A DNA stretch of 36,349 bases from Desulfobulbaceae bacterium (lineage in GTDB: Bacteria > Desulfobacterota > Desulfobulbia > Desulfobulbales > Desulfocapsaceae). Shown piece after piece: positions 1 to 36,349 of this stretch. Where the stretch lies: contig QZLB01000164.1 in NCBI GenBank assembly GCA_004796425.1, positions 1 to 36,349 on the forward strand, written 5' to 3'. The notes under the pieces are model-generated. The model was given only the letters and a program-made list of their open reading frames with translations. It had not been told where the DNA came from and searched no databases. The translations under genes and the position numbers were made by a program. Numbering within the stretch: position 1 is the stretch's first letter; each line of letters opens with the position of its first letter.

Positions 1-425
1 ACCGATGGAATACCGAGCATCTCTGCAATCAGCACCCCGACCTGGCCACTTCCTCGGTCCTGGGACTGCATGCCGGTAAAGATGACATCAAAGTCCTTAT
101 CGCGTGCATACTCAGCGATCATGCCGGCGATCATCAGTGGTTCTTTGGTGCTGACCTCTTCATCCCCAATATGAGCACCGCGATCACATCCCATAGCCAA
201 GGCCTTTTTCATGGTTTCCTTGACCTTGTCTGAACCTATACAGGCAACCGTGATATCTGCATCACCGACCTGCTCTTTAAGCTGAACGGCTTGCTCAACC
301 GCATATTCATCATATTCATTCATTCGCCAGGCAAGATCAGCCTGGTCGTACCAGACACCATTGTCACCCACACGAAATTTTGATTCCATGTCAGGAACCT
401 GCTTGATACAAACCAATATTTTCAT
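1..425 (-). CDS. etfB: Electron transfer flavoprotein beta subunit, 3' end outside the window
   Basis: Reading the minus strand from the ATG at 425 gives MKILVCIKQVPD, the usual EtfB start, and later the family hallmark GMQSQDRGSGQVG. About 141 residues are present of roughly 250-260 expected; the C-terminus lies off the left edge. EtfB with EtfA forms a soluble FAD/AMP heterodimer that takes electrons from acyl-CoA dehydrogenases. A strong ribosome binding site (GGAGGTGAAT before ATG) lies in the 14-bp gap after the upstream oxidoreductase gene, so the two are almost surely one transcript. etfA would be expected just beyond the edge. Context says this Etf serves the acyl-CoA dehydrogenases encoded at 5.2-6.9 and 8.5-10.3 kb and passes electrons to its operon partner. 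Confidence 0.95.
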   Translation of the reverse strand, partial: MKILVCIKQVPDMESKFRVGDNGVWYDQADLAWRMNEYDEYAVEQAVQLKEQVGDADITVACIGSDKVKETMKKALAMGCDRGAHIGDEEVSTKEPLMIAGMIAEYARDKDFDVIFTGMQSQDRGSGQVGVLIAEMLGIPS

Positions 426-439
426 ATTCACCTCCGCTC

Positions 440-2428
440 TTAGCTCTGCGTTATTCTCTCAACAAGAATCTCTGCAATATCCCTGGGCACGAGTGATTCC
501 TCAACCCCGGCACCTTTCACACCATCTTCAAACATTGTTAAACAAAAGGGGCAATTCGATACCAAAACCGGCGCACCGGTCTGAGCTGCCATATCCACAC
601 GGGCAACGTTCATTCGCTCCCCGAGCTTTTCTTCTGCCATAATCCTGCCGCCCCCGGCACTGCAGCAAAATGCATTTTCCCTATTTTTAGCCATCTCCGC
701 GATCGAACCACCAGCGCGACTGATCAGGTTTCGTGGCGCATCATAAATGTCATTGTGCCTGCCGAGGTAACATGAATCATGATAAGTGCAGGAGAGATCC
801 TCACCATTAATCTGAAGTTTCCCGGAATCAATGAGTTGCTCAAGGTATACGGTGTAAAACACGACCTCGGCCTCAAGCCCCAGATCACGGTAATCTTTAT
901 TGAGTGTGTTGTAGCAATGCGGACAGGTGGTCACGATGGTCGAAATTTCACTCCCGTTAATCAATTCGACATTTTCCATGGCCAGGCTTTGATAGAGATA
1001 CTCGTTGCCCATCTTACGCATCGGCTCACCACAACATTTCTCTTCTTTGCCAAGGATTCCGACCTTGACGCCCGCACTATTGCACAAGGTAACAAAACTT
1101 TTGGCCACCGAGATATTTCGTTTGTCAAATGAACCGTAACAGCCCGTGAAATAGAGTACATCTAACTCTGCACCGTCTGAAACCAGTGAAACATCCAGTT
1201 CTTGAGCCCATTCTCCTCTGGAGGCATAACCCATCCCGAGTGGATTGCCATTAACCTCTGTCTGCTCCATCGCTGTCATCACTTCCTCGCCGGGGAACTC
1301 GCCTTCCATCAGTACCAGGCTTCGGCGCATATCAACAATTTTGGAGACATGCTCGATTGATGCAGGGCAGATTTCCTGACAGGCGCGACATGTTGTACAG
1401 GACCACAAGACGTCCTTGGTGATAGTGTCGATTAATGGCTGTTCATCTTTGTCAAAGGCAAGATCACCAATCTGATTCACCAGTTTCATCGGCGAAAGCG
1501 GTTTATCGGTATTCCAGGCGGGGCAGCGGTCCTGACACCGTTTACATTTGGTACAGGCATCCGCATCGAAAATATCCTTCCAACTCATATCTGCAAGTTC
1601 AGTTACCCCGAATGTTTCGGCATCCTCATCTTCCAGATCCAGACTGACCAGTTTACCTTTGGGCCCACGATCGGTGAAAAAGTAGTTCGCACTGGTGGTG
1701 AATATATGCCGGAACTTGGTCAGAGGGATAATGGCCAGAAATGCCATAACCATCAACAGGTGTGCCCACCAGAGAATTTTGTGCAGCAGCCTCAGACTCG
1801 CTTCATCTGCACCGGATAGCAGATTGGCCACAAACAGCCCGACAGGTGACCAGGCTGCCACCGGTTCGCCCATCTCGGTTACCGCCATTCGGGCACCTTC
1901 AATGACGAATCCGGAAATAAGAATTAGAAATAATAAACCGTGCATGATCGCATCATCACGTCCGGTTTCAAGTCCCTCGGGTTTGAGCACATACCTGCGC
2001 ACCAGAAGCGCGCCGAGCATCAGGATACAAACCAGTCCTGCCAGGTCGAGGGTGATGGAAAAAATCTTATAAAAATTTCCTTTGAGAAAAACATAATCAA
2101 ATAGCAGGTCGGTAAAATCAGCCTGAATGACGATCAGCGTCGTCCCGATGAAGAGCAGGAAAAACCCCCAGAAGAACAGGCCATGAAACATGCCCGGTAA
2201 CCGAACTGTCGTAACCTTTTTCTGGAACAGGACATTGTTCACCAAATCGATGGCGCGCGCACCCGGATTATCACTCCTGTTAAGTGGCCCACCCTTTTTG
2301 TAAACCAGTACGCGTCGGTAAAAACCATACGCCAACAGGCCCAGGGCGATAACAACCAGCAGGTACATTGGCAGCAGGGTTGTAACACCATGCCCCACAT
2401 TCCAGTAAATCTCGCGAGTAAATTCCAT
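440..2428 (-). CDS. Membrane FeS oxidoreductase, Etf:(mena)quinone oxidoreductase type
   Basis: 662 residues. The N-terminal half has about six hydrophobic segments (roughly residues 15-240) with several His, resembling the NarI/HdrE cytochrome b module. Next come two [4Fe-4S] motifs, CTKCKRCQDRCP (Cys292/295/298/302) and CTTCRACQEICP (Cys344/347/350/354). Last are two HdrD-type CCG domains, with EKCCGEP, CPHCYNTL, HDSCYLGRHN, CCSAGGG and CPFCLTMF. This is the DUF224/HdrD-related family placed next to etf genes in syntrophs and sulfate reducers. From family knowledge it carries electrons from reduced Etf into the membrane quinone pool. The start has a GGGAG site 7 nt upstream of ATG. The gene is the first of an operon with etfB, and its promoter carries a MerR-type operator. 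Function is inferred from domain layout and context; a heterodisulfide reductase-like role is less likely. Confidence 0.9.
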   Translation of the reverse strand: MEFTREIYWNVGHGVTTLLPMYLLVVIALGLLAYGFYRRVLVYKKGGPLNRSDNPGARAIDLVNNVLFQKKVTTVRLPGMFHGLFFWGFFLLFIGTTLIVIQADFTDLLFDYVFLKGNFYKIFSITLDLAGLVCILMLGALLVRRYVLKPEGLETGRDDAIMHGLLFLILISGFVIEGARMAVTEMGEPVAAWSPVGLFVANLLSGADEASLRLLHKILWWAHLLMVMAFLAIIPLTKFRHIFTTSANYFFTDRGPKGKLVSLDLEDEDAETFGVTELADMSWKDIFDADACTKCKRCQDRCPAWNTDKPLSPMKLVNQIGDLAFDKDEQPLIDTITKDVLWSCTTCRACQEICPASIEHVSKIVDMRRSLVLMEGEFPGEEVMTAMEQTEVNGNPLGMGYASRGEWAQELDVSLVSDGAELDVLYFTGCYGSFDKRNISVAKSFVTLCNSAGVKVGILGKEEKCCGEPMRKMGNEYLYQSLAMENVELINGSEISTIVTTCPHCYNTLNKDYRDLGLEAEVVFYTVYLEQLIDSGKLQINGEDLSCTYHDSCYLGRHNDIYDAPRNLISRAGGSIAEMAKNRENAFCCSAGGGRIMAEEKLGERMNVARVDMAAQTGAPVLVSNCPFCLTMFEDGVKGAGVEESLVPRDIAEILVERITQS

Positions 2429-2499
2429 ATCTGACTCCCATCAAGATAATAAAATCACCGACACAAAGCGGATGCTCAGGATACATTCAAATTCCACTC

Positions 2500-2528
2500 T
2501 TTATATAATTTGTTTACGTAAAGGTCAA
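2500..2528 (-). promoter_or_regulatory. Oxidoreductase-etfB promoter with operator in the spacer
   Basis: On the minus strand, TTGACC (2523-2528) and TATAAA (2500-2505) are separated by exactly 17 bp. The spacer begins with TTTACGTAAA, a perfect 10-bp palindrome (2513-2522). The expected start of transcription lies about 65 nt upstream of the oxidoreductase ATG. The same element, in the same position between -35 and -10, occurs at the fadD promoter. A dyad inside the spacer is the classic location for a MerR-family regulator, and such a gene is divergent 150 bp away. A 17-bp spacer, rather than the 19-20 bp of MerR-activated promoters, suggests repression. Confidence 0.7.
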
Positions 2529-2593
2529 GACAAAAGCGTATCTTTTAAATCGGAAAACCTCGCCTCTCTCCTGAATTATACGAACATTTTTAA

Positions 2594-2646
2594 TTGACAA
2601 CCTATTTCAGCACGTGCTATGGTTATCCGTAATATTACGTAAAGGT
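2594..2646 (+). promoter_or_regulatory. Promoter and operator of the MerR-family gene
   Basis: TTGACA (2594-2599) is followed after 18 bp by TATGGT (2618-2623), which has an extended -10 TGC just upstream. Immediately downstream, over the expected transcription start, lie the perfect palindrome CGTAATATTACG (2628-2639) and the overlapping TTACGTAA (2635-2642), continuing as AAAGGTTAA. Read on the minus strand this is ACCTTTACGTAA, the same core as in the oxidoreductase promoter. This points to autoregulation by the MerR protein. Confidence 0.6.
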
Positions 2647-2680
2647 TAAATCTGTTTTCGATTCCAGGGGAGGAACGGCC

Positions 2681-3085
2681 ATGGCTCAGGCGAATAAAGA
2701 TGCAGTTCAGATTGGAGAACTGGCAAAACAGCTTGGCATCACCACCAGAACTATTCGCTACTACGAGGAGATCGGCTTGATGGGTGAAACCGAGCGGTTA
2801 GGGGGCGAAACCAGAAGTTATGACAACGATGACGTGCTGCGCCTCAAGTTCATCCTCAAACTCAAGGGTCTTGGTATCTCATTAAAAGAGATCAGTGAAC
2901 TCTCTGATATTTTTGATATTAACAAACAGGACTTCCAAACTATCACCCCCAAACTCATCGAAATCCTTGATCATCATATCGCCATGGTTGATGAAAAAAT
3001 GGCCAGTCTCTCATCATTGAGAAAAGATATCGTTGATTACCGGGTAAGAATTACCGAGTTTCTCAACCAGCCACACGAAAGTTAA
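2681..3085 (+). CDS. MerR-family transcriptional regulator of acyl-CoA oxidation
   Basis: 134 residues. The N-terminal winged helix-turn-helix is clear (IGELAKQLGITTRTIRYYEE, about residues 11-30), followed by the MerR wing and a C-terminal dimerisation helix. There are no cysteines, so it is not a metal or redox MerR such as MerR, CueR or SoxR. Size and lack of a large effector domain resemble LiuR-like MerR regulators of acyl-CoA and branched-chain amino acid degradation (family knowledge). An AGGGGAGG-like site lies about 9 nt upstream of ATG. It is divergent from the Etf:quinone oxidoreductase gene, and matching palindromes occur at its own, the oxidoreductase and the fadD promoters. I infer that it represses these genes, perhaps until an acyl-CoA accumulates; the effector is not visible from sequence. 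Confidence 0.9.
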   Translation: MAQANKDAVQIGELAKQLGITTRTIRYYEEIGLMGETERLGGETRSYDNDDVLRLKFILKLKGLGISLKEISELSDIFDINKQDFQTITPKLIEILDHHIAMVDEKMASLSSLRKDIVDYRVRITEFLNQPHES

Positions 3086-3154
3086 TCACCTAACCATTTT
3101 CCTCTTATATCCCCGCACAACCCTTTTCACCACAGAGCTGAGCGTGCTGACTCA

Positions 3155-3219
3155 GATCTTATTGGAGAGGTTCGTCATTTTTTTTAAGTTTTTTTTGTTC
3201 CGCTCAGTGTTATAAGATC
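3155..3219. repeat. Inverted repeat and T-tracts between the MerR gene and the DUF554 gene
   Basis: GATCTTAT (3155-3162) and ATAAGATC (3212-3219) are perfect inverted copies separated by 49 bp. The interval contains two runs of eight or more T (about 3177-3198), interrupted by AAG. The T-runs could end transcription of the MerR gene, but no compact hairpin precedes them. No convincing promoter was seen for the downstream gene. Confidence 0.3.
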
Positions 3220-3263
3220 AGTCCTGAAACAAAAACCTGACTTTACAAAAGGATCGCAAACTA

Positions 3264-3956
3264 ATGCTTGGAACAATCGTCAATGCGCTTGCCATTATCG
3301 CCGGCAGCATCGCAGGCGTTATGCTGAAAAAAGGAATCCCTGAACGATACAAGGAAATCGTCATGAGCGCGGTCGGTCTCTCCGTGATGCTCATTGGCAT
3401 AAAAAGCGCGCTGAGTTCGGACGATTTAATGATTGTTATTTTTTCGGTGATCATCGGAGCTTTTATTGGTGAATTTCTGGGTATCGAAGCACACCTTGAA
3501 TCATTCGGCAGTTATATAGAAAAAAAAGTTTCCTCAAAATCCTCTGATACCGGCTCGTTTGCCCGCGGCTTCGTAACGGCAAGTCTGGTTTTCTGTGTGG
3601 GCTCAATGGCTATTGTGGGATCACTGGAAAGCGGTTTGACCGGAAACCACCAGACACTTTTTGCCAAGTCAATCCTCGATGGAGTGACGTCAATTATCTT
3701 CGCCTCCACCATGGGTATCGGTGTACTGTTCTCAAGTGTAGCGGTTTTTATTTACCAGGGAGCAATCACCCTGAGTGCGGTGGTAATGAAAAACTTTCTG
3801 GTCCCTGAAACCATTTCCCAAATGACCTCGGTTGGCGGATTGCTGATATTGGCCATCGGCCTCAACCTGCTCAATATTACCAAAATCAGGATTGGTAATT
3901 TAATACCCGGTATCTTTCTACCGCTTCTCTACTACCTGGTAATGCAGGTCTGGTAG
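3264..3956 (+). CDS. DUF554-family integral membrane protein
   Basis: 230 residues, almost entirely hydrophobic with about seven predicted membrane segments. The N-terminus MLGTIVNALAIIAGSIAG and the GFVTASLVFCVGSMAIVGSL stretch are characteristic of the DUF554 (YdfK-like) family. The function of this family is not established; a transport role is often supposed. A weak AAGGAT site lies 9-10 nt upstream of ATG. The gene stands alone on the plus strand and ends only 10 bp from the convergent end of the FeS protein gene, with no clear terminator between. Its position inside an acyl-CoA oxidation region may be accidental. Confidence 0.85.
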   Translation: MLGTIVNALAIIAGSIAGVMLKKGIPERYKEIVMSAVGLSVMLIGIKSALSSDDLMIVIFSVIIGAFIGEFLGIEAHLESFGSYIEKKVSSKSSDTGSFARGFVTASLVFCVGSMAIVGSLESGLTGNHQTLFAKSILDGVTSIIFASTMGIGVLFSSVAVFIYQGAITLSAVVMKNFLVPETISQMTSVGGLLILAIGLNLLNITKIRIGNLIPGIFLPLLYYLVMQVW

Positions 3957-3966
3957 CGCAGCTGTC

Positions 3967-5148
3967 CTACTTGAGTCCGACCGAGCGTAAAATTTTTCTT
4001 TTTACACCCTGAACCAGAAAGGGGGTATACCGTTTTTTCTCTTTGAGGATTGTGGCAAACAATTCTCTTTTACGCTCTGGCGGTGTCTCCCGTTTCTGTG
4101 GTTTAAGGGACAAGGCTTCAGCCTTACATGCGGTAATACAGGCCCCGCACCCCAAACACTTTGACTCATCGAGCCGCGATGTTTTTAGTTGCTTCTTCTC
4201 CGATGTATCAGCAATCATTTCTATTGCCTCAACGTTGCACGCCTTGGCACACATGCCACATCCTTTGCAGCGGCTTGCGTCCATTTCCAGGGTGTAGGAG
4301 GCTTTGGCAACCCCGGCGGGATAGCCTCTGATGACACCACCGAGTAGCTCACAGCAGCAGGAACAGCAGTTACAGATAAATGAAGGCTTGTGGCGGATAT
4401 TATCGGTGATATGGGTAAGATTGAGTTTCTGTGCCCGGGCCAGGATTTCCAGCAATTCCTCAACGCTCCGATGCTCGGCAAAACCACGCCGTACCATAAA
4501 CCTGGCAGCAGTACCGAGTGAAATGCATATTTCAGTCGTCGGTGCATTTTTATCACAACTTTTATTGAGGTGTTCTTTCTTGTGTCGGCAATAACACATG
4601 CCGATCGCACCATAGCCTGCCTTTTTAATAATTTCCCGCGCACTTTCATAAGGAGTAACCACCGATTCAACCGGGATATGATCTTCGTAGGGCAAAGCGC
4701 GGGTCAATGGCGTCTTGCTGGCAAACATCTCCTGCCCCATCCGGTTATCCGGGTCCTCAAAAAGATACTCATGCATCAGTTGCGCCAATTCTTCAACCGG
4801 CAGATCCTGCCGCTGTTTCATGAAGGTAAATTCGAAAAATCCGATGAGTCCCGGCATCAGCAGATAGTAGGCACCTCCCTTGAATTTCAAGTCCATAACC
4901 AACCCCTTCTGAGCCATCTCTTCAAGTATTCCAGACAGCACATCCGGTTTCATCCGGGTTGCCCGCGCAAGCTCAGACAGGGAGGCTTCCTGCAGGGGAA
5001 ATCGTGAGGCAACAAAGGCCTCTTCCTCAGAAAAAAGAATCGACAGGATCTTTCTCAAGGTCTCGGAATCGGGAAGCCCGATCGGATATTGATTGAGTCG
5101 ATCGATGAGTGGAACGATATTACTTTTTCCGTTGAAATGATGTCCCAT
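3967..5148 (-). CDS. FeS protein with N-terminal winged-helix-like region and two ferredoxin clusters
   Basis: 393 residues. The first ~110 resemble a winged-helix domain (EASLSELARATRMKPDVLSG). The middle has GMCYCRHKKEHLNKSC and an unusual Cys-dense motif CNCCSCCCELL (near residue 260). The C-terminus has two [4Fe-4S] ferredoxin motifs, CKGCGMCAKAC and CLGCGACITAC. It probably transfers electrons in the cytoplasm; the HTH-like part could instead be a protein-interaction module. The ATG has an AAGGGAG site at good spacing and lies 17 bp after the preceding acyl-CoA dehydrogenase, so it is last in the operon hydrolase-thioesterase-dehydrogenase-FeS. I recognise the architecture from anaerobes but know no proven function. 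A role as electron acceptor for the neighbouring dehydrogenase is an inference. Confidence 0.85.
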   Translation of the reverse strand: MGHHFNGKSNIVPLIDRLNQYPIGLPDSETLRKILSILFSEEEAFVASRFPLQEASLSELARATRMKPDVLSGILEEMAQKGLVMDLKFKGGAYYLLMPGLIGFFEFTFMKQRQDLPVEELAQLMHEYLFEDPDNRMGQEMFASKTPLTRALPYEDHIPVESVVTPYESAREIIKKAGYGAIGMCYCRHKKEHLNKSCDKNAPTTEICISLGTAARFMVRRGFAEHRSVEELLEILARAQKLNLTHITDNIRHKPSFICNCCSCCCELLGGVIRGYPAGVAKASYTLEMDASRCKGCGMCAKACNVEAIEMIADTSEKKQLKTSRLDESKCLGCGACITACKAEALSLKPQKRETPPERKRELFATILKEKKRYTPFLVQGVKRKILRSVGLK

Positions 5149-5165
5149 CTAGTTGGCTCCCTTCA

Positions 5166-6872
5166 CTATGGATTCATGGTATATTCATCCTGCAGCGGTA
5201 AAATCACTTCACGCCACAGATCATTAAACGTTTCTTGCTGCTGAGCTGGCTTCTGTATCATGGCTTTGTACCGTGCTTCCTGGTCCTCAGAAAGTTCATA
5301 TGACAAAACCATATTCAAACTGGCCCGGGAGAAGTCTGTCACCAGGCAGGAGAAGATTGCCTCAACCAACGTGGGCTGTTGCCCCTCCAACTGAGCTGCC
5401 TCGAGTATAAGCTGCGCATAAACCACCAGGGTGAACAATTCTCCGGCCGCCAACATGTAATCAACATTTTTTACCTGTTCCTGGTCAGGAGGTGTCGCAA
5501 CAAGCATTTCCCGTAACAGGTCAACCTGCTTCTTGAACAATGTTACATTTTCACTGGTGAAGTGTTGATATGCTCGTTCATAATCGGGAAATCGAATGGT
5601 GGCAAGGCCACCGGTTTTCTGCTGGAACAGGTAGGTTTCATCACTTGGTTCAGACCGCCGTCCGATTTCGGGATAGTCTACCGGTGAAAAGAAATAATTT
5701 TTCACAAATTTAATGATCAGGGCCATATTCACATGCTCGGTGCCCTCAAGTTTTGGCAGCATACCGATGTCCCTGATCGCCATCTCGAAATAGGTATCCT
5801 GTTCATATCCTTTGGCGGCAATAATTTCATGAAGCATGTCGATCACCTGCTCACCCTGTCCGGTAACCTTCATTTTCACAACCGGGTTAAACAGGAGGTA
5901 CCGTCGATCATCATCGGAAGCGACTTGCAGGTAATCTACAGTTCTCCAGGCAAACATTTTCATCGCAGCCAAACGAACATATGATTCGACGAACAGTCTT
6001 CTGACATGCGGAAAATCAGTGACCGAACGGCCATAGAGTCTTCGTGCGCTGGCATGGTTCAACGCTTCATAAAAAGCATGAGTGCAGATGCCAACCGAGG
6101 CACAACCCAACTCAAATTTGCCGATATTGATTGTATTGAGTGATGAGTTCCAGGCGTGCTCACCAGTTGATATAATATCCTCATCCTTGACGGGGTAATC
6201 GTTCAACCGGTATTCCGCAACGTAAGCCTGTCTCACTCCTGAAGTATCGATTTTCTTCACACAATCGTACTGCGGTTGATCTGGTTCAGCGGTAAAAAAT
6301 ACATATTCACCAGAATCCTTATACTTACCGAAGGTCGAGACAAGGACCGCACAATTCCCATTGCCGATATAATATTTTGAGCCATTGGCAAGATACCCAC
6401 CCGCCGGGTTCTTTTCCAAGGTCATCTCGCTTGAATAGAGATCAGCGCCATGGTTTTTTTCCGAAAGTCCGAAGGCAAAAACTCCACCCTGTTTGAGCAG
6501 TTGGGCGGTGCGATGTTTGAGTTCCTCATTCTGACCCATCCAGATTGGTCCCAGGCCAAGAATGGTGACCTGCCAGGCGTACCAGTAACAGAGTCCATAG
6601 AAACCCAATACCTCATTGTATTCACAGATTCTGCGCATATCCCAGCGATAATTATGATCATTCCCACCATAGGATGCCGGGGTAAGAAGCGTCGCAAAAA
6701 CCTGCCCCTCTTTGATAAAATCAAGAAAATCCTCATACCAGACCATTGACTGGTCATCCTGCTTGATTCTCGACAACCCTTTATTCTCAAAGAATTCGAT
6801 GGTTTTTTCCACCAGGGAACGAAACACGGGATCCGTGCATGTAGTTTGGTAATTTTTGGGATTTAATAACAT
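5166..6872 (-). CDS. Acyl-CoA dehydrogenase-family protein (divergent type)
   Basis: 568 residues with acyl-CoA dehydrogenase fold features: the flavin/substrate loop GLSEKNHGADLYSSEM (about 135-150), the middle beta domain, and a C-terminal helical domain with LEGTEHVN, where Glu376 is in the position of the catalytic base. It is longer than the classic ~380-residue enzymes and clearly different from the FadE paralogue at 8.5-10.3 kb: it lacks the usual EPGSGSD motif. It would oxidise an acyl-CoA to the enoyl-CoA using FAD; chain length and substrate cannot be read from the sequence. The start is supported by AGGAG 8 nt upstream of ATG. It lies in an operon between a thioesterase-like gene and the FeS protein, so it may pass electrons to that FeS protein as well as to Etf. 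Confidence 0.85.
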   Translation of the reverse strand: MLLNPKNYQTTCTDPVFRSLVEKTIEFFENKGLSRIKQDDQSMVWYEDFLDFIKEGQVFATLLTPASYGGNDHNYRWDMRRICEYNEVLGFYGLCYWYAWQVTILGLGPIWMGQNEELKHRTAQLLKQGGVFAFGLSEKNHGADLYSSEMTLEKNPAGGYLANGSKYYIGNGNCAVLVSTFGKYKDSGEYVFFTAEPDQPQYDCVKKIDTSGVRQAYVAEYRLNDYPVKDEDIISTGEHAWNSSLNTINIGKFELGCASVGICTHAFYEALNHASARRLYGRSVTDFPHVRRLFVESYVRLAAMKMFAWRTVDYLQVASDDDRRYLLFNPVVKMKVTGQGEQVIDMLHEIIAAKGYEQDTYFEMAIRDIGMLPKLEGTEHVNMALIIKFVKNYFFSPVDYPEIGRRSEPSDETYLFQQKTGGLATIRFPDYERAYQHFTSENVTLFKKQVDLLREMLVATPPDQEQVKNVDYMLAAGELFTLVVYAQLILEAAQLEGQQPTLVEAIFSCLVTDFSRASLNMVLSYELSEDQEARYKAMIQKPAQQQETFNDLWREVILPLQDEYTMNP

Positions 6873-6918
6873 GTTCCACTCCTGCTTTTATAGCATTACG
6901 ATTCGTTACCAGATTTTG

Positions 6919-7452
6919 TTAGAGTGCAGTCCTGACGCGATCCCACCGTTTTATCTGCCAGGTTGTATGGGCGACAGCCACCGTATTTCCGCTGACATCG
7001 GTCACCTGACTTTTAATTGTAATCGAAACTGATTCCTGGTGGTTAAGTGGCTCCACCACCTTTTGATCAAGTATTTTTTGCTCAACTGCGCTTTCCGAAT
7101 AGACCTGCGCTTTCGCCTGATAAAGATAATCGATCTCCAACTTCGACATGATCAGCCGGAAGCGCTGGGGATCGAGTGTTGTGAGCAGCAGAAACCCTGC
7201 CGAAAACTCCGCCACTGTAGCGATGGCACAGGCATGTATTCCTCTGATATGATTGTGGTTTTTCCTTCGGTATGGGGCAGTTGTCCTGATCTTATTCGGC
7301 TCAATATGAGCTAACCTGAAACCATGGGGACGATTAAACGGGATAACCCTGCCCAGCAGGATATTCAACACGCGCAGCCAAAATGGCGAGTACGTTGCTT
7401 TGGTGGCCAGTGGCGATAGCAGATTAAATCCATTCATGTGCTTTCTTCCCAT
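6919..7452 (-). CDS. Hotdog-fold thioesterase-like protein (DUF4442/PaaI-type)
   Basis: Up to 177 residues. The stretch HNHIRGIHACAIATVAEFSAG is the typical hotdog helix region, and the C-terminal half has alternating strands (SVSITIKSQVTDVSGNTVAV) as in DUF4442 proteins. Such proteins hydrolyse acyl-CoA or acyl-ACP thioesters; the substrate is not known here. Two starts are possible: the ATG at 7452, or an in-frame ATG at 7437 (MNGFNLL) with a GGGAAGAAAG sequence upstream; the second is a little more likely. It lies 39 bp after the metallo-hydrolase gene and 46 bp before the acyl-CoA dehydrogenase, all in the same direction, so it is probably part of one operon that trims or recycles acyl-CoA. 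Confidence 0.75.
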   Translation of the reverse strand: MGRKHMNGFNLLSPLATKATYSPFWLRVLNILLGRVIPFNRPHGFRLAHIEPNKIRTTAPYRRKNHNHIRGIHACAIATVAEFSAGFLLLTTLDPQRFRLIMSKLEIDYLYQAKAQVYSESAVEQKILDQKVVEPLNHQESVSITIKSQVTDVSGNTVAVAHTTWQIKRWDRVRTAL

Positions 7453-7491
7453 TTCCCTTTGATCCGTGACCGAAATTCTTTGCGCTTTAAC

Positions 7492-8445
7492 TCATGCATC
7501 TGTGCCACCAAGCGCCTTATGAAACAAGTCCGAGACCTGAGCAAACAATTTTATGGTTTCAAGTGAGCTTTTCAGCCGATCAGAATCATAGAGAAAATCT
7601 TTTAAGAACATGATCTCAGATGCTTTCAAATACACATGGAAAGGATCTGTCATGGAATTCCCGAACAGCTTATTAATGATCTCGGCAATTGAATACTTTG
7701 TGATGTACGGTCGTATCTGATTGGCCCGTACCAATGTTTTCGAAATATAAAACAGGATGATATCATCGACATTTTCAACCTTCTTACGATGACCGGGAAG
7801 AATAGTCCGATCCTGAAGAGAACAAAGCTTGATGATGGACTGGCAATAGGCCTGGTAATTATTGAACCGGCCACCCTGCTCCAGATCCACGTCCAGAAGC
7901 GGCGATTGGAAAATACCTTTGAGCAGCGTATCTCCGGTAATCGCCCACTCTGAGGTGGCATATACCAGATCACTCTGTGAATGACCGGCACAACCAAGCA
8001 CTTCTACCCCAAGACGTTCTGGGATATCGCTTTCAGCGATCCTGAAATTATCCGGTAGCGGCGGAAATAACACCCCCCGGTAAAATGATGCCCGCAGATC
8101 ATCCAGGTAGTGCTCATCAAAACCCATTTCGGTGAGCAGCTGGTACAGACTTTCCATCCGCTCGTCACGTTGCTGGATTTTCAGCACATCGCGAAAGGGC
8201 AGATAAACCGTGGCTTCGGTGTTTTTTTCAAGCCAGGAGGATTGACCGTAATGGTCGAGGTGACAATGGGTAACGATAACGTGTTTGAGCCGGTCAAGAC
8301 TGATCTCTTTTTGGAGAAATTCCTGAGCGCGCTCAGTGGGTGGACCGGTATCAAACAGGACCAGATCTCCGTCAAGTTCTACCGTATAACAATGGACCGG
8401 CCCCACCATATAGGGAGTATCTACCGTATGCTGTGTTGGTATCAT
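7492..8445 (-). CDS. Metallo-beta-lactamase-fold hydrolase
   Basis: 317 residues. The MBL signature HCHLDH is present (His60, His62, Asp64, His65 within VTHCHLDHYGQSSWL), followed by GHSQSDLVY and TGDTLL, which supply further metal ligands. This is a glyoxalase II-like or lactonase-like cytoplasmic hydrolase. With a thioesterase-like protein and an acyl-CoA dehydrogenase downstream, thioester hydrolysis is a reasonable guess, but the substrate is unknown. It is the first gene of its apparent operon and follows a strong hairpin that separates it from the fad operon. The region just upstream of its ATG (GGGGCGGGA) is a poor ribosome binding site, and no clear promoter was found. Confidence 0.85.
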   Translation of the reverse strand: MIPTQHTVDTPYMVGPVHCYTVELDGDLVLFDTGPPTERAQEFLQKEISLDRLKHVIVTHCHLDHYGQSSWLEKNTEATVYLPFRDVLKIQQRDERMESLYQLLTEMGFDEHYLDDLRASFYRGVLFPPLPDNFRIAESDIPERLGVEVLGCAGHSQSDLVYATSEWAITGDTLLKGIFQSPLLDVDLEQGGRFNNYQAYCQSIIKLCSLQDRTILPGHRKKVENVDDIILFYISKTLVRANQIRPYITKYSIAEIINKLFGNSMTDPFHVYLKASEIMFLKDFLYDSDRLKSSLETIKLFAQVSDLFHKALGGTDA

Positions 8446-8486
8446 TCCCGCCCCATGCCATTATTTTTCGGAACGCTCAGACAATA

Positions 8487-8521
8487 CACCCCCCTGAACT
8501 CAAAGTGAGCTCAGGGGGGTG
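8487..8521 (-). terminator. Strong hairpin after the fad operon
   Basis: A 16-bp stem (8487-8502 with 8506-8521) has a 3-nt loop and one mismatch, with six consecutive C:G pairs in the middle. It starts 5 nt after the fadE stop codon on the minus strand. No long T-run follows on either strand, so it may be an imperfect intrinsic terminator or a 3'-end-stabilising structure that reduces transcription into the hydrolase operon. Confidence 0.6.
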
Positions 8522-8526
8522 AGTGA

Positions 8527-10308
8527 TTAGCCAAACAGGTATTTTTCTTCTTCGCACGCAACTTCAGCGAGCAGACGTTTTGCCGCCAGCAGGCCGGTTG
8601 CATCATACTTTGCAAAGCGTCGGCAACCAGAGAGGATCATGGTCAAGGTATCACCCTCTTCTACATAGAAGGCACCTTTGCGTGCAGCAGTACCAATTGC
8701 TTCGGTGGCGGTAAAGGTGAATACTTTCACTGCTGCTTTGAGCAGTTCCTGTTTCTTTTCGCTCACCTTCGCAAAACACTTCTCAGCACGAAGCACGGCA
8801 CTTTCAATGGCGAAAATCTGGATTGCAATATCAGCGGCTGCCATCAGGATTTCCTGCTCTTCGGCAATCTTGTCCATAAATTTCTGAACACCAGTACCTG
8901 CAAGAATCAGAAAGAGGGTCTTGATGTTTTTAATAAGCGCTTTCTCGGCAGCAAAGAGCACCGAATCATCAATTTCCTCAAAGCTCGGTGTCATGAGTGA
9001 TTCAAACGCTTTCATTGCTTCGGCCTGAAGCGGTAGTTCACCCTTCATGGCCTTTCGTAAAATCATACCGGGAATCAGCAGCCGGTTAATTTCGTTGGTG
9101 CCTTCAAAAATCCTGTTGATGCGCTCATCGCGATAATAGCGCTCGGCTGGATACTCGCTGCAAAACCCGTAGCCGCCGTGAATCTGGACCACCTCATCAA
9201 CGGTCTGGGCCAGAACCTCTGAACAGAACACCTTGGAAATTCCGCATTCGGGGGCAAACTCTTCAATACCCTTCTGGTATTCTTCGTAGTAATTGTCAAT
9301 CCCCTTATCGATGGTGGCCAGTTTGTCATCGAGCAATCCGGCCAGACGATATACCAGAGATTCAGACGCATAAATTGCTGCGGTAAGATCTGCAACCTTT
9401 TCCTTTATTGCGCCGAATTTGCTGATCTGGGTATTAAACTGTTTTCTTTCGTTGGCATATTTGATGCCTTCCACCAGCGCCATCTTCGAGGCTCCGGTGA
9501 CGCCTGCCCCAAGCTTGAAGCGACCGACGTTGAGTACGTTAAAGGCAATCTTATGGCCTTTGCCAATTTCACCCAGCAGGTTTTCCACCGGTACCTTACA
9601 ATTATCCAGAATAATCTGGGTGGTCGAAGAACCTTTGATTCCCATCTTCTTCTCTTCAGCACCGACAACCAACCCTTCAAAACTTTTCTCTACCAGAAAA
9701 GCAGTGAAATGCTCTTTGTCAATCTTGGCAAAAACCGTAAAAAGTTCAGCAAATCCACCATTGGTAATATACTGCTTGGTACCGTTGAGGATGTAGTGCT
9801 TGCCATCTTCTGAGAGCACGGCACTGGCCTGGGCACCAAGGGCGTCACTTCCAGAGCCTGGTTCGGTCAGACAATAGGCGGCACACCATTCACCGGAGAT
9901 GATCTTCTCCAGATATTTTTCTTTCTGCTCATGGGTTCCATAGTAAATAAGCGGCAAGGTACCGATGCCGGTATGAGCGGCATAGGCGACAGAAAAAGAA
10001 CCACCCTGAGATACCTTTTCGGCAACCAGCATACTTGAGGCTTTGTCCAATTCAAGCCCGCCATATTCCTCGGGCGCATCCATCATCAGCAACCCCAGCT
10101 CACCACATTTCTGCATTCCCGCAACGACCAGATCAAAATTCTGTTTATCGATCTCTTCGATATGAGGGACAATTTCATTTTCGACAAACTGTTCGGTGGT
10201 CTCTGCGAATTGACGCTGCTCATCACTGAAATCTTCAGGAGTAAACACATCCTCACAGGCCACATCGGCAATCAGATATTCACCACCTTTAAAAATTTTC
10301 TCTGCCAT
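8527..10308 (-). CDS. fadE: Long-chain acyl-CoA dehydrogenase, FadE of the fadNAE type
   Basis: 593 residues, close to the 594 of B. subtilis FadE and carrying the long C-terminal extension of very-long-chain enzymes. Both acyl-CoA dehydrogenase signatures are present: CLTEPGSGSDALGAQ (146-160) and QIHGGYGFCSEYPAERYYRD (375-394). FEGTNEINR has Glu402 in the place of the catalytic base. It is an FAD enzyme forming 2-enoyl-CoA and giving electrons to Etf. The start has AAGGTG upstream of ATG. It is the last gene of fadD-fadN-fadA-fadE, 28 bp after fadA, and is followed at once by a strong hairpin. Chain-length preference is inferred from similarity only. Confidence 0.93.
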   Translation of the reverse strand: MAEKIFKGGEYLIADVACEDVFTPEDFSDEQRQFAETTEQFVENEIVPHIEEIDKQNFDLVVAGMQKCGELGLLMMDAPEEYGGLELDKASSMLVAEKVSQGGSFSVAYAAHTGIGTLPLIYYGTHEQKEKYLEKIISGEWCAAYCLTEPGSGSDALGAQASAVLSEDGKHYILNGTKQYITNGGFAELFTVFAKIDKEHFTAFLVEKSFEGLVVGAEEKKMGIKGSSTTQIILDNCKVPVENLLGEIGKGHKIAFNVLNVGRFKLGAGVTGASKMALVEGIKYANERKQFNTQISKFGAIKEKVADLTAAIYASESLVYRLAGLLDDKLATIDKGIDNYYEEYQKGIEEFAPECGISKVFCSEVLAQTVDEVVQIHGGYGFCSEYPAERYYRDERINRIFEGTNEINRLLIPGMILRKAMKGELPLQAEAMKAFESLMTPSFEEIDDSVLFAAEKALIKNIKTLFLILAGTGVQKFMDKIAEEQEILMAAADIAIQIFAIESAVLRAEKCFAKVSEKKQELLKAAVKVFTFTATEAIGTAARKGAFYVEEGDTLTMILSGCRRFAKYDATGLLAAKRLLAEVACEEEKYLFG

Positions 10309-10336
10309 ATCATCACCTTCTGATCAAGTTGACCAA

Positions 10337-11509
10337 TTAAAGTCTTTCGAAAAGTCCCGCAGCGCCCATACCACCGCCAATGCACATCGAGACTAAGCCA
10401 TATTTCAGATTTCTGCGTCCCATTTCATGGAGCAGCGTTGTCGTTAATTTAGCACCGGTACAGCCCAGTGGGTGGCCAAGAGCAATCGCCCCGCCATTGA
10501 CATTCACGATGTCTCTGTCCAGACCAAGTTCCTGGATTACGGCCAGAGCCTGAGCAGCAAACGCCTCATTCAACTCTATCAACTGGATATCATCCTGTTT
10601 GAGTCCTGCAAGCTCCAAGGCCTTTGGAATTGCAGCCACGGGGCCAATTCCCATCACCTCTGGCGGCACTCCCTTTACCGCAAATGACAGATATCGAGCC
10701 ATGGGATCTTTGCCCAGTTCCTTGAGGAAGTCCTCTGAAACGATCATTGCACACGCCGCACCATCGGTCATCTGTGAGGAGTTACCTGCCGTAACCGGAC
10801 CGCCGACTTTAAAAGCCGGCCGTAATCTGGCCAGTGTTTCAACGGTCGTTCCCGGGCGAACACCATCGTCCACCGTGACCTGCTCCTTGACCCTGGTCAT
10901 TTTGCCATCAACCAGTTTATCAATTTCGATTTCGACCGGGATGATTTCATCAGCAAAGGTTCCCGATTCGATCGCTTTTGCCGCTTTAGCGTTACTCTGG
11001 ACGGCAAACTCATCCATCATCGCCCGGTCAATTCCATATTTTTCTGCCACCAGCTCAGCTGTCACGCCCATTGACGAGAAGGCCTCCGGCCAGTCCACCA
11101 TCATCCCGGGATTGGCACTGTATTTCAGCCCGCCCAGTGGTACACATGACATTGACTCGACCCCACCGGCGATGATACAGTCCGCAGCCCCAAGCATTAC
11201 CCGCTCGGCAGCCATGGAAATCGTCTGCAGTCCTGATGAGCAGAAGCGATTAATCGTCTGTCCCGGTACCTCGATGGGTAGACCGGCTTTCATCGCCGCT
11301 ACCCGGCCGACATTCATACCCTGTTCCGCCTCGGGGAATGCGCATCCCAGGTACACATCCTCAACTTTGGCAGGATCAACACCCGTGCGTTCAACCAGAC
11401 CGCTGATTGCAATAGCCGCCAGGTCATCCGGACGCATGTCTTTGAATTTCCCTTTGTTTGCCCGGCATCCCGGTGTCCGGTAACTGGCAAGTACATAGGC
11501 TGTTTTCAT
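10337..11509 (-). CDS. fadA: Acetyl-CoA acyltransferase (3-ketoacyl-CoA thiolase)
   Basis: 390 residues, the usual thiolase length. The nucleophile lies in [11 protein letters not shown] (Cys90). The second catalytic region is [10 protein letters not shown] (His346) and the acid/base Cys376 is in [19 protein letters not shown] is also conserved. It cleaves 3-ketoacyl-CoA with CoA to acetyl-CoA and a chain two carbons shorter, the last step of beta-oxidation. It lies 39 bp after fadN with a good AGAGGAA site before ATG. The neighbours make a degradative role more likely than acetoacetyl-CoA synthesis. Confidence 0.95.
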
Positions 11510-11548
11510 GATATATTCCTCTCTTGTCGCCTTGCGTTTTTGACGAGA

Positions 11549-13936
11549 TCAGTTTCTGAGCGGTTTACCTGTTTTCAGCATGTGCTGGATTCGCTCAGCT
11601 GTTTTTTTGTTGCCACAGAGTTTTAGAAAACTTTCACGTTCAAGCTGGAGCAGATACTCTTCAGTAACCAGTGTACCGGAGTTCACATCACCACCGCAGA
11701 TCACGTCGGCAATCACACCCCCCATCTCTGCTTCATATTCAGTGACAAAATTACCCATCATCATATTCCAGAGCTGGCTCTTGATGCTCGCTGCTACGTT
11801 CCTGCCTGGTACCGGAATATTTTGCAGCGGCTTCTGGGGGCGATAATTAACCGCCAGGCCCAAGACCTTCTGCTTGGCATCAGCAATCTGCCGATCAATA
11901 TCCATGGAGATACTGTCACCATCCCGCATATAGCCCATTCCTTTGAGCTCGGCGGCTCCCATGGAGACCTGAGCCATGGCGATCTGCTTGAAATTTTTGA
12001 ATATAAACGGTTGCACGTCAGTATCGAACTTTTGCGAGAGCTCGACTGCCCTGAGACACATCTCCTTGGTACCGCCGCCAGCCGGCAGCAGTCCGACTCC
12101 GATTTCGACTAATCCCATATAGGTCTCTGCATACGCAGTGATTGAATCGGCATGGAGACAGAACTCACAGCCGCCCCCCAGGGTCATGTTAAACGGTGCG
12201 GCCACAACCGGGACTCGCGCATATTTGACGGCCATTGTCGCCTTCTGGAAGGAGCGGAGCACCATGTTAATGTCATCAAAGGCTCCTTCTGCCAGTGCCA
12301 CGGCCAGCATCATCAGGTTCGCCCCAACTGAAAAATTAGCTCCCCGGTTGGCAATTACCAGGCCGGTTCCTTCTTCCTCGGCCCGCTTGATGGCCTTGTG
12401 CGTCATGGCCAAGATATCACCACTGATGGCATTCATTTTCGAATGGAACTCAAAGCAGAAAACACCGTCGCCCAGATCTATTACTGAACAGTTCGCGTTT
12501 TTCTCAACGACGCGATCCGCTTTTTTCAGGATTTCCAGTTGGATCTCGCCTTCTTTGAGCGCCACCGGCTTGTAAACTTTCTCCAGTACATCAAAATATT
12601 CTTTGGTTCCATCGTCAGCAAACCGATAAAAAGAGTCGAGCCCCTTCATGAATTCAGGCACCGCGATTCCGTCTTTTTCTGCCCGCTTCACAAAGGATCC
12701 GACCCCGATTGCATCAAGCATTTCAAACGGTCCGATTTCCCAGTTAAACCCCCATCGCATGGCATTATCAATATTTACAATATCATCAGCTATTTCAGGA
12801 ATACGATTGGCTGCATAGATCAGGGAATCCCGCAACGTACACCAGGCATACTGGGCGCCTTTGTCAGCTCCGCCAACTACACTCTTGATGCGTTGCCCGA
12901 CATCATCCACCTGTTTGACCATCTGGATCGAAGCGAACTTGGGTTTTTCCAACGGCTTGTATTCGCCACTTTTGTAATCGAAGTAAAAAATCTGTCGTTT
13001 GCCATCGACCATTTCTTTCTTGTAAAAGCCCTGCTTGGTCTTGTTGCCGAGCATTTTCTTCTCTATCATCTGGGCCATGAAATCTGGGAGTTTAAAGACA
13101 TCCCGTTCTTCATCTTCTGGAAGCTGGTCATAAGAGTTGGTACCGACATGAGCAAGGGTATCGAGTCCGACCAGATCCGCGGTTCTGAAAGCTGCACTCT
13201 TCGGACGACCGGTTGCCGGACCCGAAACAGCGTCAACTTCCTCAACCGTCATGTCAAGTTCCTGCATGTGCTGAATACCCTTGTAGATTGCATAGACACC
13301 AATACGGTTGGCGATGAAATTCGCGGTATCTTTGGCGTACACAATACCCTTGCCAAGTCGCTTACTCATGAAATCAGCCATTCCCTGGACCACTGCGGGG
13401 TCAGTATCCTTACATGGCACGATTTCCATCAATCGCATGTAGCGCGGTGGATTGAAGAAATGAGTAACGAGAAAATTTTTCCGTACTTCAAGAGGCAGCG
13501 CTTCTGCCATTTCATTCACTGAAAGACCGCTGGTATTGGTCGACAGAATCGCTCCTTCTGAAAGATGGGGAAGGATTTTTTTCAATAGATCAAGTTTGAT
13601 CGGCATGTATTCAACAACCACCTCGACGATCCAGTCACATCCAGCGAGCTTCTCCAGATCATCTTCAAGATTACCCACTTCGATCTGCGTGGCATACTCT
13701 TTAAGATAAAATGGTGCCGGCTTCATCTTCAGCAGCCCATCCAGACCAGCCTGGGAAATTCTGTTTCTTACTGGTGCACTCTCAAGTGTAAGACCCTTGG
13801 CTTTCTCCTGCTCTGTCAGCTCCCTGGGAACGATGTCGAGCATCAGGACTTCAAGCCCTCCATTTGCCAGGTGGGCAGCAATTGTTGCGCCCATGACACC
13901 GGCGCCAAGAACTGCAACTCGATTAATCTGCCTCAT
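11549..13936 (-). CDS. fadN: 3-hydroxyacyl-CoA dehydrogenase / enoyl-CoA hydratase, FadN type
   Basis: 795 residues. The NAD-binding 3-hydroxyacyl-CoA dehydrogenase part comes first: VAVLGAGVMGATIA near the N-terminus, with catalytic THFFNPP and MEIV. The crotonase (hydratase) domain is C-terminal, with the oxyanion-hole stretch GANFSVGANL and two Glu in GGGCEF and LVEIGVGLLPAGGGT, matching the catalytic pair of hydratases. This order is the reverse of E. coli FadB/FadJ and matches B. subtilis FadN (about 789 residues). It performs the hydration and oxidation steps of beta-oxidation. Its ATG overlaps the fadD stop codon (ATGA), with GGAG upstream, so translation is coupled. Confidence 0.93.
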   Translation of the reverse strand: MRQINRVAVLGAGVMGATIAAHLANGGLEVLMLDIVPRELTEQEKAKGLTLESAPVRNRISQAGLDGLLKMKPAPFYLKEYATQIEVGNLEDDLEKLAGCDWIVEVVVEYMPIKLDLLKKILPHLSEGAILSTNTSGLSVNEMAEALPLEVRKNFLVTHFFNPPRYMRLMEIVPCKDTDPAVVQGMADFMSKRLGKGIVYAKDTANFIANRIGVYAIYKGIQHMQELDMTVEEVDAVSGPATGRPKSAAFRTADLVGLDTLAHVGTNSYDQLPEDEERDVFKLPDFMAQMIEKKMLGNKTKQGFYKKEMVDGKRQIFYFDYKSGEYKPLEKPKFASIQMVKQVDDVGQRIKSVVGGADKGAQYAWCTLRDSLIYAANRIPEIADDIVNIDNAMRWGFNWEIGPFEMLDAIGVGSFVKRAEKDGIAVPEFMKGLDSFYRFADDGTKEYFDVLEKVYKPVALKEGEIQLEILKKADRVVEKNANCSVIDLGDGVFCFEFHSKMNAISGDILAMTHKAIKRAEEEGTGLVIANRGANFSVGANLMMLAVALAEGAFDDINMVLRSFQKATMAVKYARVPVVAAPFNMTLGGGCEFCLHADSITAYAETYMGLVEIGVGLLPAGGGTKEMCLRAVELSQKFDTDVQPFIFKNFKQIAMAQVSMGAAELKGMGYMRDGDSISMDIDRQIADAKQKVLGLAVNYRPQKPLQNIPVPGRNVAASIKSQLWNMMMGNFVTEYEAEMGGVIADVICGGDVNSGTLVTEEYLLQLERESFLKLCGNKKTAERIQHMLKTGKPLRN

Positions 13937-15789
13937 TTGTCATCTCCATCCTTGTTTTTTTGACCAAACACCAGGCCATTGCCATTAGCCATGTACATTT
14001 CTTCGACAATGCCTTTGTATTTATTGTAAATTTCCTTGCGCTTCAGCTTCAGCGTCGGGGTCAGTTCCCCACCCTCTATGGTGAATTCATGGGGAATCAG
14101 GGCAAAATATTTGATAGTGCTGTATGGGGGCTGATCTTTATTCAGCTCCTCAATTCTTTCTGTGTAGAGTTTTTGTATACGACTGCTTTTCACCAGTTCT
14201 TCTGTATCGAGATAGTCAAGTTGTTCCTCTCGCGCCATGTCAATCAAGCGTTCAAGATTTGGCGTCAGTAGTGCCACCAGGTATGGCTTGCGATCACCGA
14301 AAACGATGGCCTGGGAGATATATTTGTCCAGTTTCAGTTCATTTTCGATTGGTTGAGGTGCTATGTTCTTGCCACCAGCCGTAACAATGATTTCCTTTTT
14401 ACGGTCAATGATGTAGACAAAACCGTCTTCATCAATCCTGGCGATATCACCGGTTCTGAACCAGCCATCATCAAACGCATCACTGGTAGCCTGGTCGTTT
14501 TTATAGTAGCCCCCCATAACCTGCGGTCCCCTGGCCAGCAACTCTCCATCTTCAGCGACTTTGAGCTCAGTGAGATCAAGCGGTTTGCCAACTGAATCAA
14601 AACGTACCTCATCAATACTGCTCAGGGTCAGAGCCGGGCTTGTCTCGGTTAAGCCATAGCCATTATAGACCGGGATCCCAATCGACCACATGAACTCGTT
14701 GATAGTCTTGTCCAGGGGTGCTCCACCACAGATGAACCCTTTGAGCTTGCCGCCAAAACGGGCTCTGATTTTCCTGAAAACCAACCGGTCGAAAAAGCGA
14801 TATTTCAAGCCAAGCAAGCCAACCGGCTCTTTACGAATGTACTTCTTATTGACATACTCTCGGCCAACGGCTAGCGCCTGGTGGAAGAGATTTTTCCGAA
14901 ATGAGCTCATCTGGTGAGCACTCTCGAACACCCGTGAATAGATCTTCTCAAAAAGACGCGGGACACTCACCATCCAGGTTGGCTGTATCTCGACCATATT
15001 TTCCATTACCTTTCTGACATCCTCGGCAAAGGCAACATGCTGACCACTGAGTAGCGTGGCATAGTATCCACCAGTGCGTTCCAGTACGTGGCTCAAGGGG
15101 AGAAAGCTGAGGAACGTTTCACTTTCGGTAAGCGCACCCAACTTCTTGAGCCCGTACTGGGAATTGCACATCACATTGTATTGTGTGAGGATCACCCCTT
15201 TGGGAACACCGGTTGTTCCGGAAGTGTAGATGACCGTTATGGTGTCCTTCTGGGTAATTTTATCGATCCGCTCTTCAATTTCCTGCTTCTCATCTTTCGC
15301 TAACGGGGTAGAAACTTCCGAGAGCTGGTACTGGGTGTATACCGGAAAGCTCCGATCACCCATAAACCGCTCGTAAGAGATCACCAGCTCAACGCCGGGG
15401 ATTTCATCCCGTACCGACAGCAATTTTTCATACTGCGCCTTGGTCGACACAAAAACGATGCGTGCATCACAATGATTGATGATGTACGCAGCTTGCTGTC
15501 CGGTGTTGGTAGCGTAAATCGGTACGGTGATACCACCGGCACTCTGAATACCAAAATCGGAGATTGCCCACCCAAGGCGGTTCTCAGAAAAAATCGCCAC
15601 CCGGTCCCCCGGTTTCATGCCAGCTTTGGCTAACCCCCGTGCCAGCAGCAAAACCCGATCATAAAACTCCTGATACGTAAGTGACAGGTAGGTGTCCTGT
15701 TTTTTGTAACTAATTGCGGTACGCTGCCCGAATTTCTGGGCATTGTCCTTCAGAATTGCCGGAATTGACTGGTATGACAGAAAGTCCAT
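13933..15789 (-). CDS. fadD: Long-chain acyl-CoA synthetase (AMP-forming)
   Basis: 618 residues from the preferred start. The adenylate-forming signature YTSGTTGVPKG is at 188-198, followed by YNGYGLTETSPAL and GWFRTGDIARIDEDGF. It activates free fatty acids to acyl-CoA with ATP, feeding the pathway encoded downstream. I chose the ATG at 15789 (MDFLSYQSIPAILKD) because AAGGAG lies 10 nt upstream; an in-frame ATG at 15831 would add 14 residues but has no ribosome binding site. It is the first gene of the fad operon, with a promoter and operator about 75 nt upstream. The many Lys/Glu-rich loops and the length fit the FAA1/ACSL-like long-chain branch of the family. Confidence 0.92.
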   Translation of the reverse strand: MDFLSYQSIPAILKDNAQKFGQRTAISYKKQDTYLSLTYQEFYDRVLLLARGLAKAGMKPGDRVAIFSENRLGWAISDFGIQSAGGITVPIYATNTGQQAAYIINHCDARIVFVSTKAQYEKLLSVRDEIPGVELVISYERFMGDRSFPVYTQYQLSEVSTPLAKDEKQEIEERIDKITQKDTITVIYTSGTTGVPKGVILTQYNVMCNSQYGLKKLGALTESETFLSFLPLSHVLERTGGYYATLLSGQHVAFAEDVRKVMENMVEIQPTWMVSVPRLFEKIYSRVFESAHQMSSFRKNLFHQALAVGREYVNKKYIRKEPVGLLGLKYRFFDRLVFRKIRARFGGKLKGFICGGAPLDKTINEFMWSIGIPVYNGYGLTETSPALTLSSIDEVRFDSVGKPLDLTELKVAEDGELLARGPQVMGGYYKNDQATSDAFDDGWFRTGDIARIDEDGFVYIIDRKKEIIVTAGGKNIAPQPIENELKLDKYISQAIVFGDRKPYLVALLTPNLERLIDMAREEQLDYLDTEELVKSSRIQKLYTERIEELNKDQPPYSTIKYFALIPHEFTIEGGELTPTLKLKRKEIYNKYKGIVEEMYMANGNGLVFGQKNKDGDDK

Positions 15790-15865
15790 GATTCCACTTC
15801 TCCTTGGGAAAAAGCTCTCGGTTCCAATCATGCATCTACGATTTTTTCCATCCTCTTCTTCCGAC

Positions 15866-15894
15866 TGTATACCTTACCTTTACGTCCAAGTCAA
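15866..15894 (-). promoter_or_regulatory. fadD operon promoter with operator in the spacer
   Basis: On the minus strand TTGACT (15889-15894) and TATACA (15866-15871) are 17 bp apart. The spacer holds ACGTAAAGGT, the core shared with the oxidoreductase promoter and the MerR gene's upstream region. Predicted transcription starts about 70 nt before the chosen fadD ATG, supporting that start over the upstream one. Layout and spacing match the promoter at 2500-2528. Confidence 0.7.
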
Positions 15895-16423
15895 CCTGAT
15901 TTTTCAATAGCCCGAAACCGGTCTGTTCCTGACCCGCTCTGCGAGCTATTAAATGGCTACTTAATTTTACTATAACATCAATAAAATAGCAAGTTAGCAA
16001 TGAAAAACAAACCCTTTCAGAGAGCGCCTGGGAAGTACTTCAGCACGAGTTAGCATCAACCATGCTAGTATATTCTTTACGTAAAGTAGATTGCACAGAG
16101 AAATTCACCCGAAATTGACATCTTTACCGTTATATTTCGCACTCTCCAATCGATTTCACCCATGGAATACGCTGTAATCAAACATGCTTCGGAAGACAGG
16201 GTGGCGGTGCGGTGTGTCTTGACCATGTTCTATGGTTCGTCATGGATAGAGACAGTGGCTGCGATCAGAGCGAGACTCAATAAACTGCGGCGGGTTGAGA
16301 CGATTACGTGTAACGGTAAAAAAATAATGAGAATAGCAAGCATGGAAGCGCCAACCATACACCTGTGTTTCGAGAGAAATTACGCACGCTCCCCTTTAGA
16401 TAACTCCTTGCCCGGAAGAGAAC
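15895..16423. other. About 530 bp without a supported gene
   Basis: This stretch contains a distal operator-like palindrome at 16075-16086 and a short inverted repeat (TAGCAT, 5 nt, ATGCTA; 16051-16067). A 98-codon open frame at 16162-16458 has no ribosome binding site, no recognisable domain, and overlaps the end of the opposite gene, so I do not call it a gene. A TTGACA at 16115 has no -10 partner at a usable distance. Confidence 0.5.
16075..16086. promoter_or_regulatory. Distal CTTTACGTAAAG palindrome
   Basis: A perfect 12-bp palindrome with the same TTTACGTAAA core as the sites at the oxidoreductase and fadD promoters, about 190 bp upstream of the fadD promoter. A TATACT hexamer lies 2 bp away on the minus strand (16067-16072), but no acceptable -35 is seen. 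It could be an auxiliary operator or mark a second, regulator-dependent fad promoter. Confidence 0.45.
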
Positions 16424-16789
16424 CTACCGCCCCGGTAACAGCGGATTGCAATCTTTAATGGTCACCCTGCCCTGGAGCATATTTCCTTTAGAGTATTCAC
16501 TGAAGATACAGGTGTTGGTCTTGGGATCGTAATTTTCAATCCAGAGATTGTCATCCTTCCACGTTGCCCCCAGGTGCATTTGTCCCTCGGGTACATGTAT
16601 CGTCATTACTCCGCCATATCGTTTCACAAACACCTGTTGAAGTCCGAAATAATAGGTCACCCAACCAACAACCAGCACCACTGCTGCTGCGATGAGCGCC
16701 ACTTTGAGCTTTTCAGCTTTAATACCGAGAAGGTAGATAATCAAACCGACAAGCAGGAAGAGTACAAACCAATAGAGATAGGTAATCAT
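16424..16789 (-). CDS. Small membrane protein, unrecognised
   Basis: 121 residues from the ATG at 16789 (MITYLYWFVLFLLVG), which has AAAGGGAG about 9 nt upstream; an earlier ATG at 16816 has no such site. Two hydrophobic segments (about residues 3-22 and 28-52) are followed by a soluble C-terminal part of ~65 residues with a few Cys and short strand-like stretches (MTIHVPEGQMHLGATWKDDN). No family is recognised. It lies about 70 bp after the C_GCAxxG_C_C gene on the same strand and may be the last gene of a thyA transcript. Confidence 0.6.
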   Translation of the reverse strand: MITYLYWFVLFLLVGLIIYLLGIKAEKLKVALIAAAVVLVVGWVTYYFGLQQVFVKRYGGVMTIHVPEGQMHLGATWKDDNLWIENYDPKTNTCIFSEYSKGNMLQGRVTIKDCNPLLPGR

Positions 16790-16856
16790 CGCCGAGCTCC
16801 CTTTACCAGGATGCACGCGACTGCTGCTTGTGAGCGTACATCAGGTTGAATGTTAG

Positions 16857-17315
16857 TTAATCATATGCGCGTACGAGTTGCGCGCATTCTTCACTTTGCA
16901 GAAAGGTTATGAGGTCATAAACGCCCTGGTACACCAACTTCCCACATTCAGCCATTTGAGCCTCTTCACCAAACCGGTCGCGCAAGACCTGACAATTTCT
17001 CGTCTCATGTTTTTCAGAGAACAGCTCCATAACCTTTGCGCCCAGAGTTGCAGGAACGTCCCAGCTGCCACCTGGTTGTCTCCTGCCATAGAAATGTCCA
17101 ATCACAATCAGACAGCCGGAAATAACACCACAAGTCTCAAAGAACGTCCGGCCAAAGCCGCCACCAAACGCGGTGGCATGAGCAATCGCCTCAACAGATC
17201 CGTCCCCGATGGATTCTAGACAGGCCGCAACCACCGCCTCGGCACAATGATAACCACCATTAAAATAACCCTGTGCCAACGTAGCGGCGGACTCAGCTGA
17301 AATATCTTCAAACAT
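16857..17315 (-). CDS. C_GCAxxG_C_C family protein
   Basis: 152 residues. The conserved Cys pattern of this small redox-type family is present: YHCAEAV (Cys24), then FGRTFFETCGVISGCLIVIG, RNCQVLRDRFG and AECGKLVYQG. In the signature motif the family's GCAxxG reads TCGVISGC here, a mild variation. Members are thought to be redox or metal-binding because of the Cys pattern and are often near oxidoreductases, but no reaction is proven. An AGGAGAGAG site precedes ATG. The gene begins 11 bp after thyA, so the two are co-transcribed; no functional link to thymidylate synthesis is known to me. Confidence 0.85.
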   Translation of the reverse strand: MFEDISAESAATLAQGYFNGGYHCAEAVVAACLESIGDGSVEAIAHATAFGGGFGRTFFETCGVISGCLIVIGHFYGRRQPGGSWDVPATLGAKVMELFSEKHETRNCQVLRDRFGEEAQMAECGKLVYQGVYDLITFLQSEECAQLVRAYD

Positions 17316-17326
17316 TAATCTCTCTC

Positions 17327-18121
17327 CTATACGGCAACCGGGGCCGGTATGTTTGGGTCGGGATTATAGTCGACCAGTTCGAAATCACTGTAATCAAACG
17401 CAAACAGATCCCTCACATCCGGATTAATCCGCATGGTTGGAAGTGTCCTGGGCGTTCTTGTCAGTTGGAGCTGTGCCTGCTCGAAATGATTCGAGTAAAG
17501 ATGCAGGTCACCAAAGGTATGAACAAAATCTCCCGGCTCAAGACCCAGAACCTGAGCAATCATCATGTTTAACAGGCTGTATGAGGCTATGTTAAATGGT
17601 ACCCCTAAAAATACATCGGCACTTCGTTGATACAGCTGGCAGGAGAGCTTTCCCTCGGCCACATAGAACTGGAACAGACAATGACAGGGGTGCAGGGCCA
17701 TTTTATCGAGATCTGAAACATTCCAGGCACTGACGATGTGGCGCCGGGAATTCGGGTTGGTCTTCAACACCTTGAGCAACTCGGTCACCTGATCGATACC
17801 ACCACCGTCAGTTGTGGGCCAGCTCCGCCATTGATGCCCGTAAATCGGCCCAAGCTCACCCTGTTCATCCGCCCATTCATCCCAGATACTTACCTTGTGC
17901 TCTTTGAGATAGTGGACATTCGTCTCACCCTTGAGAAACCAGAGCAGTTCGTAAATTATTGAGCGAAGGTGTAATTTTTTTGTGGTCAGACACGGAAAAC
18001 CTTGAGACAGATCAAAGCGTATCTGTCTGCCAAAAAGTGACCTGGTTCCTGTCCCGGTTCTGTCTCCACGATCAGTACCGTTATCAATAATATCCTGGAG
18101 CAGGTTTAGATATTCACGCAT
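17327..18121 (-). CDS. thyA: Thymidylate synthase
   Basis: 264 residues, the same length as E. coli ThyA, with no apparent gaps against it. The catalytic Cys146 lies in [18 protein letters not shown] near the start, [27 protein letters not shown] and HLYSNH are all typical. It methylates dUMP to dTMP using 5,10-methylene-tetrahydrofolate in the cytoplasm. The start at 18121 (MREYLNLLQ) has GGAGGAAG upstream; a TTG 18 nt earlier would be within that site. It heads a short minus-strand transcript with the C_GCAxxG_C_C gene. The usual neighbour folA is not present in the window. Confidence 0.97.
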
Positions 18122-18517
18122 AAGTCTTCCTCCGGGCAATCAAGTTACTATAAAAAGAGTGTTATATGGTTCGCAGGTGAACTGGTCTGATCTACCACTG
18201 GTAACCGTGATGATATTTGAATCCTCTTCCACACTGAGACAAGGTCAAAAACCTCACTATTGAGCACTATCGCAAAACGCATTTACCGCTAATCCGTCGC
18301 TCTGAAAAACAATTATATTACAGATCAGATCTTTGTCACCCGTTACCTGTGCAATATCCTCATATTTTTCGAAAAATGGAGATAACCTCCTGATAATCGG
18401 CAGTAAACCTTTATAAGGTGAACCATCTCGAACTAGATACCGCCTGGCGGCTCAGAGAAGCACGTCGATGAACCTGCGAGTAAAAAAGTCAGGAAAGAGT
18501 CAAAAGAAAAAGGAAAA
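18122..18517. other. About 400 bp intergenic, upstream of thyA
   Basis: No convincing gene, RNA or terminator is seen. A TATAGT hexamer (minus strand, 18147-18152) could be the -10 of thyA, but no good -35 lies 16-18 bp upstream. CCGCC-T-GGCGG near 18442 is a palindrome without a loop, so it is not a convincing terminator for the Sel1 gene. Confidence 0.4.
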
Positions 18518-19015
18518 TCATTGACAAAGCGCAGGAGTGGCGAGACAAATCTCCCGGTATTTTTCCCCTGCTTCCCGGTGTCCAGCATCAGCCGATTGCT
18601 TAAGGAATTCAGCGGATTCCCTGGGATTCTGTTCTGCCAATGCCAAGCCAAGAAAGTATGCAGCATCCATGTGGTTTGCCTCTGCAGCATAGCGGAGCCA
18701 ATACAACGTTTTATCTCGATTTCCCATGTTGAGATAAAGCATCCCCAAGTCAAACGGTGCATCGTGATGCCCGCCTCGGGCCGCCTGCTCAAGCCAGAAG
18801 ACGGATCTACGCCAATCCTTCTCCACCTCGAGAAATCCACGGAAGTAGAGGTGGCCGAGGGTATATTGGGCCTCAATGATACCGCGATGCGCATCCTGGA
18901 TTAATCGCTGAGAACCACCATCTGCCGCCTTCAAATCGGCTGGAGTGCTGAAACAGAAGAGGCCACCGAATAATGCGACGATAATTGCAATATATATTCG
19001 GGAAATTTTAGTCAT
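18518..19015 (-). CDS. Exported Sel1-repeat protein
   Basis: 165 residues. Residues 1-31 form a signal peptide ending near LKA-ADGG. Then come three to four Sel1-like (TPR-type) helical repeats with the hallmark A-x-LG spacing: AQYTLGHLYFRG, APFDLGMLYLNMG, AAYFLGLALAEQ and the last AGHREAGEKYREI. Sel1 repeats usually form protein-protein scaffolds, here in the periplasm. The gene starts only 3 nt after the creC stop and so belongs to the exosortase operon. It may sense or scaffold the VIT/VWA substrate or the CreC sensor domain; that is a guess from position. Confidence 0.85.
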   Translation of the reverse strand: MTKISRIYIAIIVALFGGLFCFSTPADLKAADGGSQRLIQDAHRGIIEAQYTLGHLYFRGFLEVEKDWRRSVFWLEQAARGGHHDAPFDLGMLYLNMGNRDKTLYWLRYAAEANHMDAAYFLGLALAEQNPRESAEFLKQSADAGHREAGEKYREICLATPALCQ

Positions 19016-19018
19016 TGC

Positions 19019-20461
19019 TCAGGGGCTCAAGGGTGGTTCGAGGGCCAGGATGAGGAGCGCCCTCACTCCCCGAGGAGTGCGGTTCTGAAGGGTAATAGTG
19101 CCACCATGCAGGTGAGCAACTTCACGAACAAAATTAAGCCCCAAACCGGTGCTTTTCTTACCACTGTCAGGACGCTGAAGAGAAAAGAATTTCTCGAAGA
19201 TCCGCTGGGTGGCGTACGGTTCTATACCAACTCCCTGATCCACGATTTCGATCATCAGATGAGAACCTTCCTGTCTGCATTGAATCGAGATGGCGCCACC
19301 CTCCTCACTGAAATCAATACTATTCTGTAACAGGTTGACCAAGGCCCGGTGAAGCAGAAATGAATCACCGGTCAACGTTACATCCTCCAAGGCAACCGAC
19401 ACCGAAACGGACTTGCGGGTCATCACCGATTCAAGTCCCTCGACCACGGTATTGACTAACCCTTTGAGTGATACCGGTTCCATCTTCACCAGCTTCTGTC
19501 TGTTTTCAAGGGCTGCCAGTTCAAGCATCCGGTCTATGATATCCTGGATCCGCAGTGACTCATTCTTAATATTGTTTAGAAATCGTTTACGCTGGTTCTC
19601 CTCCATCGGCTCATCGAGCAATTCGGCAGCACCCCTGATCGCAGACAGCGGGCTTTTAATTTCATGGGTGAGATTCTGGATATATTCCTCCACATATTTT
19701 TTCCCTTCCAGCGCCTCCTGCATCTCCTTGAATGCCGTTCCCATCTGAGAAATCTCACTTTTGCCAAGCTCGGGAAAGGGTGGTCTTGAACCATCGGTCA
19801 TACCAATTGCGTAATCCGTTAAGCGCTTGATGGGCCGGGTAATCCAATAGGAAACAAGATAACTGAACAGACTTGCCACCAGCAGGGCAATCAGGGCGAC
19901 GGCAACAACCTGAACCTTGGCGTTCTCAACAAACCAGGTAATGTTTGTGGTCGGTTTTCCAACACTGAGCACCCCGACAATTTCACCGTCAACTTTTATG
20001 GGGGCTGCAACGAACAGAACCGATGAGTTTTCGTCATCGGGAACATTTCTGGTTGTTCTTGCCCCATATTTGCCACTGAGTGTCAGATGTACATCGCGCC
20101 ATTGTGCATAATCCTTGCCGACGTTTTCTGGAAAACGCGAATCAAAGGTTACGACACCGTTGCGATCGGTCATGTATATTCGGGTATCAACCGACTTTTT
20201 GAGCAGTTGGTAAATCTGTGCAGAAACTGACCGCTGATACACTTCTGCAAAGGTGTCATACCAGAGCGTTTCATCAAAGCTGCCGTTGCTCATCTCGATG
20301 CCAACCGCTGCAGCCAGTATATTGGCCTGATCCACCAGCGGATCCTCTACCCCTTCAAGATAGCGTGTCCGCATGTTATCCAGAATCCAGTCGAATGGAT
20401 AGTAAAGACAGACGATACTGATGGTCAGATAACAAAAGAAAATCCTGGTCGATACTTTCAT
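19019..20461 (-). CDS. creC: CreC-like sensor histidine kinase
   Basis: 480 residues (E. coli CreC: 474). A membrane segment at about 7-28 is followed by a periplasmic sensor domain containing YMTDRNGVVTFDSR and SGKYGARTTRNVPDD, very close to the same stretches of E. coli CreC. A second segment (about 185-207), HAMP, then the H-box LTHEIKSPLSAIRGAAELL (His266) and the ATPase boxes (NLLQNSIDFSEEGG, DQGVGIEPYA, KKSTGLGLNF) follow. It would phosphorylate the CreB-like regulator, whose stop codon overlaps its ATG (ATGA). Similarity over the periplasmic part, not just the kinase core, supports the name. The signal is unknown; here it is likely linked to the cell surface, given the operon. Confidence 0.9.
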   Translation of the reverse strand: MKVSTRIFFCYLTISIVCLYYPFDWILDNMRTRYLEGVEDPLVDQANILAAAVGIEMSNGSFDETLWYDTFAEVYQRSVSAQIYQLLKKSVDTRIYMTDRNGVVTFDSRFPENVGKDYAQWRDVHLTLSGKYGARTTRNVPDDENSSVLFVAAPIKVDGEIVGVLSVGKPTTNITWFVENAKVQVVAVALIALLVASLFSYLVSYWITRPIKRLTDYAIGMTDGSRPPFPELGKSEISQMGTAFKEMQEALEGKKYVEEYIQNLTHEIKSPLSAIRGAAELLDEPMEENQRKRFLNNIKNESLRIQDIIDRMLELAALENRQKLVKMEPVSLKGLVNTVVEGLESVMTRKSVSVSVALEDVTLTGDSFLLHRALVNLLQNSIDFSEEGGAISIQCRQEGSHLMIEIVDQGVGIEPYATQRIFEKFFSLQRPDSGKKSTGLGLNFVREVAHLHGGTITLQNRTPRGVRALLILALEPPLSP

Positions 20462-21138
20462 GCAGTGATCTCCAGTGAATACCCGACACCTCGATGAGTA
20501 ACAATCGGATCATGGTCCGCTCTGATCTGCTTAAGCTTCGCTCTGATATTTTTTATATGGGTATCAACAGTCCGGTCCATACTCGCATCGGGCTCATCCC
20601 AGGCCCGATCCATTAACTGGTCACGACTGAATACGCGACCCGGCTGTTCTATAAAAACTGCGAGAATATTATACTCATACTTGGATAGCTCAAGCACCGT
20701 TGCACAGTATTTGATCACCCGCTTGTCACGATCCAGTTGAAACGAACCGTTTTCAGACGCGTGAACACTGGTCTGCCCCACCCGTCGCAATACCGCCTTG
20801 ACCCGGGCAGAGAGCTCGCGCGGACTAAACGGCTTCACCACATAATCATCGGCACCGATCTCAAGGCCAACCACCCGATCAATTTCATCGGATCGGGCAG
20901 TGAGAAAGATGATGGGAACGGTCGACCAGGTTCTGATTTGCTTGCATAATTCAATACCGCTGATATCGGGCAATCCAATATCAAGCACAATCAATTCAAC
21001 GGGCTGCTCCTCAAGGATCGTGTTGACCGGCAGACCGGCATGACTGCAGACCACGCGGTAACCATCGGTTTCAAGCGCATACTGAATAGTCTCCGCAATG
21101 GCGGGTTCATCCTCTACTACCAGAATTACACTGCCCAT
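20458..21138 (-). CDS. creB: CreB-like response regulator (OmpR/PhoB family)
   Basis: 226 residues (E. coli CreB: 229). Receiver domain with VLDIGLPDISGIELCKQI (Asp53), FLTARSDEIDRVVGLEIGAD and KPFSPREL, then a winged-helix DNA-binding domain ending in MDRTVDTHIKNIRAKL and THRGVGYSLEI. These stretches match E. coli CreB closely. GAGGAA lies before the ATG; the gene overlaps the exosortase end by 32 nt and creC by 4 nt. Four TTCAC/TTCAT half-sites with 11-bp spacing upstream of the operon match the known CreB box, so I infer autoregulation. Confidence 0.92.
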   Translation of the reverse strand: MGSVILVVEDEPAIAETIQYALETDGYRVVCSHAGLPVNTILEEQPVELIVLDIGLPDISGIELCKQIRTWSTVPIIFLTARSDEIDRVVGLEIGADDYVVKPFSPRELSARVKAVLRRVGQTSVHASENGSFQLDRDKRVIKYCATVLELSKYEYNILAVFIEQPGRVFSRDQLMDRAWDEPDASMDRTVDTHIKNIRAKLKQIRADHDPIVTHRGVGYSLEITA

Positions 21139-21892
21139 ATATTCCTCGCTCTTCAGGTGATCTTCCCTGTTTTACTTTCTGGTATAGCCAAAACAGCGCA
21201 GTCAGTGATAGGGTAAGCGTGGAACTCACCAGTATCACCACCTGCGCATGTGCCCAGAATTTTATTGAAAGACTCGTATTCACAGAGTTTACAAGCGGCA
21301 GTACCAGCGCGTATCCCAGATACCAGAGCAGCGGTACCAGCAGATAGAGCAATGAGCTACCGCGATTGCTTTTTCTCCCATTGAGCACACATGAAACCGA
21401 TATATAATAAATTATCAGTGCATTATAGTAAATAACCACGCCACTCAACCGGTGTGCTGTTTCAGGGTTTATGATAGCACCGAGCACTTCCTGTTCGAAT
21501 GGACTGATGGAGAGCATGATGCGCAGCCCATTTACCAGGATGGTGAACCCGTATGCAGCAACAAGTAACAAGAAGATACTGCTCAGACGCGCCTTCCTCC
21601 CGGAAGTCCATAACAGCTGATAGGAGCCCAGACAAAAGATCAGGATGAGGAAATTCACACCCGCACAGGCGGGGGCAATGGCGATGGATTCTGCCAGATT
21701 TACCCAGCCCAGGCCCCGTTCAAATTCGAAATGCAGCCCGGTAAGCAGTGAAACCAGTATCGCCAATGGTCTGAGTATCCAGACCAACTGTTCACTGGTT
21801 CCATTGCTATAATGATATTTCAGGAGCAGCGCAGTAACCAAAACCGCAACAGATAAAAACCAACGATTATGCTGAAATGCGACCATTCTCAT
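21107..21892 (-). CDS. Exosortase (dedicated type)
   Basis: 261 residues with about seven or eight membrane segments. The three exosortase catalytic residues are in place: Cys76 in IAPACAGVNF, Arg124 in NGLRIM, and His147 in TAHRLSGVVIYY. Exosortases are inner-membrane proteases/transpeptidases that process proteins with PEP-CTERM tails. I chose the ATG at 21892, which overlaps the stop of the upstream VIT/VWA gene (ATGA) and has AGGGG upstream; a GTG 15 nt earlier is less likely. The adjacent gene encodes a protein ending in exactly such a tail, so this is probably a one-substrate system. It may belong to the exosortase K variant, but I cannot confirm that by profile. Confidence 0.85.
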   Translation of the reverse strand: MRMVAFQHNRWFLSVAVLVTALLLKYHYSNGTSEQLVWILRPLAILVSLLTGLHFEFERGLGWVNLAESIAIAPACAGVNFLILIFCLGSYQLLWTSGRKARLSSIFLLLVAAYGFTILVNGLRIMLSISPFEQEVLGAIINPETAHRLSGVVIYYNALIIYYISVSCVLNGRKSNRGSSLLYLLVPLLWYLGYALVLPLVNSVNTSLSIKFWAHAQVVILVSSTLTLSLTALFWLYQKVKQGRSPEERGIYGQCNSGSRG

Positions 21893-23907
21893 TTGCGCCC
21901 CTGCCACTGAGCTTTCTTTTTCCGTTCATCCTTTCGCTGCAGCCAGCCGATCAACAACAGGGCCGTACCCAACAGCACAAGCGTTATCAGACCGGGTTCC
22001 GGAACTTTGTTCATGCCGCCCCCGACTGCCAAATTAGACACTCCTTTCGGCAGCGTCAGTGGCTGCTTTACATCCTGGCTCTGGCCACTCGGGTTTCTGA
22101 TAATTTCGTCTACTGCCACAAAAGAGGTGAACTTCGTTAACAGGTTGTAGGATAGACCCAGCTCAACAATCTTCTCCCGGTTCTCATTGGTAGCGTCCCG
22201 GCTCTGAAAATCGGATAATCGGGAGATTCTTGCCCGGGCCCACAGGTATTCCAACCCTTCTGAAGCTTCACGCTCCACTGCTCCCTGCCAATCAATCTCC
22301 TGTCGAAAAAAACCCTCACCGTTGGTTCCGGTCAACACGACAGTTCCATCCTCCGCTTCCCGCCATTTACCGAACACTATCACCGGTCGCGAACCAAACA
22401 GATCTGGAATTGCAAGGGGTTCAACGTCATAAGCCTGAATATTCTCAAACCCAACTTCTATATCTGTAAGCACCGGATTTTGGATATATTCACGAAATCT
22501 CTGCGCGACCGGTAGTGCCTCTTCAGGTTTGGTCACCACAAAGGTATCGCCCTGACCGGATTTGGCTAACCCCTCAATCAGATAACGATTAACACTAGAG
22601 CCAATACCAAAAGCAAATACATTGGTTTTGTGCAAGTTCTGCGACACCGCTTCAAATACTTCACGCTCGGCACTGACATAACCATCAGTAACAATAACTA
22701 AACTTCGCGACACGCCCTCCTTTCTCGGCAATTTCAACGCCCGTTTCATTGCGCTTAAGAGCTCTGTCCCCCCTCCACCTTCGCTGTCGGAGATGAACCT
22801 GGCCGCCTGTTGAAGATGTGCTGGCGTCGCAGGGACCGATTGCGGTGCGTACATTTTCGAATCTCCTGCAAAAAGCATCACATTAAAACTGTCCGTTGGA
22901 TCTAGATTGACAATCAGGTTTTCCAGGAGTTTTTTTGCCGTATCAAGGGGAAAACCGTGCATCGAACCAGATACATCAACTACAAAAATGTATTCTCGAG
23001 CCGGAATGATGCTAGATTCCACCCGATCAGGAGGCTGAGCCATCAGCAGGAAGTAGTTTTCTTTCTGACCACGTTGCACAATCAACCCTGAATTAATCTC
23101 TTTTCCGGCAAGTTGATAATTAAGAATAAAATCCCGATCACCAGAGAACTGCACAGGGTTGGCGAGGCGGATTTGAGCCACACTTGGTGCTTCAAAATCC
23201 ACCTCGGTATCATGGGTTTTACAACCAACCGCTGCCAAGTCTATACCGGTGTTAAGCCGTACCGAGATATTAAACTCCGTTCTTGGCTTGCTGCCTGCTT
23301 TAAGATAGGGGTTTTTACTCCAGGACTGGCCAGGTATTGCAGCCTTTAACTCAGCACCACTGACATACCGCGGACCGACTACCGTTGGGTAGACAAATTC
23401 ATAAACAGTATCCTGCGGCACCAGGAGTTCGGTATATTTCAGTTCTATTATGATGGTATCGCCCGGCATCACATTGGCGACCTCCATCTGAAAAACATTG
23501 GGACGTTTCTGCTCCAGAAGCGAGGCGTTCTTACCTTGCTGTTTTGCGGTATTGAATATCTGCTTTGCCTCCTCTTTCTCTTTGATCTTGGCGTGAGTAA
23601 CCCGATCTCCGATGGTCATGGTCATACCATGGACCGCAGCACTGGTTGAACCGGGGAAAATATAGCGACCGCTGATCGGCTGCCCCCCCATGTTAGCATA
23701 CTCCTGTCGCACCTCAACATGGGCGATAACCCCTGAAATGTTGACCGTTACCTCGGTCGATTTCAGGGGAAACTGATCCAGATTCGAGTCACCCTCTTCC
23801 ACAAAAAAATAGGGCGAAAGATGATCTATTGTTTCCTCACTGCAGTAGCCATAGCCGCTCATTATGATCATGAGTGATAGTGTCATCACTGCCAATTGCT
23901 TCCTCAT
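21889..23907 (-). CDS. Secreted VIT/VWA-domain protein with PEP-CTERM sorting tail
   Basis: 672 residues. Signal peptide at the N-terminus (hydrophobic to about residue 22). VIT domain at about 40-165 (EVTVNISGVIAHVEVRQEY, PGDTIIIELKY). VWA domain at about 300-470 with the metal-binding MIDAS motif VVDVSGSM and later VIVTDGYVS. The C-terminus has VPEP at 635-638, a hydrophobic segment and a basic tail (RKDERKKK), the three parts of a PEP-CTERM signal. Architecture resembles the 'marine proteobacterial sortase target' proteins, but with an exosortase tail instead of LPxTG. ATG at 23907 has GGAGG 5 nt upstream. It is the first gene of the operon and the presumed substrate of the exosortase. VIT/VWA proteins often mediate adhesion or matrix binding; the ligand is unknown. 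Confidence 0.9.
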   Translation of the reverse strand: MRKQLAVMTLSLMIIMSGYGYCSEETIDHLSPYFFVEEGDSNLDQFPLKSTEVTVNISGVIAHVEVRQEYANMGGQPISGRYIFPGSTSAAVHGMTMTIGDRVTHAKIKEKEEAKQIFNTAKQQGKNASLLEQKRPNVFQMEVANVMPGDTIIIELKYTELLVPQDTVYEFVYPTVVGPRYVSGAELKAAIPGQSWSKNPYLKAGSKPRTEFNISVRLNTGIDLAAVGCKTHDTEVDFEAPSVAQIRLANPVQFSGDRDFILNYQLAGKEINSGLIVQRGQKENYFLLMAQPPDRVESSIIPAREYIFVVDVSGSMHGFPLDTAKKLLENLIVNLDPTDSFNVMLFAGDSKMYAPQSVPATPAHLQQAARFISDSEGGGGTELLSAMKRALKLPRKEGVSRSLVIVTDGYVSAEREVFEAVSQNLHKTNVFAFGIGSSVNRYLIEGLAKSGQGDTFVVTKPEEALPVAQRFREYIQNPVLTDIEVGFENIQAYDVEPLAIPDLFGSRPVIVFGKWREAEDGTVVLTGTNGEGFFRQEIDWQGAVEREASEGLEYLWARARISRLSDFQSRDATNENREKIVELGLSYNLLTKFTSFVAVDEIIRNPSGQSQDVKQPLTLPKGVSNLAVGGGMNKVPEPGLITLVLLGTALLLIGWLQRKDERKKKAQWQGRK

Positions 23908-23953
23908 TGCCACCTCCTGGATTTATGTTTTATGAGTCAATAACTGGTTCCAG

Positions 23954-24005
23954 ACTATCCTTCACAGATGAACGGGGAGTGAACCATATATGAAAAATCA
24001 GTGAA
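23954..24005 (-). promoter_or_regulatory. Four-half-site CreB box array and -10 of the exosortase operon
   Basis: On the minus strand the pattern is TTCAC-N6-TTCAT-N6-TTCAC-N6-TTCAT, at 24001-24005, 23990-23994, 23979-23983 and 23968-23972, all in the same direction and exactly 11 bp apart. The E. coli CreB tag is TTCAC-N6-TTCAC. A GATAGT hexamer (23954-23959) lies 8 bp after the last half-site, as a -10 does after a Pho box that replaces the -35. Transcription would begin about 40 nt before the VIT/VWA ATG. Spacing and repetition make chance unlikely. Confidence 0.75.
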
Positions 24006-24072
24006 AAAGTATCGGAGCTTTCATAATTGTAAAAAGCAGGTATTATTGGCGGTAAGGATTTGTTATTTCGGT

Positions 24073-24078
24073 TATAAT
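24073..24078 (+). promoter_or_regulatory. Possible -10 of the lysine-catabolism operon
   Basis: TATAAT lies about 35 nt before the aldehyde dehydrogenase ATG. No good -35 hexamer lies 16-18 bp upstream, so the promoter may need an activator. The divergent exosortase promoter is about 70 bp away. Confidence 0.4.
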
Positions 24079-24112
24079 TGGTGCATCATTTACTTCAACC
24101 AGCGGAGGGAAC

Positions 24113-25645
24113 ATGGATATTCTAAAGGCGCTTGGCATCAACGAGGAAAATAGTGGGGCCTCCACTGGTACCCGATGGCTGCAGCCACAGGAGAAAAACA
24201 TACTGGAGGTGCACTCACCGGTGGATGGTTCCCTGCTGGCAACGGTAAATCAGGCAACCGAGGATGAATATCAGCAGTGTCTCGATTCGGCAGTTCAGGC
24301 ATTTAAGCAATGGAGACAGGTCCCACCACCCAGGCGTGGTGAAATTGTCCGTCAAATCGGTGAGGCATTGCGGGCCAAAAAAGAACCATTGGGGGCGCTG
24401 GTGTCCCTTGAAATGGGCAAATCTCTCCAGGAAGGGTTTGGTGAAGTGCAGGAAATGATAGACATCTGCGATTTTGCCGTTGGCCAATCCCGCCAGCTCT
24501 ACGGCTTCACCATGGCCACGGAGCGGGTTGAACATCGTCTCTATGAACAGTACCACCCGCTGGGTGTTGTTGGTATTATCACTGCCTTTAACTTCCCGGT
24601 AGCGGTCTGGTCCTGGAATGCAACTCTGGCAGCAGTCTGTGGCGATGTTTGTGTCTGGAAACCTTCTTCAAAAACCCCGCTCACCGCAATCGGTGTACAA
24701 CATATCCTGGCGGATATCATCAGGGATAATGATCTGCCCGAAGGTCTTTTCAATCTGGTCATCGGTTCAGGCAAAACGATCGGAAATCAATTATTGAAGG
24801 ATCCAAGGATCCCGCTGATTTCTCTTACTGGTTCAACCGGAGTAGGAAGATACGGCGCAGAAACCGTCGCTAAACGATTTGGCAGGACAATCCTGGAGCT
24901 TGGCGGCAACAACGCAATCATTGTGACACCGAGCAGCAATCTTAAACTTGCCGTCCCTGCCATCGTCTTTTCAGCAGTCGGCACCACCGGGCAACGCTGC
25001 ACCACCACCCGGAGATTGATCGTTCATGAGGATATCTATGACCAAGTCAAAGAAGCGCTCGCAACCGCCTATAAAACCCTGAAAATCGGTTCACCCCTGA
25101 AAGAAGAAAACCATGTTGGGCCACTCATTGACCAGGATGCGGTTGCAACATATCTCACCGCCCTTGGTGAAATAAAAGCTCAAGGAGGCTCGATTCTCTG
25201 CGGTGGCGACGTACTGCAGGGGGAAGGTTATGAATCGGGCTGCTATGTAACACCGGTTATTGCCGAGGTGGAAAACAGTTACCCGATTGTGCAGGAAGAG
25301 ACCTTTGCCCCCATTCTCTATCTTATACGGTATAATGGGAGTGTAGAGAATGCAATCGCGATGCAGAACGATGTAATGCAGGGGCTTTCTTCCTCAATCT
25401 TCACTGATAACCTCAGAGAGGCCGAACTTTTCCTGTCTGCAACCGGTTCGGACTGTGGGATAGCTAATGTGAATATCGGTACATCCGGTGCTGAAATCGG
25501 TGGAGCGTTTGGTGGTGAGAAGGAGACGGGAGGCGGACGTGAATCTGGCTCTGATGCCTGGAAAGGCTATATGCGAAGGCAGACCAATACTATTAATTAC
25601 GGCACCACCCTCCCGCTTGCTCAGGGGATCAAGTTTGATATTTGA
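24113..25645 (+). CDS. ALDH7-type aldehyde dehydrogenase (probable 2-aminoadipate semialdehyde dehydrogenase)
   Basis: 510 residues, the ALDH7/antiquitin length. Catalytic Cys296 in TTGQRCTTTRR and Glu262 in LELGGNNA. ALDH7 hallmarks are present: HPLGVVGIITAFNFPVAVW near 148-166, and at the C-terminus GGAFGGEKETGGGRESGSD followed by WKGYMRRQT. This family oxidises 2-aminoadipate 6-semialdehyde (in equilibrium with piperideine-6-carboxylate) to 2-aminoadipate with NAD(P)+. The next gene is a lysine 6-dehydrogenase/saccharopine dehydrogenase-like enzyme, which would make that semialdehyde, so the assignment is supported by context. GGAGG precedes ATG. Other semialdehydes remain possible substrates. 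Confidence 0.88.
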   Translation: MDILKALGINEENSGASTGTRWLQPQEKNILEVHSPVDGSLLATVNQATEDEYQQCLDSAVQAFKQWRQVPPPRRGEIVRQIGEALRAKKEPLGALVSLEMGKSLQEGFGEVQEMIDICDFAVGQSRQLYGFTMATERVEHRLYEQYHPLGVVGIITAFNFPVAVWSWNATLAAVCGDVCVWKPSSKTPLTAIGVQHILADIIRDNDLPEGLFNLVIGSGKTIGNQLLKDPRIPLISLTGSTGVGRYGAETVAKRFGRTILELGGNNAIIVTPSSNLKLAVPAIVFSAVGTTGQRCTTTRRLIVHEDIYDQVKEALATAYKTLKIGSPLKEENHVGPLIDQDAVATYLTALGEIKAQGGSILCGGDVLQGEGYESGCYVTPVIAEVENSYPIVQEETFAPILYLIRYNGSVENAIAMQNDVMQGLSSSIFTDNLREAELFLSATGSDCGIANVNIGTSGAEIGGAFGGEKETGGGRESGSDAWKGYMRRQTNTINYGTTLPLAQGIKFDI

Positions 25646-25669
25646 TCATTTCTGCAAAAAAGGAGACAC

Positions 25670-26770
25670 ATGGAACGCGTGATAAAAAAACCTCTGGTGA
25701 TCGGCCTGGGTAAAGTTGGCTACCTCGTTGCGCTGCTGTTGAAAGAAACCGGATTTAAGGTAACGGGGTGTGACCTGCAGCCTGATCGTACCCATGAATT
25801 CCCGACGAAATCGGTTGATGTTACCGACCTCGAACAAACACACGCATTATTGGCGGAGCATGATTGTGTCATCTCATGCTTACCCTATAACTTCAACGCC
25901 CCCCTTGCTCAAATTGCAGCTGAGAGACAACTTCATTACTTTGACTTAACAGAAGATGTTGAAACCACGAACAAGATCATAGAAATCAGCAAAACATCAA
26001 AAAAGGTAATGGCGCCGCAATGCGGTCTTGCCCCCGGGTTTATCGCCATCGTCGGTGCTACACTGGCCAGTCGCTTCGAGAAAATCAGATCAATTAAACT
26101 CAGGGTGGGCGCCCTGCCCAAACACCCGACCGGACTGCTCGGCTATGCCTTCAACTGGTCTCCCGAGGGCGTGGTGAACGAATATCTCAATGATTGTGAA
26201 GTCATTGAGCACGGAACCAGAAAAATGGTTTCACCACTGGAATGGCTTGAAACACTGGTAATTGATGGTGTGCAACTCGAAGCATTCACTACCTCCGGGG
26301 GCCTCGGCACCATGTGCGAGACTTATGCGGGTGTGGTCGAAAACCTTGATTACAAGTCCATTCGGTATCCCGGCCATGCCGCCCTGATGAATTTCTATCT
26401 CCATGAGTTACTGATGCGTGAGGATCGTGAACTTGCCGGTAAAATTCTGGTACATGCCAAACCACCGGTAAACGAGGATGTGGTCTATATGCACGCCTCC
26501 GCTGAGGGTTGGATTAACGGCAACCTCCAGCGAGAAGAATTTGTCCGGACCTATGAGCCGGTGGATGTTGCTGGCCGACCGCGCAGAACTATTGCCTGGA
26601 CCACTGCAGCCTCGGTATGCAGTGTGGTCGAATTGGTAGCCGAAGGTCGACTGCCAAATTCAGGGTTTATCAAACAAGAGGAAATCGGCCTGGAAGATTT
26701 TCTTGCCACTGCCAACGGACGGCTTTTTGCAGGTCAGGTCCATGGCGGAATAAACGTTAGATCTGCCTAA
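25670..26770 (+). CDS. Lysine 6-dehydrogenase / saccharopine dehydrogenase-like protein
   Basis: 366 residues. The N-terminal Rossmann domain starts VIGLGKVGYLVALLL (about 10-24), and the C-terminal catalytic domain of the saccharopine dehydrogenase family follows (PQCGLAPGFIAIVG, TTSGGLGTMCETYAG). The length fits the single-domain lysine 6-dehydrogenases such as the Geobacillus enzyme, not the bifunctional LKR/SDH. Such enzymes oxidise L-lysine directly to 2-aminoadipate semialdehyde with NAD+. AAGGAG precedes ATG, and the gene starts 24 bp after the ALDH7 gene, which would consume the product. A carboxynorspermidine-type or other family member cannot be excluded. Confidence 0.82.
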   Translation: MERVIKKPLVIGLGKVGYLVALLLKETGFKVTGCDLQPDRTHEFPTKSVDVTDLEQTHALLAEHDCVISCLPYNFNAPLAQIAAERQLHYFDLTEDVETTNKIIEISKTSKKVMAPQCGLAPGFIAIVGATLASRFEKIRSIKLRVGALPKHPTGLLGYAFNWSPEGVVNEYLNDCEVIEHGTRKMVSPLEWLETLVIDGVQLEAFTTSGGLGTMCETYAGVVENLDYKSIRYPGHAALMNFYLHELLMREDRELAGKILVHAKPPVNEDVVYMHASAEGWINGNLQREEFVRTYEPVDVAGRPRRTIAWTTAASVCSVVELVAEGRLPNSGFIKQEEIGLEDFLATANGRLFAGQVHGGINVRSA

Positions 26771-26803
26771 CCTAAATTCATTTGCCCAAGACAGGAGATT
26801 CAT

Positions 26804-27226
26804 ATGAAAATGGTACCCAAACTTACCCTTGCCGATGCAAAAATCATGATGGCTGCAGCAGAAGCAAAGTCAGAAGAAATCGGTGTTGACATGGACATTG
26901 CAATCGTCGATGATGGCGGCAACCTGCTGATGTTTCAGAGAATGGACAATGCCCGTATCACCAGTATCACCATTGCCACCGACAAGGCATTTACCGCCGG
27001 AGCAGCTCGTAAATCAACCCGGGCGTATGGAGAGGTCAGCGGTCCCGGAGCACCCGCCTTTGGGATCAACTCGAGTATTGGTGGCAGATTCATGATCTTT
27101 GCCGGTGGTCTGCCCATCTTCATCGATGATCAACCGGTCGGCGGAATCGGCTGTAGTTCAGGTTCACCTGATCAAGATGAGATTGTTGCCCAGGCAGGGA
27201 TTGATGCCCTGCTCGCCAGCCTCTGA
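26804..27226 (+). CDS. GlcG/HbpS-family protein
   Basis: 140 residues covering one complete GlcG/HbpS domain: LTLADAKIMMAAAEAKSEEIG, then IAIVDDGGNLLMFQRMDNA, KAFTAGAARKST, GGLPIFIDDQPVGGIGCSSG. No signal peptide is seen, so it is cytoplasmic. Members bind heme or cobalamin-like ligands or are of unknown function and often accompany catabolic dehydrogenases. AGGAG precedes ATG; it starts 33 bp after the lysine dehydrogenase gene and is the last gene of the operon, just before a strong hairpin. Its role in the pathway is not known. Confidence 0.85.
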   Translation: MKMVPKLTLADAKIMMAAAEAKSEEIGVDMDIAIVDDGGNLLMFQRMDNARITSITIATDKAFTAGAARKSTRAYGEVSGPGAPAFGINSSIGGRFMIFAGGLPIFIDDQPVGGIGCSSGSPDQDEIVAQAGIDALLASL

Positions 27227-27243
27227 TTTATAGCTGCTCTGCG

Positions 27244-27278
27244 GATTGGAACCAATCGGCCTACCGATGGTTCCAGTC
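27244..27278 (+). terminator. Hairpin after the lysine-catabolism operon
   Basis: TGGAACCA-A-TCGG and CCGATGGTTCCA (27247-27259, 27264-27275) pair with one bulged base around the loop CCTA; pairing extends outward by a few more bases. It lies 18 bp after the GlcG stop. There is no T-run, so it may be a processing or 3'-stability structure instead of a true intrinsic terminator. Confidence 0.45.
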
Positions 27279-27310
27279 TCCGTATCTCCTGCCACGCTTA
27301 TACGTGGGAG

Positions 27311-27454
27311 CTACCTGAAAAGTGGTTCCCGGTCAGGATTGTTCTTCGTCTGACCCTCGCCACTGTTGGCTGAATTCTTCTCTATAACATACACATCTTG
27401 AAAGACCAGGATGACTGGCAGCAATGAAGACTTGCCTGATATTTGTTTATTCAT
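27311..27454 (-). CDS. Small unannotated ORF, 47 residues
   Basis: The peptide starts MNKQISGKSSLLPVILVFQD and ends NPDREPLFR. It is opposite to both neighbours, in the 308-bp gap between the GlcG and AraC genes. AGGAG lies 8 nt upstream of ATG, an ideal distance, and forms the 3' arm of a hairpin. The first half is mildly hydrophobic, the second polar and charged; there are no Cys. It is not recognised and no modification genes are adjacent. It may be a small regulatory or leader protein, or chance. Confidence 0.4.
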   Translation of the reverse strand: MNKQISGKSSLLPVILVFQDVYVIEKNSANSGEGQTKNNPDREPLFR

Positions 27455-27461
27455 GCCTATT

Positions 27462-27484
27462 TCTCCTGATCAATTCGCAGGAGA
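27462..27484 (-). repeat. Hairpin covering the ribosome binding site of the small ORF
   Basis: TCTCCTG (27462-27468) and CAGGAGA (27478-27484) are perfect inverted copies around a 9-nt loop. In the minus-strand transcript the 3' arm contains the AGGAG that would start the 47-residue ORF, so the fold could hide the site. Confidence 0.45.
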
Positions 27485-27534
27485 TGGACAAGAAGATTCA
27501 CCCGGTGTATCGTAGCTGGTAAAGAGGAACGCTC

Positions 27535-28416
27535 ATGGCAGAACTTGAAACACTGACGCAAAAAACCAAAAAACTACTAAAAAATACGACAGAAGGGAGC
27601 ATATCTCTTCACGAGAATGTGCCGCTACTCCTCCTGAAGCACACGTCCCCATCAGAGCTTGAAGCAACCTTCTACGAACCGGCACTTTGCCTGATTCTCC
27701 AGGGTCGCAAGGAGGTCAGCACCTCCCAGCGGCGATTTTCCTTCGGACCGGGTGAGTTATTAATCGTCAGCCACCAGATACCGGTTGTTTCAAAAGTCGT
27801 CGAGGCATCTGAAGCCAAACCCTATATTGCCCTGGTTTTACCGCTTGATATGTCCATTGTCAGATCCCTTCACCATGAACTGGCGGATCTGCCGAAAAGC
27901 CAGGATCACCCTCGCTCACTCGATGTAAATGAAGCCGGTGCTCACCTGATCGATGCCCTGTACCGGCTGATGAATGCCGCCCGGGACAAAACAGACGCCA
28001 TCATTTTAATGCCGCAAATTTTGCGTGAAGTTCATTTTCGTCTCCTGCAGGCAGATGGTGGCGGAATGCTCAGAAAACTCCTCCAGCCCAGCAGTCATGC
28101 AAGCAAGATTTCAAAAGCAATCTCTCTGATACGATTAAAATATGATCAGCACCTGCCAGTCGATGATGTGGCCAAATCGGTTGGGATGAGCGTCTCCTCC
28201 TTTTTCCATCACTTTAAAGCAATCACCGACTCGACACCGCTGCAGTACCAAAAGGAAATCAGACTATTGGAGGCCCGCAGGTTACTCATGAGTGAAGGCG
28301 AGTCGGTTACGCTGGCCGCACTTAAGGTTGGCTATGAGAGCCCTAGCCAATTCAGCAGGGAATACGTCAGAAAATTCGGTTCAACACCACGCAGTGATCT
28401 GCGGGCACATACATGA
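27535..28416 (+). CDS. AraC-family transcriptional regulator
   Basis: 293 residues. The N-terminal half is the AraC_N cupin type (EPALCLILQGRKEVSTSQRR, FGPGELLIVSHQIPVVS). The C-terminus has two helix-turn-helix motifs, VDDVAKSVGMSVSSFFHHFKA and the last at about 265-285 (GYESPSQFSREYVRKFGSTP). It binds DNA in the cytoplasm; the effector is probably a small metabolite. It lies downstream of the lysine-catabolism operon in the same direction but 300 bp away, so it could regulate that operon, the small ORF, or an unlinked target. AGAGGAAC precedes ATG. Confidence 0.9.
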   Translation: MAELETLTQKTKKLLKNTTEGSISLHENVPLLLLKHTSPSELEATFYEPALCLILQGRKEVSTSQRRFSFGPGELLIVSHQIPVVSKVVEASEAKPYIALVLPLDMSIVRSLHHELADLPKSQDHPRSLDVNEAGAHLIDALYRLMNAARDKTDAIILMPQILREVHFRLLQADGGGMLRKLLQPSSHASKISKAISLIRLKYDQHLPVDDVAKSVGMSVSSFFHHFKAITDSTPLQYQKEIRLLEARRLLMSEGESVTLAALKVGYESPSQFSREYVRKFGSTPRSDLRAHT

Positions 28417-28535
28417 CAATCCCCTTATCCATTTCGCCAGCATAAGATCTCAAGATCCCTCTCTATTCTACGATTCTCCAGTACCGCCCTAACAAGAAGA
28501 CCGCGTACAGGGGCCCTCTTTGCTGCCCGGCAAGA

Positions 28536-28553
28536 TCCCATTAATTAATGGGA
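28536..28553. promoter_or_regulatory. 18-bp perfect palindrome upstream of the kinase pair
   Basis: TCCCATTAATTAATGGGA is perfectly self-complementary, about 100 bp before the kinase start. There is no T-run on either side, so it is more like a binding site for a dimeric regulator than a terminator. No matching copy was noticed elsewhere in the window. Confidence 0.4.
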
Positions 28554-28654
28554 CAGAAAAAATCGCCGCAAGCCTTCAATATTCTAACAATAGGTGATAC
28601 CATTTAGCCATATTCAAAGAATTGATTTTAACGAATCTTCAAAACTGTCTCGCT

Positions 28655-30340
28655 ATGAATAAGTCAATAAGCTCGACCATCACCAGACGTCTGATTGTGA
28701 GCTTCAGTCTGCTTTGTCTGGTTCTCCTGTTCTTTGGTGTTTTCGTAATCTATGAAATTATCACGATGTCTTCACTGACCCGCACCATCTATAACCACCC
28801 ACTGGTCGTTTCCAATGCCGCGCTCCAGTCGCACGTATCTATCACAAAAATGCATCGGAATATGAAGGACGTGGTCCTTTTTGACAACCCGGAACGGATC
28901 GATTCGGCCATCCGCCTTGTCGATGTTGAAGAACAGGAAGTTTACAAACACCTCGATATCGTTAAAGCGAACATCCTTGGAGATGAGGGTCGAGATCTTG
29001 AGACCCGGGCACGCATTGTCTTCGCCAACTGGAAGGAAATTCGCGATGAGGTTATCAGCCTGGTACGCTCAAATCAACGCGAGAAAGCGGCGGAAATAAC
29101 CATCGGCAAAGGAGCACTTCATGTTGTGAAACTGGAAGACGAGATGACCGGTCTGCTCCAGTATGCACGTACTAAGGCAACCTCATTCATTACCGCATCC
29201 GAGAAATCTCGAACGAGACTGCTGGTAACCTCGATAACATTTCTGGTAACCGCAACCCTGTTTTCTTTAGGTGTGGCCTATTCAACCGTTAAATACGCTG
29301 CATCTGCCGAGAGTGAGCTCAGTGAATCGAGGCAATTGCTGGCCAACGCCATCGATCACGCCCCGATCGGTATGGTCCTCGTGCAACCCAATGGCGCCTT
29401 TTACCGGGTCAATCAGGCCTATTGTACCATTACCGGTTACTCGGAAAAGGAATTAATGGCAAAGGATTTTCAAGATATTACCCACCCTGACGACCACGAT
29501 ATCGGCCCCGATGTTATCAAAAAACTCCTTGATGGCAAGATCGATAAAGCCCAGCTGGAGAAGCGTTACATTCGCAAGGACGGGCGAATCATCGATGTCG
29601 TGATGAACACCACACTGCTCAAAAGCGAGGATGGCTCACCGCTCTATTTCTTTACCCAGGCCCAGGATATTACCAAAAGAAAAGCACTGGCCCAGAACCT
29701 TGAAGATTCGCTCAGAGATAAAGAAACCCTGCTCAAGGAGATCCATCACCGGGTCAAGAATAATATGCAGATGATTCAAAGTATCCTCAATCTCCAGATT
29801 GAGAAAACTGAACTGGCAGAAAACAAAGAACCGCTGCTGGAAAGCATAAACCGCATCAGAGTGATGAGCCTTGTGCATGAAAATTTATACCGGTCCAGCA
29901 ACCTGGCTGATATCAATCTCAAAGAATACTTTTCCGACTTCTTGGGACAATTGAGTAACGCCTTTAATCTGGTTGAAAAGAAGATCGAGCTGCAGCAGGA
30001 TATTGCACACCTCCCGCTTTCCATCGACACCATTATCACCTGTGGTTTGATCGTGAATGAACTCGTCACCAACGCTATTAAATATGGCTTTGAGCAGCGG
30101 GTTGAAGGTACGATTTCTGTCGATTTGAAAGAAGTCGGCAACAATATAGAACTGAAGGTGTCAGACGATGGGGGGGGCTTCAAGGAGGAAATTGATGTCA
30201 ATAACAGTGACACCCTTGGTCTGCGCATCGTTCAAATTCTTGCGGAAGGCCAGTTGGACGGTATAATCTCGGTCGTGAACAATAATGGTGTGACCTTCAC
30301 CATTCTTTTCCCCTTTCATGCTGAGTTAGAGGGGGCCTGA
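28655..30340 (+). CDS. Membrane sensor histidine kinase, HisKA_2 type with PAS
   Basis: 561 residues from ATG 28655; an in-frame TTG at 28622 is less likely, and neither start has a clear ribosome binding site. Membrane segments at about 14-38 and 190-212 flank a helical periplasmic domain like the 4-helix-bundle sensors. A PAS domain (NAIDHAPIGMVLVQPNGAFYR) follows. The kinase core has EIHHRVKNNMQMIQSILNLQ (His364/365), the HisKA_2 family, and an ATPase domain (NELVTNAIKYGF, SDDGGGF, TLGLRIVQIL). Its stop overlaps the next gene by 1 nt, so it is coupled to the hybrid kinase; HisKA_2 kinases usually give phosphate to a receiver in a partner, here probably the N-terminal receiver of that protein. 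Signal unknown. Confidence 0.88.
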   Translation: MNKSISSTITRRLIVSFSLLCLVLLFFGVFVIYEIITMSSLTRTIYNHPLVVSNAALQSHVSITKMHRNMKDVVLFDNPERIDSAIRLVDVEEQEVYKHLDIVKANILGDEGRDLETRARIVFANWKEIRDEVISLVRSNQREKAAEITIGKGALHVVKLEDEMTGLLQYARTKATSFITASEKSRTRLLVTSITFLVTATLFSLGVAYSTVKYAASAESELSESRQLLANAIDHAPIGMVLVQPNGAFYRVNQAYCTITGYSEKELMAKDFQDITHPDDHDIGPDVIKKLLDGKIDKAQLEKRYIRKDGRIIDVVMNTTLLKSEDGSPLYFFTQAQDITKRKALAQNLEDSLRDKETLLKEIHHRVKNNMQMIQSILNLQIEKTELAENKEPLLESINRIRVMSLVHENLYRSSNLADINLKEYFSDFLGQLSNAFNLVEKKIELQQDIAHLPLSIDTIITCGLIVNELVTNAIKYGFEQRVEGTISVDLKEVGNNIELKVSDDGGGFKEEIDVNNSDTLGLRIVQILAEGQLDGIISVVNNNGVTFTILFPFHAELEGA

Positions 30341-33300
30341 TGCAACCATTTTCCTCCACCATCCTGATCGTTGAAGATAACCTCATTGTAGCCGAAGATC
30401 TGCGCAATAGATTAAACCGGATGGGGTATGGTGTGGTGGGGACCGCAAAGAATGGAAGCCTTGCAATCTCCATGGCCCGGGAAAAAAAACCGGACCTGAT
30501 CCTGATGGACATCCAACTTGGGACAGGAGTTTCTGGAATTGAAGCTGCAAAGTCCATAAAAGCCGAATCCAGCATACCGATTATCTTTCTCACTGCGTAT
30601 TCAGATGACGAGACCATTGAACAGGCAAAAACTGCTGAACCGTATGGTTTTGTCGTCAAACCTTTCAAGGAAAATGATTTACGATCAATTATTGAAGTAG
30701 CCCTCTATAAACAAAGGGCTGACAGTGAAATTATTGAAAACAGGCAGTGGTTGGAGACGACGCTGGAGAGTATTGGCGATGGCGTTATCACCACCGACCG
30801 GTCGGGTCGGGTCCTCTACCTTAACCCCGTGGCTCAGGAGTTGACAGGTTGGACCATTGAGGAGGCCCACGGAAAACCGCTCAAGAATGTTTTTCACATC
30901 GTGGATGAGGATAGTGGGCGGGAACAGGAAAGTGTTGTCGATCGAGTGCTGCACGCTAATGGTATTATCGGGCTTGTTAATCACACCGAATTGATCTCAA
31001 GAGAGGGAAAAAAAATAAGCATCGCTGATTCCGGTGCTCCGATCCGTGATGATAATGGTGAGATCGTTGGGGTTGTTATCGTGTTCAGTGACCAGACAGA
31101 CAGACGTGAAGCACATCAGGCACTGGAACAAAATGAAAAAAAACTCAGGCAGCTTTTTAACTCAAACCCAAGTGCGACCTTTGTCTGGGAGCGTGTCGAG
31201 GATGATTTCAAATTAGTAGAAGTGAACGCTGCAGCTGAAAAAATAACTGATGGACGGGCCAGCACATTTATCGGGATGATGGCCAGTGATATCTATAGCG
31301 ACCTCCCACTTATGCAGCAGAAACTTGATGAATGCTACCAGAGCGAGACACCAATTGAATTTGAACATCATTACCAAAACCGAAACCAGAGGACATACGA
31401 CTGGATCCAGTTCAAAATAGCACCCGCACCGCCAGCTCGCCTGCTCCTTTATGCGGACGTGATCAATGAAAAGAAGAAGGCCGCACTCGCCCTGCAGGAA
31501 GAGCAGAAGAGAAGCCAGCAATACTTCGAGGTGGCAGAAGTGATGATGCTGGTTCTGGACCCCAAGGGATCCATTGCGCATATCAACCCGAAGGGTTGCC
31601 AGATACTCGGGTTTCAGGAGGATGAAATCGTAGGAAGTAACTGGTTCGATCGTTTTATCCCTCCCACCAACAGAGCTCAGGTTAAAGCGGTCTTTCAACA
31701 GGTAATGTCCGGAGATCTCAAACCTGTTCTACACTATGTGAATCCAATCATCGACAAGACTGGATCATTAAGAACCATCGAATGGCATAACTCTTTGCTC
31801 TATGATGAACAAGACAATATCAGCGGTGTATTCAGTTCCGGTCGAGATGTAACCGAAACCCAACAATACCATAAAGCGCTTGAAGAAAGTGAAGCACGCT
31901 ACCGGGCGCTTTTCAAATCCTCTTCGGATGCCGTATTCATGATTGACCCCGAGAGTCTTGACGTTCTTGATGCCAACGACAGAGCTACTCAGCTTTATGG
32001 CTATGACCATAATACGCTGCTCAAGATGAAAGTGACTGAGCTCTCTGCAGAACCTACCAAAACCAGAGAGGCGGTGGGGAGCGAGCGTGAAACCATCATC
32101 CCATTACGTTACCACAGGAAAGCGGACAAGACTGTTTTTCCTGTCGAAATAACAGCAAGCTACGTTGACCTTGGTGGCAAGCGAATCAATATCAGCACGA
32201 TCAGAGATATTTCTGAGATCAAAGAGTTCCAACTGAAACTGCAACAGGCTCAAAAAATGGAATCAATCGGCAACCTTGCGGGAGGAATTGCCCATGATTT
32301 TAACAACATACTATCATCGATCATCGGTTTCTCACAACTCGCAATGGATAACACAGAACCGGGGAGCAGCATAAAGGACGATCTGCAGGAGATTTTTCAG
32401 GCAAGCATGCGGGCCAAAGAACTCGTCAACCAAATCCTTACTTTTGCTCGAAAAAGTGATGAGGAAAAAGTCATCCTCAACATTAACGACCTAGCCCAGG
32501 AAACCTTGACATTTATTCGCTCAAGCCTCCCCTCAAGCATTAAAATTGATGCCGACATATCGAGCACTTATTCAATTTTAGCCTCTGCTTCACACATTCA
32601 TCAGGTAATCATGAATTTATGCACCAACGGTGCCCAGGCAATGGAGAAGGATGGTGGTACCCTGACCATCACAGTCTCAAATTACACCAGTAATGAAACA
32701 CCTCCTCCAGGTCTGGAACATCTTCAACCTGGCAAATACATTCAGATTGAGGTGAGTGATACGGGTAAAGGTATTCCCGATACGATAATTGACTCTATCT
32801 TTGAGCCTTATTACACAACCAAGGATATCGGTAAGGGCACCGGTATCGGTCTTTCAGTGATCCATGGTATCGTACAGGAATACAATGGTGACATCTCTGT
32901 GGTCAGTAAGGTTGGTAAAGGCTCAACTTTCAGAGTGCTTCTGCCTGCGACCACTGATAAAGCAACCAGCAAGCCAGAAAAGAAAAAAGATTTACCTGGA
33001 GGTAGTGAGCGTGTGCTCTTTGTTGACGACGAGGCATCGGTCGTAAAATTGGGCATGAGAATGCTGGCAAAACTTGGTTATCAGGTAGATGGAGAAACCA
33101 GCAGTCTGGCAGCGCTTGAGCGGTTTAGACAGTCTCCAGAAAGGTATGACCTGGTAGTCTCCGATGTAACCATGCCTGAACTTACCGGAATCAAGCTGAT
33201 TCCCAAACTGCGCGAGATCCGCCCGGAAATCCCGGTAATCCTCTGTACTGGTTACTCAAGTCAGGTATCGGAGCAGGATGGGGTTTTGGCTGGTGCGAAT

Positions 33301-33372
33301 GCAATAATCGCCAAACCATTTGTCAAAGACACGCTGGCCAAAATGGTCAGGACAGTGTTAGATGGTTCATAG
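30340..33372 (+). CDS. Cytoplasmic hybrid kinase: receiver, PAS repeats, kinase, receiver
   Basis: 1010 residues with no membrane segment. Order: N-terminal receiver (VEDNLIVAEDL, Asp57 in LILMDIQLG, VVKPFKEND); about four PAS domains (130-620, e.g. ESIGDGVITTDRSGRVLYLN and SSDAVFMIDPESLDVLDAND); HisKA with NLAGGIAHDFNNIL (His652); ATPase (NLCTNGAQAM, VSDTGKGIPD, KGTGIGLSVI); and a C-terminal receiver (Asp942 in VVSDVTMPEL). It overlaps the upstream HisKA_2 kinase, which probably phosphorylates the first receiver; the phosphate could then modulate the kinase core. No DNA-binding output domain is present, so a further partner is expected elsewhere. It runs to 30 bp from the convergent DUF1499 gene. 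Confidence 0.9.
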   Translation: MQPFSSTILIVEDNLIVAEDLRNRLNRMGYGVVGTAKNGSLAISMAREKKPDLILMDIQLGTGVSGIEAAKSIKAESSIPIIFLTAYSDDETIEQAKTAEPYGFVVKPFKENDLRSIIEVALYKQRADSEIIENRQWLETTLESIGDGVITTDRSGRVLYLNPVAQELTGWTIEEAHGKPLKNVFHIVDEDSGREQESVVDRVLHANGIIGLVNHTELISREGKKISIADSGAPIRDDNGEIVGVVIVFSDQTDRREAHQALEQNEKKLRQLFNSNPSATFVWERVEDDFKLVEVNAAAEKITDGRASTFIGMMASDIYSDLPLMQQKLDECYQSETPIEFEHHYQNRNQRTYDWIQFKIAPAPPARLLLYADVINEKKKAALALQEEQKRSQQYFEVAEVMMLVLDPKGSIAHINPKGCQILGFQEDEIVGSNWFDRFIPPTNRAQVKAVFQQVMSGDLKPVLHYVNPIIDKTGSLRTIEWHNSLLYDEQDNISGVFSSGRDVTETQQYHKALEESEARYRALFKSSSDAVFMIDPESLDVLDANDRATQLYGYDHNTLLKMKVTELSAEPTKTREAVGSERETIIPLRYHRKADKTVFPVEITASYVDLGGKRINISTIRDISEIKEFQLKLQQAQKMESIGNLAGGIAHDFNNILSSIIGFSQLAMDNTEPGSSIKDDLQEIFQASMRAKELVNQILTFARKSDEEKVILNINDLAQETLTFIRSSLPSSIKIDADISSTYSILASASHIHQVIMNLCTNGAQAMEKDGGTLTITVSNYTSNETPPPGLEHLQPGKYIQIEVSDTGKGIPDTIIDSIFEPYYTTKDIGKGTGIGLSVIHGIVQEYNGDISVVSKVGKGSTFRVLLPATTDKATSKPEKKKDLPGGSERVLFVDDEASVVKLGMRMLAKLGYQVDGETSSLAALERFRQSPERYDLVVSDVTMPELTGIKLIPKLREIRPEIPVILCTGYSSQVSEQDGVLAGANAIIAKPFVKDTLAKMVRTVLDGS

Positions 33373-33401
33373 CCCAGAACACCCATCTTAAGGATTATCG
33401 A

Positions 33402-33881
33402 TTATCCATCGCTTACCTCAAGCAGCTGCCTGATCCGCTCGACACGCTTGCGGTTTACCCCCAGATCGGAATAGCCGATTCTCGATGCGGATCGTACGTG
33501 TACGGTAGTCAGCCGATCACTACTCTCAGGAAAATAAAACTCCAGATCATCAACAAACCGAAACAGTCTTGAACGCGCTTCTGCCCGGATATAGTGATCT
33601 TCAACAATGGTAACGGTAACACGCTCCAGTTTTTTGAGCACCGCTACTATTTTCTCTTGTACCGCAACATCAGAGCCGCTCACCATCAGGGGCTCAATGA
33701 AATGGTCCTGCTGAGATGACTGACTATTGACACAATTTGGTTTATTGGAACATTCATCCAATCGATTTTTGTTACTTGCCATATTTTCCAGAGTCCCACT
33801 ACAGGCTGAAATTAAGAAGAGACCAACGATTATCAGAGACCAGTTACGATTGGTTGCGGTTATACGAGGCCCACCTCTCAT
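33402..33881 (-). CDS. DUF1499-family lipoprotein
   Basis: 159 residues. A signal sequence with lipobox LISAC makes Cys27 the lipidated residue. DUF1499 features follow: CSNKPNCVNSQ, then FVDDLEFYF and TTVHVRSASRIGYSDLG with the Asn-Arg-Lys/Arg-Val ending. It would be anchored to a membrane facing the periplasm; the function of the family is unknown. GAGGAG lies 9 nt before ATG. The gene is convergent with the hybrid kinase and is followed by no gene on its own strand within 100 bp. Confidence 0.87.
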   Translation of the reverse strand: MRGGPRITATNRNWSLIIVGLFLISACSGTLENMASNKNRLDECSNKPNCVNSQSSQQDHFIEPLMVSGSDVAVQEKIVAVLKKLERVTVTIVEDHYIRAEARSRLFRFVDDLEFYFPESSDRLTTVHVRSASRIGYSDLGVNRKRVERIRQLLEVSDG

Positions 33882-34006
33882 TAGTAAAACTCCTCTTATT
33901 CGATTTCGGATCTGCTATTCCAGAAATCATGAGCTATTATTCACGACTGCTCCAACCCCGCAATTTTGGGCGACACGATAAATGATGGTGCCGGCAACAA
34001 CCGCTG

Positions 34007-34447
34007 TTACTCAGGCGGAAGACCCTGCCGAGCACCGGCCTTGAGCAGGGATGTGTGATAATGTGCAGCTTTTTCAGTCATGAATCGGAATTCTATCACT
34101 CCTTTCATCTTCGGAGAAAATTCAGCAGACTCAAACGCAACCGACAGGGTATGCTCAGCTGGGAGCGCGATATATAAGTGGGCCAACTTCGGATCGTTAA
34201 GCGAAATATTTATCTGCCTCTTGCCAAAAGTATAGCAAATCAATCGTACCTTCGTAATACCCAGAAAACCGATAAACCCTTCCTTGCGAAAACGATATCG
34301 CATTCCCGGTCCGCTCACTTTATTGGTGACAAACCACCCCCGTATTCCCTCCTCAAGCAAGACAATCCCTTCCTGCTCAAGCGTGTGGCGAAGACTTTTC
34401 GGAACCGTACCGGGCTTAAAGATGCGATGCAGTAGTGTTTTTAGCAT
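34007..34447 (-). CDS. Conserved-looking protein of unknown function
   Basis: 146 residues from the ATG at 34447 (MLKTLLHRIFKPGT); a start 90 nt earlier would overlap the upstream polyferredoxin gene and adds an unlikely segment, though neither has a strong ribosome binding site. The body is mostly short strands with aromatic and basic residues (GFIGFLGITKVRLICYTFGK, HLYIALPAEHTLSVAFE) and could be a PH-like barrel. No family is recognised. It lies 34 bp after the polyferredoxin stop, probably in its operon. Confidence 0.6.
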   Translation of the reverse strand: MLKTLLHRIFKPGTVPKSLRHTLEQEGIVLLEEGIRGWFVTNKVSGPGMRYRFRKEGFIGFLGITKVRLICYTFGKRQINISLNDPKLAHLYIALPAEHTLSVAFESAEFSPKMKGVIEFRFMTEKAAHYHTSLLKAGARQGLPPE

Positions 34448-34481
34448 GATCACGATCAGCCAGCTGTTTTTATAGCGTACA

Positions 34482-35207
34482 TCAACGCATACGATACGTG
34501 ATTGCATCGTTTGGACAACCATCGACACAACGGCCACAAAGTATGCACTCTTGATTTTCCATTTTTTCCCTTTCTACCATCTCCTCAACCTCAAGGCTCA
34601 TGGGGCAATGATCGGTACAAGTATGACAATGGATACACTGTTCGCTCGCCGCTCGTAACTGTAGCGAAGGGTAGCCAAAGACATTGCGAATCGATCTTCC
34701 AATTATCATGAATGGTGCCATCCAACACAGGTGATGACAGAAGGAGCGCTTGCCAAAAACCAGGCCAGGTATGACAATCAGGATAAAGAGAATCAGATTA
34801 TAGGTAATAAAGGACTGCAGGTCATAAATGGAGAGACCGTAGTGGGTCTGGTAGAAAAAGTCGATTTTTTTGTACCCACCCGTTTTTATGGTCAGATAGA
34901 TGATTGCACTCAGCCACGGAACCCATATCAACCACTTGAGGATATTACCTCTTTTTACCCGCTTATCCTGCGCCAGAAACAGCGCCTCCTGACACCCTGC
35001 CGCAGGACAGAGCCAGCCGCAAAAACCACGGCCCACCACCAGAGCCGAAATAAAGAGCAGAAAAAAGATCACCAGGGAACCATTTATGGTTCCCTCACCG
35101 CTCGCCATTATTACCAGTGCGGGAGAGAGGTAATAGAAGAAGACGGGAAAGAGAAAAAAAGAAACAAGAATCAAGCCATTTCGGATGCGCTGCCGTTTTG
35201 TTGTCAT
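34482..35207 (-). CDS. NapH/CcoG-like membrane polyferredoxin
   Basis: 241 residues with four to five membrane segments. Two membrane Cys motifs, GRGFCGWLCPAAGC (about 60-73) and RSFCHHLCWMAP, are typical of the NapH/NosR-like 4Fe-4S family. The C-terminus has two ferredoxin sites, CIHCHTCTDHCP and CILCGRCVDGCP. It would pass electrons between the quinone pool and a soluble or periplasmic partner. No nitrate, nitrous oxide or methylamine genes are near, so the partner is unknown. A good promoter lies 50-80 bp upstream; the ribosome binding site is weak (CTGGAAAA). Confidence 0.85.
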   Translation of the reverse strand: MTTKRQRIRNGLILVSFFLFPVFFYYLSPALVIMASGEGTINGSLVIFFLLFISALVVGRGFCGWLCPAAGCQEALFLAQDKRVKRGNILKWLIWVPWLSAIIYLTIKTGGYKKIDFFYQTHYGLSIYDLQSFITYNLILFILIVIPGLVFGKRSFCHHLCWMAPFMIIGRSIRNVFGYPSLQLRAASEQCIHCHTCTDHCPMSLEVEEMVEREKMENQECILCGRCVDGCPNDAITYRMR

Positions 35208-35258
35208 TGGTGGTTTTCCAGGCGACCGGTTGCAGGTTAAACTGATAATTTACAGGCG

Positions 35259-35287
35259 ATTATACTATGGTCTATGGCCTTGGCCAA
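35259..35287 (-). promoter_or_regulatory. Promoter of the polyferredoxin gene
   Basis: On the minus strand TTGGCC (35282-35287) is followed after 17 bp by TATAAT (35259-35264), about 50 nt before the polyferredoxin ATG. TTGGCCAA at the -35 is also a palindrome. Confidence 0.55.
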
Positions 35288-35406
35288 AAACATTCAGCGC
35301 TGTTCAGAAATTTTTTTCTTTTGGAGGTACAGGAACGGGGGGAGTAACGGTTAAACCGCTCCTGATATCTGGATGTGGCGCAACAACTCACCCTAATGAC
35401 AAATCT

Positions 35407-36349
35407 TCAACTCCGCAAATGATTCTGTACCGCTTCAATCAGCACACCATAGGTGATCGGTTTGTGAATCACCTGCTGAACCCCTTTTGCCAGCACGGCC
35501 TTTGTATCAAGGATATCGCTATGTCCCGTACAGATGATTATCGGTATCTCCTGATCCAGCTCACGCATCTGCATGGCAAGTTCTTCACCGGTCATACCCG
35601 GCATGGTTTGATCGGTGATCACAAGCGCATAGTGAGAGGGTGCGTTCCTGAACAGTTCCAACGCCTCGTCAGGTTTGAGTGTGGTAACGACCTGGTAACT
35701 GTTCTTTTCCAACTGTCTTTTCATGACTTTACAGATAGACTGTTCGTCATCAACAACCAGGATCTGCCCTTTTCCGCCTATGGACTGAAACTGGTCATGG
35801 TGCTCAACCGCCTCTTCACTGTTATCGGGAGGTGCTCCCGTATCATCGGCCACCGGTAGATTTACCGTGAACGTGCTGCCCATACCAATACTTGAGTTCA
35901 CCCCAATTTCACCACTATACCGCTCAACAATGCCATGAACTGCCGCCAACCCCAGACCGGTACCGGAGCCAAGCTCTTTCGTCGTGAAATACGGGTCAAA
36001 GATGTACTTCAGTATCTCGGGTTCTATACCTGTTCCGGTATCACTAATCGCTAAACAGACATATTCTCCCGGCTTCAGGGTATTGAACTGTTCCTGGTTA
36101 TCATTGCTCACCCGTATGGAGTTCAACCGAATGGTGATCCTTCCTTTCTGCTGGTCCAAGGCGTGTAATGCGTTGGTGGTGAGGTTGAGTACGATTTGAT
36201 GGAGACCAGTGGAATCTGCAAAAACAGGTTTGCATGAAGATGAGATATCATCGACAATTTCTACCGTTTGCGGGATCGTTGCGCGAAGCATACTGACACT
36301 ATCCCGAACGATCTGCACGATATCAACCGGCTCAAGTGTTCGTTCATCC
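35407..36349 (-). CDS. Hybrid histidine kinase, 5' end outside the window
   Basis: At least 313 residues; the frame stays open to the right edge (DERTLEPVDI...), so the ATG and the HisKA domain lie beyond it. Visible are the ATPase domain (LHQIVLNLTTNALHALDQQ, SDTGTGIEPE, GSGTGLGLAAVHGIV) and a C-terminal receiver (VVDDEQSICKVM, TDQTMPGMTGEELA with the phospho-Asp, KPITYGVLIE). The layout resembles the C-terminal half of the 30.3-33.4 kb kinase. Signal and output are unknown. Confidence 0.9.
   Translation of the reverse strand, partial: DERTLEPVDIVQIVRDSVSMLRATIPQTVEIVDDISSSCKPVFADSTGLHQIVLNLTTNALHALDQQKGRITIRLNSIRVSNDNQEQFNTLKPGEYVCLAISDTGTGIEPEILKYIFDPYFTTKELGSGTGLGLAAVHGIVERYSGEIGVNSSIGMGSTFTVNLPVADDTGAPPDNSEEAVEHHDQFQSIGGKGQILVVDDEQSICKVMKRQLEKNSYQVVTTLKPDEALELFRNAPSHYALVITDQTMPGMTGEELAMQMRELDQEIPIIICTGHSDILDTKAVLAKGVQQVIHKPITYGVLIEAVQNHLRS

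Follow-up and report, generated by a model that had tools for sequence, protein, structure and literature searches.

The window analysed here, the whole stretch of 36,349 nucleotides from a Desulfobulbaceae bacterium, carries four closely spaced minus-strand genes at positions 3967-8445, and the question is whether they form an operon of their own for an unusual acyl-CoA with a dedicated electron carrier, as the original prediction proposed. The genes encode an MBL-fold hydrolase (7492..8445), a DUF4442 hotdog protein (6919..7452), a divergent acyl-CoA dehydrogenase-fold protein (ACADx, 5166..6872) and an FeS protein (3967..5148). Their predicted coordinates, common strand and intergenic gaps of 39, 46 and 17 bp proved exact. 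The two hydrolase folds do not flank the dehydrogenase as had been thought, since both lie 5' of ACADx. The core genes of fatty-acid beta-oxidation precede the MBL gene on the same strand (8527-15831), and the four-gene set is the distal part of this locus, in the order FadD-FadB-thiolase-FadE-MBL-DUF4442-ACADx-FeS. The canonical FadE acyl-CoA dehydrogenase (8527..10308; NF058590, 875 bits, cut-off 600) and the FadA-type thiolase (10337..11509; TIGR01930, 459 bits, cut-off 240.55) both passed their NCBIfam cut-offs. The FadB-like 3-hydroxyacyl-CoA dehydrogenase/crotonase (11549..13936; best NF052272, 605 bits against 999) and the FadD-type acyl-CoA ligase (13933..15831; best NF038343, 312 bits against 950) scored below theirs.

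The FeS gene is indeed the last of the run, but the accompanying claim that no Etf gene is present was rejected. The start of etfB (3..425, minus strand; PF01012, 84.2 bits, cut-off 26.7), cut by the contig end, and an EMO/EtfD-type membrane ETF:quinone oxidoreductase (440..2428, minus strand) were found 1.5-3.5 kb downstream on the same strand, with two plus-strand genes between the FeS gene and the EMO/EtfD homologue. The latter has a Nitrate_red_gam heme-type membrane domain, a Fer4-type match and two CCG stretches, and matched PDB 9ojn_A at E 4.6e-96. With these genes so close by, a standard electron route is present; the role of EMO/EtfD with ETF is described in passages of PMC13083937 and PMC8805022. 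A MerR gene lies near EMO in the window and in relatives, and the genome has a second ETF pair on another contig (C32).

Sequence comparison identified both hydrolases as probable thioesterases. The MBL-fold protein (PF00753, Lactamase_B, 78.7 bits) is probably an acyl-CoA or other thioester hydrolase; its metal ligands H60, H62, D64, H65, H155, D172 and H219 (HxHxDH and others) were at least 95% conserved across 24 sequences, and PDB sequences gave weak matches only (best E 2e-6). The DUF4442 protein, probably an acyl-CoA thioesterase, matched the hotdog family PF14539 above cut-off (73.8 bits) and PDB 1sh8 (E 4.4e-11), with N65, N67, H73 and E82 at least 95% conserved across 17 sequences.

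By its predicted structure ACADx is a divergent ACAD-fold protein and putative flavoenzyme with a VLCAD-type C-terminal domain. The AF2 model (pLDDT 88.2) showed the complete three-domain ACAD fold, with 2z1q among its Foldseek matches (E 2.0e-18), and the VIA comparison with 7p98 gave Z 39.1 and rmsd 2.2 over 372 aligned residues, the VIA rows covering mostly residues 3-395. The Pfam search returned PF00441 (Acyl-CoA_dh_1) at 64.5 bits (cut-off 22.4), Acyl-CoA_dh_M only under its cut-off and no Acyl-CoA_dh_N match, and no named NCBIfam ACAD equivalog was reached (best 60.3 bits against a cut-off of 600). The original description of a dehydrogenase that lacks EPGSGSD and keeps the catalytic Glu was borne out: the window protein reads SEKNHGAD at that motif, and the Glu lies in LEGT (the EGT loop), where E376 was invariant in all 27 aligned family members and aligned with the FadE Glu. 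Compared with FadE, TEPxxGSD has become SExxHGAD across the family and QxxGGxG has become (E/D)x(I/V)(A/C)AxG. Both motifs are typical of the acyl-CoA dehydrogenase superfamily and not defining, so membership by fold stands. Among 17 ACADx proteins that of the window was the most divergent, with a mean identity of 0.680 where the others had 0.710-0.774; in the window, sites that are otherwise invariant were changed at 15/284 positions in ACADx, 0/335 in FadE and 19/433 in FadB. Despite this divergence a pseudogene or artefact was rejected, since full-length conserved relatives exist. 4-Hydroxybutyryl-CoA dehydratase has an ACAD fold with its own [4Fe-4S] cluster and Cys ligands in the ACAD protein; an enzyme of this type was also rejected, as the 27 ACADx sequences had no Cys in invariant or near-invariant columns.

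The relative-locus counts leave out the window and five loci (L045, L046, L050, L051, L053) whose contigs match genomes already counted in length. In all 18 deduplicated relative fad loci that carry ACADx the FeS gene followed it on the same strand, and it was also directly 3' of a partial ACADx in L068. MBL was present in 17 of the 18, the remaining contig being cut, and DUF4442 in 12; contig ends cut L034, L040, L049 and L134. Since gene set and order recur, the four-gene set is more than chance. A FadH/OYE-like reductase gene lay within the module in 15/18. Its best NCBIfam match was BaiCD (510 against 825), and because no cut-off was reached, '2,4-dienoyl-CoA reductase' is a guess as its name. 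The window has no FadH-like gene at the module site, and a search of the genome with a 60-residue piece of the L031 FadH-like protein turned up no more than a 37% match, on a different contig. In six loci (L129, L131, L132, L133, L217, L218) FadE, MBL and FeS occur together but ACADx is missing. Some lineages have different acyl-CoA or hydrolase genes in the interval from the FadH-like gene to FeS: L217 has an enoyl-CoA hydratase/isomerase plus an alpha/beta hydrolase there, and L218 and, by eye, L136 have a second MBL. The original prediction had staked itself on linkage in related genomes: the set as a whole is linked, though three members, ACADx, DUF4442 and the FadH-like gene, are variably present.

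A terminator-like hairpin (8487..8521, minus strand; 16-pair stem, z -5.0) separates fadE from the MBL gene. Folding 70 nt past each stop against 100 shuffles gave z < -3 after fadE in 12/24 loci, at a conserved position, compared with 0/20, 2/22, 0/25, 0/15 and 1/19 at other internal junctions and 4/24 after FeS; the loci are related, so the counts are not independent. A hairpin conserved in this way fits an MBL-to-FeS unit that is tuned separately. MBL is not the first gene of the run, which FadD, FadB, thiolase and FadE open on the same strand, although the hairpin parts FadE from MBL.

We hold with moderate confidence that the four genes are an accessory arm of a long-chain fatty-acid locus, a module for awkward, probably unsaturated, acyl-CoAs in which the hydrolases act as safety valves. 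For the substrates, the direction and acceptor of the ACADx reaction and the partner of the FeS protein, we infer the following arrangement. In this host, a close relative of Desulfopila, Desulforhopalus and Desulfoprunum, the cycle would depend on FadD, FadB, thiolase and FadE, with FadE electrons reaching the quinone pool by way of ETF and EMO/EtfD. MBL and DUF4442 would hydrolyse stalled or dead-end acyl-CoAs and free CoA, as is thought for E. coli FadM. ACADx, as a second ACAD-fold flavoenzyme, would act through its conserved Glu on an acyl- or enoyl-CoA to which FadE is poorly suited, most likely an unsaturated fatty-acid intermediate because the module of most relatives examined includes the FadH/OYE-like reductase. 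The ETF that takes up the electrons of FadE would most likely accept those of ACADx too, and the FeS protein may be a multi-cluster electron-transfer protein serving the whole locus and not ACADx specifically.

The same FadH-like gene in the relatives' modules would also suit an ACADx that reduces enoyl-CoAs, or one that shifts double bonds in unsaturated acyl-CoAs as a redox-neutral isomerase. Such activities are further suggested by the enoyl-CoA hydratase/isomerase gene just before FeS in L217, which lacks ACADx, and by flavin motifs that are altered while the Glu is retained. The predicted ACADx fold, however, is an ordinary dehydrogenase fold, and we consider this reading rather unlikely.

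The earlier model, in which ACADx oxidises an unusual acyl-CoA and passes electrons to the FeS protein and not to ETF, draws on the unbroken FeS-ACADx adjacency in the relative fad loci and L068. It also draws on FeS-family genes beside ACADx in three further lineages, a recurrence that favours a direct ACADx-FeS link. In L139 and L138 (two genomes of another family) a 30% identical gene follows ACADx after 7 and 259 bp, and in L061 and L150 a gene of the FeS family stands on the opposite strand, 845 and 981 bp away respectively. L208 and L209 also gave FeS-like matches (67 and 207 bits, the latter 4.0 kb off), which fell outside the adjacency rule. On the ACADx tree, built from the window and 85 of 94 ACADx loci with identical and partial rows (L068 among them) excluded, the FeS-adjacency label needed at least four changes. 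Against this model, 61 of the 86 tree rows had no FeS-family gene within 1.5 kb of ACADx (some contigs end early), the six FadE-MBL loci keep FeS without ACADx, EtfB and EMO/EtfD are adjacent, and the FeS family is common (188/395 genomes at E 1e-40). FeS as an obligate ACADx partner was rejected on the first two of these counts. In G012 (L130) and G065 (L216), moreover, FeS orthologues have no fad genes beside them; 18 orthologues were counted, a 128-residue piece in G028 (57%) being excluded. The neighbourhoods of 14 paralogues had no common neighbour. Two paralogues lie beside small hypA/hypB-looking genes, and one (L164) is near MerR and EMO homologues. We regard the earlier model as improbable. 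Of the proposed side pathway, the linkage and the divergent ACAD stand and the hairpin fits an MBL-to-FeS unit, but the evidence lends no support to an FeS carrier reserved for ACADx, which is improbable.

The FeS protein itself has a winged-helix-like N-terminus, a cysteine-rich middle (CxCCxCCC) and a C-terminal two-[4Fe-4S] ferredoxin domain (tandem Fer4-type matches, residues 288 to 356). Its AF2 model (pLDDT 88.1) has wHTH-like secondary structure at residues 29-97, and MarR and HlyU came up as weak Foldseek matches (E 0.06-0.07). These features would suit a regulator that senses redox state and controls the locus by binding DNA through the winged helix, but none of the Foldseek matches listed reached E 0.001, the 18 Cys invariant in 21 sequences and the ferredoxin domain fit electron transfer, and the MerR gene is already near EMO. 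This role is as improbable as the private carrier. More doubtful still is an ACADx branch that dispenses with ETF, its remodelled flavin site exchanging electrons with the 18-Cys FeS protein or a comparable low-potential carrier, or catalysing a carrier-free dienoyl-CoA isomerisation.

Beyond the fad locus, ACADx belongs to a widespread, conserved ACAD branch that no NCBIfam model names and for which we found no function. Within the phylum, 60/395 sampled genomes had it, and it also turned up in records from Spirochaetota and Bacillota. Outside the fad locus it was mostly solitary, with a MarR gene nearby in 8/68 loci and a CoA-transferase-type gene in 6/68, which suggests other substrates there; these counts include L049 and L068, both resembling cut fad loci, and ignore the two biggest neighbour clusters, which resembled overlapping antisense ORFs. 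Most of the locus is standard fatty-acid catabolism, so the earlier view of an exotic operon standing alone has to be revised, and the part worth keeping is ACADx as a conserved ACAD subfamily with a changed flavin site. If unsaturated acyl-CoAs are indeed its substrates, ACADx would close a gap in the understanding of unsaturated fatty-acid degradation by such bacteria. Among the literature matches listed, we recognised no paper treating this gene cassette.

Compared with VLCAD, ACAD9 and FadE-type structures (2z1q, 3owa, 3b96, 8phe), ACADx has the same ACAD core, C-terminal helical domain and EGT-loop Glu, but only 16-18% identity in structural alignments and changed flavin motifs. For E. 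coli, PMC9329746 describes a route for unsaturated fatty acids through FadH plus the thioesterases FadM/TesB. The locus resembles it in having a hotdog thioesterase-type protein and, in most relatives examined, a FadH-like reductase by the core cycle. Unlike that system, DUF4442 is another hotdog family and the window operon has no FadH-like gene. FwdF-type polyferredoxins (5t5i_F) match the C-terminal two-cluster ferredoxin region of the FeS protein (residues 286-346), whereas for its winged-helix-like N-terminus and CxCCxCCC middle neither FwdF nor the PDB sequence and Foldseek searches offered a convincing solved counterpart. The window EMO/EtfD, at 662 residues, is shorter than 9ojn_A with 1042. 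Judging by length, 9ojn_A is probably the EtfD from mycobacteria that PMC13083937 treats. The window gene has domains and sequence in common with the ETF:menaquinone oxidoreductase EMO/EtfD (PDB 9ojn; passages of PMC8805022 and PMC13083937), and it adjoins etfB.

The four genes lie on the minus strand of a window that is a complete contig within a 4.4-Mb assembly of 330 contigs. The re-read open reading frames agreed with the original prediction in position, common strand and gaps of 39, 46 and 17 bp. They encode an MBL-fold hydrolase (MBL, 7492-8445, Pfam Lactamase_B), a hotdog protein (DUF4442, 6919-7452, Pfam DUF4442), a divergent acyl-CoA dehydrogenase-fold flavoenzyme (ACADx, 5166-6872, Pfam Acyl-CoA_dh_1) and an iron-sulfur protein (FeS, 3967-5148, Pfam Fer4). 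The hydrolases had been said to flank the dehydrogenase, which is wrong: MBL and DUF4442 are both upstream of ACADx. The gene set is real and conserved, with its linkage recurring in relative loci; the isolated-operon picture was an over-reading. Ordinary beta-oxidation explains most of the set.

Directly upstream of MBL on the minus strand is FadE (8527-10308; NF058590, 875 bits against a cut-off of 600), and a thiolase, a FadB-like protein and an acyl-CoA ligase also lie upstream on that strand. Downstream of FeS are two plus-strand genes, DUF554 and MerR (Pfam), and beyond them a CCG/Fer4/heme-domain membrane protein (440-2428) that matched PDB 9ojn (E 4.6e-96). According to PMC13083937, EtfD has CCG, 4Fe-4S and b-heme parts, and according to PMC8805022 EMO is the ETF:methylmenaquinone oxidoreductase. 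Since this protein adjoins EtfB, whose first 141 residues are in the window downstream of the four genes, a standard electron route is present in the locus. The window's genome gave 8 PF00441 matches, including 2 contig-end pieces, and a second ETF pair lies on contig C32 beside an ACAD. The MerR-type regulator (2681-3085, strand opposite to the membrane protein) is a candidate locus regulator; a homologue opposite in strand to FeS was present in 12 of 29 tabulated relative loci, several being cut short before that point. By eye, the translations at 19019-23913 also showed a VIT/VWA-like protein that ends in a PEP-CTERM-like tail; its neighbours are a two-component system and an exosortase-like membrane protein.

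An ACADx orthologue was found in 12 of 58 genomes (own genome counted), all within the window's family, with 67-70% identity in the other 11; three of the 12 additionally carry a 55-56% paralogue. Close relatives of this ACADx among named records include those of Desulfopila, Desulfosediminicola, Desulforhopalus and Desulfoprunum. FeS orthologues (at least 63%) occurred in 18 of 58 genomes, namely the 12 with ACADx and six without. Three of these six (G011, G025 and G036) have FadD-FadB-thiolase-FadE-MBL-FeS, G015 has this set plus DUF4442, G030 has FadH-DUF4442-FeS on a cut contig, and G012 has FeS apart from the fad genes. G065 has a 58% orthologue without surrounding fad genes (L216). Among 18 deduplicated relative loci with ACADx, the window left out, FeS was directly downstream of ACADx in all 18, and MBL was present in 17 (the remaining contig is cut); 15 had a FadH-like gene and 12 had DUF4442. 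No FadH-like gene was found at the corresponding place in the window, where it was lost or never there. Two loci of another family (L136, L137) carry FadB, thiolase, FadE, MBL, FadH, DUF4442, ACADx and FeS on a single strand with extra ORFs interspersed. The FadH-to-FeS stretch of L217 holds a chalcone-isomerase-like ORF, an alpha/beta hydrolase and an enoyl-CoA hydratase/isomerase, and that of L218 holds DUF4442, a chalcone-isomerase-like protein and a second MBL. The chalcone-isomerase-like proteins (L217, 7553-8107, by eye; L218, 8723-9271, PF16036 match) occupy the accessory slot in other families. From these gene contents, the locus is usually framed by FadE-MBL on one side and FeS on the other, with a varying assortment of acyl-CoA accessory enzymes encoded in between.

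A strong hairpin lies directly 3' of fadE (8487-8521, z -5.0). Scored on the 70 nt following each stop, structure with z < -3 occurred after fadE in 12 of 24 loci, compared with fadB 0/20, thiolase 2/22, MBL 0/25, DUF4442 0/15, ACADx 1/19 and FeS 4/24. The position recurs among relatives, the sequence does not, and in several a T-run follows (by eye). The hairpin is a possible attenuator or mRNA-processing element, and given the enrichment at this junction MBL-to-FeS may be a separately tuned unit; the original choice of MBL as the start gains support from this predicted boundary.

The AF2 model of ACADx, built from 27 sequences (pLDDT 88.2), showed a complete ACAD fold with a VLCAD-type C-terminal domain. 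Foldseek matched 2z1q (E 2.0e-18), 3owa, VLCAD and ACAD9, and in the VIA comparison cyclohex-1-ene-1-carboxyl-CoA dehydrogenase scored Z 39.1 (372 residues aligned, rmsd 2.2), with several other ACADs within 1 Z. Across 27 ACADx and 26 FadE-type sequences, ACADx retained EGT with its Glu, whereas TEPxxGSD of FadE is replaced by SExxHGAD and QxxGGxG by (E/D)x(I/V)(A/C)AxG. No NCBIfam equivalog came near its cut-off (best 60.3 against 600), and no function was found for this ACAD subfamily. At E 1e-60, ACADx was present in 60 of the 395 genomes sampled from the phylum, and there are also records from Spirochaetota and Bacillota. Away from the fad locus ACADx was mostly solitary, judging by 68 loci, a set that includes two apparently cut fad loci (L049, L068). 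A MarR-type gene lay 25-141 bp upstream in 8 of the 68 and an acetyl-CoA hydrolase/transferase-type gene nearby in 6, one representative of each being identified. The window's ACADx was the most divergent of 17 compared (mean identity 0.680 versus 0.710-0.774), and differed at 15 of 284 sites that are invariant in the others.

FeS has 18 Cys invariant across 21 sequences, arranged as CxC...C...C, CxCCxCCC and two ferredoxin motifs. On a quick ACADx tree with SH-aLRT support only, an FeS-family gene (at least 200 bits, within 1.5 kb) was near ACADx in 25 of 86 rows and absent from 61, and this label needed at least 4 changes. Fad loci made up 21 of the 25; the others were two same-strand pairs (L138 and L139, gaps of 259 and 7 bp) and two opposite-strand pairs (L061 and L150, 845 and 981 bp away). 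FeS-family members are widespread, occurring in 188 of 395 genomes at E 1e-40 with up to 4 candidates scored per genome. A rough estimate, assuming a handful of members among ~3,800 genes, expects chance adjacency in well under 1 of 65 rows outside the fad locus. Adjacency thus exceeds rough chance expectation, and a functional tie between FeS and ACADx is likely in some lineages; it is neither general nor exclusive. FeS-family paralogues (27-29% identity) in L173 and L174 stand beside small ORFs resembling hypA and hypB (by eye).

From the observed gene context we read the four genes as an accessory module, for which we infer substrates, reaction direction and electron acceptor. The MBL and DUF4442 hydrolases would clear stalled acyl-CoAs. 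ACADx would take a poor FadE substrate, an acyl-CoA or enoyl-CoA that is probably unsaturated, and its likely acceptor would be ETF. The rival that couples ACADx to FeS would fit the shared adjacency and sits less easily with a tie that is not general. ACADx, with its altered motifs and retained Glu, could instead be an isomerase or reductase, and FeS might be a sensor. The proposed module would parallel E. coli, for which PMC9329746 describes FadH plus a FadM/TesB thioesterase route for 3,5-tetradecadienoyl-CoA.

Follow-up and report, generated by a model that had tools for sequence, protein, structure and literature searches.

Four phased TTCAY half-sites upstream of an exosortase K operon in a Desulfobulbaceae bacterium: a probable operator of the co-encoded response regulator CreB

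To our knowledge, work on the two-component system CreBC, whose regulator CreB is a stress regulator in E. coli, has been confined to a few Gammaproteobacteria. In E. coli the cre tag is carried by creD, the hallmark target of CreB. The published cre/blr tag, TTCACN6TTCAC, is located upstream of creD (PMC4689548). With the CreBC systems of E. coli, Aeromonas (BlrAB), Pseudomonas and Stenotrophomonas, the locus described here shares the word TTCA(C)-N6-TTCA(C), the 11 bp period, and a regulator and a kinase scoring above curated cut-offs. It differs from them in the number of half-sites (four, as opposed to two in the E. coli cre tag), in the fifth base of the half-site (C or T, as opposed to C in the published tag), in its target, a VIT–exosortase operon containing creBC itself, and in its hosts, which are mostly Desulfobacterota and also Nitrospirota and Acidobacteriota. 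The E. coli pstS Pho box likewise consists of 11 bp direct repeats in place of a −35 hexamer, but its half-site is TGTCAY and its regulator belongs to a different subfamily. The proteobacterial dedicated sortase system (TIGR03785/3787/3788) has the same VIT/VWA target family with a two-component pair nearby; it contains a class-C-like sortase where an exosortase is found here, and a dedicated pair in place of CreBC, except in one genus discussed below. In the literature searched, which covered papers available without subscription, nothing relevant to XrtK or to a link between exosortases and CreBC was found. This kind of regulator and operator is known; judged by that literature, what appears to be new is the target operon, the use of four sites and the range of phyla.

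The stretch of DNA analysed (36 349 nt, hereafter the window) was re-read on the minus strand from 24005 to 23968 as TTCAC-N6-TTCAT-N6-TTCAC-N6-TTCAT, with a period of exactly 11 bp. The four phased half-sites of the first-pass annotation were recovered exactly, with all coordinates correct. The cre tag is thus present as TTCAY, in four copies, upstream of five genes that run in one direction almost without gaps. The features are collated below; the half-sites were assigned from the sequence itself and from column conservation in 37 promoters, and the ribosome-binding site from the sequence.

24001 to 24005, minus strand: half-site 1, TTCAC, with a TTT just before it that is conserved in the family
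23990 to 23994, minus strand: half-site 2, TTCAT
23979 to 23983, minus strand: half-site 3, TTCAC, at the −35 position
23968 to 23972, minus strand: half-site 4, TTCAT, closest to the −10 element
23952 to 23957, minus strand: −10 element TAGTCT (conserved register of the 37-promoter alignment), overlapping GATAGT (23954 to 23959)
23905 to 23918, minus strand: ribosome-binding site AGGAGGTG, then the ATG (23907) with which the first gene starts
21889 to 23907, minus strand: VIT/VWA surface protein with a C-terminal sorting signal (VPEP, hydrophobic stretch, basic tail), the predicted target of XrtK
21107 to 21907, minus strand: exosortase K (XrtK; TIGR04287, 105 bits, cut-off 55), start codon approximate
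20458 to 21138, minus strand: response regulator CreB (NF008296, 323 bits, cut-off 273)
19019 to 20461, minus strand: sensor kinase CreC (NF008312, 573 bits, cut-off 356)
18518 to 19015, minus strand: Sel1-repeat protein, the last gene of the run

The operon contains an exosortase above its cut-off adjoining a PEP-CTERM-like target. The VIT protein is likely to be the substrate of XrtK, since its tail carries VPEP, a hydrophobic stretch and basic residues, as do the tails of most relatives (PEP within the last 50 residues in 47 of 57 VIT proteins). Measured against the dedicated sortase system, the VIT protein gave 451 bits as against 552 bits and the regulators scored as CreBC, which places the operon outside that system. 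No match to the Sel1-repeat protein was obtained among the family-level loci searched. The divergent aldehyde dehydrogenase gene (from 24113 on) was considered as a target of the array and rejected: it does not lie beside the operon in relatives, and the array points to the VIT gene. A second exosortase/archaeosortase-like protein of this genome (L002; G000:C307, 1357–1629) scored below the XrtK cut-off.

The rarity of the array was determined by pattern-based searches, as was the possible regulon. In the window, TTCAYN6TTCAY was found seven times (0.44 expected), a count reached in none of 100 shuffles. At least three exact TTCAY in 11 bp register were found at only three loci in the whole 4.4 Mb genome, two of them with four sites: the operon array, contig C89 at 9590–9627, and the window at 5162–5188. 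A reversed control pattern, searched for as arrays of at least three sites over the same 4.4 Mb, gave no match. The three phased TTCAY at 5162–5188, where an acyl-CoA dehydrogenase-like gene ends and no gene follows in their orientation, were judged probably coincidental, as was a TTCAY pair at 19349 inside the creC reading frame; a further pair lies at 35897.

An XrtK alignment was used to scan genomes of bacteria and archaea for related operons. This gave 55 loci with organism names, and the set was enlarged by genomes from the order and phylum of the present bacterium. The gene order VIT–XrtK–CreB–CreC was found in most loci, largely from Desulfobacterota and also from Nitrospirota and Acidobacteriota. 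Promoters that were truncated, masked or mis-started were left out, an exclusion made after viewing them, and 35 CreB-linked XrtK operons with a readable promoter were retained. At least three of four TTCAY phased at 11 bp were present in 30 of the 35, and all four in exact register in 17; at spacings of 7–10 or 12–16 bp, no locus among the 35 had at least three of four, and dinucleotide shuffles of these promoters gave a mean of 0.005 loci with an array. Among the five remaining promoters, L101 has a complete array of four sites at a greater distance upstream, three (L098, L135 and L141) have degenerate arrays, and L140, a CreB operon with a readable promoter, has none. Outside the 35, the array was present in L118 and L145 once a wrong start call had been fixed. 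The search of related genomes proposed in the first-pass annotation thus returned the array in 30 of 35 operons, with three more loci once start calls were corrected or the reading was extended upstream; the loss in operon-keeping relatives that it had named as a counter-indication was mostly not seen, the array being absent in L140 and degenerate in L098, L135 and L141. Since this array precedes the operon in dozens of distantly related bacteria, it is very probably a real and ancient control switch. In Desulfofustis PB-SRB1, a second VIT–XrtK–CreB copy (L034/L145, G012:C16) has broken frames and an intact array; it lies in the genome of L116 and could be a duplicate that has decayed or was poorly sequenced.

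For the anatomy of the promoter, 37 promoters were aligned on the last half-site (position 0). The TTCA cores at −33, −22, −11 and 0 were invariant or nearly so (near 2 bits), two extra T preceded the first two half-sites, and the spacers mostly carried less than 0.5 bit. A TATAAT-like hexamer followed at +15 to +20, 10 bp after the last half-site; its second base (+16) was A in 36 of 37 promoters, and T occupied +15 and +20. From these fixed core and −10 positions, the array covers about −60 to −23 relative to the predicted start of transcription and replaces the −35 hexamer, which is absent. GATAGT, noted in the first reading of the sequence as lying 8 bp beyond the array, was indeed found at 23959–23954, eight bases after half-site 4 on the minus strand; as the −10 element, however, it did not hold, the conserved register being TAGTCT, 2 bp downstream.

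The repeats are very improbably a chance or low-complexity match, or DNA that has simply not diverged. Promoters rich in TTCAT and TTTT are AT-biased, which speaks for such an origin, but dinucleotide shuffles and other spacings give essentially no arrays, the spacers of the 37 promoters are almost without information while the cores are invariant, and the loci with arrays are drawn from several phyla. The layout is that of a Pho box, with 11 bp direct repeats replacing the −35 hexamer at a fixed distance from the −10 element. The earlier suggestion of a Pho-box manner of action agrees in geometry with the span of about −60 to −23, the missing −35 hexamer and the offset of E. coli pstS, in which GTCAC is followed by TATTTT at +15 to +20 (read from the sequence). 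At E. coli creD, the distance between the tag and the putative −10 element is longer than here by about one repeat, a minor difference.

The regulator of the operon was compared with its relatives. Both CreB and CreC exceed the curated equivalog cut-offs. In a tree, a branch with 98/98 support separated all 44 CreB proteins, including that of E. coli, from PhoB, BaeR, ArcA and the dedicated-sortase regulators; the position of the E. coli protein is uncertain in detail, its branch being long. The recognition helix reads DRTVDTHIKNIRAKL here and DRTVDTHIKTLRAKL in E. coli CreB, nearly identical, and the wing retains THRG.GYSL. The similarity to E. coli CreB asserted in the first-pass annotation is thereby upheld (323 bits against a cut-off of 273, the 98/98 branch, the near match of the helix). 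So is the conservation of the site between E. coli and a distant phylum, the word TTCA(C) and the 11 bp period being kept and the operon arrays occurring in several phyla.

Array and regulator also occur together. In the eight XrtK genomes without CreB above the cut-off (L131, L132, L133, L139, L142, L144, L146 and L147), no array was found. In G007, G637 (Azoarcus) and G647, whose CreB gene lies outside the operon, the array still stands before the VIT gene. Two assemblies that are incomplete or ungraded, G646 and G546 (identical to G648), contain a whole or partial array, and no CreB was found in them.

Another regulator of the OmpR/PhoB family, for example PhoB, might bind the array, with CreB an incidental neighbour. 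The genome has many OmpR-family regulators (69 matches), and the Pho-box design also consists of 11 bp direct repeats with this −10 offset; even so, we consider this unlikely, because the word of the array is the published cre tag TTCAY and not TGTCAY (PMC4689548), its presence follows CreB above cut-off across the XrtK genomes, the recognition helix is of CreB type, and the word differs (GTCAY/ATCAY) where the neighbouring regulator differs. Our preferred reading, with a probability of about 0.86, is that the operon's own CreB uses the array as its operator.

The differing word was found at three XrtK loci (L094, L100 and L103), from three related species of one Desulfofustis-like genus, in which the operon carries a divergent two-component pair of the dedicated-sortase type; two regulators of that genus gave 307 and 295 bits to TIGR03787, just below the cut-off of 336. 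The array at these loci is GTCAT-N6-ATCAT-N6-GTCAY, with the −10 element at an unchanged offset. A change of operator word with the regulator pair is only suggested by these loci, since they are close kin. No NTCAY three-site array was found at 20 canonical dedicated-sortase loci in Pseudomonadota, so that the GTCAY operator rests on the three related species.

We infer the following course of events for an operon controlled by CreB. An envelope or growth signal would lead CreC to phosphorylate CreB. Two CreB dimers, arranged head to tail along one face of the helix, would occupy the four direct repeats from about −60 to −23. CreB would then recruit sigma-70 RNA polymerase in place of a −35 hexamer, as PhoB does at the Pho box, and the operon would be switched on, creBC included, giving positive feedback. 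The products would include a secreted VIT/VWA protein and an exosortase that cuts its PEP-CTERM-like tail and so anchors the protein at the cell surface or releases it. CreB might instead bind the array and repress the operon, or act without phosphorylation. The sign of its action can differ, since the creD transcript of S. maltophilia rises when creBC is inactivated (PMC4689548); the array, however, lies upstream of the −10 element in fixed phase and replaces the −35 hexamer, the layout of an activator-dependent promoter, and repression or phosphorylation-independent action is, by our estimate, unlikely. Activation by CreB is the reading kept here.

Should it be correct, a conserved operator before the exosortase operon in several phyla would tie CreBC to the anchoring of cell-surface proteins, and the array promoters would form a defined family for probing what CreC senses. 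CreB with TTCAY and the dedicated-sortase regulator with GTCAY would represent a natural experiment in regulator–operator co-evolution. More broadly, and at somewhat less than even odds, CreBC may be an old multi-phylum envelope regulon that, beyond Gammaproteobacteria, serves mainly to control a dedicated exosortase and its VIT/VWA surface protein, together with creD and a membrane-anchored, NagZ-like GH3 protein. The module would be interchangeable, replacement of CreBC by a dedicated-sortase pair rewriting the operator word and leaving the promoter geometry fixed, and CreB might drive a small RNA in the present genome.

Further arrays were found by pattern search in 47 genomes, and the CreB-type array proved wider than first claimed, since creD and other genes in these genomes also have it. 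It stands before creD in three genomes (G546, G661 and G667), as the cre tag does in E. coli; in some others creD has no array, and in the present genome no creD was found. Membrane-anchored GH3 (NagZ-like) genes follow an array in G646, G653 and G667, and a two-site version in Azoarcus. Those with three- or four-site arrays are as follows.

L102, 11217 to 12713: membrane-anchored GH3 (NagZ-like) gene
L122, 4378 to 5808: membrane-anchored GH3 (NagZ-like) gene
L198, 1125 to 2843: membrane-anchored GH3 (NagZ-like) gene

These arrays suggest a link of the Cre regulon to peptidoglycan. Many of the remaining three-site matches look like background, because 12 relatives without XrtK also have a three-site TTCAY site and the −10 element is less often at its usual offset; some array promoters outside the operon have no −10 element at the exact offset.

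The second four-site TTCAY array of the genome (L036; G000:C89, 9590–9757, plus strand) also has a −10 element at the offset seen in the operon, and no gene lies behind it. The array is followed by a structured stretch of 113 nt, with a folding energy of −42.6 kcal/mol (z −4.4) and a terminator-like hairpin. This stretch is a candidate for a small RNA driven by CreB; it gave no Rfam match, and a DNA search of 79 family genomes returned no relative.

An alpha-2-macroglobulin-like gene was observed behind a four-site array in G340 (L195, 1594–5001). Two near-identical four-site TTCAC arrays occur in G668 (L194, 2785–2822 and 5186–5223), where they precede an outer-membrane efflux gene and a gene for an OmpR-family regulator.
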